Shown piece by piece: positions 1 through 64,000 of a stretch of 64,000 nt of DNA. The notes below the pieces were generated by a model. That model did not search any database, was not told the DNA's origin, and worked only from the letters and a program-made list of their open reading frames with translations. The position numbers and the translations under genes were made by a program. Source of the stretch: Ischnura elegans (Eukaryota; Arthropoda; Insecta; Odonata; Coenagrionidae); NCBI RefSeq assembly GCF_921293095.1, contig NC_060259.1:28155812-28219811 (forward strand), read 5' to 3'. Every line of letters begins with the position of its first letter. The stretch's first letter is position 1.

Positions 1-1581
1 TCTGCAAAATAGTAAGTCAATACTCCTGTTATTTCTAGTTACATATTTATGGAGAACATTCCTCCTATTGCGCTCGATAAAAATTGTCCCACTGTACATC
101 AAGATCTCAAATATATAAAGATAAAAATACTAGGACGTTGCGGCAAAACATCCCATTTCGAAACCTTTCAAGGGCTTTAAATGAAAGCAATTGAAAGGTT
201 TTGATCTTGACAATTTGTACCCGAGGCACAAACTCAGTCTAAGCTGAGAAGCTTCTTCACTTTCCTCACATTCTAATAAACACAAGACATAGACGGGAGT
301 CCAGTCGTTCCTCACAGTCAAATTCCTCACTCCCCTTCAGGAACATCTTGGATCACAAGAAAATGTCTTTGGACACCATCCTCCTAAGCCTGATTTACCT
401 AACTTCAGAGTTAAGTTTCCTGGCATGTAGCTGTTCAGTGAATCGTGTCATTTTGATCTTGAGATGGGTCACTTGAACACAGATACACACTGCAAGCATT
501 CCACTCTAAGTAACAGCCAGGAGTATATCGATGAGGAACATTAAGTTAATGGAATATCAAGTACATCAAGGAATATGCAGTTCAGATATGATTGAACTTC
601 CCTTGGCAGGACTTAGCCCCGCTTTCTTGGCCCTAACACAGAGCAGATGGAAGACTGCATATAAGATAACTTTTTAAATACGTTCTCTTTACCATTTATT
701 ATAAAAAATTAGGATTGTGAGAAAGTACAGTATAGAAAATACTTCTATTTAAAAAATTGAAGACGTTTGCTATGCACAAAATATTGCATTGCTACCTGCC
801 GAAATGTGTCACGTCATGCAGATGGCTGAAGAAGATTTGTCGTGGCCCTTGCAAAGGAACAAGCTGAACATATTAAAAGCTGAACATATTAACATATTAA
901 AAGAACCATTAAACAACAGAGTAAGCACATATTCCTTATTAAAGCCCATCACTACCTCAGCAGATATCAGAACTGCTGAGCAACTTAACAATTTCCTTTT
1001 TCACAGCTTAGCATTGGCACTGAGGGACATGAATTTTTCAGCATATTTTCGGTAAGTATGGATTCCTCCAGGAATTTTACAAAAAGGTGCATTTTCAATA
1101 TTTGTCGATGCTGAGGAAAAAACACCACAAATTACCATTTTATATGTTTTATTACTTTCTTCCACACAATTCTTGACCCAAAAATAAAGCTATGTCATGT
1201 ATACAAAGCTAGTCCATTATATTCAATTTAAAACACTGAATTACTTGTTTGAAGATTATAAAACTCCAACTCGGGAGATACTAATGCATATCCCAAGCTT
1301 TTTCCACAAATTTTATCATGGCATTGGTGAAAAAACTCAAAATATGCTTTTGCATATCCTGTACTATTCACTTGCAGTATGTCCCATTACACAGTATTTT
1401 TATATGAAGATAGAGAACCAATCAATGCCCTGATGCTTTCCGCTGAGCCCCTACTACCTTGCTCCCTCTTTTCATGGACATAGAATTTATGGATTAATCA
1501 CAGGGACAATGGAAATCCCATTGGGCAAAAGTTTTTTGCAAATTAGTTCCTGCCACGAACCTAAGAAAACTGAAATCTTAC

Positions 1582-1882
1582 CAACATCGTTGCTGTCCTG
1601 AGAAAAGTTTTCTTGAGTTTTTTCCACCTCCTTGACAACACCTGCTGTCTTTTCAACATCATCTTCACTTTCACTGGCACTAGCTTTCATTTTTTCCCTC
1701 ATAATTTTGCATTTTTTTGGATTGCTCAAGTTTATGGCATCATAAATTCTTTTGCTGCAATTATATTCCTCTTTCGTCGGGTATACATTCCCTGTATACT
1801 TATATACCTCCTGCCAAATAGATATTGGCTTCTTCCAATCTATTTCAAAATAACACTTAAAAAGAATTAACATATCTTCTTC
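1582..1882 (-). CDS. THUMPD3: THUMPD3-like exon 4
   Basis: Acceptor TATTCTTTAG before GAAGAAGAT; donor GATGTTG then GTAAGATTTC, leaving phase 1. It starts EEDMLILF and continues IDWKKPISIWQEVYK, then a basic segment and a Ser/Glu-rich linker (ASESEDDVEKT). The open frame continues past the donor into the intron, so the exon end is set by splice consensus. Confidence 0.8.
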
Positions 1883-4800
1883 CTAAAGAATACATGATAA
1901 TGAAAAGGATATTCAATTAGAGAAATCCGGCTCAATAGAAATTTATCCTTTAAAGATAAAATCAACACATTAACTGAGAAAATAGAGATCTAGCCTTTCA
2001 CCATTTACACATATGAACTGCTAAAAAGAATAAACCAGGATTACACTAACACTACCAGGATGGTTAATTTAATTCATAAAAATGGTGCTGAGAAATACTA
2101 TTTGGTAACTGGAATCAAAGGCTATATTAAATACATACTTTGACGACAAGCTCTTGGCAGGGGAAGTAAACTCATGAGGTAGCAGTGATGAGGCTATGAG
2201 TGCAAAATAATGTATACCAAATCGCTTCCTTAGTTTTTAATAAAGTTAAAATAACTAGAGAAAGCTACAAACTATACTTGGGAAAATAGGCACAGATATG
2301 ATAGAAGTACGTACTGCAGTTCTTTTCATTTTGGTGCTGTTCAGACCATGCAAATGAGGATGGCCAACAGAGAATCCAATTAAAGGGACGGCCAGTATGG
2401 CACAAAACAGAAGAACTCACCATACTCATGTTTTCTAGCAAGTGGATTGAGAAAATGTTGATTAGGGCTTTAGAAAGTTGCATGAAGTGAAGTGGCAAGC
2501 TGTCACTGGATAGTATTATGTATTTGATTAATGCAAACTACCATCATGAACTAGTGTCATTCAGAGGAGAGCCAAGCAAAGGGCCTTTTCCACATGAGCG
2601 ATGGGACTTTAAGTCAGTGCCTAGCCCTGAATACCTTTTTTCATTTTTATTTAATTTTACTTCATTTAATCTTTATTCATCCACGCCATGGATCAACACA
2701 TGTGGATATCGTCAAGGGTTTAAACATAAAGAAAAGAGGGTTGACTACATTACATACAAAATCACACCACTTGCAATGCCGGGATTAAAGTAATAGGGTG
2801 GTTTCCTATTATTTTTTTATTGCCTAAATCGAAAGATTATTACTCCTGGAGTACGTATTTCACGATTTTAGATTTTAAAATGACGATATCTATTTTTCGC
2901 GATAAAATGAAAAGTGAAAATTTTCAAGTGCCCGAAAACGCGACGCGTAAGTATGAATGCCGGGAAATCTCTCCGTGTGACGTATTTCTGGTTCCCGCTG
3001 CCGCCCTGTGAGGTGACCTTGAGGCGAGGCTTAGCGCTGATACGACGCAGGCTGCTAGCGGGTAGCTGAGTACCCTGCTGGCTGGCAGTGCTTGGCTTAA
3101 ATAAGGATTATTATTACCTTATCAAATGAAGAAAACTTTCCGACCTTAGCCAGTTTTAATAAGTGATTATTAAGACATGTTTCCCTGAGCTCTGCGCCTC
3201 ATGCATGCATTGGTAACCTCAGACAATGTATAACTCCTATCTTCTCGTATAGAAACTAGGTCCCTATGACGTCACGTGGAGTGGCATTGCATGGGCGCCA
3301 ATCTGGCCCTTTTCAAATGAGGATAAAAATGGACCATTGCCATTCGTCTAAACCGGTATTTCTAAAACGAAATAATTTGTATATTATGAATACAGTAATG
3401 CTGGGTAACGAATCGCAATCAATGCCTTTCATTTTCTTTGATGAAGGAAACTACCCTATTGTCTATTGCATAATGACTTATGGTTTGTGCCAAATCCCTA
3501 TGCTGCCAAGGAAAACCTCATAGGTCAAGAAGTCACATCATATGGAGCAGTCCAGTCAAGTCTCTCATCCCTGATTAAAACTAATGGCCTTCTTCTTTGA
3601 CTTCCTTCCAGAATGAGGCTACTAAGCCTGTTCCAGCTCCACATTACCTCTTTTTCTTGGTATACTTCTATTGCCAAATGTTCCATTGCTTGTTTTGGAA
3701 TTCTTTCATTTGGCATTCAAAGTCTTCCATCTGTGTTTGTAGTCTTGTTTTTTATCAGTGACTGCCTGGACACCCAGTCCATCTGTTATTTTAGTGTTTC
3801 TTAATTTATCCAGTCTTGTACAGCCTTTCAACGATCTTAAAAATTTCATTTCTGATGATTCTATCTGCCTTAATTCATTCTTTTTTGGTATCCAACATTC
3901 TGATCCGTTGAGTACCGTAGGGACTGCCATTACTTTATAAAATTTAATTTGTGTTTCTTTTCTCGTTTTGTTTTTTAGAGACCTTCTAAGTGTGCAACAT
4001 ATTCTCTGGAAAGTATTAACTTTATTTATAACCTTTTACTTTTTCCTCATCATATGTTATATAGCATCCTAAGTACTGGAATTGCAACACTTGCTCCAGG
4101 ACTTATGAAAATAAATGGGAACACAATAATTTTTAACATATGCACAACCAGCAACCCTCCTCTTGTGGCTGTAGCCCTTGACAAATTCCTGCACCAGCAC
4201 TCAGCAATTGCAGCCGAAGACCCCAAGTGTTAATTTTTAAAAGTTAATTTTCCTCTCAAGCAATTGGTTCATCAGTTTGAGAGAGATTTTTCATGTCTTC
4301 AGAAGACTTGAATATTGGACATTAAACCCGCCAAAAGAAAAAATTCATGTGCAAAGAACAAGTGAAGTCTTCGCCTTTCAAACCGAAGGTTGCCTGTTTC
4401 AGTTCCACCTGGGTAGATGTGGCCCCTATCAAGAGCATGTGCACTAGAGTTGCAAATAGCTAAGAGGTTAGAACTTCCATTTTAAAGGTTGTTATAAGTT
4501 GCTAACGTGGAAGTTGGATACAAAAATTCACCGTTTACCGACTAAAAAATGAACTTTGGGCTGAAATAATGAGGCAGTGATTAACAAAGAATTGGAGTTT
4601 TGGGGACACAGATATCAACCCAAGAAAGAAGAACAGGAATGAAAACAGAAGGAATGAGCAATGCATGAAAATCTTCAGGGCACACTCATGCTAACAGAAT
4701 GTATATGCTGTATGCCAACAGTACATATATGCCATATTATCAATATATAAGTACTGCAATCATGGCATGAAACGATAATTTGTGGTGGCATAAAAGCTCT

Positions 4801-7800
4801 TCTTTAATCAAATGCCAAGTATTTCTGAGATGAATTTATTTCGGAGGCTAACTACAGCCAAATTATAGGTGTAATAGTCCCAATACTCGTCAACATATCC
4901 ATGACTTATGCGTAGCATGCTTTAAAGGGTATAACTAGCTTGTTTTAAAAATAAGCTAAGAGCATAATAGAAAAAGTTCTTATGGTTCACGATTACCTCA
5001 ATACATTTAAATGGTGAGAATTTTTAGCTATCATTGTATATTATTTCGTACCTCACAACCGTAGGTGGTGATACGGTAAAAATATTAGACTCAATATAAC
5101 CACATGGTTTCTTAAATAGTATCAATCCAGCTACTAATCGAAGGAAAAATAAATTTATGCTTACCTTATCGAATTGGAAGTCACACTTTTTTTCATAAAC
5201 AATTATGTACACATTGTCAATCGATCTCATGTGAAAGACCTATTTCGAAATGTGAAAGAAATGTGAATTTCATGTGAAAGAAAATTTCGATATTCATCGT
5301 GAATCGCAATACATGAATTACCTACAAATTATTTCCTATGCATTTATCACATTGAAAACCACTTTTCAAAAACAAAAATAACACAATTCTGAGATGATGA
5401 ATTATTTATGTACTCACTTCGCGCAGTACATTTCGATGGATGTTAAAATATACACGACCTCTCTCAACCGAAGTCTCGGTGGCTTCACCAAATATCTCAT
5501 GACATTCACCCTCTGCAACTGATTCCAAACCAGAAGCTACGGTGGCCTCAATAGTGAGCAAATCTGGCTCGACTGAGGACTTCTTTAGAAGAGACTCAAG
5601 GGTTTTGCCTTCCATTTTTAATGCAGATACAGGAAGTACGTGTTTCTGTAATATAACAAACATTCTCTAATGAGAGACACCTTGGAGAAGTTAAAGAGTG
5701 CAAATGGAACGAAAGGAAAGACAAACTCTTACGCATAATAGAATTGCATGTATCCCCTGAATCTTACCGCCACGATGTTTTGAAAACAGCCCAACCACAA
5801 ACCGTCTGAACGGTCTGAATAGATCCCATGAGCAAAGAGCAATGGTACCACCTGAATCACATCTATCAACCAAATAGTACCAACATAATAATATTTTTAC
5901 GAGCTGGTCGATCTAGTACGTAATGTTAGGATAGATGGTACTAGTAATCACCGGGAAATTCAAATTGACCTTATTCCTAATTCCATTCAAGTTTGCAATT
6001 GATTTTTTTCTACGGAGATTTCGGCATACAGCAATTCAAATTGCCAACAATATAAGAAACTAGTGGTAATTTGAATTCTTATAGACCAAAATATTCATAA
6101 TAAAAATCATCTTATCATTAATAAGTAAATAAGTCTTACTTTTTATAAAGAATATTCAACGTTTTTTGTCATCAAACAAACAGCTTTAACCTAATTTCTC
6201 CCCTCAGTGTGATAAGGCTTATAAAATTTGAATTTTTTGCCATTCACAGATGGTTGCGGAAAGATACGTGTTAGATCTTGTATTATATCGTACGAGCTGC
6301 AAACAAGTCTGGGTTCAAGCGTTTAAATGATGGGACATCCATTTTAAATATCAGCACATCATAACGATTTCTAAGGTATCTCAGCTTTCAATCCTTACTC
6401 ACTTGTACTCGCAACCGTAAGACCTTGCGTTCCTTGAGGAAATGTGGTAAAATATTTTCATATGCAAAGGAATCGGCAGTAAGTTCGCGAAATAGTAATT
6501 TTGTTACGACCATTTTTAACAGTATTCTGCTTGTTTCCTAGTAATGTAGTGATTGAAGTGTAAAGCTTGATGGATGTTATATCTTTATTTTTTTCATATA
6601 ATTTACTAGAATAATGATCATTTACATGTTAGTCTGTCACTGCCTGAACGTACAGTGCCAGATTAACACAAATTGAAAATTGCAGGCAATACTGTCAACA
6701 GAAAGAGGGAAGGCTACATGCTCAAATATTTTGTCTAGATGGATTAATTTTCAACATTAAACTTAAAAGAAAATGCTTAAACTTCATGCTAATAAACAAA
6801 TCGATTAAGAGAATAGGCAAAACTCGGAGGAGGGGGATTAGAGGACGGGGGAGTGGTCCTTCTTTGGGAGTGGACAGTCGGAAAATTGGTGTTTATCTTC
6901 ATGTTGTCCTGTTAGATCTCCGTATTTTTAGAGCATTTTCTTATATACGGGAAAAAAGGCGCTATTGTATTAGATTATTCTGAATATGTATCTGTCCTCA
7001 ATTTACAGAACACCATGCAATGTGACATTATTTCGATAGTGGTCCAAGGTTCGGTAAGGTATGCCATTTCCAAAACCATATGATGATTGATACCCGGGTC
7101 TCGAATCCACGACCTTAGCCTTAGGCTTGGTTTCCGTATTTTTTGAGGATTTTTAATTCGTATGTAAATAATTTTTGGATAAGCCTTGTCGGGTGAGATG
7201 TAATATCTGTTAGGTGAGCCATGTCTCAGGTGGTCCCGATGTTACTTGTCGCTCACACTCGGAAGGGTCGCTATTCCGCAACTCTTTCCTCTAGCCGTAT
7301 ACCCTCGCTGGCCTCTCTTCTCGGATATAAGGATGAGGTAGGATGCTTATATTCCCATCAAACTAAATTTCATACTATCATTATACTAAATTTAAAAACA
7401 TCTTCGCAGCATGGATTAATTCGGCTAATGCTGTGAAAAAAATAAACCAAAATATTGCCAAACAAAATGTGGCAGTTGATTATTCATGGGCGTAACTATG
7501 GAGGGATGAGGGTTACGCCGCTGACACAAAGTATATAGTTTGTTCAATCCTTCACTTTGCTGAGTTCCTGTGTCACTGCACTGAGTCAATGAAGAGGCAG
7601 TCTACGTTTATTCGATTCCTTAAGCTGCTTTTTCAAGGTCCATGAAAGTAAGCTGCCGTAATTCCCCTATTTTAAGAACAACATCTAATGTGCTCAGCAA
7701 TAAGAGAGACAAAGTATCTTTCTTAGTCAAAAATGAATAATTCTTGACTTATGCAAATTCGATTATTTGAATCATTTACAATTGACAATGATGGCTCATT

Positions 7801-10800
7801 TTTTCACCTAAATGTGGTGCTTACATCAAGAAAGTCGTCAATAAAATCAAAGAGAAGGATTCATGAGTCAATATCTATCGAGAAAGAATTAGTATTGAGT
7901 TGCGATTTGCGCACGACATAGTAGTCATATCTGACAGTGGCGCAGCGAGGGGGGGGGTGTTTTGGGGGTTAAACCCCTCCCCCCCCCCAGAGCTGAGAGA
8001 AATTTTTTAGTTTAATCCATTTTACTTAATTGGATTGATAACCATACCAAAAATAATAATAATAATAATAATAGAATAGTGTAAGGATTAATTAAATATC
8101 CCTCAGAAAGCCGTAGAACTCACCATTTTGAACCGTTTATTTTAAAATTCCGCAATTTATTAATCTTGCACCTACCGCTTATCCTGGTGGGTATTCCATA
8201 CCCCCACACAACCCCGGTATTAGTTGCACCTAACCCCCCTCAGCCTTAATTCCTAGCTGCGCCCCTGTTTCCGTATGGGAGCGAGGCATGGACATTGAAA
8301 GTAGCACAAATGTTCAAGGTGGAATCATTCGAAATGTGGAGTTACAGGAGAATGATGAAGATCAAATGGACCCACTGAAAGAGGAATCGAATGCCCAGAA
8401 TGTGTTGAATAGATCAGTTTATTACGGTTGAAATACAGAAGAAATAAACAATCGGGAAAATATTAGCTGAGAGGAGAGTAGATTGGACAGCCGCGTCATA
8501 CCAATCTTCGGATTAATGACTTATGATGATGGTGGTGGACAAAATAGTTTTGGTTCTTACATATTGATTGAATTACGCCAACACCTAGTTATTTCCAGAC
8601 AATTAAGGTTAGAATTTTTGCATTACAATAATTTATCAGCAAAAATGTTTCCCAGTAAGTCTTTGGAGAACAACTTAGCGTGAGATTACATGCTTCACAG
8701 GGCTAATTATGGGAGACGCACTCAATTTTTTCAAGTTGAACTACGCCAAAAACACTGTGAGCTGGATTTAATCAATTCAAAATATTTTTAAACACTTTAA
8801 AAAACAGAACTCCAAACCGATAAATGAAATACGTAAAACCATTATGTCCTGTATTTATTAATTATTAATATGCCTATAATTTTTATGGGTACATCAGAGG
8901 CTCTTCATCCAATTTGAATCAAACTTTCAAGATAAACGGGCTAGGGTGTTAGTTCGTCGTCAACATTACTTTGCCTCATCTGATTTTGCGGTATTCCTTT
9001 CACGAAGTTGATTGCAAGTTATAAGTTCCACAGTTCCACTCAGAGGCATGAAACACGGCTCTAGTGTCAACTTATTGCAACCATCAGGTGCACTGACGGA
9101 CCATGGCCCTAATCAAGCACTACCGGCTGCGCCCTGTCATGTTCTTACGAACGTTTATTGAACAGTGAGCACATGAATACAGGGAGCTGTGGACAGCACT
9201 TAAAACAATTGACACACACAAAGCACAATATCGTGATATCTGCTGAGCATTTTCCTGAATCTCAAAAGTAAAAAAAAATCATCAAAGAAAACGGTTAAAA
9301 AATTAAAGTGATCAAGTTGGAGATGCAGGAAAAATGTTGTCTTCGGCCGATTTTATTCACCCTGAAAATTCCAAGTTGGTACATGAGTTTTAAGCTAGTA
9401 ATCCGTCACAAAAAAGACCGATTGAGTTCGAGGTGTGCGTCCTCTTAAAAACTAACACTAAATATCAGCGCTGATGTTGGGCCACTACGTGATAGTTTTT
9501 GTACGAGCACATTTTTTTCGCATAATAAATGGAAGCGGTTAACTAGGGCTAGCAACTGATAAGCAACGGAGCTGTGGCAAGGCGACGTCACTGAAAATGA
9601 GTTCTAGGAGGTGCAGTGGCGCAGCGAAGGGGGGTTTTGGGGGATAAAACCCCCCCCCAGAGCTCAGAAAATTTTTTGAGTTTAATACATCTTACTTAAT
9701 TGGATTGATATTACTAATAGAATAGTGTAAGGATTAATAAAATATCCCCCAAAAAGCCGTAAAACTCACCATTTTGAACCATTTATCTTAAAATTCCGCA
9801 AGGTATTATCTTGCACCTACCGCTTATCCTGGTGGGTATTCCGTACCCCCACACACCCCGGTATTAGTTGCACCTAAACCCCCTCCAGCCTTAATTCCTA
9901 GCTGCGCCCCTGAAGAGGTGTGTAAGGAGTTGTAGAAGACCGTAGCTGCGTTGCAAAAGTTAGGCAAAGAAAACAAACCTGTCTATAGACAAAAGAATAA
10001 CCAAAGCTTAAAATATAGTAGTTATTCGAAGATAAGATCCTAGCTTATGCCGAAAAGTTAATTCCTTGTTTGTGCATTCCGAAGCAAGGACAAGAGGTGG
10101 GAGCTTAAAGGTTAGGAGGTAGAATGGTACCTATGTATTGGTATATGGGCTCTTTACTCGAGCAGAGAGGTTCAGATCCAGTTGAGTCTACAGGCCCTGA
10201 CTCGCCCCAAAAACAGGTAATGCGAAGTTGGGCCTAACCGGTCAATTCAACGCGTGGAAAATAGCTGGAGACTGATTGTGAGTGTTAAATAGGTCTAACG
10301 CCTCAACAGATGAAAGTTAGTAGGAAATAAGTTACATTTATGCAAACCGAAGGTTTTTATTGAAGAAAATTGGCCACACCATGCCCCTGCAGTTAATTTT
10401 ATGCCCTAGAGAAACATTTTCGCCCTTCAGTATTTAAGGAAATGGCAATTAATATGCCATCAATTTTTCTCGGACTTCCAACATACTGTTAGTGAGACGC
10501 GTCTATCGAAACGTCGGCAGAAATTGGGGAGCCTAACCCGGACGGAAACCCAGAGAGAAAAAGCCATCGCTGCAGCTCAACGGGAAAGCAGCGGCAGAAA
10601 AACATACTTCTCAGGCACTATAAATTTCATCTTTTAGCCCAACTTGTTGAAATTGTTGCGGCCTCGAAAATATTCATGCAAATGGCAGAAAATAATCATC
10701 AAGATGGAGAGAGAAATTTGAATGCTTTTTGGAATTTTATGTGAATTGGCTCGGAAAATAGAGTAATTAGACACTTGAATAAACACTTGAGGCATCGCAC

Positions 10801-11843
10801 TGGTGTTAGCCGTGTGCGAGAGTGTTACTTTATTACCTTTACCGTTATTCAAATCAAGGCCGCAGTCGTGACTTAGTGGGGATAGAACCACCCGCGTAAT
10901 TTCTGGGAAAATTGGAAATATTTCAATTGCTTTTAGGTGGCTTACTAATGAAATTTTTCGTTTGAACAGATTAATGAACAATGTTTAAAAATAATTTATG
11001 AAAACCGCAAAGTCACTCGTCAACGTATATCAGGGTTCATACATAATATCACTGACAAGTATTGCACACCACCAAGTCGGTATGGAAGTTAATGAACCCA
11101 CTAAACAACGATGTACAACGACTGCTCCTGCCATACACAGAAAATGTCCGGGTAGGAGGGGTTCATTATGAGGGATTTCGCATATGATCATTCTCTCTAG
11201 AACTCTGCATTTCTGGAGAAATGCAGAGATCAGACCATCGCCGCGGAAACCTACGCTCTAACATTCTCTCTAGAATTTCGATAGGAAGAGGAATTGAGAC
11301 CGCCCTGACTTTCCCACCGCTACCACGCATGTGACCTCAAGCTATTACCATTATTTCATTGAAAAAACATTACGAAAATACATGCTCGCAAATACGGATG
11401 AGTTGATCTTTACCATTAAGTTCTTCATATACTAAGTGGAACTACCGAAACCGTAAATATATAGAAAGTGATAAGTAACACAAAAACAGAAATCCGATTG
11501 AATCTTAACGTACAACTCAACCACCCACTTAAAAGTGCAGCAAATTATCTAATTTAAATAATGATAATTTTGATGCTTTCAACACTGTCATGGAGATCAG
11601 TTAGCGATCGATTTTTGCGTCCTTTAATTGCACTGCCATTTTGATGAAAAAATGACATCTCAAATACCGAGATTTAAAAAATGCCCATTACTTTTTTTCG
11701 ATTCATCCCACCCTACTGATACAACCAGTAAAAAAATTACGAACATTATCATAAAATAGCCCGCATGACTTTTTCAAAGTAAGTTTATCCTATCAATTGT
11801 TCTACCGCTAGTAAAGCATTTTCGTACTCACGTCAATGTCCAT
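1582..11843 (-). CDS. THUMPD3: THUMPD3-like tRNA guanine-N2 methyltransferase, 5' part (four coding exons; 3' end beyond the left edge)
   Basis: Family knowledge: THUMPD3, with TRMT112, methylates guanosine (m2G) at positions 6/7 of certain tRNAs. Seen: four minus-strand blocks join in one frame through consensus splice sites. Exon 1 ends 11832 with MDID before GTGAGT. Exon 2 is 5645-5418 and holds TIEATVASGLESVAEGE and VERGRVYFNI. Exon 3 is 5239-5165 with MRSIDNVYIIVYE. Exon 4 is 1882-1582 with IDWKKPISIWQEVYK and a lysine/acid-rich tail. These align in order with the N-terminal part and THUMP region of vertebrate THUMPD3 as I recall it. The Rossmann methyltransferase domain is not visible here and should lie left of position 1; I found no further exon in 1-1560. 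ATG 11843 is preferred because it joins exon 2 in frame; an upstream in-frame ATG (11996) would add an unlikely leader. Introns of 6.2 and 3.3 kb are repeat-filled. Confidence 0.85.
2792..3460. mobile_element. 669 bp TIR element, copy 1 (in THUMPD3 intron)
   Basis: Ends AATAGGGTGGTTTCC and GGAAACTACCCTATT are inverted repeats. The interior matches 51868-52538 (inverted) and 63586 onward along its whole length, including TTTAAATAAGGATTATTA-type and GTGACGTCA-type stretches. It encodes nothing. TA at each tip would fit a Tc1/mariner-type target, but no longer target duplication is seen, so the superfamily is open. Confidence 0.75.
3525..4110 (-). mobile_element. Decayed LINE 3' fragment (RT C-terminal region)
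   Basis: Minus-strand translation in shifting frames gives LQFQYLGCYITYDEE, NTFQRICCTL, NGSECWIPKKNELRQIES, SEMKFLRSLKGCTRLDK and finally RLDWTAPYDVTS. This order (yLG, TFQRI, GSE.W, EMKFLR.V.G.T..D) is the region C-terminal to the reverse transcriptase in RTE-like insect LINEs. It is broken by stops and frameshifts and lacks the catalytic domain. It sits in the THUMPD3 intron, on the same strand as the gene. Confidence 0.75.
4340..4460 (+). repeat. SINE-like unit (weak)
   Basis: The stretch around 4385-4425 reads like a tRNA B-box region (GTTTCAGTTCCACCTGGG, compare GGTTCGAATCCCACC). No clear A box, tail or target duplication was found, so this is only a suggestion. Confidence 0.3.
5165..5239 (-). 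CDS. THUMPD3: THUMPD3-like exon 3
   Basis: Acceptor AAATAG before GTCTTTCAC; donor GATAAG then GTAAGC; 75 nt, phase 0 at both ends. It encodes VFHMRSIDNVYIIVYEKK, the counterpart of the LRSVDNL stretch in vertebrate THUMPD3. Confidence 0.85.
5418..5645 (-). CDS. THUMPD3: THUMPD3-like exon 2
   Basis: Acceptor TTATATTACAG before AAACACG; donor GAA then GTGAGT; phase 0 at both ends. It encodes the start of the conserved N-terminal region (TIEATVASGLES, RGRVYFNIHRNVLRE). An internal ATG at 5615 would be an alternative start if exon 1 is not used. Confidence 0.85.
5880..7830. other. Non-coding intron sequence without recognised features
   Basis: Lies in the first intron of the THUMPD3-like gene. 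Short open frames (for example 6786-6983 and 7221-7436) show no conserved motif. A tRNA-like GGTCTCGAATCCACGACC at about 7096-7115 has no A box. Confidence 0.5.
7831..8540 (+). mobile_element. Decayed RTE-type LINE fragment split by a hAT MITE
   Basis: Left of the MITE, 7831-7934 reads KVVNKIKEK, stop, VNIYRE and then LRFAHDIVVISD, the RT active-site block with HD in place of the usual DD. It matches the INEIKQKA ... RFTDDIAVIAE stretch of the RTE copy at 16.2-18 kb. Right of the MITE, 8268-8535 reads FPYGSEAWTLKVAQ, VESFEMWSYRRMMKIKW and LAERRVDWTAAS, the C-terminal end, followed by an ATGATGATGG tail. The part between RT and C-terminal domain is deleted. Confidence 0.8.
7935..8267. mobile_element. 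hAT-type MITE, family A, copy 1
   Basis: Starts CAGTGGCGCAGCGAGG and ends CTAGCTGCGCCCCTG, imperfect terminal inverted repeats followed inward by G- and C-tracts. The interior is the same as in eight other copies. An ATAAT run near 8052 is specific to this copy. Its flanks are LINE sequence and do not show the 8 bp duplication found at other copies. Confidence 0.85.
8540..9605. other. Non-coding intron sequence
   Basis: AT-rich DNA with no supported gene, repeat family or structured element recognised. Confidence 0.4.
9614..9912. mobile_element. hAT-type MITE, family A, copy 2
   Basis: Family A ends and interior; 299 bp. Flanked by AGGAGGTG (9606-9613) and AAGAGGTG (9913-9920), an 8 bp target duplication with one mismatch, the length typical of hAT elements. 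Confidence 0.85.
10490..10535 (+). repeat. Degenerate hammerhead-like motif (Penelope-type remnant)
   Basis: GTGAGACGCGTCTATCGAAAC at about 10493-10515 resembles the CTGANGA / stem / GAAAC arrangement of the hairpin inserts at 51.4 and 59.2 kb, with a core mismatch at the first base. No target duplication or arms were found. Confidence 0.3.
11189..11275. mobile_element. 59 bp hairpin insert with perfect 14 bp target duplication
   Basis: CATTCTCTCTAGAA occurs at 11189-11202 and again at 11262-11275. The 59 bp between begins with a 12 bp perfect hairpin (CTCTGCATTTCT / AGAAATGCAGAG) and ends CGCCGCGGAAACCTACGC. The same end is found in the insert at 59169-59364, and a variant at 41652-41806. 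The duplication and shared end show retroelement-like insertion. The likely source is a Penelope-like element reduced to its terminus. Confidence 0.7.
11832..11843 (-). CDS. THUMPD3: THUMPD3-like exon 1, coding part
   Basis: Four codons (MDID) followed by the donor GTGAGT. The exon continues upstream as 5' UTR to about 12.0 kb. Joining to exon 2 at 5645 keeps the frame open (MDID then KHVLPVSALK). The assignment of this exon rests on frame, splice consensus and position beside a divergent transcript, not on sequence conservation, which is too short to judge. Confidence 0.6.
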
Positions 11844-11999
11844 CCGAGGAGTTTTTATGTTTCTTTCGTAGTCTCCTTCGCACTGTCTTCTTGCACCAAC
11901 TCCGTAACTGCTGAGGAAGAAGGTGATCTTGACGAAGAGGGTTGGTTTGTTTATCAGCTGTCTAATCAAGAAATAAGTTGCTTGAAATGACACCAAGGC

Positions 12000-12560
12000 T
12001 CGTGACGATTAGACTAGAGGGGGGTAAGACTTGATAGGAGGCGGGGTTGGGCAGTTACTGAGGACGTCGAATTAAGGCAGGCGCGACGTCCAATAGCCAT
12101 GACTACTGCCCAATTTTACGTCGCGGAGCAGACTGTTACGAGAGGCAATGGAATAATGCAATACTTGCATGAAATGATGATAATCTTGTGGATGACGTCT
12201 TTGAATGACCTTTGAAGCAGATTTTCCCCTTTCCACAATGGGATGATTTTTCTTGAAGGTCCATGCGCGGAAACGGTTGGAAAAATTGAATCGTGACCCT
12301 CGCGTAAGGATACTGTTTTCTGCTAAAGTTATTCCGCGAAGACTTAAAATTAAAATTCGTTCTTCCGCGTAACAAATCAATTTTCTAATCGCACCTAAAC
12401 GTATTATTAAATTAATAAGCAACATCTAATATTAAAATGAATAGATTTAAATATTTTATGAGTTATTTATTTTATGCTGTCGCTTGCCTTGTACTTTTTT
12501 TTAATTTATCGGAACTATTTACTGTGGCGGGAGTTGTCATGTGACACTCGAAGAGACCCA
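12000..12560. promoter_or_regulatory. Probable bidirectional promoter region
   Basis: The THUMPD3-like exon 1 reads left from about 12.0 kb. A plus-strand exon with a strong donor reads right and ends at 12618. The 500 bp between holds no conserved coding sequence, although long chance frames cross it. Head-to-head arrangement is inferred from splice signals; no TATA box or initiator was identified with confidence. Confidence 0.4.
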
Positions 12561-12618
12561 CAATGCGCCTCCTGAAAATCTTTCATCAGTCTGGCGGCAA
12601 CTTGCATTGAGTTAAGAG
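12540..12618 (+). ncRNA. First exon of an unidentified plus-strand transcript (3' end of exon defined)
   Basis: Ends AAGAG before GTGAGT, a full-consensus donor. The 5' end is not determined. No conserved peptide is visible. It is probably the 5' UTR exon of the transcript whose next exon is 13844-13944. Confidence 0.4.
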
Positions 12619-13429
12619 GTGAGTACGGGAGTGTTCCCAAAAAGTTAACAGCTTGCATATTCTACATTCCTCTCCGGTGTTGATAGTGTGTAATTTCGAC
12701 TTTAGGCATGTGAAAATAATTGTTGTGACGAGTGACTATGGAACCCGCAAAGTAAATTAATTTTGCGAAAAATCGTGTTCAACTAAGTGCTGAGAACTAG
12801 TGACCCCGTATAGTCTTCAAGCTTATCAAGTAATTCTCATATTTTATTCGATGTTTGAGGCTACGTAATGTTATCGTTATCGATGTGATGATCGTGAATA
12901 TATTTTTCGGAGGGAAGTTTCCAGCGTTCGTTTACATGAACCGTTCTCGTTTTCTCAAGTTTTGGGACTTGCAAAATACATGCAACGTATGAAATATCCA
13001 TTTTTGTGTTTGGTGAATTTCTCTCGCCTCTCAAATTTTAAATTCACTATTTTTCTCGGCAAGCGTGAACCAAGGTCGTAAGACGTGCTCCAGAAATTTT
13101 TTGACCGGAGTTTCAATGTAAGCTTTTGAATCGGCGATTCTCGGGACTGTGCATTGCTCTATGCCGTCATAATCAGTTGGTACTGCCGTTTTCTTTTCAA
13201 GTTTTCATCGGTGTAATATATTGGCTGCGTCAAAAATTGTTAATCAAAGTATTCGTATATTCCATAACCAGGTAGTGATGTGAATTATAAACTGTAACAT
13301 CATATCTTTTGTCAGTCACCATTGGTATATTCCACCTTGCAGCCACCTATTCCACGGATTGGTCTAGGAAATGAGTACATTGATACATAATATGAAACGC
13401 TTCTTTGAAACTAAGGTTGGGCCATAATT

Positions 13430-13650
13430 CTGAGGGAGTTGGAAATTAGAAATTAGACAACAAGAAGTTAGAAATTCTTTCCCTGTATAATTGGTTCCAC
13501 CTGAACGGTTAAATTTACCGAAGCTGTAATGACGTCATCAACTCGTGAAATGTGGGCGTTACCTTCGCGTGTTTTTCATTTTAAACTGAGAATGGCTGAG
13601 TTGTGAAGATTATTTTTCCTCGTAACTTAATAATCTTCTTAATGAAAAAT
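13430..13650 (+). repeat. Dispersed repeat pair, member 1
   Basis: Shares with 15105-15290 an ordered series including CATTTTAAAC.GAGAATGGC and TTTTTCCTCGTAA. About 180 bp of recognisable similarity, same orientation, no clear termini. Confidence 0.5.
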
Positions 13651-13843
13651 TTATCTAATATATATAAATAATCTATATATATAAATTTATCAACATGGCT
13701 CACTCAGATATTCTCGCATATATTAATCCTCTTTCTAGTGATAATATTTATAGTGTGACTAGATGTTTACAAAGGATAGTAATCGTTTTAATGGAGCACT
13801 TAGTCGAGGCGAAATTTAATTTGTTATTTTTCTTTCTTTACAG

Positions 13844-13944
13844 CAATGCAAATCCGTTGTCGCTGTCGATTGCGTGAAGTGAAATCATATTTTGCGGGAA
13901 ATCCTTACAAGGTCACATGGGAGAGGTGTGCTGATTAAGATATG
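13844..13944 (+). ncRNA. Second exon of the same transcript, ending in ATG at the splice donor
   Basis: Acceptor TTTTTCTTTCTTTACAG and donor ATATG then GTAAGT are both near-perfect, giving a 101 nt exon. It holds a 31-codon frame starting ATGCAAATCCG that ends before the donor. A second ATG forms the last three bases of the exon, so a coding continuation in a later exon is possible. I recognise no protein. The GA-rich exons at 35-40 kb on the same strand may belong to this transcript. Confidence 0.45.
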
Positions 13945-14870
13945 GTAAGTCAGTCAAATTTTCGTTCATTTTAATTTTATATATCCTTGGTAGTTCATTC
14001 GCTTCATTCAACCTTTGCTTCATTTATATTTTGCTTTTACTTCACATTGTCTCAATGCGATCGCAAAAAAAGAACTGTTTAATGACGTAGTGACCATTCA
14101 TTTGGTGATTCACGGTCATTGTAAACTTTTTCTCGACGTAAATTTCTCTGTCTGCTTTGTTCCTCCGTGAGGGAGATTCCCAGGAAAAATATCCAAAATA
14201 TACTCAAAAATTTTATGCAATGAGGTGGCATTAGGTAGGGTCATGTATCGTGAGAACATTCAAGAAACCTTTTTAGAAGTATGTTTCAATCATCAACGAA
14301 TGAAACGCATGTTTCAGCTTCTCAGTGATAAGTTAATAGTCGTCATGTTAATCCATTTCGAGGATTTAAAGTTTTCTTTAGCTTTATTCAGATAAATAGG
14401 TTTACCTATAACCATGCATAATCATCATTATAGCTTAATTTGAATGGCTTGCGTACTGCGATTTACCCAGCTTGCTTGTCCCCTTTGCCTCCTATGCACC
14501 ATTCTTACTTCGATCTATTCCTCAGCTCGAGTGATACGTCTTTATTTGAGATCATACTTGTTTTTGACACAACAGACCAGTTCAGGACTCTCTTTTATCG
14601 TCTATTTTGATAATAGCACTGAGACATTTTTCCGTTTACAACCCGTCGTCCAGTTATCGAGCAATTCTCGGTGAAAAATCGAATGTGTCGAGACTTAGGG
14701 AGAAAATTTGATACCGTCACAAATTAATGCGGAGCGAGTCACCGCCCCTAGATACTCCCAAGCATTTCTCGCGTAACAAGCGAATTGCCGCTTATTTTAT
14801 ATATTTGTTCCGACGATAACATTTTATTGCTATAATGAAGACTGTAGAAATATAGTAAGATGCGGATCAG

Positions 14871-15026
14871 CAGTGGCGGATCCAGAATAGGGAAAATGGG
14901 GAGGCTAAGTGGGGGTTAGCCGACCAGCAGTAGTGGGTGTCCGAAAAATTACTATTCTATCAAATGTGAATTGGACACCCAAGGGGGGGGGCTCCCTTAA
15001 CCCCCCCCCCCATAGATTCGCCACTG
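14871..15026. mobile_element. Short hAT-like MITE, family B
   Basis: CAGTGGCGGATCCAG at the left and ATAGATTCGCCACTG at the right are inverted. The interior has G- and C-tracts like family A but is different sequence. Flanks do not give a clean 8 bp duplication. A degraded end of the same type lies at about 23744-23790 (ATGTATTCGCCACTG). Confidence 0.6.
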
Positions 15027-15104
15027 TGCGTACAATTAAAAAGTAACTGCTTACAAAATACAACAATTATTAGTCTATGAAGGTTAGGCTATTATTATAA
15101 GAGG

Positions 15105-15290
15105 GCAACTAGACGGTTCTCTAGTTAGAAATGCTTTCCCTCTCTGATCGGTTCTGCTTTATCAGAGATGTAATGGCATCACCAGCTCATGATATGTGGG
15201 CGGTACCCTCTCGTATCTTTTCATTTTAAACAGAGAATGGCGGAATGAAGAAGATCATTTTTCCTCGTAAGTAATCTTCCCACTTCATCA
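15105..15290 (+). repeat. Dispersed repeat pair, member 2
   Basis: Counterpart of 13430-13650, carrying the same ATGTGGGCGGTACC and CATTTTAAACAGAGAATGGC segments. The spacing of 1.65 kb and several small indels suggest an old duplication or two copies of an unnamed repeat. Confidence 0.5.
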
Positions 15291-15499
15291 ACCGAATTCT
15301 CATAATGAATTTCGGTTTCTTGTCTGAGTAATCGACCCTATTGTGAAATTTTGCCTTCAAAGGGCTGCAGCGAAATACTTACAATTAGCGGCGTGGGTCT
15401 CTAGTGCTTGGTTCACCGAAGGGCAGTCCAGGCTCTCCTTTTACTTCGTGATAAATTTTTCAATTTCTCAGTCGGTAGGCATTAAAGTCAAATGACTGT

Positions 15500-15850
15500 C
15501 TTAAGAGCCGTATATTTTTACTTGCCCAATGCATGATTTTAGCTTACTTCGACTGACTTGCGCACTACGACCCGGCCTCTTCTCGTATTTCTCATCATGG
15601 CTAAAATTTACTTCCTTGTTATCATACACATGAGAAGGGTTCCTTTCCCCCGAATTAGGTGTGAAAATGCTTAAGACCTCTTCCACTCTTGACTTCTCTG
15701 CTGCTGTCAACGTCCAAGCCTCGCTTCCATAGAGAAACATACTCTATATGTAGCATCTGATGAATTGTTTCCTTACTTCTATGCTGGTATTTTCAGCTGT
15801 AAGATGATTCTTCTTTTTGTAGAAAGCCCTCTTCGCCTGCGCTGCCTAAG
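15500..15850 (-). mobile_element. RTE-type LINE fragment, near-identical partial copy
   Basis: 15670-15848 matches 16553-16725 almost base for base (GSEAWTLTAAEKSRVE region and the AFYKKK region), then diverges on both sides. It lies next to the larger copy in the same orientation. This is either a separate truncated insertion or a local duplication of the larger copy. Confidence 0.75.
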
Positions 15851-16198
15851 GGAATAGGATGCAATCTATAAGGATATCTTTAAGAAAAAGAAATTCTTGA
15901 TACTGATATAAATTCATTGATCTAGGACACGTCACAAACTAAGTACACTTCTTCCACATTTATTCAAGGATGCACAATAGTTTCCACTCATTATTAGCAT
16001 GTTTCAATCAATTACAGGTCAACATTGACTAATGATAATGACTCGTCATTTTCATTTGTTACAAAATATGATTTTGTTTAATTTTTGATTTCTTTTCTCT
16101 CGAATGTCTGAAATTATAACTATGCCGAACCAACCGCAACTCAAATTTCGTTCTTTCAATAAATGCTCGCATAACTTTAGTTTTGAAAGATATATCAA

Positions 16199-18075
16199 AT
16201 GAATCATCATCATTAGTCAACAATCCTAAGATCGGTTTGACGCAGCTCTCCATTTCTCTCTCCTATCCGCTAATCTCTTCATAGCTACATATTTATTCTC
16301 TTTTACATCCTTTATAACCTGTCCGATATAACTCATTCGGGGCCGTCCCTTGCCCTTTTTCCCTTCCACTTGTCCTTCAACGATTGTCTTCATCAGACCA
16401 TCGTGCCTCAAAATGTGGCCAACTAAGTTGTCCCTTCTTCTGCTTAATGTTTTTAGGAGGCTTCTCTTTTCTCCTACTCTCCTTAGCACTTCATGGTTAC
16501 TCACACGGTCGATCCATTTTATCTTCATTATTCTTCGGTAGCACCACATTTCGAATGCTTCCACTCTTGACTTCTCTGCTGCTGTCAACGTCCAAGCCTC
16601 GCTTCCATAGAGAAACATACTCATATGTAGCATCTGATGAATTGTTTCCTTACTTCTATGCTGGTATTTTCAGCTGTAAGAAGATTCTTCTTTTTGTAGA
16701 AAGCCCTCTTCGCCTGCGCTATTCTACTGTGTATTTCTTTCTTGCTCCGTCCATCGCTGGTAATTCGGCTTCCCAGGTAAGAGAACTCGTTCACCTCTTC
16801 AAGCTTATGCTTTCCTAGGTTGATGTTTGTTTTGGCCTCCTCTCTTTTACTGCAAACTAATATCTTCGTCTTCTTTTTGTTGATTTTCAGCTGATATCTG
16901 GCCATTGTCCTTTCCATGTTTGTCAACGTCTTCTTCAAATCCTTCTCTGTCTCGGCTATGACTGCTATGTCGTCAGTAAATCGCAGCATACTAATTTTTT
17001 CTCCGAGGATATTGACACCCGAAGCTTTCTGCTTGATTTCGTTGATGGCTTTCTCTATGTAAACATTAAAAATTAAGGGGGAAAGCGCACATCCTTGTCT
17101 CACCCCTTTTCTTATTCTCGCTTCTGCACCGTTTGGTCCACATTTGATCACAGCTACTTGGTTTTTATACAAACTATGAATAATTCTACGATCATTGTAA
17201 AGTACGCCGATTTCTTTCAAAATTCTAAGCATTGAATTCCATTCCACGTTATCAAAGGCCTGCTCTAAATCGACAAATGCTATGAAGGTTGGTTTGTTTT
17301 TCTCCATTCTCTTCTCAATGATCATCCTAAGAGCCAAAATTGCTTCCCTTGTGCCCCTGCTTTTCCTAAATCCGAATTGGTCCTCATCCAGGAATTCTTC
17401 TGCTCTTCGTTTAATTCTCCTGTACATGATTCTTGTCAGAATATTCGACGCATGTGTCGTCAGGCTTATGGTCCTAAATTCTTCGCACTTCTCAGCTCTC
17501 TTCTTTTTTGGGTATGGGAATGATGATGTTCTTCTCGAAGTCACTAGGTAAATCTCCTGTTGAGTACATATCGCAGATAGTTTTATACAGTTGAGTTAAG
17601 ACCTTTTCTCCTGCATTTTTTATTAACTCTGTTGGAATATCATATATTCCTGGGGCCTTATTCTTTCGCAGGTCTCTTACTGCAGCGTCAAATTCCGATC
17701 TTAAGATGCTTGCTCCAATGTCATCCTTTTCAACTTCACTTTCCTCTTCGAGAACTTTTGAGCTAAGTTTGCTCCCGTTGTATAATTTCTCCAGGTATTC
17801 CTTCCATCTCTCGGCTTTGTCTTCGTTTTCAATTACTTAGAATGTTTCCATTCCTGTCCCTTATGCTATTACATTTTGTGTTTCGTTCCTTGAAATGGTT
17901 CCTCACTATTCTATAGGCCGCTTCCACTTTCCCTTTTACGAGGTTATTTTGTACGTCCTCACATATGTTCCTCATCCACGCTTCTCTGGCTTTCCTCGCT
18001 TGGCGGCAAATCTCGTTCCTTATTCTCTTTGCCTGTCCTTCCTCAGTATTCGTATTCTTGTCGTTTCAAAATCTT
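16199..18075 (-). mobile_element. 5'-truncated RTE-clade LINE (RT and C-terminal domain)
   Basis: Minus-strand reading gives the linker (RQARKAREAWMRN), the RT fingers (DLRKNKAPGIYDIPTELIK, then FEKNIIIPIPKK), a palm with FVDLEQAF, RKGVRQGCALSPLIFNVYIE and LRFTDDIAVIAE (FTDD in place of FADD), then FSYLGSRITSDG, FLYGSEAWTLTAAEKSRVE, FEMWCYRRIMKIKW, LVGHILRHDGL and the end REKWRAASNRS. The tail is an ATGATGATGATT microsatellite. The order is that of RTE/BovB elements. A one-base frameshift in an A-run near 17512 and another near 16630 separate the pieces. The APE endonuclease domain is absent. Frames are otherwise open, so this copy is fairly young. Confidence 0.9.
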
Positions 18076-18340
18076 GAAAGGAAGTTCCATGACTTAAGGG
18101 ATGTAATATGGAATGTGAGCTGAGGGTTGGTGGTGTGGTGACAGGGGAGACCTTAGAGGTCTGGATTTGATACTGTGAAACCAATCAGGAGTTTTCCTGT
18201 GAAAACATTTATGGTGGTAGATCGGTTACTTTGCGAATTTTTACCATTGACCTCCCACATAGGTTCTAGACTACGAGCAGACTTTTATGCACAATATATT
18301 AGGCGCAGCTTCCCCCTTTTACTTCTTCTCAGTACCTACT

Positions 18341-18615
18341 CTTCTACAGCTGTATACTATGCAGCAAGCCGCGTCAATAAGCGTGTGGCAGGGGGTGTTA
18401 GGACACCGGCCGTTAACAAATAAAAAGGACAGGCTGTAACGTAGTTCTACCCAGAATTTATTAAATTCTTTTATCGTGTGGGAGGAAAAAAATTCAATTA
18501 TTCATCCATTCGAAAAAATATCTCTTATTTTCGTTTCCGAGGGACATGGAAATAAAGTGTTGTTCTAATATGATTTTCTCCGAGTCTTCCTCTTCTTATC
18601 GTGCCTGTTTTCCAA
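18341..18615 (-). mobile_element. 3' end of CR1/Jockey-type LINE (family L1X here), copy 1
   Basis: Contains the shared 3' end CACCCCCTGCCACACGC in minus orientation, followed upstream by sequence aligning with 25445-25640 and 61157-61380. Only the non-coding end and a decayed C-terminus remain. Confidence 0.7.
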
Positions 18616-18722
18616 AGCGGAAACATGTCAAGCGAATTATGCCTACTATCTGTGGCCTGTCGCAACTAGGCATTTACTTTTGAAGCCTAGACATTTACTT
18701 TTGAAGCCATTGTGCAATAGTG

Positions 18723-19033
18723 CAGGGGCGCAGCCAGGAATTAAGGCTGGGGGGGGGGTTTAGGTGCAACTAATACCGGGGTGTGTGGTGGATACCCACT
18801 AGGATAAGCGGTAGGTGCGAGATTAATGAATTGCGGAATTTTAAGATAAACTGTTCAAAATGGTGGGTTTTATGGCTTTCTGAGGAATCTTTTATTTATC
18901 CTTACGCACTATCCTATTAGTAATATCAATCCAATTAAGCAAAATGGATGACATTTAAATATTTCTCTGAGCTCTCGGGGGGGGGGGGGGGGGAGTGGGT
19001 TTAACCCCCAAAACCCCCCTCGCTGCGCCACTG
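18723..19033. mobile_element. hAT-type MITE, family A, copy 3 (reverse)
   Basis: Reverse orientation. Perfect 8 bp target duplication CAATAGTG at 18715-18722 and 19034-19041. Contains an unbroken run of about 16 G at 18977-18993. Confidence 0.9.
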
Positions 19034-19689
19034 CAATAGTGAGTCGATTATTCAGTCACCTTTTTCTGCTACGGTTTTATTCATACCTGTCGCCATATTA
19101 ATGCAAGCGTATAAAACATAAATTTAATAAAACATGTTTATCGTTTTAAGTTTCCCGTTAATTTTAACCATTGGCTTTGACTTGCTATGGTGAAATGCCT
19201 ACCTTTTATTTTTATCATCAGTCCTCCATAATAGTTAAATGTATTTCTCCTTAAACATTTTAAATTTAAAGTTAAATATCATACATACATAAATAATTTT
19301 GGAGCTATTGTTGTCCTCAGAATCTATTGTCTGTTGGAGGTTTCACCTTCAGAAATACAATCGTAATTCTGTGTATATTGCTGCGAAACGAGAAATGCCT
19401 TCCAGATGATCTGTTGATACATTAGAAACACACAATAAATATAAACAAAAAAATGGAATTAACAACAAAAAAGGAATATGGTTTGAAAATACTTCTATTA
19501 GATGTCCCCTATAATATTTTTGTAGTATATAGCCAGGTTCACTTGCTTAAGGATGGTATATATGTTGTTACTCTCGTAGTCGTATATATGTTGTTACTCT
19601 CTTTGATGCGTTTTTTCAAACTAGTGCAAATTTTTGGTCCCAAGAAAAAAAGCTGCCTTTAAATTAATAACATTTGGTTTGGGCAATAA

Positions 19690-22600
19690 ATATGAAGTAT
19701 TTGTTCGTAGATAGTATTATTGGGGCTTATCCAAGACTTTTGGACTACCTCCACCACCACGAAGGTAGAAAACCTTGCACCTAATAGATTTATTAGTGTT
19801 TCAGGGGGAGTAGGTACCTGCAGTTAAACATCTATAGGAAAAGAGAGTGTAGGCCATCTGCTCCGGCTACAGGAGCAAGTGTGATTGCTCTTAGAGTTGT
19901 AGGTGTACGTTTGAGCGAATTTTTAAATGCACTAGCCCAGCTCAACATACCATAATTTACCCTGGAATATACGAAAGCTTGATAAATATTTTAAATTACA
20001 GTTAAAGAACACTTATTACGTATGAAGTAGTGTTTCATTCTACAACTTTTCTAACTATTTGCAATATTATTTGTGTAATGCTTCCATTTTAGATGCTAAT
20101 CAATTGCTAAACCATGGTATTTCTATTCCTCAACTCGAACCAGTGTGAAACTGTCAGCATGCCATTTTAGTACGCTTGGAAGAACGGTACACAACATTAG
20201 TCAATGGGGAATCTGTCGTATAAATTTAAACATAATTTGTGTTTTCTCGCTTAATTTAATCTTGTTCGATGCAAACCATTGGTTGATATCGTTTATATCA
20301 CATTTTATGTATTGCTGTACATCAATCCAGTTCACAATTTTGTAAGGACTAGGTTATCCGCAAAGGCGATTAGTTTACCACTGAAATTTAGAATACACAT
20401 ATGATTGATTTATAATAAAAATCATATTGGACCTAACGCTGATCCTTGAGCCACTCCAGAACAAATATTTTCGGAATTTCTATGGCTATTGTAGTACTTT
20501 AAGGGCGCCGTCAGGAAACTTTCGAAATGACTTTTTAGAAATGCTACGAATTTCCGCCAGATGTGGTTTATCCAACTCTTGTATTTCTTCTTACATTTTG
20601 TATTTTATTGATTCAAAGGCTTTTTATAAATATGCATACAGCAGTGGTTTATTTATTACATTTAATGAACTGGAAAATCGGGGTGATAAAGTTTTTCAAG
20701 CATCATGTGTACTTTTACTTATCCTAATACGAGGTTCGTTCTATAAGTCCTTAGAATTTCCGAAAAATTGCTCTCTTAGTTTCCAAAATTAATGTTAGTC
20801 TGAAATTAGCACTTGTGACTCGTCAGCAGTTAAAGTTTGAGCTGTATCCATCCCATAGTTTCTTTGTTGTTTCCGATTGTAGAGAAAAACTTTTGCCTAC
20901 AAAAAATTATGGAGCTGAAAGGAGACTAAAATGAAACATATAATTATTGGGCCAATACAATTTCTTTTATACCTTTTTCTAAAGACTTATTGAACGATCC
21001 TCGTACTATATTGTCTTTCACAAAACTACTTCCTTTTCCGGAAAATTCACCCGTATTCTTTTTACAAGTTTTTCGAGTACGTTAGAATAAATTTAGAGCA
21101 AAGAAATCGGACGGTAATTATGAATACCACGTATTTCGACTTTTTTGTGAACGGGAACAGTAATTTCTTGCTTTAAGGATGCAAGGAACCTTACATTTGG
21201 CAAGCTTTGATTGAAGAAATTGCAGAGTACATCTGAAATGTCTTATATGATAATTTTATCATATCAGCATTAAGTTGATCTGGACGGGCAGCTTTAAAGA
21301 TTGGCTATTGGCAATTTTTAATACATCAAGTGTGGTGACTGGTTCCAAAAAGTAGTTTAGGCTTAGATGATTTTTACTATTTGATGAATTATCAATCATT
21401 GAATTATGTTTTACAAATTGATACAATGTAGGAGACTCAAATGTGCTTATGAACTCCTTCCTGAAGTCAATAACAATTACAACTGGGTCATTTAAGGTCC
21501 GATTTCCTGGTATTAGTTCATGCATCTGAAGTTTGTTTCGCTCCCGTTAATTCCTTGATACTCCACTGTTTCGTTTTTTTATTTCGATCTACTTTGTCCA
21601 ATTGTTCCATGTAATAGGAGCTAGCCGCATTACGGACACATATACACAGTTTATTTCTTATCTTTACGTACTCTTTTCTCAAGCCGTTATTACGCGGGGG
21701 ATGACGTAGTTTTTGAAAAAGATTTTTTTACGCGCAACTTTGCTCATCGAGGAATCAGTGACCCAGGGCTTTAATTTTACGGCACGTTCATTCCTGACCA
21801 TACTTAAGACTCATTTACACATGTTAATAGTATGTTTGAAAACGTAGTAAAAGTTGAGGAAATTTCATGTTCTGCATACAATACTTCCCAAGAATACAGT
21901 CGAACATTTTCATTTAATGATTTACGGCAGCAATCCTATAGCAAAGTGACATTAGATGGTGTACTATCGTTTTCTTCGCGAGCAGAAAGATTGGAGATTG
22001 GGTTGGACTGGAGAGCGATGCGTTATACCTAAATGCATAACCTTGGCTTGGAGGTCTACATTAAATGTGTTAAAGAACCGAGTGATTACATGATCTGAAC
22101 AGGTAGCTCATTGTCTAGTAATTCTGGTTGCGTCATTGATTAAGGTAGTCAAGCCACATGAACTCATGAGATTTGTAAACTGCTTGGAATCGCAGCTGGG
22201 CATTAGTAACTGAACATTCATATCACCGACCGTTACTAATTTTTGAGATATGCCCCTTGATTAGGGTTCAAAATCTAAAATAAATTGATCAATAGAAATT
22301 TTTTGTCCCTGTAGACGACAAAGAGATCAAATATACAAAACTTGCATGAAACATTAATCAACAAGCAATCAGTAGGGCTTATATGATAAGGCCTCAGTAC
22401 GGTTGTTATGTCATGTCTTATAAACGCTAACACACCTCTTGCTCTTTCAGAAGAATTACAATTTCCATAAGAATAGTACCTACCCACTCACTGTATATAC
22501 ATTAATCAGATGGTATTTATATTTCATTCAAAGCTATAATATCGGGTAACTGTGACATGTTATTTAAATGTGAAAGTAGTAAATTAAAATTGCGTCTAGC

Positions 22601-22720
22601 ACTTCGAATATTTTGATGGTTGATCAATGGGGAATTCATTCCATTAAAGGCATTTACAGTAATATTTATATCCATAAAATTGGCTTATAGTCTACGTATA
22701 CCTTCTATACCATTAAAGTA
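19690..22720 (-). mobile_element. Decayed LINE ORF2: APE endonuclease plus reverse transcriptase
   Basis: Minus-strand fragments in order: NHQNIRSARRNFNLLLSHL and DIIALNEIWI-type start of an APE endonuclease (about 22640-22500), RARGVLAFIRHDITTVL (22440-22370), ISIDQFILDFE, LVTVGDMNVQLL, ATCSDHVITR (SDH motif), then RT remnants with DQLNADMIKLS, KKSKYVVFIITVRF, AFESI, DINDINQWFASNKIKLS and LKWKHYTNNIANS. Frames break repeatedly by stops, so it is inactive. Order and spacing match Jockey-superfamily (CR1/L2/Daphne-like) LINEs. The YADD catalytic motif is not intact. With the ORF1 pieces upstream this is the most complete LINE in the window. Confidence 0.8.
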
Positions 22721-22739
22721 TCAATCACAAAAGCAATGA

Positions 22740-22935
22740 TCAAAGATGTTTTACAACATCCATGATGCTAACTACAATTGCTGGCTCCTTTTCTACTTTT
22801 CTCAAATAAATTTTACCTCCGCGAATCCAAAGATACTTAACAGTGCTTATCATTCTGCGCCACCCCACCTTTCTACCACCACAAAGGGTATCATTAATGT
22901 AAACAAGTATTATCGTTTTCAATAATATGCAGACA
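22740..22935 (-). mobile_element. LINE ORF1 C-terminal piece
   Basis: Minus-strand frame VYINDTLCGGRKVGWRRMI ... KYLWIRGGKIYLRKVEKEP resembles the C-terminal domain of insect LINE ORF1 proteins (lyINE.L....R.L, then vWvkdGkI.vRK). It ends about 20 bp before the ORF2 start. It is separated from the ORF1 N-terminal part (24600-25320) by a 1.65 kb insertion. Confidence 0.65.
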
Positions 22936-23116
22936 CCCACCAGTCCCATTTTATTGATGGGGCCGTGTCGGTGACCACTTACAGGGTGCACTCAATGCAA
23001 ACTGCTTCCTTTGCCTTTACGTCGCCGACGAGGTCGGACGCGGATGCAGCCTGGCTAGTGAAATGGGAGTCGAACTCCCGGGCAAGTACAAACTATGATG
23101 TGACTCACTTGAGGGG
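22905..23116 (-). repeat. tRNA-derived SINE-like unit, copy 1
   Basis: Reverse complement contains GGGAGTTCGACTCCC (23065-23079), a good B box, and downstream segments (TCACCGACACGGCCCCATCA, then GTGGGTGTCTGCATA) that align with the second copy at 28170-28390. The A box is not clear, so it may be 5' truncated. Confidence 0.55.
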
Positions 23117-23390
23117 GTGTATATCGGCCACACTGGGAGGAACTTCTTTACTCGTGTGTCCGAACGCAAAACGTGCTTGGAGAATCGTGACCCAACTTTT
23201 CAAAGCGCCCAACGGCAAAAAAACATGCATCAAATTTTCGATATTAAAATTATTCGCTTCCAAGAAAAAGGGTTTATTTTAGATGCGGCCGAAATGTGGG
23301 AAATAGTGAAAAAGAAAGGGAATAAATTTGACTTACTGAACGGAAATGAGTTTTTCAGTCACTCCCCCATCTTATATGTACTCCCCTGAC
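23105..23390 (+). mobile_element. Penelope-like element fragment: GIY-YIG endonuclease
   Basis: Translation begins GCVYIGHTGRNFFTRVSERK, a GIY-YIG start (first half VYIGHTGR), with the family's R..E arrangement following. It continues DIKIIRFQEKGFILDAAEMW and LLNGNEFFSHSPI, matching the C-terminal end of Penelope-like polyproteins (DI.il...kKG..m...E...i ... LLNeq..f..SPl). The reverse transcriptase part is missing. This is the only Penelope coding remnant seen and gives a family context for the hairpin inserts elsewhere. Confidence 0.75.
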
Positions 23391-23399
23391 TGCTGCCTA

Positions 23400-24600
23400 A
23401 CCGCACTCCCTTCCCCAAAACCTATTTTACCTCGTGACATGACGCAAGTCCGGAATTTAAGTTGTCTGTACGATGAACTCGTCTGTGCCACCTCCTACAA
23501 CCCCTCCACCTATTTCCTTCTGATCCTTCCCCCTCACTACTTTTCAGTAACAGATATAGAAAAAACTCAAGGGGGAGCGCAAAAGATATTTTGAGCTACA
23601 TATACTTTAATCGTAATGAAGAATAATCAAGTCACATGTAAAGTTTAAGATAGTTTTATTCAAAACGATTATACGCATATACAGGACAGTGCTATCTCAT
23701 GATATAAAAAAGTTACAATTTATGTTCTGAAATATTAGGCGATGCAGGCGGTCCCGCAAGGGGGGGAGCCATATGTATTCGCCACTGCTACTGTTGAATA
23801 TATATTTTTATGTCCGAAATAGTAATTTCTTTGCACCCGATTATGACTGTATAGGAATCGAAACACGTGCTGTGTGAGTGGAATGAAATTAGTGGGCAGT
23901 GCGATATCTTTGCATCAATTCGATATTTTGATCCGCGATATCTCCTCGAAAAAAGTTTGACTTTGCGGCATGTTATATCCTCTTTTCTTATTCATACGTG
24001 ACTCACCGTTTCTGACTTACGAAGTTGAGGCTCCATAGCTTAGTAGGTTCATTACATGTGCGGTTGTTGCGGTGAAATGTGAGAGGGTTTAAATTGGAAT
24101 TAATTATTCTCTTTTTCATTTTATAAACTAATAGAGTATACAAGAGTCAATACTACATTTATAAAAATAATGACTCTATCTACCTTAACACATTTCTTTC
24201 TAAACACATTAAATCACTGAGGTGAAATAAGTAGGGGAAGTGGCAGTGGTTGTATCTTAATTTCCTTGCGGCTAGTTACTGTCAAATATCCGTTGAGTAA
24301 AATCCCAACTGATAGTATCGACAATACTCAATAACTGACCAGATACATTCGTATTTGAAATCATTTTATAGCCCTAGGGTATGGAAATTATTTTAACTAA
24401 CTAAAAAGGGACACGTGGATGTCTACATATTATTGAAAACGATTGTACATCACTAGGAGGTACGGATTACAAGGTCAAGAGTTGATTAGAAAAAAATTAT
24501 TTTTACTTGGCACTTAGCTAACAGGTTATCATTTACGTGCTGATTCAGAAGTCGGAGTTGAATTCCTCCTGTTTCCCAACTAGATTTCGCCTTAACCGGG
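23400..24600. other. Non-coding insertion inside the decayed LINE
   Basis: Separates the two ORF1 pieces of the minus-strand LINE. Apart from a short MITE remnant at about 23744-23790 nothing is recognised. Confidence 0.4.
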
Positions 24601-25325
24601 TAGTAGTAGACAATGTGGCTATTATTTATTTAAATCTAATGCAACACAAACTTTATTCTCTACTACTTCCATATTTTCATCACATTGGCTGGGGATGCCA
24701 TGAATTTCCGTGTTAATACCTAACATGCGTTTCTCAAAGCCATCAGAACGGTTTAGTGCGTAAAAAGTTGCGTCTTAAGCACCACATTTTCACTTTGCAA
24801 TTTGGGTATTTGATCTAAAAATTTCTCTAATATTTTACCCTGCGATTCAATTAACTTTAACCTATCTTCCAAATTATCGTATGGCTTATGAATAGTGTTC
24901 CCTAGTTTTTTGATCCGTTATCTTTAGTTATTTTATAACCTCTACGAAAAAATAAAATATTTCCTGAAGGGATTTACCTTCCGATTTACTTCTATCCATC
25001 CGGGATGTCTTTCGTAAATTTTGGCAGTCCACACATTTCCAGGATTACCCTCTTGATTCAATCCCATCGATGTCAGCGACTCCTGTAGAGAAAATCCATG
25101 GAAGGTTTTACGGCAGGTATCGCCATTGATGGAAGTTGTATTCCGTGTAGATGTGTTACACTTTGCACACGAACTAATGCCAGAGAGATGTTGTAGGCCT
25201 GGCGGATATAACTCCTGTAAGCTCGATTTAGCACACTTTTCTTTACACAAATAAGGCTTCCACTCAATGAAGGCAACTATTTTCACACATTTAGCCGGAA
25301 AATAAATGGCTCGCAACCGGCGATG
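24600..25325 (-). mobile_element. LINE ORF1 N-terminal piece (PHD-like finger, coiled coil, EIHGIP motif)
   Basis: Minus-strand frames show SSCAKCNTSTR ... NGDTCRKTFHGFSL, a decayed PHD-type zinc finger, then a charged helix with LEDRLKLIESQGKILEKFL, LQSENVVLKTQL, and LRNACSNTEIHGIPSQ, the motif found in ORF1 of insect CR1/Jockey-like LINEs. Stops and shifts separate them. It lies upstream of, and in line with, the ORF1 C-terminus at 22740-22935. Confidence 0.65.
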
Positions 25326-25442
25326 CATAGCGTTGAGTCAACCACACGGAGTGAGAACACATCCATACCCGACGGGAGCGGAACACGAACTGACTGTAGC
25401 CAATCTTAGCACCGGACCTCGTTGCACTCACTGCCCTTTACT

Positions 25443-26095
25443 TTACATTTACATATTATCCCGCAAGCCGCCTACAAAGGCGTGCGGCAGGGGGTGTTAG
25501 AACACCAGCCGTTTACATATGAAAGAAAATGCTCTAACGAAATAACGACTAGCATTTTTTGAAGTCCTTTATGGTTCGGGGGAAAGACGAATGCACACAT
25601 CTATCCGTTCGGCAAAATATCTCTGTTAATATATTGCTTCTGTCGGACCTGGAAATATAGAGGGGGTCTAATATTATGTTCTCAATTTCACTCTTAAAGA
25701 TATCTATTCTCAATTGTTCAAACAATCTTAGCCTAGCGCGCAGCCACCGAGTCTCCGGTGGCTAATTCGCTGGGTTACGCAGTCGGTACGCCCGTAGCAG
25801 TTCTATTACGAATCGCGCAGCTTTTATTTGTACTTTGTTCAGCTCACGGATTATGTCTTTCTGCACCGCATCCCTTATGCTTGCTGCATATTCAAGGTGT
25901 GGACAGGAAGAGCGTAAAATAGCACCTCTCTTTCAGTTTTTATCCGAAAATCTTCCCACCATACGTTCCACGAATCATAACTTCTTCAGGGCTCTGCCAG
26001 AAATATTCCTTATGTGTTCCCCACGATTGATGGTAAGTTATCATAACTCCCAGGTACTTCACTTCGTCCCTTGCTTTAATGTCAATACCACAGTT
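25443..26095 (-). mobile_element. CR1/Jockey-type LINE fragment, copy 2
   Basis: Minus-strand reading recovers KARDEVKYLGV, SGRALKKL.FVERMVGRFSD, PHLEYAAS, LNKVQIKAARFV and the 3' end with CACCCCCTGCCGCACGCC. Collinear with 61156-62290. 5' truncated, several stops. Confidence 0.8.
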
Positions 26096-26099
26096 TAAT

Positions 26100-27570
26100 C
26101 AAACGAAGGGGCACCGTGAAGTTTTCAGACACGGAAATGAACCTTTGATTACCGGAGTAACTAAAAAAGTCGAACGTAATTAATTCCGTTACACAGAATG
26201 AAGCAAGTCATATCAATATTAATTCGAGGATGTAGAATCTCACCTGGTTAAGAAGCTCGGCTGCACAAATATAGTGGTACCAAAATGACAATCAGCGAAA
26301 TGGAAAATAGAGGCAGGTCTCATCAGATGTCAAATGTTTCAAAACCTTGGTAATCAATCACCTCCTCGGATGCCAGTGAAATTAACCCTCCACCACTTGC
26401 CCGTTATCCTATATTTATCCAATGAGCAGTGTTAATAAAAAGTGCTGATAAAAAGAAACTGGGCTCATGGCTGTTACTTTTTAAAAGGTATTCATTTACG
26501 GGTATAAATTACTGATTTTAAAAGTAATCAGTAAAATTATATTTACTTCTTGTAAAATTGTCCACTCTAAAGAAAACTTGGCAATTAATGTCGAATATCG
26601 GAGTGAAAATATGTAATACTAGAGTCATAAATAGCTAAAGTTGCACTACCGCTAAGTAAATAAATAAATAGCTACACTCGCGACACGTACAATGATATCT
26701 ATTGTAACACCACGAATGGGTACACAATACGACACAAGTGGTGTCGTATTTTGTACCCATTTGTGTTGTTGGCTACAACATAAGCGTGGCTGAACCTAAG
26801 CAATGAAATTATGACACTCAAGGATTAGAAGTTATACGTAGGCCTAGGCAAATCAGTGAAATCTGCAATGCTAGCGTCGATTAGGAGCAATTAACGATTA
26901 CATCGATACTACCGATTCCTCTTCCAACGTAAGTAACTTGCATTTCGTAAAAAGTAGTTGCTACAAATACAAATTACTGCAAAAGTAATCGTTTCAAGAA
27001 ATCCGATGAGTTTTACTCGATTACCAACCAAAAACTCCGATGAGGTACACTTTGGTAATTATTCCATATTGGGTTATTCACTGCATAGATGAGTCATCAA
27101 ATGAGATGAGACACGTTTTGCTCTGCCGTTCCAAGTACTCCAATACACACAATTATAGCGGTGAAGCACCACAAAGAACTCTGTTAACATTAAATAGATT
27201 AGCTTAAAGCCATAGGTAGCACGCTGAATTATTTTTGAATGCGGACGTGGAGATTCACACACGACATACTAACCTCTCGCACGCAACGGGCTGATTTTTG
27301 ATAATGATTTTTCGGATGACGACATTCGCACTGCGAATTGTCAAGTGGAAGAATGCTTGTGCCTTCATCCGTAAGGGCCCAAAAATTACAGAATATTGAA
27401 TTCAATCTCAATAAATGCAGATATTTTTCAGAAATCCACCTTTTTCAACAAAGTTCCATGACAGATTATTAACAAAATGATTTTTTAACGATAAAGATAT
27501 TTTAATTTTCTCTATTTCAAAGGAAATAATTCTTTATGTAAAAACATTATTCCGTTATCCGAAATGTCAC
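26100..27570. other. Non-coding sequence
   Basis: AT-rich. Apart from the hairpin at 26715-26762 and an (AAAT)n run near 26658, nothing is supported. Short frames at 27074-27411 show no conserved motif. Confidence 0.4.
26715..26762. repeat. Near-perfect 21 bp hairpin
   Basis: AATGGGTACACAATACGACAC and its reverse complement, one mismatch, with a 5-base loop (26736-26740). Weaker pairing continues outward (GTAACACCACG / GTTGTTGGCTAC). Possibly a foldback MITE; no target duplication seen. Confidence 0.6.
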
Positions 27571-27574
27571 ATTC

Positions 27575-27890
27575 GGGGACTTTCCTAGCCCTTCTTTCCT
27601 TCCACCTGTCCTTCTAAGATTGTTTTCATCAAATTATCATGGCTCATATTATTGCCAACTCAATTTTCCGTCATATTCTGAGGATTTTAGAATATTTCTC
27701 TTTCCTCCCACTTATCTTGGCACTTCCTCATTATACTTACTCAGTCGATCCATTTCATATTGATCATTCGTCTTTAGCACCTATTCGCTTCATCAACTTT
27801 ATCTTTATCATTCCCCGGTAGCACCACATTTCGAATGCATCCACTCTTGACTTCTCTGCTGTTGTCAACGTCCAAGTCTCACAACACGCC
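27575..27890 (-). mobile_element. RTE-type LINE 3' fragment
   Basis: Minus-strand CCETWTLTTAEKSRVDAFEM ... WCYRGMIKIKLMKRIG aligns with the GSEAW ... RRIMKIKW part of the RTE copy at 16.2-18 kb. It includes a small internal repeat of the KWID-type segment. Confidence 0.75.
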
Positions 27891-28169
27891 ATAACGGCAC
27901 GAATTTGAAATATTTCACGATTATTATCAATCAGCGATTGATAAATAGAATAGAGTAATTTACGATTTTTATTGATAATAGGAATTTCTATTAACGCCGT
28001 CATATACGTAGCCAAGCCACAAAATTTCCAATACACTCGCGAATAATCGTAAGATGGCCCTATACATTGCACAGAAAATGTTATTTGGTTTAAATTAGGA
28101 TTCATTTGGTTATCGCGCGATTACTTCTCGGAAAGTTTTTCATTCTTCCCTCATACGTAGAATGTAAGT

Positions 28170-28390
28170 ACTATCGTTTTTCAAAGTATGTTGACACCCA
28201 GTAGTCCTACTTAACTGATGGCGCCGGGTCGGTGAAAACTTGAGAGGTTGGCACATAGAGCGACCTGCATCCCTCACTCGTAAGCAACCTAACGCGGCCT
28301 AGCCACCGAAGCTGGAGTCAAACTCCATTAGCATAAGCCCAATAAGAATTAAGATTAGCGGATGGAATGTACTGAGGTAACCCACGTCCA
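28170..28390 (-). repeat. tRNA-derived SINE-like unit, copy 2
   Basis: Aligns with 22905-23116 (GACACCCAGTAGTCC, GCGCCGGGTCGGTGA, then GGAGTCAAACTCC at 28314-28326 as the B box read on the minus strand). Confidence 0.55.
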
Positions 28391-29104
28391 CACTCACGTT
28401 GGGCCGTCGCAGTGTTTTCTTTCGGGCTCCGTGGCGAGGTTTTGCCCATCTTTAGATTCAGATTTGGACTCACCGTTTGTCTCTTCCTACTACGTGGCTC
28501 CGTCGCCGATTACGTCTATACTGGGCGCGGTTATTACAGAAAAGTTCTGGGAGTATAGCTGAGCTCATCAGAGGCTCCGAAGTCTTGTACTGCAAAAGGT
28601 TTTCGGTCTGGTTATTCTTCTGTTAACTTGAGTCGCGTTGAGAACTCGGAGCTGACAGCTGTTTTTGAGTCCTAGTTTATAACTGATTATTTATACGGAT
28701 ATCAGTACTCCTTTTTAAAACCTTATTTAGGCTTTATATGACAGTTGTTACAGTTTTTATAAGGTGTTGAAGTGGGCGTGGAATGCGGATACGCTGTTGT
28801 GAATACATTGTTGATGACTTAGTTTAATGTAAGTAATACTATCGTATTATGGACGGGCTCTAGGGACCCTTTAACTATAAATGAAATACGGGAAGGACAG
28901 GCACGGGAATACGTCATAAGAAAACATATGAAGCGAAAATAAAATGTTTGTGTGAAATATTATAATTGTCATAACTAGATGATTCAGGAGGCTTCAATAA
29001 ACTTGAGAAGCCACCTGCCAAAAATTTGCCCTGAATCCCTTCACGGAGGGATTTCGATTTAATCTATCCTTTTACCTTATTACTGAGAAAATGTTTTATA
29101 TATA

Positions 29105-29735
29105 CACGGCTTCCGGAAACACAGCTCGCGCTCTTTCTTCACGATGTCCTTCAATCTGTCCAATCGAAAAGACATGATTACACTTTATTCTTAGATTTAA
29201 AGGAAGCATTTGACACGGTACCTCACAATTAACTCATATACTATTTACAGTCATGCGGATTAGATGAAACAGTGGTAAACTGGATACGCGACTTTCTGAG
29301 TAATCGTAAGTAACAAGCAGTTCAATACGGAATTAGCTCTGATGTAGTTGAAGTGACATAAGGTGCCCCACAAAAAAGCGTAATGGGCCTCGTTTTGTTC
29401 ATTAGGCATGTACATAAATTACCTACGCCCAAGCATTAGCCGTAAAATACGCTTATTTGCTAACGACGCCGTCATCTATCGCGAAATTAGTTATCACTTT
29501 GGCAATGAAATTCTATAATCGAATTTAATAAACGTTCATTTGTGAACCCATGAGTGGGGACTCGAGCTTAATTTGAGCAAATTCATGTCGGTGCATATTT
29601 TGCAGAGTTCGTCCAACTATAACCATGCTAATGCTGTGGATGGCATTAACATAAAGGCTGCAGAGGAAGTGAAGATATTAGTAATCACTCTGGCTTTTAA
29701 ATTCCATCAACGAATTTTAACAACGTCCATGTGTG
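29105..29735 (+). mobile_element. CR1/Jockey-type LINE fragment, copy 3a (RT core)
   Basis: Reads DYTLFLDLKEAFDTVPHN, VVNWIRDFLSNRK, then a decayed GAPQKSVMGLVLF (compare GVPQGSILGPLLF), KIRLFANDAVIY-like FANDA in place of FADD, and LSKFMSVHILQSSSNYNHAN, NAVDGINIKAAEEVK. Stops interrupt. It ends where the sequence restarts an overlapping copy interrupted by a MITE. Confidence 0.8.
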
Positions 29736-29743
29736 GAGCCAAG

Positions 29744-30051
29744 CAGTGGCGCAGCGAGGGGGGATTTTGGGGGATAAATCCCCCCCCCCAGAGCTCAGAG
29801 AAATTTTTAATTTTAATACACTTTACTTAATTGGATCGACATTATTAATAGAATATTCTAAGGAACAATAAAATATCCCTCAGAAAGCCGTAAAACTCAC
29901 CATTTTGAACTGTTTCTCTTGAAATTCCGCAATTAATTCATCTCACACCTACCGCTTATCCTGTCGGGTTGTCCATACCCCCAAACACCCCGGTATTAGT
30001 TGCACCAACCCCCCCCCCCCCCCCCAACCTTAATTCCTAGCTGCGCCCCTG
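29744..30051. mobile_element. hAT-type MITE, family A, copy 4 (nested in LINE)
   Basis: Perfect 8 bp target duplication GAGCCAAG at 29736-29743 and 30052-30059. It lies inside LINE sequence (the FICGAKS-type segment), so it inserted after the LINE. Confidence 0.95.
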
Positions 30052-31016
30052 GAGCCAAGATAGAGGATTCGAACTTAATCTGATCAAATGCACGACGGTG
30101 ATTTTTTTGCTCGGGTCGCCCTACTATATCCATGTATTTTCTGTGGCTGTTTTTAACATTATAGCGACAGATGAAGTAAGGTATCTGGGAGTTACCATAA
30201 CCTCGACCCTATCCTGGGAAACGCATATAATGGCCTGTTTACCCGATACATTACCACGTAAGAGTTAATGTCTGTTTCCATGAATGATTTTTGTGGATCG
30301 GTACGGAACACGTATGAATGCATGAACCAAATTAGAACAGGTTCTATTTTCTGTGCATGCATTCGCACAAGTTGGGTGGTTACACGGTGCATTTTGGCGT
30401 TTATCCTCGCGTTCATACATTTAGACCCGTACGTGTTAATGTACCTTGTAAACAGGCCTTAAGAAATATTTTTGTCAGAGCCCTGAAGAAGCTCGGATTA
30501 GTGGGTGGATTTTCAGATGAGAAAGTAAACGAAAGGTGCTTTTTCACACTCGCCAGGCCACACCTTGAATATGCAGCGAGAGTATGGGATCCGGTACAGA
30601 AAGACTTAATTCGTTAAATAAATAAAATACAAAGGAAAGCTGCACGATTCGTAATAAACCCGCTTCGGGCGTACTAAAAGTGTTACAAAGATGTTAAACG
30701 AATTAGGTAGGGAACCGCTGTAGATTCGGAGGCTACGTATTAGACTTGGAATGCTTGAGCAATTGACAATGTATATCTTTCGAAGCGAAAACGGAGAACA
30801 TAATATCAGAGCCCCACCACATTCCCACGTCTGACAGAAAAGATAAATTGAGAGAGGTATTTTGCCGAAAGGATAAGTATGGGAATTAGTTTTTCCCCGT
30901 CGACAATAAAGGACTTTACCAAATGCTGGGCGTAATTTCGTTAGAGCATATCCTTTTTATTTTTCAATTGCAGGTGACCTGACACCCCTGCCACACGCCT
31001 ATTGAGTCGGCTTGCT
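30052..31016 (+). mobile_element. CR1/Jockey-type LINE fragment, copy 3b (C-terminus and 3' end)
   Basis: Restarts at the segment already present at 29540-29700 (GGATTCGAACTTAATCTGA versus GGACTCGAGCTTAATTTGA), then continues to VRALKKLGLVGGFSDEKV, RPHLEYAARVWDPVQKDLIR, INKIQRKAARFV and the 3' end with CACCCCTGCCACACGCC. Interrupted by a Harbinger-like MITE. The overlap with copy 3a is about 150 bp. Confidence 0.8.
30231..30459. mobile_element. PIF/Harbinger-like MITE (nested in LINE)
   Basis: Inverted ends TGGCCTGTTTAC and GTAAACAGGCCT with similarity of the arms for about 45 bp. TAA at 30228-30230 and 30460-30462 is a 3 bp target duplication. Comparison with the LINE copy at 61.7 kb shows uninterrupted LINE sequence at the target, confirming the insertion. 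Confidence 0.85.
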
Positions 31017-31925
31017 AACAGAACTAATCCATACGTTAACGCACCGTCTAAATAACGCCCAGATGACGAGTAACGATTAATTAATGATAAAATGCGTTAG
31101 TGTTAAAATTTTTACAAATGCGCTCATAAATATATTGTGTGCTTTCGAGTTAATACTTTTCTTTACGCTGACAAGAGCGCATGTAATCTTCCTTTTTCAT
31201 TCCGTTAGAATTTTTCACCTGCCCTCTTGTCGAGAATCAGAAATATTGAAACTTTTACTTTGCGGTGTCCGAAGTAGATGATATTAGTTCTAAAGAATTT
31301 CACAGTACAGAGGATAATAATGGTTGCCGAAGAGATGAAACTTGAGTAAAATAACGTCATATGCTATGCACTGAGAACAATGATAGTAAAACTACATAGT
31401 AGTAGTGATTCTGTTTGATTAAAATTAGCTTTTCAATCATTATTTGTCCGTAGAAAACTGAAATATTAGTTTGTTGCTGGTTTTTATGGAAAAAATGAAA
31501 AGGGGCTCCTTTGTTTAAAGCTGATACAATAATATAAATCTGTATCATTCGAATAATTTCATTGGGAATCGGTAAGTACTAGTCATTGCCCAGGAAAATT
31601 ACTGGAACATTGTTGGAGCATTGCCACATGGCAAAATTGATTCGAGTTCTTTGTATACCGCCAATGAATAAATTCAGATTAATTTTATAGTGTCCGTGAG
31701 CGATAAATCTTGCGAAGAAAGGAAGTTAGCACCCAAGGAACGTAAATTACATGTTTAACGATAGTTTCATTTGAAATCACGGCCGAAACTCCTCTTCCAT
31801 TACTATTATGTTTCGTAAAAATTTATGGAAGGTAGCTTACATGCTTGTGATAAGCCAACTCTGCCAAACACTTTTTCAGTTTGCTGCCTGTATAACTGTT
31901 TCTTTTTTTATAAGTATACCGGGAC

Positions 31926-32185
31926 TAGCCACGGTGGTAACTTTACGAGAGCCACCCACAATGCAAAAATTGTGCTAAAATCCACTGAGGAAAAAACTCA
32001 TTCGGGGGCATCCGGGTTCGAATCCTGGCGAATGATTCTTTTCTCCGTGAATTTTTCGCACAATGCTGGCTGGATATTATGCTGAGTTAGCATTTGACAT
32101 CGGGATACATGTCTCACTCCCTTAGGCGCTAATTTAACTAAACCTTCAAAGGGCATCGGAAAAAATGTCACATGAAACATAAATA
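31926..32185 (+). repeat. SINE-like unit with tRNA-type promoter boxes
   Basis: TAGCCACGGTGG (31926-31937) resembles an A box and GGGTTCGAATCC (32014-32025) is a consensus B box. The spacing of about 75 bp is longer than in a tRNA. No second copy is in the window and the 3' limit is uncertain. Confidence 0.4.
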
Positions 32186-33779
32186 AGCAAAGGAGCTAAT
32201 TAAGTGTAGAAATAGTCTCTTGCGTACGGAAAGCTAGTACGTGATTCGATTCAGTGAATGAGGCTAATCATTAATGACATGAGTTACAGGATAAGACCGT
32301 GCGTTTTACTAATTTCTATTCATATACTTCACCACTGAAGTTGAAATGTTTAAAAAATTATAATATATTTATTCAATCTTTAGCATTTCATACTTTCATT
32401 TCATAATTTTTTCGCAGATGGAGTTTCCACGCTTATCTTTTACGTGTCCGTACTCGATACTAAAGCCTTTAGGTAGGTGAAAAATAAGAGAACCGAATAT
32501 TATTATCATATTATTCTCAAAGTTCCTCTCATTTTATAGACCCTTCACTTTCCCCTTGACTTGTAGGCACAACAGAGCCATATTTTTCGGATGTAAATGT
32601 AAAATAATGCTTCGTTGGTTTACTACTCCACCCTCCTTATTTCCTGAAAGGTTTTTATTTCCTTATTTTTTTTCAACATTCAATCAAAATATGCCACTTT
32701 CGTCTGTCAACTATACATTTACTCAGTATCATACAAGCCAATTCTTACGAATATTACATCTTTGGGGGTATCCATTAACCGTTTCGACACAGTGGTGTTG
32801 TTTCCTTAGCATGACTTGGACTGACAAGGGTGAGCCCCAAGGGTCTCTTCCGTCCCCTCTGTACGGACCATTTTTGCAGGACATTGGTTAAGAAGGGTCT
32901 CACGGATAATCTCTCTCTCGGCGCCAACCTTTTCGAACTTTTCCTAGCGGGGACTCCGCATTATCTCGGACTCAAAGTATAGTTGGTCTTCCTCCTTTCC
33001 GGGTTGATAGCCCTAGCATCGGAATTGGTTCCGGGTCAACTCATGATTATTTTTTGTGAATTAGCTACATGGATAATTGTTGTTTGCCCGTACGTTGCAG
33101 ACTACGAATTCAATTCCTCGGTTTTTTTCTGTGCATTCTCAACTTTTGAACGGAGCTATACCCTCCTAATTAACGGATTAAATGCAACAACAATTTCTAT
33201 GTTGATGTTTATATTGAAATCGAGATATAAATTAATATTTATGGTAAAATTTCATTTAAAAATTGTAAGCGCTCCTTAAAAGACAAAGAATTCAATTATT
33301 AGTTCATATTTTTTTTAGAATGGAACAAATGCTTATTTCTAAAAATGACTGAATGGTCGCTATCCCTTACCACAAAAAGGGGTAATAGAAATATATATAA
33401 AAAGGTGAGCTCTACGGCCTCAAGGTCAAACGGGGAAAGAAACACTCCAATGGCCGTAAAAAGGGACCTCGTCACAGGTATAAACAAAACACTGTGGTAT
33501 GCTGGAACGGGAAAATTCGCGATAATTCGGGGCAATAGAAGACGAAGTTTCCGGGTACCTACTCCCGGATTTCGAAGGCACGGCCTATGTCCCCGCTTTG
33601 TTGGGTCCCGATAAGACTTCGCGAAGCTGCGACCGGCATAAAAGGGCAACGAAACGGATATTTGCGGAATTTGTTCGCCTGCGTAGGAAAACATGAGACG
33701 AAAAAAACCTTGTTTTCCGTGTCAAAAACCGTCCGGGCGAATATTTACTTTGTTAGTAGCGAAAGGTAATTGATTGATT

Positions 33780-33960
33780 AGATGTGGCGTTTATGAGGGG
33801 CGAGGGGGTCAAGCGGATTCTCACCCAATCTCACGTGGGGTACCAGGGGGTCCTTGCAAGTATCACGTAATTTTTTTCATAAAAAATGATAAAACATTGT
33901 TTTTTAATAAATATAACGAATAAAGGTTAGATTAACGTATTTACACTGCAAATACGCATT
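33780..33960 (+). repeat. Dispersed repeat pair, member 1
   Basis: GGGGTCAAGCGGATTCTCACC, then CAATCTCACGTGGGG and TATCACGTAATTTTTTTC align with 59060-59150, then AATAAATATAACGAA with AATAAATACAACACAA at 59441. Confidence 0.55.
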
Positions 33961-35484
33961 CAATTCTGTCGCGATAATAACGCATGGTTATGGGTCATGG
34001 TTATGAGTTATTGATTTATCATTTTACCACTAAGATAACCCGTGAAATATAGAAATAAGGTTCACTTGACTGCCACCTTTGTTTCCAGTATCAATTTCAA
34101 CGATGTATGTGAAGAGAGAGGGAAATTTTGATGTAATAATGATTCTGATTATTGATTAAAATGAGCTTCCGTACTAATTTATCCAAAATAAACTTAAAGT
34201 ATTATACAAAATAAAGTTAAATCGTGATCTCGGTGGGACAAAGCAATTTTGAATTCCAATTTGTACAAATCCAATATAGTTAAAGAATCTTGCTCAACTT
34301 GTAATACACTAACATCGTATGGTCAATAACTTCAATGTTTTGAGTTTTATATTTAAAATTTGTTGTCTGCCTATTTTTTAAAACAAAATAGTTGATACGA
34401 TGTAATATTTCCCAAAATGTTGGTTTGCTATGCATTTCTTTGGTACTGCTTATTCTACTAATTCTCTGGTATTGCTATTATAATTATTAAAGTTATATAT
34501 TTCTAAGTCAGTTTACATATTTATACAAATCTTTCACTGCTAAAATCAAGTGGATGTAAAGAATTTCACATTACAGTACTATAATTTAATCTGTTTGCTA
34601 GAGATTTTAATATGCCTACCCTATTCAATATCACTTTAGCAAGCTCCCTAAAAAATAGCCTGTTGTTTAAAATTCAATGAACAAATACGTGAATTTATAG
34701 AGAATTTTTTGGGTGTCCTTCTTTTTAAATAAACGGCCTTAGTTTTAGCATCCATTTCCACGATTTTTAAAGACAGGCGGGTGTAATAGTTTGCGTCATT
34801 CCACCTCTGTTCCAAAAAAGCTTGTCCCGTAGGGTCTCAGATTTTGATGAATTCATGGTTGATAGTTTACAGTTGAAGCTGTAGGTCATACTACTATTAT
34901 ATAGACTACCAGTCTTTGATTGCACGTCCATAGACGTGTATTAAAAGTAAACGGAAAGCCGCACGGGAGAAAAAGTAAACGTTTAAATATTTTCAAAAGA
35001 TATCATTCAGGAGTTGATTAAAATTTAATTTTTGTGATTCTAAGGTAATGAATTAGCCTTCATTCTAAAGAATAAATGCTTGGGCCAATTCTCAGATGGA
35101 TTATTTGAGAAAATTTAATTAACAATGTTTTAAACAGTTAAATATAAAATAATAGGGAAGTGCACTTTATAAATATTTTACTCAGAGTGACTTCCGAAAG
35201 GTCTTAACCGTAAAAGAAGCAATAAATAATGGCTGTACGACAATTTGATAGTTAACTTGTGGGATTTATATGATTTAAGGCAATTTTTTGGAAAAAATTC
35301 GATAACGCATTAAAACCACATTTTAAAAAAGATCTCAGAGTGTTTAGTTTGAGGTTTGATGTAGACCCATACAGATATTAAATCTTAGTCTCTTAGGGAC
35401 AAACGCTTGTTGAATTTACGTGGAGTGACCAATATTTAATAATCTAACCCCCGAATTTAATTTAATTTTTTGCTCTCTCCTTAG

Positions 35485-35580
35485 GTGCAAGCCATCCCCG
35501 GACGTGAGGGGAAGAATGAAGGGTGGAGCAGGAAGAATGAAGAAAACAAGAAGACGATGGCCTCGCGGAACATCCAATGC
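35485..35580 (+). ncRNA. Exon-like GA-rich block 1
   Basis: Follows TTTTTTGCTCTCTCCTTAG and begins GTGCAAGCCATCCCCGGACG, related to the starts of the tandem exons at 36521, 36908, 37267 and 37627. Rich in GAAGAATGAAG. The 3' limit is not defined by a clear donor. Confidence 0.4.
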
Positions 35581-36102
35581 TAATTCCTTTTATGTTATTT
35601 GGAGAGATTTCACTCGAATTTTAATCCACATTTTTGCTTTTTCAATTTCAGAATGAATATTGAAGAATTAGAACACCATTCATCGACTTGAGTTGAAGCC
35701 TGGGAAGAGTGCAGTTTTCATCGGATTGCTGTACTATGCATTGCTGTACATTTTCATCAGGTTTACATCAGGTTATCTTGAACGTGAAATGGTAAATTAG
35801 GGCTGACCTGAACCACGCAACTGGAGTTATGAGAGACTCCTGGTTGAAATTGAATTCTCACTCGATTATCAAAGCACGAGCTCTAGGTAGCAACAGTACA
35901 CGAAAGGTAACGGCTCGAAGGAGCAAGGTTTCGAAACAGCGCTGAAACAAAGGTACCAGAAAGTGCACTTTTCACTTCTTTACTACGAACGAGACCGGTC
36001 CTAGGAGACAAAGAATGCATTCTTGGGCAGGAAATCTATGCGGGTATTTTTGAGTGTGTAGTTTTTTTAAAGGTATTTGGGTGGGTTTTGTACTAACACC
36101 AT

Positions 36103-36200
36103 TTATTGCAGGCGTGAAGAATGAAGAAAGAAGACGTAGTTGAGGCCCCGAAGATTGAAGACATCGCAGGGGGCCTCGAAGAATGAAGAGGGAAGATAAT
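36103..36200 (+). ncRNA. Exon-like GA-rich block with TACTAAC branch site
   Basis: TACTAACACCATTTATTGCAG is a textbook branch point plus acceptor. The block holds GAAGAATGAAGA-type repeats and is followed by GATAATGTGTGTG, a possible donor. No coding frame is conserved. Confidence 0.4.
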
Positions 36201-36299
36201 GTGTGTGTGTATCGGGAATGAGTGGACATTGATAATCCCTCGCCTGAACTGAGTGTTTTTTGTACTTAATTGTAACATGTCTGTAACTCTTTCCCTTCC

Positions 36300-36360
36300 A
36301 GCCATGAAGATTGAAGACGTCAAATTGAGCTCGAAGAACGGCAAGAATCCGATTGCGTGT
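36300..36360 (+). ncRNA. Exon-like GA-rich block
   Basis: Acceptor TAACTCTTTCCCTTCCAG followed by CCATGAAGATTGAAGACG. Donor uncertain (GCGTGTGC). Confidence 0.3.
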
Positions 36361-36520
36361 GCTTTTTATCTATCGTGTGATTTCGTGTGATATTTTTCTG
36401 CGTGTGATTATTCATATTTGCGTGTGCTGCGAGTATTTTTCCGTTGCGCCGCGTTAGGGCTTGCATGTTAGTGTTATTTATTTATTTGTTTGTGCATGCA
36501 CTAATCTTACCTCTTCACAG

Positions 36521-36688
36521 ATTCAAGCCATCGCTGGACTTCAAGGAAGTATGAGTGAAGACTGCACGAAGAAGAGGAGATTGAAGACGCAAGTATTCAC
36601 AGAAGAAAGAAGAGGAGCATCGTAAGAAGACGTGTGCGATATTTGCGGCTTAGTTTTGGGCCCTTCTGGCCAATGAATAAAAATTTGC
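36521..36688 (+). ncRNA. Tandem exon cassette, unit 1
   Basis: Acceptor CACTAATCTTACCTCTTCACAG, start ATTCAAGCCATCGCTGGA, GA-rich body, end AATTTGC before GTAAGG. 168 nt. Stop codons occur in every frame, and indels between units break any shared frame, so it looks non-coding. GAAGAAGA runs would act as splicing enhancers. Confidence 0.5.
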
Positions 36689-36907
36689 GTAAGGCTAGGC
36701 GTTTTTACGTGCGTTAGCTTTAGTTTCTTGTGCCGTGGTTTTGCATTACGGATTCCATTGCGTCATCCAGGAATGTGGCTGTGGCTAGGTAGGAAATTTA
36801 TGATTTCCTATTGATGCCATTGTCACGTTCTTGTGTGCTGCTTTGGAGTGGTGCAAATCCTCGGAAGGGTTTATATTTGTGTATGCACTAACCCGCTCTC
36901 TCCCTAG

Positions 36908-37045
36908 GTCCGCAAGCCATCGCTGGATGTGAAGAGAAGAAAGAAGATTCATCGGAAGAAGAGAAGACAAGAGGATGGTATCGCGGGACCAGAAGAAGAC
37001 GACATCTTAGCTTTGGGCCCTTCTGGTCAATGAACATAAATTTGC
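36908..37045 (+). ncRNA. Tandem exon cassette, unit 2
   Basis: Acceptor CACTAACCCGCTCTCTCCCTAG, start GTCCGCAAGCCATCGCTGGA, donor TTTGC then GTAAGG. 138 nt. Nearly identical to unit 3, differing by small indels that shift frame. Confidence 0.55.
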
Positions 37046-37266
37046 GTAAGGCTAGGCGTTTTTTTCGCGCGTTAGTTGTAGTTTTTTGTGCCGTGGTTTT
37101 GCATTACATATTCCATTGCGTCATGCAGGAATGTGGCTGTGGCTAGGTAGGAAATTTATGATTTCCTATTGATGCTATTGTCACGTTCTTGTGTGCTGCT
37201 TTGGAGTGGTGCAAATCCTCGGAAGGGTTATTTATTTGTGTATGCACTAACCCGCTCTCTCCCTAG

Positions 37267-37406
37267 GTCCGCAAGCCATCGCTGGATGTGAAGAGAAGAA
37301 TGAAGATACATCGGAAGAAGAGAAGACAGAAGAGGATGGTATCGCGGGACCAGAAGAAGACGACATCTTAGCTTTGGGCCCTTCTGGTCAATGGACATAA
37401 ATTTGC
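37267..37406 (+). ncRNA. Tandem exon cassette, unit 3
   Basis: Same acceptor, body and donor as unit 2. One frame is open for about 43 codons (acidic, ending DILALGPSGQWT), but unit 2 has a frameshift in it, which argues against selection on a protein. Confidence 0.55.
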
Positions 37407-37626
37407 GTAAGGCTAGGCGTTTTTTTCGCGCGTTAGTTGTAGTTTTTTGTGCCGTGGTTTTGCATTACATATTCCATTGCGTCATGAAGGAATGTGGCTA
37501 TGGCTAGGTAGGAAATTTATGATTTCCTATTGATGCCATGTCACGTTCTTGTGTGCTGCTTTGGAGTGGTGCAAATCCTCGGAAGGGTTATTTATTTGTG
37601 TTTGCACTAACCCGCTCTCTCCTTAG

Positions 37627-37745
37627 GCACGAGTCATCGCTGGACATGATTATGAGGAGAAAGAAGACACTTGGAAGAAGATGGGATGGTGCGCCTTACC
37701 GAGCCGGCTTCTTGCGGCTTTACATGAGTTTCAGCAGATAAGGAG
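37627..37745 (+). ncRNA. Tandem exon cassette, unit 4 (diverged)
   Basis: Acceptor CACTAACCCGCTCTCTCCTTAG, start GCACGAGTCATCGCTGGACA, then diverges. Possible donor GGAGCG before GTATGA. Confidence 0.45.
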
Positions 37746-37749
37746 CGGT

Positions 37750-38600
37750 ATGATCTCATAATATTCATTCAAATTCGGTTCATTTTTTTCATATAAATTT
37801 TTAAATTAACGAGGTGCTTGAGAATGTTCAATTTTGCATTCATTAACGGAACTCAATTGTACTCATGCATATACTGAACTTCTAATTTGCCCATAATGTC
37901 ATCAAAATTAACAAATAAACAATATCCTCCTCAATTTAGTCATTGATCACTTATTTTGAAAATTGTACTTGGTACTGAGTAGCTGGAAGTGATATTTCAT
38001 TGACCTATTAACTTTGAATTGAATTGAAAAGTTATGAAAAAATATTGCAATGGGCAAAATTTTTTTTGTGTCCACATTTTTCTAGATGACTCATAACCAC
38101 AAATCAACGTATTTTCTTTACAAATGTTTTCGAGTCAAAACATCACCTCCCTTAACAGTCTCCGCAAAATATTTTCACATTATAAAGCAGTATGAATTAC
38201 TTTAATTTATAAATAGTTTCTAATTATCTGTGTTTTCATTACAAATTTTATTTTCCATCATGATTTTTCATTCTAAATCAGAATTATTTAACTTATTTTT
38301 GTCCTGTGAAAGGTTGCCAATCCTTAATCAAATCTTCAAATCAATCCTTAATTTTTCCTGTTTAAACAAAAATATATTTCCATTTAATTGGAATTATTTT
38401 ATCATAATAAGTATTATTAATTAATTAATATTATTTTAATTTCCTCTGCAATACGGGAAATTTTATTTTCACTCGAAGTTTTTTAAATCTAATTAAAAGG
38501 TGAGCCTATTCACTCTGTATCGTACATGCGCCATAAGAAAATTTATTGATTGATTCGGCCATGAAACCGATTTTCTAGGACATTGCTTTGTCTCTTTATG
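37750..38600. other. AT-rich non-coding stretch
   Basis: Presumed intron of the plus-strand transcript. No repeats or conserved frames recognised. Confidence 0.4.
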
Positions 38601-38623
38601 AGTGTTCGTTTTTTTCAATTGCA

Positions 38624-38725
38624 GAGTTCGTTGCATCGTATTGTGTGAGCCTGACTACTCGAGGCCTCGATGGAAGCAAGTGCAAAGAGATCGAAAGAAT
38701 ACAGCTCGTTGCCGCAGGCAGACGG
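38624..38725 (+). ncRNA. Probable exon downstream of the tandem array
   Basis: Acceptor GTTTTTTTCAATTGCAG and donor GCAGACG then GTAAGA frame about 100 nt. No conserved peptide. Likely part of the same plus-strand transcript. Confidence 0.4.
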
Positions 38726-38729
38726 TAAG

Positions 38730-40060
38730 ATTTCATTCAGTCCTCTTTCAAGTTTCGAGTTCAGTTCAGAACCATTATTTAGTGATCACATAATTACACT
38801 ATAATTTTTACATTCAGGAACCTCGATGATAAAAGTAATGATTGCGAAAAATGAGAATATGAATAAATATTTTCACTTTTCCAACGCGAAAACATTTAAT
38901 TAAACCGCACCCAAAATTAAGATCTCGCGCTTTTTTTGCAACACTCACAAAACTTGAATCCCGCGCTGAATCTCAAGGCATTGATTGGTTGACGACGACG
39001 ATAGCGTTTGCTTTCATATATTTCCATTTGAACTTTCATTTCCATTAAATTTAATAATTCGAATGAAGGGCAGTCTTGGGGATTTTCGCGAATCTATCAT
39101 AAGTATTTACTTTGCTGTTCTCATTACTAATTTTACTACTAATTTTAGTACTAATTTTCTCATTGTAATGTGGAGGTCGAGGTCTCCATATTGGCCTTGC
39201 TTTTGGTAATTCAGCAACCGTCATGCGCGCTCAAGTAAAATTACTTCCTCGGAGACCCTACCTGAGGGAAACATGAGATTCCGGTCATATTTTCTAACTT
39301 TCTGAATTTTTCGGTGAAGTTAATGAGTATAAGTGACATTTCAAAAATGTCGCAACAATAATGTTACAATGATTGATACTCTTTTTTTGTTTCATTTTGG
39401 GTACTTAATTTCCGATGACGCGTTTTCCTTGCTATTAAATATTTATTAAGCCAATGGTGTCGGAAAAATAAGTATATATTTTTCATTTTTTTCGGCTGTT
39501 TTGTTTCTGAAGTGATACTTTGACCTATGGATCTTTGCATGATCTTGAGAATAAACTTATATTGTTTCTTTAGTATCAGAAGACTTAATTATTAAATTAC
39601 ATCCAACAAGAAAATATCAAAATACATCCTCCTGGATAGGTGTGGTGTCCTTAATATGGATGCCATATTTGTAACTTCTGTTTTCGTCTTTTTAAATTAT
39701 GTTATCGTATTGATTCTTATAATTTCATAATTGTTTTTCAGTTCATATAATAGTACATATATTAAATGCAGAATGGTATTTATTTGCTATCAATTTGTAA
39801 TAATACCCATTAAGTCAAAATAAGTCGTAAAAAAAAGTTATATAAATAAAACACTCAGCTCACTTTTATGATTTCCGGGAATTTTTTTTATATTCCCCAA
39901 TCATAATTTTAAAATGTTTAAAGAATAATGAAAATACATTGTAATATCGCCGATTAGATAAAATATTTTCTGAACGTCTTCCTCGAAATGATATTTCTGA
40001 GCTGAACTTTTTAGGTCTCCCCTTCGTTGGATTATGAGAATTTTTTGTTATATTACCACA
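38730..40060. other. AT-rich non-coding stretch
   Basis: Presumed intron. Contains a short ACTAATTTTA triplication near 39125-39155, nothing else supported. Confidence 0.4.
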
Positions 40061-40063
40061 GGT

Positions 40064-40225
40064 CAAGCTTGTGGACAACGACAGCGATTGCTTTTGGAGA
40101 CAACTGTGGAGGTCCATGAAATGGACCCCTGAAAGTTACTGCGCCGACAACGAGAGACTTGAGGATATTATCGTGAAGAAAGGAAGAATGAAGATAGGAG
40201 AAAGAAGACAACAAGCCTGAAGATA
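40064..40225 (+). ncRNA. Probable exon, GA-rich 3' part
   Basis: Acceptor TGTTATATTACCACAG. The body ends in GAAGAATGAAG and AGAAAGAAGACAAC, the same composition as the tandem exons. Could be terminal; no clear polyadenylation signal follows immediately. Confidence 0.4.
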
Positions 40226-40284
40226 GTTGTTTTTTTTGCATTTTTTGTTGCAATTATTGTACAGGGTGTTTGTGTATTTTTTAT

Positions 40285-40560
40285 TAATGCATGTATTTTT
40301 TCCAGCTATAGTTAGGATTTGCGGCAGGAGAGTAGGGATTTTATGTTGCGTCGTACCGTCGAGTAGAAATAACTCAGATTAGGCAGGTCTTCGTATATCG
40401 TGGCCACGATTCCGTATTTAGGCGTTTAATTAATTCGGGTGTATAAAGCAATATTTAGGTAGGCAGGGCTGTATGAATGGATGAATGTGATTTTATGAAT
40501 GAGTGAATGGAATGTGGTTTATGAATGAGTGAATGATAATAGTAGTAGTAGTGCTTGATT
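40285..40560 (+). repeat. Repeated segment, copy 1 of 3
   Basis: Begins AATGCATGTATTTTTTCCAG, then CTATAGTTAGG, CAGGAGAGTAGGG, CAGGTCTTCGTATATCGTGG, TTAATTCGGG and GAATGTGATTTTATGAATGA. The same series recurs at 40970 and 41850. Confidence 0.75.
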
Positions 40561-40969
40561 GTTATGAATTGCTAATTATATTTTCTGTAGTTTTTTTATT
40601 CTTATTAATTTTGGTCGTAGTGTAGTAAGTAGTGTAGTGCATGCCCCCCTCAAATCCAAACTGTTCCCTCATCGTGGGGAGGGGGTGTAACAGGGATAAG
40701 TCATTAATTTGCACCAAATGCTTATAAAATTGCACCCCTATTTTTCCACATGAGTTGCAAATTGTAAAGGTTATTTGACAACAGGCAAATATGACTTATC
40801 CCTGGCTAAAACAGTTGGTGCATTTGTGATTTGTATTTAAATATGTGAAACATTGAATATGATATATGATATGTTGCTGTGATCTTTATTCCAGTGCTTA
40901 GTACTATTTGCATTACTGTTTTTGTGATGTTTTTCGCTAATATTGTACAGAGCCATTTTTTATTCTTGT

Positions 40970-41110
40970 AACTAATGCATGTATTTTTTCCAGCTATAGT
41001 TTAGACTTGGGGCAGGAGAGAGGGGATTTAATATTGCACCTTACAGTTGATGAGAAATGACTCAGAATAGGCAGGTCTTCGTATATTGCGACCATGAAAA
41101 TATAATTAAG
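40970..41110 (+). repeat. Repeated segment, copy 2 of 3 (short)
   Basis: AATGCATGTATTTTTTCCAG, CTATAGTTTAGACTTGGGGC, GGCAGGTCTTCGTATATTGC. Ends earlier than the other copies. Confidence 0.75.
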
Positions 41111-41639
41111 TAACACCCTGACCAGAATAAATTGTACCCATTGCTAAGGCCTATTTGTATTATTGTTGTTGATATTTTTTCTCGATTTTTTAATGATATT
41201 ATTTTAATAGCATTTGAAATTATTAATTTAATAATTTTAAATTCTATTAAATGGTGTGCATGTAATTTACCCTACTACTTTGTAAACCTAAGGGCAATAA
41301 AACTATTTTCTATATACCTTCGAATATGTTACCAAGGAGATATTTGATATCTTTGATATCTTTGAGTTATTTTGATATCTTTGTGATGACACAAAATAAA
41401 ACATTATACATGTAATTTTTGTGAAAATTAGAGTGCTGGTACAAATCCTGTAAAATGGAATGCCGTTAAAGTATTGACAAAATTTTACATTCGTCAGTTG
41501 ACAATGAACCTAAATAGAAAATACATATTCAGAAAGCATCCATCAAGGTGCAATTACATTGGGCATATATTATGTGCATAACAATATTTTAATTCATTCA
41601 ATTGTATGCAAATAGGTAATTTGTTGACATGGTTAATCC

Positions 41640-41818
41640 ATTTTTGGTAATTTCTCCATGTTTCTGGGTTTCACCGCGTGGATTTTCTTTGTGACAACAG
41701 TTTCTCCGGTATTCCAACCGGCGTCTTCAGGTCGATGAATCCACGCGGTCAAAACCAGAAACATGGAGACATCATCTAGACAAACCGCGGAAAACTACGA
41801 ATCAAAATTTTTGGTAAT
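41640..41818. mobile_element. 155 bp hairpin insert with perfect 12 bp target duplication
   Basis: ATTTTTGGTAAT flanks it at 41640-41651 and 41807-41818. Arms CTCCATGTTTCTGGGTTT... and the reverse complement (AAACCAGAAACATGGAG) enclose, on the minus strand, CTGAAGA, a stem CCGGT/ACCGG and GAAAC. It ends AAACCGCGGAAAACTACGA, a variant of the end of the inserts at 11.2 and 59.2 kb. Confidence 0.75.
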
Positions 41819-41849
41819 GATAATATGACATTGTTACACAAAAAGATTA

Positions 41850-42125
41850 GGAACATGTATTTTTCCGGCTACAATTTAGATTGGAACAGGAGAATATGGG
41901 TTATATATTAATTATATAATGCTGCCGATTATAAATAACTCAGACTAGGTAGGTCTTCGGACATCGTGGCAATGAGTCCATATTATGGCGTTAGATTAAT
42001 TCAGGCGTGCATGCTGAGGTATTTATTTAGGTAGGGCTTCAACTATGGGTGAATGTGATTTTGTGAATAAGTGTAATAGTACTGGTAATGCTTGATCAGT
42101 ATAAATTGTTTTAATAATGTACGTT
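41850..42125 (+). repeat. Repeated segment, copy 3 of 3
   Basis: ACATGTATTTTTCCGGCTAC, AGATTGGAACAGGAGAATATG, AGGTAGGTCTTCGGACATCG, TTAATTCAGG, GAATGTGATTTTGTGAATAA. About 1.57 kb from copy 1. Confidence 0.7.
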
Positions 42126-42814
42126 TTAATGTTTTATAACCATAGGGGTGTTTTGGGGGCATAAACATCCCCCATATTTTTACCCTGGAGGTGACTACCA
42201 GCAACGCATCCCCTGAGAAGACCACAAGCCCTCCAGCACTCCCATTTTCAAATCATGTGGTTACATTTCATTATGTCTTCCAGTAATCAATGAATCGTTG
42301 TAATGCTGAAAGATTATTTCATCGTAAAGTAGCTGAAAAGTTTGTAACGAGTGTATCGTTGTCTGATACCTCCAAAGCGACGACAAAAGAGTATCAGTGC
42401 ATGCAAACCACATAACACCTTACCTCTTCATACCTTTCTGGCTATATGGCTGACTGAGGACTCAGCAGGGATCTGCCAGGTCAGTTCAACAATGATAATT
42501 AGAGCCTCATTTGCATAGCTAATTTGCATTGATTTTTAAATATAACAGTGTTAGGTAGTAAGATGGAGGGGAAGGGGCTTTGGGCTATCAGCCTCGAATA
42601 TTTATACATTTAAGATGAAAACATTCCAGGTTGGGCACACACGGTACAAGACAATTTAATAAAAATCTCTACTCTGAGGAAGGTGGTAGGTGCCCCTGAA
42701 AATTTATTTTCATCTTTAAGTGTGTATTTTACTGTGTGCGCCCAACCTGGTACATTTTTGAGTTATACACCTCATAGATGAGTTTCCTGAAGTATTTATA
42801 CATATAATGGTAAG

Positions 42815-43009
42815 CAGGGGTGGATCCAGGATTTCTTTATGGGTGTAGGGGCACAAGCGCGACCGTATCCAGGATTTGTTCTTGGGGGCACAAGGATACT
42901 CCGTAATACAAAGCGAACGCAATGATAATGGGACCGTATTTTTGGGGCAATTTTTTTTCAAGGGTCTGGGGGGCACGAGCCTCCGTGCCCCCCTCTAGAT
43001 CCAACTATG
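42815..43009. mobile_element. hAT-type MITE, family C
   Basis: Starts CAGGGGTGGATCCAGG and ends CTAGATCCAACTATG, with perfect 8 bp target duplication ATGGTAAG at 42807-42814 and 43010-43017. Non-coding, 195 bp. Confidence 0.85.
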
Positions 43010-43058
43010 ATGGTAAGTTATATTTATATATTGTCACTTCTTAGTAGGGTAAGGTAGC

Positions 43059-43357
43059 CAGGGGCGCAGCTAGGAATTAAGGCTGGGGGAGGGGTTAGGT
43101 GCAACTAATATCGGGGTGTGTGGGGGTATGGAATACCCACCAGGATAAGCGATATGTGCGAGATTAATAATTTGCGGAATTTTACGATAAATGGTCCAAA
43201 ATGGTGAGTTTTACAGCTTTCCGAGGGATATTTTATTAATCATTTCACTATTCTATTAGTAATATCAATCCAATTAAGTAAAATGGATTAAACTTAAAAA
43301 TTTCTCTGAGCTCTGGGGGGGGGGTTTATCCCCCAAAACCCCCCCTCGCTGCGCCAC
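43059..43357. mobile_element. hAT-type MITE, family A, copy 5 (reverse)
   Basis: Starts CAGGGGCGCAGCTAGG, ends CGCTGCGCCAC with the last two bases lost. No target duplication recognisable. Confidence 0.85.
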
Positions 43358-43359
43358 AT

Positions 43360-44280
43360 ATCTTTTACAGCCTCTTTTAACTCCAAAGAAAAACTAACCA
43401 GGGCATTTTTATTGAGGAAACCTCTCAGAGCAAGATTTTCTATTTTTTCGAGTAGTATAACAGCCTTTATAAATGCTTCTGTCAAACCATAGTTGAACTG
43501 TTCTTTATCTAGCTTGGTTGTCTTTGATTTATCTAAAGAGTCTTTCAGTGAAACCTGTCGTGCCGAAGATCCAGCTTCATAGGACGCCTTGCTTTTGTGA
43601 AGAACTGTGGCTAGGTGCTTCTGTCAGGAATCTCATGATGCACTCAATTCTTGCATTGCATAATTTGTATATTACAATTTGGTTTTGTCTGTCAAAAACA
43701 TAAAATCATTCGCCAGCTTACTCGTAAACACGTTAACGAATTTCGGCATTCCAAACGGCAAAAAATCACACTTAGCGATATGAATTTTACTTTTAACCCA
43801 CGTATTAACCACTTATCGTTAGCAAAAATCTTGAAATTTCCCGCAAACAATTCTTGGACGCAACGGAGGACTGCCGGAAAAAGAGCTTCGAAAATTGTTG
43901 CGCACGGGGGCCATCTTGAAAATATCGTTTATATAACAAATTAAAATACTCGATCTTAGTTGAAATTATCGCAACGCGTGTGCAAATGATTCCAAATATG
44001 CCACCATACCACCTTCTTCGCACGGAGTCGGGGGTTGGGAGCTCCCAGAGCGCAACAGTATCCTCGGCCCTCAACGTATTCGCTACGAGGGCGGAGTTAT
44101 TTTTCGGAACATTCTTTGAAGCCGATTCTTACCTCAGCACTCGTTGATGCTGAATTAATCCTTTGTGCTAGGTACATGTTACTATGATGTATAAAAGCCA
44201 AAACTTGGGTGCCCTACCGACCGTTCAAGCAGTCCGGGAGGTTCGTGTAGCGGCTGGCTCCAATGCGCATCGGGGACTAA
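43360..44280. other. Non-coding or unrecognised sequence
   Basis: Frames at 43294-43485, 43651-43944 and 43805-44074 show no motif I recognise. Confidence 0.35.
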
Positions 44281-44283
44281 CGG

Positions 44284-44316
44284 CATAGCCACCTAGCCAC
44301 TTTCTAGGTGGCTATG
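44284..44316. repeat. Perfect 13 bp hairpin
   Basis: CATAGCCACCTAG, 7-base loop, CTAGGTGGCTATG. The right arm overlaps the ATG of a 79-codon frame. Confidence 0.6.
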
Positions 44317-44530
44317 GTAACCGTCACTCCTCCTGAATGCACCTGTGTCTTCAACAAAGATCATATACTCTTGGACTTCAGCGCACTATCGGCCGGTTTG
44401 GGAGCTCTTCTTCATGACACTTGTCGGAACAAGCAATGTTTAGTTGGTTGGAAGAAAGAATGGCGGCGTAGCGATGTCGATGATAACGCTTCGAATGAGA
44501 GTTTTTGGGATGAGGAAATGAGGTGGCGTC
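44308..44530 (+). CDS. Possible exon, unrecognised (79-codon frame with a donor)
   Basis: Open frame with mixed composition (PPECTCVFNKDHILLDFSA, LVGWKKEWRRSDVDD, then EEMRWRREP) and a good donor (GCCC then GTAAGT) near its end. I recognise no family. The base composition is less AT-rich than the neighbourhood. It could be a real first exon or chance. Confidence 0.2.
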
Positions 44531-44544
44531 GAGAGCCCGTAAGT

Positions 44545-45590
44545 TAAAGTCGCGGATTCAACTTTATTCGCGGGTTTTTCTAAAAAAACAAGTGCTTTTT
44601 GGTTGTTTCAAATTTAAAAAGTAGCGAAATGATCAAAAATCCTTTCAAAATCGTGGAAAAATCGCAGAAAAAGTCAAAAACATTAAAATTCGCGTAAATA
44701 CTGAAAATGTGCTAAAATTCGCGAAAAGTTGAAAATTTCGCGTTCGCGAGAATCAAGGAGCCCTGCTGATATCCCATCCCTTCAACATAGGTCAGCGCGC
44801 TCAACGTCCTTAGTTTTACGTTTTTTTTTGTTATTTAGTAATTTTAAGATTCAGAATAATAAGAATTCATACTTTGTTAGGAATTTGATTTTATTGTCAT
44901 ATTTAATCAAAACTAGGGCTTGTCTATAAAATCAGCGTTATGATGAGCCAGTTAATAAATTATAATTCCACAAAATTTTCTAAAACAATAGTTTTTTGGT
45001 AAAACTAACTCCATAAATCAAAAAGCACGCCAAAAAACGTGTAATGTGGAATTTTCAAAGTAATCCCACAAAAATCTGATTTTTGTTCAAATGTTTCGCG
45101 TTCCGGGACCCTGTGCGACTAGTTAACTGATTCGTTCCTTGGCGAAATAATAATTATTCATGGTGGAAAAAATAAAAAAAAGCACTGTTCCACAAATAAT
45201 TTAATGCTGTCCACTAGTTTCAACGGCTTAGCGTCATTATCAATAAAAACAGAAAAATCACATACAATATAGCGCCTTATGTATCCAACAGCGGGAGGAG
45301 GGGAGGGGAAAGACGGATTGAGGAAATGGGGAGAATCAGGGAGTTGGGTCAAAGGAAAATAAATGTAAAACAGCGAGGAGGGGAGCAGAGAGATGGTCAG
45401 TTTAAGGGGGGGGGGGGAGGATTAGTAAGGAAAAAGTCTGATTTTAAAACAGTTGACAAGAAGTGGGAACGTATTAAAACTTCAGTCATGTCTTTTAATT
45501 GTAATGCTAAGTGTTTGAAAGTACCAGAAAAACTTCCATATTTATGCAACCCGAAGGTCACTAATTATAGACCCATACACTCGGTTTCAA
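44545..45590. other. Non-coding sequence with AAAATTCGCG reiterations
   Basis: Between 44640 and 44750 the motif AAATTCGCG or a close variant recurs several times. TTTCGCGTTC then CCCTG appears at about 44737 and 45098. Probably debris of an unnamed DNA transposon. Otherwise unremarkable. Confidence 0.35.
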
Positions 45591-45594
45591 GGAG

Positions 45595-45894
45595 CATTGG
45601 CGCAGCGAGGGGGGTTTTTGGGGGATAACCCCCCCCCCCCCCCAGAGCTCAGAGAAACTTTTAAGTTTAATCCGTTTTACTTCATTTGATTAATTAACTA
45701 ATAGATGAGTTTAAGGATTAATAAAATCTCCCTCAGAAAGCCATAAAACTCACCATTTTGAACCATTTATCTTAAAAAATTTCTGGGGGAGGGCTCCTGC
45801 ACCTCCCGCTTATCCTGGCGAGTATACCACACACACCAGGTCTATTTGCACCTAAACCCCACCCCCCTAGCCTTAATTCCTCGCTGCGCCCCTG
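45595..45894. mobile_element. hAT-type MITE, family A, copy 6
   Basis: Target duplication TCAAGGAG / GCAAGGAG (45587-45594, 45895-45902), 7 of 8. A diverged copy with AAATTTCTGGGGGAGGGCTC in place of the usual segment, shared in part with copy 8. Confidence 0.85.
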
Positions 45895-46135
45895 GCAAGG
45901 AGGAAGATCACCGTCGCGACGGTGTATTGCAGTTGAGTGGGTTGCATACATTCAGGTGTTTTCCTGTTACTTTCCGTCGCTTACATCCCGAAATGCGCTG
46001 AGCGTTGGCGGCTGAAACAAAAAGTACACCTCATAGGTATTCATTTCCTATCACCTACCAAAATTTGAACGAGATCTGTTGGACACACTTTAGGGACTTT
46101 CCTTGTTAGTGCAATTGGCAAATAGACCACTGTAA

Positions 46136-46369
46136 AGGCCGTTTTACACGGGGCATGTACTTGCACAATCTGACGTGTGTACGAAGGCGCAGTCAAAATT
46201 GCGTTGCGTGAAGCGGTGAATTGCTACAACACATGTGAGAATGCATGGACGTGAGATGGTAAAATAGCCCCTGTTCTAATTTCATTCATGCATTCGCGCA
46301 ATTCCACGCCATTTTAGAAATTAATGCAGTTCTAACCTGCGCAATTCCGTGCTCCGTGTAAAACGGCCT
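46136..46369. mobile_element. PIF/Harbinger-like MITE 2
   Basis: Ends AGGCCGTTTTACACGG and CCGTGTAAAACGGCCT are perfect inverted repeats. TAA duplicated at 46133-46135 and 46370-46372. 234 bp, non-coding. Confidence 0.9.
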
Positions 46370-46745
46370 TAAGGGACGTTGGAGTTACACTACATGCACA
46401 ACTACAACGTCTGTGGTTGATGTCACCTTTCTGACCGGTATTCACTTTGGTACCATCATATTCGATTCCTTTTGAACTTGATGTGTCCATTTTTCCTTTC
46501 GCAAAGAAATCGAGAATCGCTGATTTTTTAACTTTTGCATATCCTCCTGCGGGGGAGACAAACCCAAAAAATTGGGACACCGGTTCCTCCGCCAACACCA
46601 CATGTCTCTCTCTAACTTTTGATTGATAAGTCATCTTGCCAATTTTCATCAGTAAAAGTATGTCATCCTTCCTTCCATCAAAAAGGATCCCTTTGATGAT
46701 GAAACTCTTTGATTCCTCTTTTTTTGCTTTCACAGTATCTAGCAT
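46370..46745 (-). pseudogene. Transposon-derived ORF fragment, cut by a MITE
   Basis: A minus-strand frame starts MLDTVKAKKEESKSFIIKGI and holds LFDGRKDDILLLMKIG, ERHVVLAEEPVSQFFGFVSP and IEYDGTKVNTGQKGDI. The series FDGRKD.tL, EEH..l..EP...y.G...P, then DGT.VNTG..G.I is one I have seen in uncharacterised multicopy arthropod proteins, probably a transposase-like family. The last residues of the open frame are read from the MITE end (46136-46369), so the original C-terminus is displaced or lost. Start at 46745 is the first ATG only. Confidence 0.5.
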
Positions 46746-46780
46746 CTATTTCTGCCTACGTAGATAATTCCGATCCACTA

Positions 46781-47228
46781 TGTAGCGTTCGAATCAGTGC
46801 GCGCTACTGCCGAAAGGCTTGGAGGGAGACAGGCTGAGGCAGTGGCGCATCGAGGGGGTTTGGGGGTTAAACCCCCCCCCCCCAGAGCTCAAAGAAATAT
46901 TTAAGTTTAATCCATTTTACTTAATTGGATTGATATTACTAATAGAATAGTGTAAGGATTAATAAAATATCCCTCAGAAAGCCGTAAAACTTACAATTTT
47001 GAACAGTTTATCTTAAAATTCTGCAATTTATTAATCTCGCACCTACCGCTTATCCTGGTGGGTATTCCATATCCCCACACACCCCGGTTTTAGTTGCACC
47101 TAAACCCCCCCCCCAGCCTTAATTCCTGGCTGCGCCCCTGGGCGGAGGACCCTTGGCACCGGCAGAGTAACGGGACCCTGGGATGGAGGTGTAGCGTTCG
47201 AATCAGTGCGCGCTACCGCCGAAAGGCT
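46781..47228. repeat. 39 bp direct repeat flanking a hAT MITE
   Basis: 46781-46819 and 47190-47228 match with one mismatch (TGTAGCGTTCGAATCAGTGC, then GCGCTAC.GCCGAAAGGCT). The repeat is too long for a hAT duplication, and lies outside the MITE's own 8 bp duplication. Confidence 0.7.
46840..47140. mobile_element. hAT-type MITE, family A, copy 7
   Basis: Target duplication GGCTGAGG / GGCGGAGG (46832-46839, 47141-47148), 7 of 8. Confidence 0.9.
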
Positions 47229-47229
47229 G

Positions 47230-48655
47230 TATCAATTTTGCACGTCAACGTAACCCCTTCTTTGGCTTATTCACATTTTTCTATAGGTTGTAGTACTTCC
47301 TATGGTACCGCTAAATCCATTTAGTCACAGCTCCCTCCGGCGTTATTGGAATAGAAGCGCGTCTACAAAGTTCGCACACCTTTCTAGCCACTCGAGTGGC
47401 CTTTTCAAAAACCGTAGGCTCATTGTCTGGGTTCTCGGATCTCAAAATATCGCGAACAAAAAAAATTCATCACTTCTCTAAAAGCTGGTAACATCGATTT
47501 TTTCAACGTCGACGAGACGCCAAAACAGGGAAAAGTCGCCTCACTACGTATTTTTTTTTTCTTTCTGCCGATTTCTAATATCAAAGACTATTGCTCTCCT
47601 AGGTGCACACGCAGGATAAATTTTGATTGTGGGGGAAGAGGCGAGGGGGGAGGGGACCCACCGTACAGTGGGCTGAAATCGAAAGAAGCTGGCCAAAAAT
47701 GATTTTTTTCACTTTTAATTTAGGAAAAAATATTATAGTTTCTAATTATAGAAATACGAGTGATAACAGAACTGAAATAACTTTATTTCTAAGTCATTTT
47801 TAGCGCGGTCTTTCAAGTTAATACAACATGTTCTCAATTTTTACCTATTTCTTTAAATTATACTGAAGCATTTTGCTGAGTTTATGTTTTGTTTTAAAAT
47901 GCCTTAATTAAAAGAATAATATAATAAAAATCAATATTCTTAGAATGCCTTGAAAGGAAATTTTTTATTCCATTCATAGTTTTAATAACTTTTAATCAAA
48001 CAATTCACATGTCATATTTTTCACGTATTTTTAGCATAGTGTACAAGAAAACTTTGTTTTTTCACTCTGCTACGGAAGGTGTTTTACACCACATTTAACA
48101 AAGTGTCAAATTTAATTCTCAAAAGAAAAATCCTGCCCCAACCTGCCACCCCACCTCTCCTATCAAGTTATGTGCGTGAGTGTCCAAACCCCGATGCGAA
48201 ATACTGCAATGTTTGCTCCCCGAGCAGATAATTATAATTAATAATTTGGATGTTGTCAGGACATTTGATGATATTGCTATTCTTTTAGCTAATTATAAGC
48301 GAAACTTTATTGTAGTCAATCCTTTTTTTATTAACTTTATGGTTTGTTTAAAATATTAAAGTTTTTCGCTTTTTTTACCTAATGCTAGGATGAAAGTAGC
48401 TACCGACACTTGCCGTGCCTGCCCTATTTACTCCAGGAAGTCTATATTATTAGATGGAAAAAATTTTGCTCCAACTAGAAACCCTACGATTTTTCGTGGT
48501 AAATCAAAATGATGTCGGGCGGTTCTCAGGACCTGTGTCCCGCAATACATGGGGTAGGCAATCGGTCAACTTGAGTGATATGCGTAGAATTTCGTTCGAG
48601 AGACTGGATTTTCCCTGAATCTTGAGTGCATTGAACTCAATTACTTATTATTTGC
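47230..48655. other. AT-rich non-coding stretch
   Basis: No supported gene or repeat. Confidence 0.4.
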
Positions 48656-48666
48656 GTTGCCTTTAT

Positions 48667-48969
48667 CAGTGGCGCAGCGAGGGGGGGTTTTGGGGGATAA
48701 ACCTTCCCCCCCAAAGCTCAGAGAAATGTTAAAGTTTAATCCGTTTTACTTAATTGGATCAGTATTACTTATAGCATAGTGTTAGGATTAATCAAATATC
48801 CCTCAGAAAGCCGTAAAACTCGCCATTTTGAACCATTATTCTTAAAATTTTTCTGAAGGACAGCCCCCAGCAACTCCTGCTTACCCTGGCGGGTATGCAA
48901 TACCCCCACACTTCTAAGTATTACTTGCGCCTAAAACCCCCCTAGCCTTAATTCTTAACTGCGCCCCTG
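48667..48969. mobile_element. hAT-type MITE, family A, copy 8
   Basis: Perfect target duplication GCCTTTAT at 48659-48666 and 48970-48977. Shares sub-family differences with copy 6. Confidence 0.95.
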
Positions 48970-48977
48970 GCCTTTAT

Positions 48978-50004
48978 GGTATATAACCTCTTCAGATGGT
49001 TCTACCCTTGGGTCTTTGAGCGGAAGCCGTGTGTGGACGGCAACAAACTTAACGGCTTGCGCCCCCCCTAACTCTTTGTCCTCCTCGGCTACCCCATTAT
49101 GCACCTAGACTTGTTCTTATATTTTGAAAATGTGCGAATTTTTCCAGTCTACATATTGGGTTTTTCAAAATATGCCATCCACGAGTGGTCAGCAACAGTC
49201 TCCCTTCTGAATTCCTTGTTGAAGTCTGTGCCGAAGGTCATTCACTGTATAGTTGCCCAGCCATGGATACACGAAAGTGACTCACCTAGATTTACATAGT
49301 GTGGTCTAGGCAAATAAAGAAGTGTCCATAAGGCAGATGAACCCATTCGTATTAAAGTTTTTACACAAAAAACGTTTTTGGAAGGAGAGAATAAGTTAAA
49401 AACTTTGCTAGCAGCCTTCATTTGAAAAGTGTTTTCGAGTGAAGTTGAGTTCCTATCCCTTCCCAACCATTTTCCCAATGTACCGTGGGAAGGACCGCAC
49501 ACACTACAGTACAGATTAGCAAAATTTCAGATATTTTGGTGAAATTATATCATGGCCCAAAATACATTAAATTATTATTAAATTCAGTTTTATTATAATT
49601 ATCTCTTTGATTTGATACCTTACACAAAGGAAATCGGTTTATATTAACCCACATTGGTTTTAACTCTCATAGAAAAATGGAAGGATGTGTTAGTACCTCA
49701 AGGGAATGGAATATGAGTGCTAGCAAGTGAGGGACGGACTAGTTTGGGTAAGAAGGGAGGGTTGCCTTTGGTCCCATTCATGAAAGAAAGATAATGGGAA
49801 ATGAGCGGACAAGAGATCATCCAACATTCATGTACATATTTCCTGCAGTCACCAGTGCACTTGTACATATATGTTTTCTTCAGCTGAAGGTTTACTTGTA
49901 AATACATACATATTACCTCTTATCATTTGATGTCAAATGTGACACTTATAACCGTAATAGTTCTAAGGTTGAATTTAAAGTTCTCTCTCAGAATACCTCA
50001 GGCA
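48978..50004. other. Non-coding stretch
   Basis: Short frames only (for example 49242-49502 and 49698-49907); none has a recognised motif. Confidence 0.4.
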
Positions 50005-50012
50005 ATAACAAA

Positions 50013-50152
50013 CAGGGCCGCCCACTGACTTCTTGTGGCCCAGGGTAGAGTTTGGGCATGAGGCCCTCCTCCCCCGAAGAGAAATAGCCCCTTTAATTCT
50101 GTGGCCTGGGACATCTTGCTCCATCTGCATCCCCCCCCTCTGGGTGGCCCTG
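50013..50152. mobile_element. hAT-like MITE, family D
   Basis: CAGGGCCGCCCA and TGGGTGGCCCTG are inverted ends. ATAACAAA / ATAACAAG (50005-50012, 50153-50160) is a 7-of-8 target duplication. 140 bp. Confidence 0.7.
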
Positions 50153-50328
50153 ATAACAAGAGAGCCAAATGGTACCTATTTCCAAGATGCATGGGGTGCA
50201 CTTCACCTTGAAGAGGTCTTTCGGCACTTAAGTTGTGATAGATATGAAGGGGTAGTTTCGTCTCTGACCAATGAAGGATACAAAGATTATCAGGGTAAGT
50301 AAAAATAAAGCATTTCAATACTACATAA

Positions 50329-50589
50329 GAAGAGTATACTTAATTCTTTGTTAAAACTTTCGCAGGTGCTCGTCATTATAAATAAAAACTTTTGGGCTAT
50401 GTCGCCGCGTCAATTCTTGGGTGGTCCCAACGTATCCCCACGGATGCTGGTCGCTTTTTCAAGGGATTCTGAATCTGAAGGGAATCCCTTGAAAAAGCGA
50501 CCAGCATCGGTCGGGAAACGTTGGGACCACCCAAGAATTGACGCAGCGGCATAGCCCAAAAGTTTTTATTCATAATGAAGAGTATGCTT
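50329..50589. mobile_element. Long-arm hairpin insert with probable 13 bp target duplication
   Basis: GAAGAGTATACTT (50329-50341) and GAAGAGTATGCTT (50577-50589) flank 235 bp. From 50373 to 50578 two arms of about 95 bp pair almost perfectly (AATAAAAACTTTTGGGCTAT, then GCGTCAATTCTTGGGTGGTC, then ATGCTGGTCGCTTTTTCAAG). On the right arm GACCAGCATCGGTC is followed by GGGAAACGTTGGG, a stem-then-GAAAC arrangement like the other hairpin inserts. Confidence 0.7.
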
Positions 50590-51399
50590 CTTTAGTACAA
50601 GACGTCAGGTCGATCAGTCAGGCACATAGCCACGTGAAATCACCAACCCAAGGACACCTATTCTCTGATTCTCTGATAGCTGCACTTTATATCATCATCT
50701 CATCATTACAGGTCAACTATCCAAAGATTGGTTTGAAGAAGCTTTCCACTCAATTCTACAGTCAGCTTATCTTTTCACGCCTAAGTATTTCTTCTTTTTC
50801 ATTTCATAATGTCTGCCAATAATCAGCGGTGAATTTCGCTCTCAGCACCATGCGAACAAAGTATAAAGGTTATTTAATGAAATGAATGCTTTTCCCATGC
50901 ATACAAATTGACCACAAAATGTCAGTATAGATGACCAGCACACCACCCCAGTTCCCTCCGAAGCAAATTTCATGCTATGTGCCTGCCTGAAACTTGTCCT
51001 GATGAGTTAGATCAAGCCCTCTTTCCAACCATGCAAGGACCAGTGCTTCAACAACGAGGTTTGTGTAGACGGGTAAGGCTGAAGCTCACTCAAAGGTAAG
51101 TCTCAAGCGTGTGTATGCCACACGTTCAGAGTAGGGGGAACAGTTTCCACCCCAAGGCCACCTCACTCTTCCAGGAACTTAAGGCTTTGGAACTCAAAAC
51201 CCTTAAGCCAGTAGGTCCCACCCTACTGGGCCATCAAACAACCAAGTAAAACATATAAAAAGACATGAACTCAAATGAAAGACATTTCTGGCATGCATAA
51301 AAGAGGAGAGTTATTGAAAAATTAGCAACTTACTCATCTCTTTCGTCTATCAGGCTCAACTGTGTGAAAGTTCATTTCATCGTTAACGAAATGAAAAAC

Positions 51400-51560
51400 T
51401 TTGTTATACTCCACCAATTTATATTTAGGTACAACTATTTTCTACTATTTACTAGCTTCGATACAGCAGCCTAACTGAGGATGATGCCGCTTCGTCGAAA
51501 CTAGTCATACCTAAAACTAAATTGGAGGAATACAACAAAGTTTTTCATTTCGTTGACAAT
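51400..51560 (+). mobile_element. Hairpin element with hammerhead-like core
   Basis: Arms AACGAAATGAAAAACTTTGT and the reverse complement near 51530-51555 pair over about 40 bp with small mismatches. Between them, on the plus strand, CTGAGGA (51475-51481), stem GATG/CGTC and GAAAC (51497-51501), with ACTAG/CTAGT pairing around the core. Candidate flanks TAGCAACTTACTC / TAGCAAATTAATC are only 10 of 13, so the target duplication is unproven. Confidence 0.6.
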
Positions 51561-51867
51561 AGCAAATTAATCTTAGCTCGCCAGAAATAAGAAGGCTTGT
51601 CATGCTGGACTAAGCCATCCGTGACGTCATGGTCTTCTCTTTCATCAAAGGGAGATATGAGGTGTGCCGGTGAGTGGTCTAGTCTCACAATGAACTATGT
51701 GAGGCCGAGGCCTATGCAAACCTGAGAATTAGCTAAGAATCAGTGACCCACTCAACATGAGCTACTGGCACCATCAACTTATCGGTGAGAGGGTTAAGGC
51801 CGGTGATTTTTCAGCACAAATAGCTTGAGATGTAGGCAACGAAATGGCGAAAAAGGTCATTACTTAC

Positions 51868-52538
51868 AATAGGGTAGTTTCCTTAATCAAAGAAAACAAA
51901 AGGCATTGATTGCGATTTGTTACCCACGATTAGTGTTTTCATAATATACAAATTATTTAGTTTTAGAAATCCTAGTTTAGACGAATGGCAATGGTCAAAT
52001 TTAACTGCATTTGAAAAAGGCCAGATTGGCACCTATGCGATGCCACTCCACGTGACGTCACAGGGACCTAGTTTCTATGCGAGTACATAGGAGTTTTGCA
52101 TCCGAGTCCGAGATTACCAATGCATGCATGAGGCACAGAGCTCAGGGAAACATATCTTAATAATCACCTATTAAAACTGCTTATGGTTGGAAAGTTTCCT
52201 TTGTTTGATAAGGCACTAATAATCCTTATTTAAGCCAAGCACTACCTGCTAGCAGGGTACTCCGCTACCAGATAGCAGCCTGCATCGTAGCGGCGCACAT
52301 ATCCTCACCCCAAGGTCAACTCACACAGTGACAGTAGGAACCAGAATGACGTCACATGGGCTTTTCCCAGCATTCTTACTTAGCCGTTGCATTTTCGCAC
52401 ACTTGAAAAATTTTACTATTCATTTAATCGTTAAAAATAGATATCGCCATTTAAAAATCTAAAAGCATGAAATGCGTACTCCACGAGTAATAATCTTTCG
52501 ATTTAGGCAATAAAAAAATAATAGGAAACTACCCTATT
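51868..52538. mobile_element. 670 bp TIR element, copy 2 (inverted)
   Basis: Ends AATAGGGTAGTTTCC and GGAAACTACCCTATT; interior is the reverse complement of 2792-3460 throughout. Non-coding. Confidence 0.8.
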
Positions 52539-52544
52539 CTACAT

Positions 52545-53785
52545 CATTCTTATAGTATTCAACAGTAGAGAAAAAAGAACAAAAGGACTAATTTCTCAAA
52601 CAAAAAATGTTTACTGGATGGTTTCAAGTCTACACAAAGAATCATTCCCATCACCACACATTTCCTAAGTTTATCTTGTAAAGACTGTCATTTAAAAGAT
52701 GCAACTTTTAGAAAATTTTAGTACAGAGGTAGCACAATGACATCATGAATGCACCATTTAATAATGAATCTAGTGCATTTTAATTATTATAATCACAGAC
52801 CCAATAAATCGAAAAATGTTCTATCTCTGAGCAACTCGAGCAAAAACACCAGGCTTTCCAGGAGTGCCCAATTACACATACATACCACCTAGCATCAAGT
52901 AAAAAATATAGGTATCATGTGACCCCTGAGATACTTTCAAGCACAATATTTATACTGAGGTTTTTATCAGCCAAATTGCACTTAAGTCCTTTTGTGGTTA
53001 TCATGATAATTATTCAATAGAGGTACATTACAAGCCCATAGGAGCAAACTTGTAACAATGTAACTTGTCAGTCTAAATAGAATGAAAAGTGCACAATCAA
53101 GTCGATAAAAGAAGCAATCCTTGATCACAAATAGATGTGAAGTAACTATGAGGCAGTGACCACTCTCAGCTAACACAACTTTCCTAGAGTGCTGTGTTTC
53201 AATTATTGATCATTGCTGTATTAGACAATCACCTTTCAACTTGACTATAACAGGGTTAATTTAATGATAAGTTACATAGTAACTCACCTAGGCTCACAAT
53301 CAAAACAAGAATGATTCACATTCTTTGGCTTAAACTTAAAAGTTTCCTCATAAAGGTTTGTCATTAAAAGTTTGTACATTTTATAATATATAACAGCCAC
53401 ACTACACAGATACAGTAGATCAAATGCAAAGACAAATATTCTAACCCAGACATGAATTTTAACATCATGTAAAAATATTTAAAACCGTTCTCATCAAAAA
53501 TAGAAATTTGTATGCAAACTGGCTATCACGGTGAAAAACATGAATAGGCCAAGAACACCATACCATAAAAATAGACTAAGGTACGTTTTTTTCCCAATCA
53601 GTGACAAGTTTGTTGTAAAATGTCACCCGTGATACCTTCGCAACATGCACTTTAGTGGACAGCTTCTTATTACTCAACAGTGATTAAATACATTATTCGT
53701 TATCAACCTAATAACATTGAATTATGTTTGAACTTCATATTAGGTACCAAGTGACACTCTTAAGATCCCAAGTTTGAGTATCCAT
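52545..53785. other. AT-rich stretch downstream of ave
   Basis: Would include the 3' UTR of the minus-strand ave gene. I found no clear polyadenylation hexamer on that strand and no other feature. Confidence 0.4.
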
Positions 53786-53788
53786 ACT

Positions 53789-53965
53789 TCAGTCATAGTT
53801 GGTGTTGTTCCTCCTTTCCAGATCTCTTATTTCCAAAATGTCGGTCTTGAGTTTCAACTTCATTATCTCTCTCCAAATCTCCTGTCTATGATCGGGATTC
53901 AACACGCCTAACCTTAAAAGCGTGCTCTCATTTACTCGCACCAAAGTTCGACCGGTGATATCGTG
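53789..53965 (-). CDS. ave: ave coding exon 3 with stop
   Basis: 58 codons plus TGA after acceptor TTACCATTTCAG. Holds ITGRTLVRVNESTLLRLG and the conserved KLKLKTDILEIRDLE tail. Confidence 0.93.
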   Translation of the reverse strand, partial: HDITGRTLVRVNESTLLRLGVLNPDHRQEIWREIMKLKLKTDILEIRDLERRNNTNYD

Positions 53966-54310
53966 CTGAAATGGTAAACACAAGACCGGTTTGTGATTTT
54001 CGGACTTAAGTCGCAAGTAGACCATTCTCTTACGCCACTTGCCACACTCTTTGTAAACAATTAACTTACTTGTAAAAACCTTTCCCCATATGTAGGATAA
54101 AAATCACTACAGTGCCTCCTAAACCATTTCTGCACGTCTACAGCAGTCCATAAATACACTGGCCTCGGTCGCGCAGTTTTATTCTGCGTAAAAATGAATT
54201 ACCAATGTTAGTAAATAAGGAAAACACCGACTACTCTGAAGCATCAAAATGAAACTTACTTTTGGTCTTGAAGTCGAATTACTGGAATCATCTAGTATTG
54301 TGTCCTTCAT
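53789..54310 (-). CDS. ave: Aveugle/Hyphen-type SAM domain protein, complete (three coding exons, 113 aa)
   Basis: Family knowledge: Aveugle (Hyphen) is a small cytosolic SAM-domain adaptor that binds CNK and helps form the CNK-KSR complex, promoting Raf activation in Ras/MAPK signalling. Seen: exons 54310-54260 (MKDTILDDSSNSTSRPK), 54183-54070 (ARPRPVYLWTAVDVQKWFRR, then HCSDFYPTYGERFLQ) and 53965-53789 (HDITGRTLVRVNESTLLRLG, DHRQEIWREIMKLKLKTDI, then LEIRDLERRNN to TGA). All junctions are GT-AG and phase 0, giving a SAM domain over residues about 26-97 (VYLWT at its start). Length is close to that of Drosophila Ave. ATG 54310 has an in-frame TAG five codons upstream. Introns are only 76 and 104 bp. 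Confidence 0.93.
54070..54183 (-). CDS. ave: ave coding exon 2
   Basis: 38 codons between acceptor TTTTTACGCAG and donor TTACAA then GTAAGT. Holds VYLWTAVDVQKWFRRHC, the first helices of the SAM domain. Confidence 0.92.
54260..54310 (-). CDS. ave: ave coding exon 1
   Basis: 17 codons, ending AGACCAAAA before GTAAGTTTC. Ser/Asp-rich leader before the SAM domain. Confidence 0.85.
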
Positions 54311-55204
54311 TAAAATGCTTTTCTACAGATGAAGTACAGAGAACTAAAATGCCTTCGTTCTGTCACTCGATATATATAAATATTCTGGAGAACTACGACA
54401 TTGACCTTTCGGAATCCATCCCAAACTCAATTTTATGCACATATGAGCTATTTAGTTATTCAATTTTCGGTTGGCAACTTCTTCGATCGGGCAAAAGAGG
54501 GGGTTACTTATCCAAGGGGTATCAAAGCACGTATGCTCCAGAGTGGTCCAGGCTATGTGCTCCTGGGGCGCCATCTAACAAAAAACCTGTAAAGTTTTTC
54601 GCCTTTTGGAGCAGTAATGTCACATCCAAATTCAAACATGGAAAAGCGTGTGGAAGCCGTCATCGGTTCTCAGCAGCTGCCCAAAATATGGCTTTTACAC
54701 GCAATTGAGTCTATTTAAGCTTATATGGCCTTTTTTTCAGTTTTTTGTGAGGCATCCCGTGATGGTTCTACGTGCCCTTGGAATATAAATATTATTGCAT
54801 CGGGAAAGGTACCTACTGCAAGTGAGTGGTAATAGTTCGAGTGGATGATATTTCAGTTTTAATATTTTTTGTGATTCACGTTAAATGAAATTGAACACTA
54901 CTGAAGAGTGAAAAATTGGAAGAAAAACTGATACTCTAGGACATATTCAACTGAAGAGGATTCATCATTTTTCAGATAAGTTTAATCCAATAGCCAGGAA
55001 AAATCAATGCCCAAAGATACTGAGTGCACCCTTCTAAATATCAACGAAGGGGATCTTACAGAATGGTAGAGAGGCAGTGAGAAAAAAATATTCTCTATAC
55101 ATTCTTACTGGATTAATATATATCATAGAACCTTGGTGGAGACATGATTCTTTTGAGTGTGCGTAATCTTCAGACATCTATGTCAGACATCTATGTCTCC
55201 CCAC

Positions 55205-56940
55205 ATAGCACAAAATATCTTATAGATATCTAGAGAAGGTCTACAATGTCTTGGATATCTTAAATATCTACAAGATGTCTAGAAAATGTCTTCAATTTCT
55301 TGGATATTTAAAATATCTATTAGATGCCAAGAATATTTCTATTCTATGAAAGTATGGCTACTGCCTAGCCTTCAAAAATACCGGAGTTTTAGATACTGAA
55401 AGTAATTAAACAAAAAGGTAATTCAAAGAAATGATACATGTATAAAAAAAAAAAACAAAAATATTTGTGGCGAAAGAGCAGACATCTACAATTACGGAAA
55501 AAAATATTATTAGGAATTTAATTAATCAAAATTAATGGGTAACTATGAACTGTATCAGCTTAGTAATCATCAATGAACAAATACGTATCAGTGTAATAAA
55601 TGGTATGTCAAAATATTCTAGTCTCTTCTTTTTAGGTGCTTAATACAAGCTAAATTCTTTTTTTACTATCTCAAAAAACATTGCCATAACGCTTTATGTA
55701 TCACAATGATGTATTCATATTCATTCATAGCCCTGATGAAGGTGTTTAAATATGTTGGCAAAAACTTGCGTTTAAATTCTTCAAGACATATGTTGCAAGA
55801 CACTGAATCAACATTCATTGATAATGTTGCTGACTCCTTTGAGAAATGTAAAGGAAATTGTAAGCTCCTTTGGTGACTTCAAATTTGGAATTGGAGGAAT
55901 AAGTGAAAGCCAGAGAGGTTCCAATATTCAGGAAGATTCCCCAGAAGGCACCTTACCTTGCTCCACAAGTAGGCTTAAGTTGGAAATAAACTCTTGTTAT
56001 ACCAAAAATATTATATTTTAGTCATTTATCCTGAATTTTCCCAATGGATCCAATTTGAATATAAATGTCTAGAAAATATCTTCTCTTAGATATCTTGTAG
56101 ATATCAGGAAAGAGGACATCCAGATATCTAAAAAATATCCAGAAGATGTCTAAAAGATATTACAATATATTTTCTAGATGAAGGGGGTTGGGGTAATATG
56201 GTAATTAACCTCACTTTAGTAAATCACATGAAAGTAAATTCGACCACGTTTATTACGATGGCAAGCGATACAGATGCTTTATCTCTCTCACTCATGGAAA
56301 TCCTTCTCCATTGCCATTTCGTCAGCGTCTCTTTCTTGTGGCACCTTCCTGGCATTAGGTTCCGCGTACCCTGGTGGCGGCGGCAGGGACCCAGGGCAAC
56401 GACCTCAGCCCGGTGACTGGTCTTGGTGACGGTGCTTGAAACTAAGAGCTCCACCACATCACCCCCTGGCAGTGAGTTACCCTAGCGTGGAGAAGAAATA
56501 AAGGAAAAGAGAGAAAAAGGCATAAAATTGACATATGTTTGGAGGAAAAAAAATTGGAAAAGGTTACAGTTGGTAGTCCAGCAGATGCCAAGGGAAACAG
56601 ACGCATCTCTTAGGGTGGCCGCTAGACAGAGCATGTTCTGCCCCTTGAGCTGCAGGTGTAATAGTTGGGCCATCAGCTGGTGGGATGCTAGTAGATGGCA
56701 ACACGTGGGCTGATGACTGCCTCCTGGTGGTCGGGATGAGCTTTTCGCTCCTCTCCTCAGGGATGATTGGCTCCTCAGAGATGATGTAGGCAGGTTTCAG
56801 GTGGTCAATGGCAATGACCTCAGCCAGTTAGCTTGCCTTGGTGACAGTGCTTGAAACTAAGAGCTCCGCCACACTGGACGTTAGCTGAAGATGTTCGAGA
56901 TATTTTTTAGACATCTAGTAGATATTTGTGCTATGCATGT
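55205..56940. mobile_element. Element with inverted CATAGCACAAA ends and AGATATCT-type reiterations
   Basis: CATAGCACAAAATATCT at 55205 and AGATATTTGTGCTATG at 56925-56940 are inverted. Inside each end, degenerate AAGATATCTA / AGATGTCTA motifs recur many times (55205-55330, 56065-56180, 56890-56925). The middle holds Ty3/Gypsy-like remnants (56225-56880). Could be a foldback-type element or two copies facing each other; no target duplication found. Confidence 0.5.
56225..56880 (-). mobile_element. Ty3/Gypsy-like retrotransposon pol C-terminal remnants, duplicated
   Basis: Minus-strand reading VAELLVSSTVTKAS, then AEVIAIDHLKPAYIISEEPI and a Pro/Thr/Ser-rich tail fits the end of Gypsy integrases (V.vdrLKPAy). 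The VELLVSSTVTKTSHRAEVVAL block occurs again at 56457-56390, so the segment is partly duplicated. Stops are present. Confidence 0.5.
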
Positions 56941-56999
56941 CATGACTTTAACTATTATTAACCCATATATTAGATATGTTAACATTATTGTGCAATGAG

Positions 57000-58200
57000 C
57001 TACACTTGCTCAGAGATTTTGGGAAAGATAGCTTCCACTTACTATTGAATTCTCTTGTTGATTGGCTGAGTAAATAATCATCCAATTTTCAACCCTTCAA
57101 TGGCTTCATTTCTTGACTTATTTTCTAGAGAGAATGTTTCATTTCTTGGGTGTTTCCTCTCATTAGTACAGATTTACCTTACACCTTCCCTTTTTGTCTA
57201 ACTTTTTGCTTTTCTTTTCTAATTGACAAAGACACAATGGATGTCTTTAGGATCACGGATGGGAGATCCTTGCTTTGAATACTTCTATGATTGGTACATG
57301 ACAGATTGAATTGCCATTAGTGTAATGAATTTCCCATGCCTTAAATCTCATACTTGAATGTGTGCAATCTGATCGGGTGTTTCTTCATTATTAAATTGTT
57401 TACATTGGACTTGGGGTTATTTTTTCTTTATTTAAATTTCACATTTAAACTTTTGAACGTGAAGAATTTCCTTTAATGACTACAGCCTTTAAATGATTTT
57501 AATTCTGAATTATCATATTATGTAACTGACACGTAAAAATCAAATCCATGGGTATTAGCTATCTATTCATGGGATTATCTACAGTATTTATCTCTACCAA
57601 AAGTTTAGTAATGGTTTTCTTTATGAGAATATATCTTTTATATCGTATTTTTTTACATATGGACTAATTTACAGGTTTTTTGTACTTCTTTACCGCTTTC
57701 ATGCAATAAATTAAAGATGCAAGGAACGTTGTTTTTATTTCTGTTTCAAAATTCCCACCATTAGTTATTATCCTTGAGCACAATTGGCACAATTGGGCGG
57801 GGCTGAATTTCTGAAACGCTAGTAGTACCAGCCCGGCCACCCCTGCCTTTTTGGCGCTAGGCATCGTGGGTACGACCGGTACGATTTTCTAACATTGAGT
57901 TTAAGGTGTCTGGGGTTTGCGGAAACTGGTTAATTATTGTGTTTTTGTTGTGGTTACAGTGATGTTGTTTATTGTTTTAAACGGTTGAAAACTCCGGGCA
58001 TGTGATGGTAACTGAAGGCAATTTGAGGGCACATTTATTTCACTTTACGTTTCCTTTGTTCAATTACATCTGTAGCATTTTGTACTCCTTGAGTGCCGTT
58101 AGTCACCCTTTAAAACTTGCAATAGTCTTTTTTGTCTGCTTTTCGTTTCTTACGTATTATTGTTAGCAAATTGAACACCTCTGTACTCATTATTCGTTTG
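57000..58200. other. Intergenic stretch and probable 5' region of the FAM3-like gene
   Basis: Mostly AT-rich. A GC-richer patch at 57780-57900 (GGCGCTAGGCATCGTGGGTA) may mark its promoter; this is inference. The minus-strand frame 57664-57864 has no recognised motif. Confidence 0.35.
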
Positions 58201-58412
58201 ATATTCTTTATAGTCTTTACTTATGCTCATATTCATTCACTCTGCTTAACTTCGTTGGCTCATGATTGATCATCTGCCTTTCGTTTCGCTGAATTTTTTC
58301 CGGAGACATGCTGTAAAGCTTCATCTCAAAGCTTTGTGGTAAATGCGAATGAATGTCAGGATAAGTGTGGCTCATTCTAATTTCATAACTTCGCGTCCAT
58401 CTGAGAAGTAGA

Positions 58413-58452
58413 ATGGCAGCCCACGAAAACATTAAGAGGAAATGTTTGAAAT
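58413..58452 (+). CDS. FAM3-like coding exon 1
   Basis: Thirteen codons plus one base, basic cytosolic start (KRKCLK), donor AAAT then GTATGT. First ATG after a G-rich leader at 58405-58412. Confidence 0.7.
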
Positions 58453-61400
58453 GTATGTTTCTATAAATTGTGGTACCTATCGCTAGTTCCTTAATATCTC
58501 GAATGATAATGCGGTTTTTTTTTCAGGGCATCAATTCACATGGGCTGCTGTAATATCATTGACAGTCGTTATCGCATTATGCCTGCATTTCATGGGAAAT
58601 GGATTTTTGGGATTGAAGAAAAAGTTATGTGAAGGAAGTTATGAGGCATATGCAAATTTAGATACGAACGGTAGTTCATCCCCGGCTACAGTAGAAGGCA
58701 AGTTCTCTAAGTTGTGACGGAAACTCAGTTTAGTTGCAATTCGACTTATAATTTCCAAAACTAATCCGGCTACTTACGTCCTCGGCAAATCCATGAACGA
58801 AAACTGTTAATATTAAGTGCATGTATTGGTACTTTTTTAATTTTACCTTTTTAATTTAAGACGACCGGGTTCGATATGGTGCAGAGTCATCTGGTGTAGA
58901 TATCGGAAATGCAAACTCTACACCGGGTCAGGGTGGGTGGAAGGATTGTGGCAAAAGGAGGAAGGTTGTGGGAAGGGAATAGACTTTCAGAGTACATTAT
59001 CAGGAGAACCTATCATATCGACTTAGTAAGAAAGGGGACATCCATTAATTAGGTGAGGAGTTCAGGGGGGTCAGGGGTCAAGCCAATTATCACCGAATCT
59101 CACGTGGGGAAGAGGGGTTCCAGCCAGGTATCACCATATTTTTTCCCCAAGAAACACTGTAAAATGTGGTCAGTGACTTTCGGGTTCCTCAGCCGCGTTG
59201 GTTGTTTTTGGATGACAACAGTTTCGGGAGCCATCCTGCTCCCGTCTTCAGGTCGAAGGTCTGTTGTCGAAAACTGTTGTCATCCAAAAACAACCAACGC
59301 GGCTGAGGAACCCAAAAGTCAGCACTGACCATGAGCAACGCCGCGGAAACCTACGCCAGAATTTCACTGTAAAATGTGATTCTATACTATGATCAATGTA
59401 TTAACTAATCTTAAATAAAAATAATTAAACACATTTTTTTCAATAAATACAACACAATGAGCCATATATTAATGCAATACAGGGATAATTAAACAGAAGA
59501 TAAAAGAGAACCTTTTTTGAACGTTATATTTGCAAAGGTAGTTTTTAAAATATTAAGGCACAGTTTCAAGGAACGAAGTCACTAAATAATAGGTAATAGA
59601 ACCATTATAAATTAGTAAATTTTATAAGCTGTGAAATTTTCTCATATCGTTTTATTTTTTCTTATGAAATTGCAGTTTTTATATTAACTTGTGTCTGGTT
59701 TTGAAGAGCAACAATGATGTCAAAATCCATTTCCAGGCATGCAATTTTCTAAATTTTTCCGAGATAGGACCCCTGAATCCCTAGGTGAGGGAGGCTCCAT
59801 CTTGAGCCCTAGCCAAGGGCCCCCAATTACCCCAGACCACCCCTGGTCCCTACCTCTCCTCATGAAGGATCTTAGGTTCAAAGGTACTGAAATAATTTTC
59901 TTAGAGCATTCTTGGCAAACAACAAGGATTGTTGTTTTTAAAAAAGCTCAGTGTTAGTTTAGATTTAAATCATAACCATTTTCCTGAATGCTGACACTTT
60001 AAATCTATTCAGTGACCCATCCTTGCCCCCCCCCCCCCCTCCTACCCTGGTGGTAAGTTTTTTCGTGCGGACACTCAGAGCAAACTGATTAAGGCCATCA
60101 ATCACAAATGCATTAAAATGTTCTTCACATATACACAGGGGCCATGTTAAGAACAATTAACAATGGTTTAACTTCAGCAAATATACCCCTATTTAGTAAG
60201 TTCTCAACATGGCTGCAAGGGCTGTGCTGAGGATAAGTGCACCAAGGTGATTTTCTCTCTAACCCCTTAATGGTAAGGTCTTTGTGTGACAGCAGACGCT
60301 ACATGAAACGGAGTATGCAAAATCTCAGTATCAGAATTCAATCAAACTTAGTGGGGTTGCAGTCAGTGATTTGCTGTTAACATATCATTCCCTAAATGGC
60401 AGTATATAATCAATATTTTAAACACAAAGGGCAGTGAGCAATTGCAGCAGTCATGGTTTGCTTTCTGAAAGCACTTTTCTTACTATCATGAGTAGTTCAC
60501 TGTCTAGCTACAGGTAAATTTTTCTTCTCCTCATTGCCATTTTTATTTCCCAGAAGACAGTGGTTTTCCTTTCTTTTGATATTTTTTCCCTCATAGCTAT
60601 ATTTCTTGTGAGGAATATTTATTTTTTGCAGTTACAGCATTTGACATATTCTCACTCTTCATGTTGAGGCAACCTTTTAATTTTGTTACGATTAATTATG
60701 TCAGGCTTGAATTATAAGAATATTGAGTGAATAATATCATATTTAATCATAAATGGAATCAACTGCAGAGAGATCACATGAATTCATCTTGCAATGATGC
60801 AGGCGTAGCATGTCAAAGGCTACTTCCATGTGAAAAAAATGGGAAATTGTGGAATTCCATCAAGGCATTGTCTGTAAAATAAAGTTATGAAGAAAGAAAA
60901 CATTTTTAAGATTGGTGCATTGCAGGATTCCATGAAAGGAAAAATGGGAAATAAGTGATGAAAATTTTCCTTGAGCAGGACTTGGAAGCAGGGTTTTTGC
61001 TCAAAATTCAGGTGCCTGCCAATGATCTGCTAACGACAGAGGTGGAAAGGCTTTTGTAAAGGAAGTCATTGCAGATGTAATTAGCTGGCCTGCTCTCACT
61101 GCCTCATAATAGATGCATTGACTTTCATTTGCAACCCCTAGAGGGATACTTAAAACATCTACATAATACCCCGCAAGCTGCCTAAAAGGTGTGGGGCAGG
61201 GGGTGTTAGGACACCAGCCGTCTATAAAAATAATGAAGTGCTCCAACGAGGTTGGGACTAGCGTTTATTAAAGTCCTTTATGGTTCGGGGGAAAAACGAA
61301 TTCCTATATCTATCCGTTCGGCAAAACATCTGTCTTAATTTATCACCTCTATTGGACCTGGAAATATACCTAGTGTTATTCTAATATTATGTTCTCTGTG

Positions 61401-62822
61401 TCGCTCTTAAAGATATCCATGCTCAATTGTTCAAGCAATCTAAGCCTAGCGCGCAGCCTCCGAGTCTCCAACGGCTCCCAGCCTAATTCGCTTAACATCT
61501 GGGTAACACTGTCTGTATGCCCATAGCAGTTTTTGACAAAACGCACAGCCTTCCTTTGTATTTTATTCAGTTCGCGGATTAAGTCTTACTTCACCGGATC
61601 CCATAGGCTCGCTGCATATTCAAGGTGCGGTCAGACGAGAGCGAAATAGCACCTTTCTTTTACTTTCTCATCCAAAAATCTTCCCACAATACGCTTGACG
61701 AATCCTAATTTCTTCAGGGCTATGCCACAAATATTCTTTATATGTGTTCCCCACGTGAGGTTCGAGGTTATCGTAACTCCGAGGTACTTCACTTCGTCTG
61801 TTGCCTTTATGTTAATACCATCCACTGCATAAACATGGTTATAGTTGGACGAATTCCGCAAGAAATGTACCGCCATGCATTTGCTCAGATTAAGCTCGAG
61901 TCCCCGCTTTTGGCTCCACAAATGAACTTTGTTTAAGTCAGATGATAGAATTTCATAGAGTGATCACTAATTTCGCGATAGATGACAGGGTCGTCAGCAA
62001 ATAAACGTATTTTACTGCTAATGCGGGAGCAGAGATCATTAATGTATATAATGAACAACAAGGGGCCGATTATGCTTCCTTGTGGAACTCCTGATGTAAC
62101 TTTTATAATGTCAGAGCTAATTCTGTTGAGAACTTCTTTTGGTTTACGATCTCTGAGAAAGTTGTGTATCCAGTTTACAACTGTTTTGTTTAATCCGCAT
62201 GACTGTAATTTGTATTAAAGTTTATTGTGAGGTAGAGTGTCGAAAGCTTTCTTAAAATCTATAAATCAATCATTTATAAAAGAGTGAAAATAGTGTATGT
62301 ATTCAACTAAAAATCTTGACTCATTAAGAGTTATGATATAGGGAAAATAAATGTTATCCATAGCATAAAATTTTAAAATCGGGTATTTCAATATGCAACT
62401 TATATTAAATGCTACATAAAAGAGTAAAATTTTTTTTAACCCACCGATCTCTGCATTATGCAGGGGTATAATGGTATTTTAGACTCTTAGAGTTAGTGCT
62501 TTTTGCTCACTGAAAATGTTTTCAGTATCCACCCTGTGAATGTTGCTGGTTGAAGTTCATGAGTGTGAGAATCTGTGAAAAAGAGTGTGACATAAGCTAA
62601 TACGAATCTCTGCATGAAACAACAGCACATAAAAAGGAAATGTATATCATAGGCACATTTTTTCATTTCAGCTAAACGCCACTTCCAGGAAATAATAGAA
62701 ATTGGAGAAATTTTACCAAATTGTGGATTGCCTCAGACCTGTCCTGATGATTCATTCCCTGTGCATTTGTATACAGGGCAAGATAAGGATGACCAGCCTA
62801 GATTATGTGTTCTTGGCAAATA
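58413..62822 (+). CDS. FAM3-like secreted or type II membrane protein, first three coding exons (3' end beyond the right edge)
   Basis: Family knowledge: FAM3 proteins (FAM3A-D) are small secreted or anchored factors with a globular GG-type fold. Seen: exon 1 58413-58452 (MAAHENIKRKCLK), exon 2 58527-58697 (WHQFTWAAVISLTVVIALCL and on, one membrane segment at residues about 19-36, then FLGLKKKLCEGSYEAYANL), exon 3 62672-62822 (AKRHFQEIIEIGEILPNCGL, then PQTCPDDSFPVHLYTGQD, then PRLCVLGK). The CGLPQ.CP....f....G......P.+C...K series matches the start of the FAM3 domain (vertebrate FAM3A has CGLPQPCP). Phases fit throughout. Intron 2 has a GC donor (AG then GCAAGT). The rest of the domain lies past 64000. 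It is transcribed away from ave. Confidence 0.75.
58527..58697 (+). CDS. FAM3-like coding exon 2 (signal anchor)
   Basis: Acceptor GGTTTTTTTTTCAG, GC donor at 58698-58699. Encodes the hydrophobic segment and a Ser/Thr-rich stalk (NLDTNGSSSPATVE). Confidence 0.75.
59040..59460 (+). repeat. Dispersed repeat pair, member 2 (split by a hairpin insert)
   Basis: GGGGTCAAGCCAATTATCACC, GAATCTCACGTGGGG and GGTATCACCATATTTTTTCC align with 33780-33880. After the insert at 59169-59364 the alignment resumes with TTTCAATAAATACAACACAA. Confidence 0.55.
59155..59378. mobile_element. 196 bp hairpin insert with perfect 14 bp target duplication and hammerhead-like core
   Basis: CACTGTAAAATGTG at 59155-59168 and 59365-59378. 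Arms at about 59183-59225 and 59269-59312 pair (GGGTTCCTCAGCCGCGTTGG, TTGTTTTTGGATGACAACAG). On the minus strand the loop carries CTGAAGA (59251-59245), C, stem GGGAGC/GCTCCC, GAAAC (59225-59221), and flanking GACAACAG/CTGTTGTC can pair. The 3' end CGCCGCGGAAACCTACGCC is shared with the 11.2 kb insert. Confidence 0.8.
59600..61140. other. Non-coding FAM3-like intron sequence
   Basis: AT-rich. G/C-tract DNA at 59755-59870 and a C-run at 60027-60038 may be MITE debris; no paired ends found. Confidence 0.4.
61156..62290 (-). mobile_element. CR1/Jockey-type LINE fragment, copy 4 (in FAM3-like intron)
   Basis: Minus-strand reading: FKKAFDTLPHN, TVVNWIHNFLRDRKPKEV, SGVPQGSIIGPLLFIIYIND, KIRLFADDPVIYREIS (intact FADD), RGLELNLSKCMAVHFLRNSS, KATDEVKYLGVTITSNLTWG, CGIALKKLGFVKRIVGRFLD, NSFFPRTIKDFNKR and the 3' end. 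The best preserved copy of this family here, 5' truncated and with several frameshifts and stops. Confidence 0.9.
62300..62660. other. Non-coding intron sequence
   Basis: No feature recognised before the acceptor of FAM3-like exon 3. Confidence 0.4.
62672..62822 (+). CDS. FAM3-like coding exon 3 (start of FAM3 domain)
   Basis: Acceptor TTTTTTCATTTCAG, donor AAATA then GTAAGC, leaving phase 2. Three cysteines in the family spacing (NCGLPQTC, then LCV). Confidence 0.8.
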
Positions 62823-62829
62823 GTAAGCA

Positions 62830-63220
62830 TTTTTATTGTTTGATATCATTTTTATTCAGTCAGTGCAGTGAAACCTATTTATGCTGTATCAGTTACATAT
62901 TCCCTTGCTTTACGGAGGGCCATAACTGTTGAAATCAAATGAGAATTAATGGTATTTTGATTTGCTATAAGAAATTTGTAGTTTGCAAAAGTTCAAAGCA
63001 TACGTGCACAAAACGCATGTTACTCGTTGTCGATTTTAAACGGCTGAGGGCATAACTGTACAAAATTTCCTAGCAATTTCATTGAGATGAGCTAATTGTA
63101 AGGCATCAACAGAGAGGAGTAGACTCATCTGAATAACTCTAACTTGAATAAGACTTTTTATTATACAATCAGTGTAACTTTCATTCTTTATTTTAATGTA
63201 TTATATTGAGAAACAGTTGA
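62830..63220. other. Non-coding intron sequence
   Basis: No feature recognised between FAM3-like exon 3 and the MITE at 63228. Confidence 0.4.
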
Positions 63221-63227
63221 TAAGTAT

Positions 63228-63546
63228 CAGTGGTGCAGTGAGGAGGGTTTTGGGGGATAAACCCCCCCCCCCCCCCCCCCCCCAGAGCATAGAGAAATTT
63301 TTAAGTTAAATTCATTTTACTTAATTGGATTTTTATTACTAATAGAATAGTGTAAGGATTAATAAAATATCCCTCAGAAAGTCGTAAAACTGACCATTTT
63401 GAGCCATTAATCTTAAAATTCCGCAATTTATTAATCTCGCACCTACCTCTCATCCTGGTGGGTATTCCATACCCCCACACACCCCGGCATTAGTTGCACC
63501 TCAACCCCCCCCCCCCCCCCAGCCTTAATTCCTAGCTGCACCCCTG
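63228..63546. mobile_element. hAT-type MITE, family A, copy 9
   Basis: Target duplication ATAAGTAT / ATTGGTAT, 6 of 8. C-tracts of about 22 and 16 bases flank the core. Confidence 0.85.
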
Positions 63547-63585
63547 ATTGGTATGATAAAATCGCTAATTTTTCTGGGATTGTAT

Positions 63586-64000
63586 AATAGGGTAGTTTCC
63601 CATTATTTTTTTATTGCCTAAATCGAAAGGTTATTACGCTTGGAGTATGCTTTTCACGCTTTTGGATTTATAAAGGACGATATCTATTTTTCGCAATTAA
63701 ATGGAAAGTGAACAATTTCAAGCGTGTGAAAATGCAACGGCTAAGTATGAATGCTGGGAAAAGTCCGTGTGACGTCATTCTGGTTCCCGCTGGCACCATG
63801 CGAGGTGACTTTGGGGTGAGGATATGTGCGCCGCTGCAATGCAGGCTGCTATCACGTAGCAGAGTATCCTGCTAGCAGGTAGTGCTTGGCTTAAATAAGG
63901 ATTATTAATGCCTTATCAAACGAAGGAAACTTTCCGACTAGGCAGTTTTAATAGGTGATTATTAAGAGATGTTTGCAGTTAAAACCCCAAAAGTCTTTCT
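63586..64000. mobile_element. 670 bp TIR element, copy 3 (cut by window edge)
   Basis: Starts AATAGGGTAGTTTCC and follows copy 1 (same orientation) to the window edge, 40 bp after the MITE of family A. Confidence 0.8.

Follow-up and report, generated by a model that had tools for sequence, protein, structure and literature searches.

The 196-bp insert at 59169-59364 of the window (the whole 64-kb stretch of DNA that was analysed) is probably a truncated insertion of a Penelope-like retroelement (PLE), made by priming on both target strands and head-to-head joining of the two cDNAs. Related hairpins in this window and across the host genome have common outer ends, a tail on one side only, a target site duplication (TSD) and varied junctions; the ends of their arms form a peak, and a longer copy contains a reverse transcriptase (RT) ORF.

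Structure of the insert and of its relatives in the window

A sequence-only reading of this DNA had described a hairpin insert with a perfect target duplication, and most of that description holds. The 14-bp duplication CACTGTAAAATGTG is exact at 59155-59168 and 59365-59378, and the insert between the repeats does measure 196 bp. Its long inverted arms (59174-59224 / 59271-59321, 51 nt) are 98% complementary, and the minus strand carries CTGAAGA at 59245-59251, a 6-bp stem II and GAAAC...GTC, the whole motif spanning 59214-59252. The pairing flank GACAACAG/CTGTTGTC claimed by that reading is also present (59214-59221 / 59261-59268), but we do not read it as helix III: the sequence at 59261-59270 is filler at this copy's own junction, and the 16 aligned copies differ from it there. 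An 8-bp helix III made of this stem was rejected for that reason.

Self-comparison of the window yielded two relatives of this insert (copy A), namely copy B at 41652-41806 and copy C at 11203-11261. The features of the three copies are as follows.

Copy A
59155..59168, no strand: left TSD, exact repeat
59169..59260, sense on minus: untailed cDNA half (alignment); it starts at the putative +1 (59260), includes the core and ends at the first putative RT start site
59214..59252, minus: hammerhead-like core CCTGAAGAC, 6-bp stem II, GAAAC-TGTT-GTC (pattern, covariance model)
59261..59270, no strand: junction filler between the cDNA halves, varying in the other aligned copies
59271..59364, sense on plus: tailed cDNA half
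59330..59364, plus: 35-nt tail between the two putative RT start sites (alignment)
59365..59378, no strand: right TSD, exact repeat

Copy B
41640..41651, no strand: left TSD, ATTTTTGGTAAT (12 bp)
41652..41736, minus: untailed half, from the putative +1 at 41736
41693..41731, minus: hammerhead-like core (pattern, covariance model)
41738..41806, plus: tailed half, with tail at 41770-41806 (37 nt)
41807..41818, no strand: right TSD (12 bp)

Copy C
11189..11202, no strand: left TSD, CATTCTCTCTAGAA (14 bp)
11203..11261, plus: 59-bp insert with 12-nt arms (11203-11214 / 11217-11228) and no hammerhead core
11229..11261, plus: tail, 33 nt
11262..11275, no strand: right TSD (14 bp)

A scan of the window that made no use of similarity, based only on a direct repeat with an adjoining inverted arm and an offset tail, recovered B (tail 37) and C (tail 33) plus one more match, at offset 76; 40 Markov sequences of equal length gave 2 matches in total at offsets of 25-45. 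The arms of copy A contain a 3-nt indel, which hid this copy from the scan. In all three copies the minus-strand leader, read outward, forms the left end and has no tail; the right end repeats this leader on the plus strand, again reading outward, and adds a tail of 33-37 nt. The motif CCGCGGAAA(C/A)CTACG is common to the three tails. Arms agree more closely within a copy (93% with an indel in A, 94% in B, 12/12 in C) than between A and B (about 68-73%), as would be expected if one RNA, at one time, had given rise to both.

The PLE body is absent from the 64-kb window by blastn and tblastn with the longer copy L093 described below. The window also holds an RT ORF at 16621-17595 (minus strand, RVT_1 E 2e-42) that by its look is of non-LTR type, an ORF at 16226-16669 (minus) that overlaps it and has no Pfam match, and a dispersed repeat of ~250-330 bp (70-82% identity) at 61155-61500, 25445-25756, 30689-31015 and 18346-18586. 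An Rfam search placed microRNA matches on the palindromic arms, below their gathering scores, and a search of a phage collection gave no match.

A longer copy with a reverse transcriptase

Several features support the Penelope-like origin proposed in the earlier reading: the tail is one-sided, there is a target duplication and a hammerhead-like core, and one longer copy has both an RT ORF and a GIY-YIG-like motif. This copy, L093, is a 2.3-kb insertion with hairpin-type ends and a 12-bp TSD (by eye). Its ORF at L093:4799-5872 matches RVT_1 (E 1.8e-13), and a phmmer search against solved structures returned weak matches to several kinds of RT, telomerase RT among them. The second ORF reads GVYKV-CSCGKAYIGET...RIKEH, which we take to be a GIY-YIG-like endonuclease motif; the same motif is visible in 3 sequences. 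Pfam called no GIY-YIG match on the L093 ORFs, so the presumed endonuclease rests on this motif. The stop codon of the second ORF falls within the first letters of the hammerhead-like core. Within L093:4280-6600 the inverted half includes the end of the ORF (4376-4936, minus), and a second cDNA can thus be ~600 nt long. Inverted or pLTR-type ends of the PLE kind, with a TSD and a tail (35, 37 and 33 nt in copies A, B and C), are present in this family.

Hairpin copies across the genome

In the host assembly (1.72 Gb, 110 contigs) the exact 33-nt tail of subfamily B occurs in 504 copies, with 0 for the reversed control, and an exact 33-nt stretch across the tail start of subfamily A occurs in 56. 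Similarity searches gave 98 matches for query A, from 40 scored of 994 candidates, and 84 for query B, from 40 scored of 2034. In 16 hairpin copies of A the TSDs are 11-18 bp long with at most 1 mismatch (a count made without a control), the outer ends are nearly identical and the junctions differ. Three of the 16 (L011, L015 and L018) represent a single insertion within a larger repeat, and L014 has the junction of L011/L015 at a different site. Among 39 further B copies, which likewise have common outer ends and varied junctions, 31 reach a TSD score of at least 9, and 5 have the tail on the opposite arm (by eye; 4 of the 5 were also flagged in a further comparison). We examined 22 A loci whose middle is longer: 13 have two arms, and each of these has exactly one tailed end, while in the stretch fetched for the remaining 9 a single arm is seen, tailed in 7 and untailed in 2. 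Because nearly all junctions differ, we regard these copies as separate insertion events.

A second sample was chosen by tail, with the far end ignored: the first 40 listed of the 504 exact-tail B sites, all on one contig (C1). A joint test, requiring a TSD no shorter than 10 bp (score at least 9) adjoining an inverted tailless leader end, was passed by 33/40 sites and by 5/399 swapped-flank controls. The 33 passing inserts are 100-477 bp long (median 179 bp), with TSDs of 10-17 bp that are 70% A+T. The 7 failures comprise a one-arm insertion with a 14-bp TSD (L130), three sites at which no TSD was found within 520 bp (L112, L121, L123), a hairpin at which no TSD was found (L111) and two sites with a score of 8, just under the cut (L100, L125). 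Mapping of an arm required an 18-nt anchor; this gave 70 arms (37 tailed, 33 untailed) at 30 loci with both arms and 10 with one. The sample overlaps the similarity-selected set at L118 (L067), L128 (L051) and L131 (L053).

Arm ends and the putative transcription start

The ends of the 70 mapped arms are concentrated: 17 fall on two adjacent nucleotides (binomial p ~1e-11 against a uniform distribution over -5 to +54), just 5' of the hammerhead-like core, and 9 extend more than 5 nt past this point. Untailed arms reach the peak point (-5 to +4) in 18/33 cases and tailed arms in 7/37 (Fisher p 0.0027). Upstream of the peak the longer B copies carry TATATAAG, 21 nt and then CATCGACC, and in L109, L110 and L112 the first T of TATATAAG precedes the peak by 30 nt. 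A Pol II transcript is expected to start at the A of a CA step, 30 nt after the first T of the TATA box. Taken together, the arm-end peak and the position of the TATA-like box place the probable mRNA start at the hammerhead-like core, ~30 nt after that box.

In subfamily A, TATAAG stands 29 nt before ACCTTCGACC, which holds the corresponding A, and the sequence upstream of the start region is the end of an ORF. There is no sharp peak in this subfamily, with 3/69 arms ending at 0/+1 (untailed 3/32, tailed 0/37) in a sample picked by similarity that includes longer copies. The start-site peak therefore rests on subfamily B. Counted on leaders, two putative RT start sites lie ~85-95 and 120-130 nt from the putative transcription start, so close to the mRNA 5' end that little template would be left for each cDNA. 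In 3 of 4 predicted leader folds (L110, L112 and L095, not L026) a CGCGG arm pairs with a CCGCG tail in a stem that encloses the first RT start site, the second lying just 3' of the stem.

A model of insertion and its alternatives

In the model that we favour, transcription would start ~30 nt downstream of the TATA box and directly 5' of the hammerhead-like core, and reverse transcription would have two alternative internal start sites, ~85-130 nt from the mRNA 5' end, so that every cDNA would be short. Most cDNAs would end at or before the 5' end of the RNA. Both nicked target strands would prime, usually one from each RT site, which would leave one outer end without the 33-37 nt tail and the other with it. 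The 3' ends of the cDNAs would then be fused head to head, with microhomology or filler at the join, and the 10-17 bp duplication would arise when the staggered cuts are repaired. We infer three of these elements, namely the transcription start, the order of the two syntheses and the joining step.

A single cDNA might instead have folded back at its 3' end and copied itself into a hairpin. Some junctions are palindromic, that of L057 (CAGGTCGACCTG) among them, and PMC3846280 proposes self-priming for rotifer Penelope from palindromes at inverted junctions. However, an arm copied back in this manner should repeat the tail and run on into the target, whereas the second arm starts at a tailless site adjoining the TSD (33/40), and the two arms of each of the 30 two-arm loci stop at different positions on the template. 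We consider such snap-back priming unlikely.

Still less probable, in our view, is a non-autonomous hairpin family in which the whole hairpin is the unit of transcription, reverse transcription and insertion, and the very small non-autonomous form envisaged by the sequence-only reading is not supported by the comparison of copies. The hundreds of tails (504 and 56 exact) and the many short inserts of like size with the same ends would suit such a family, as would L103 and L114, which have a common junction and different TSDs, and the recurrence of the L011/L015 junction in L014. On the other hand, junctions vary between copies, the 30 two-arm loci comprise 28 distinct end pairs, L011, L015 and L018 together count as one event within a larger repeat, and 61 of the 70 arms, not extending more than 5 nt upstream of the putative start, lack the TATA box. 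Apart from L103/L114 and L014 with L011/L015, the sampled copies gave no sign of descent from one another with a common internal structure, and as a main route this mechanism is disfavoured by the sample. The hairpins look like short insertions of an autonomous element and not like a replicating mini-element.

Returning to dual-strand priming, we are evenly balanced on the fuller proposal that the hairpins record PLE integration in which both strands are primed on a capped mRNA, each target strand using one of two neighbouring internal RT sites, and the untailed cDNA more often extends all the way to the mRNA 5' end (18/33) than the tailed one (7/37). If this is true, hundreds of copies chart where a PLE starts reverse transcription and transcription in vivo and by what rules its cDNAs are joined, and the element's main product is the body-less leader dimer.

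The hammerhead-like core

The earlier reading had proposed a hammerhead-like core in the insert. The core and a covarying stem II are there; no Rfam hammerhead model matches, and no helix I was found, pairs next to the core being contiguous for at most 2 positions. CUGANGA...GAAA and the NUH site are present in both A and B, and the window contains 2 matches to the core pattern, where 100 shuffles gave 0.01 on average. A home-built covariance model, trained on 35 motifs from other families of the host genome, found only these two cores well in the window (A 44.3 bits, E 6.5e-11; B 58.4 bits, E 6.6e-15; next-best match E 0.54). The Rfam hammerhead models gave no match, neither at the gathering threshold over the whole window (the sole threshold used for copy B) nor at E <=10 in 54000-64000 and 59140-59400. 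In the 4 leaders examined, from subfamilies A and B, no run of more than 2 contiguous pairs adjoins the core: counted outward, L110 pairs at 0 of the first 4 positions, L112 at the first only, and L095 and L026 in broken runs of at most 2.

Genome-wide, the pattern CCTGANGA-N15-30-GAAAC-N3-5-GTC has 10,520 matches, against 47 for the reversed control. The 35 motifs were hand-picked from the first 100 of these as listed, leaving out by eye A- or B-like matches, those not 39 nt long and other classes. In their stem II, 90.0% of cells are paired against 83.8% when shuffled, two-sided cells number 23 against 7.4, and the covariation score is 0.237 against 0.123, none of 500 shuffles being as high on any of the three; kinship among the motifs can itself exceed shuffles. 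Two of the five measures are not clearly beyond shuffles (two-sided pairs 36/500, pair types 105/500). Shifting the register by 1-3 columns lowers pairing to at most 53.9%. The letters of the core and of helix III are set by the search pattern. Judged from these alignments, the predicted helix II is maintained by compensatory change. The hammerhead reading is partly supported: the element carries a hammerhead-like motif, a putative self-cleaving ribozyme.

With classes assigned by eye, same-class neighbours less than 700 bp apart among the same first 100 matches comprise 10 head-to-head, 1 tandem and 0 tail-to-tail pairs. A second hammerhead-like class, CTGAAGATGATGATAATTCATTGAAACCCGGGTC and its kin, has a palindromic CCCGGG helix III; it accounts for 29 of the 100 matches and also occurs in 6 -/+ pairs spaced 94-280 bp apart.

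Loci chosen by similarity to copy B had first suggested that cDNA ends gather at the hammerhead cut site, but this was rejected on the 40-site sample: of its 70 arm ends, 1 lies no more than 2 nt from where cleavage is expected. The lack of clustering there agrees with the anole PLE, for which PMC11167929 reports that cleavage is not required for insertion in vitro. The same count weighs against a retrozyme-like element moved by way of hammerhead-cut circular RNA. What might bring such an element to mind is that the insert is short, non-coding and flanked by a TSD and has a hammerhead-like core, animal retrozymes being type I hammerhead repeats (PMC7229834). However, the sampled copies are arranged head to head rather than head to tail, helix I was not found next to the core in the 4 leaders, and an RT-bearing copy has the same ends; we would be very surprised if a retrozyme were involved. 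Inverted repeats with a target duplication also recall a MITE or foldback DNA transposon, the least credible origin of all given the variable TSD length (10-17 bp), the tail at one end only, the varied junctions and the ends in common with the RT-bearing copy.

Comparison with known Penelope-like elements

Cervera and De la Pena (2014) and Lunse et al. (2017) are said to have described small PLE hammerheads with a very short helix III. The motifs of A and B resemble these variants in being minimal and in their very short helix III, but unlike them have no helix I that we found by the core. Their helix III loop is not palindromic, unlike that of the second class in this genome (CCCGGG).

PLE insertion is described as little understood in PMC11167929, which deals with Poseidon PAc of Anolis carolinensis. 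In vitro the PAc protein cuts and extends both target strands, and reverse transcription starts at two adjacent internal sites, the stretch between them constituting the tail. Our copies are similar in having two adjacent internal RT starts, as we infer them, with the tail between, and a hammerhead-like motif at the ORF start, as in PAc. PAc is described with a stem I, whereas helix I was not found in our 4 leaders. The PAc evidence is biochemical; ours comes from genomic copies, whose ends form pairs with a single tail and whose cDNA ends peak toward the template 5' end.

For Penelope of the bdelloid rotifer Adineta vaga (Pen2a_Av and others), PMC3846280 describes head-to-head pairs of direct and inverted pLTRs, one of the inverted ones with a 31-bp tail, TSDs of 8, 9 and 10 bp and junction palindromes, as well as solo pLTRs and captured sequences. 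Head-to-head ends, a single tail, a TSD and junction palindromes recur here. The rotifer elements have a body between the pLTRs, in contrast to the present copies, most of which are two leader cDNAs with a median length of 179 bp.

Inverted, one-tailed PLE ends are already known. What is new here is that the commonest product sampled is the body-less leader dimer and that dimer ends would mark the putative transcription start. Such dimers are not reported in the available text of PMC11167929, PMC7229834, PMC6155905, PMC3846280, PMC8969392 and PMC12910113 (the last, in that text, does not mention hammerheads), nor were they found in the titles and abstract openings listed by the literature searches. 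If our reading is true, hairpins otherwise dismissed as anonymous repeats reveal RT start sites, the mRNA start and the joining of the second end, in agreement with the PLE enzyme studied in vitro, and would help to explain why inverted, one-tailed ends recur in PLEs. The present copies fit the union of the PAc biochemistry and the head-to-head, one-tailed pLTRs of rotifers.
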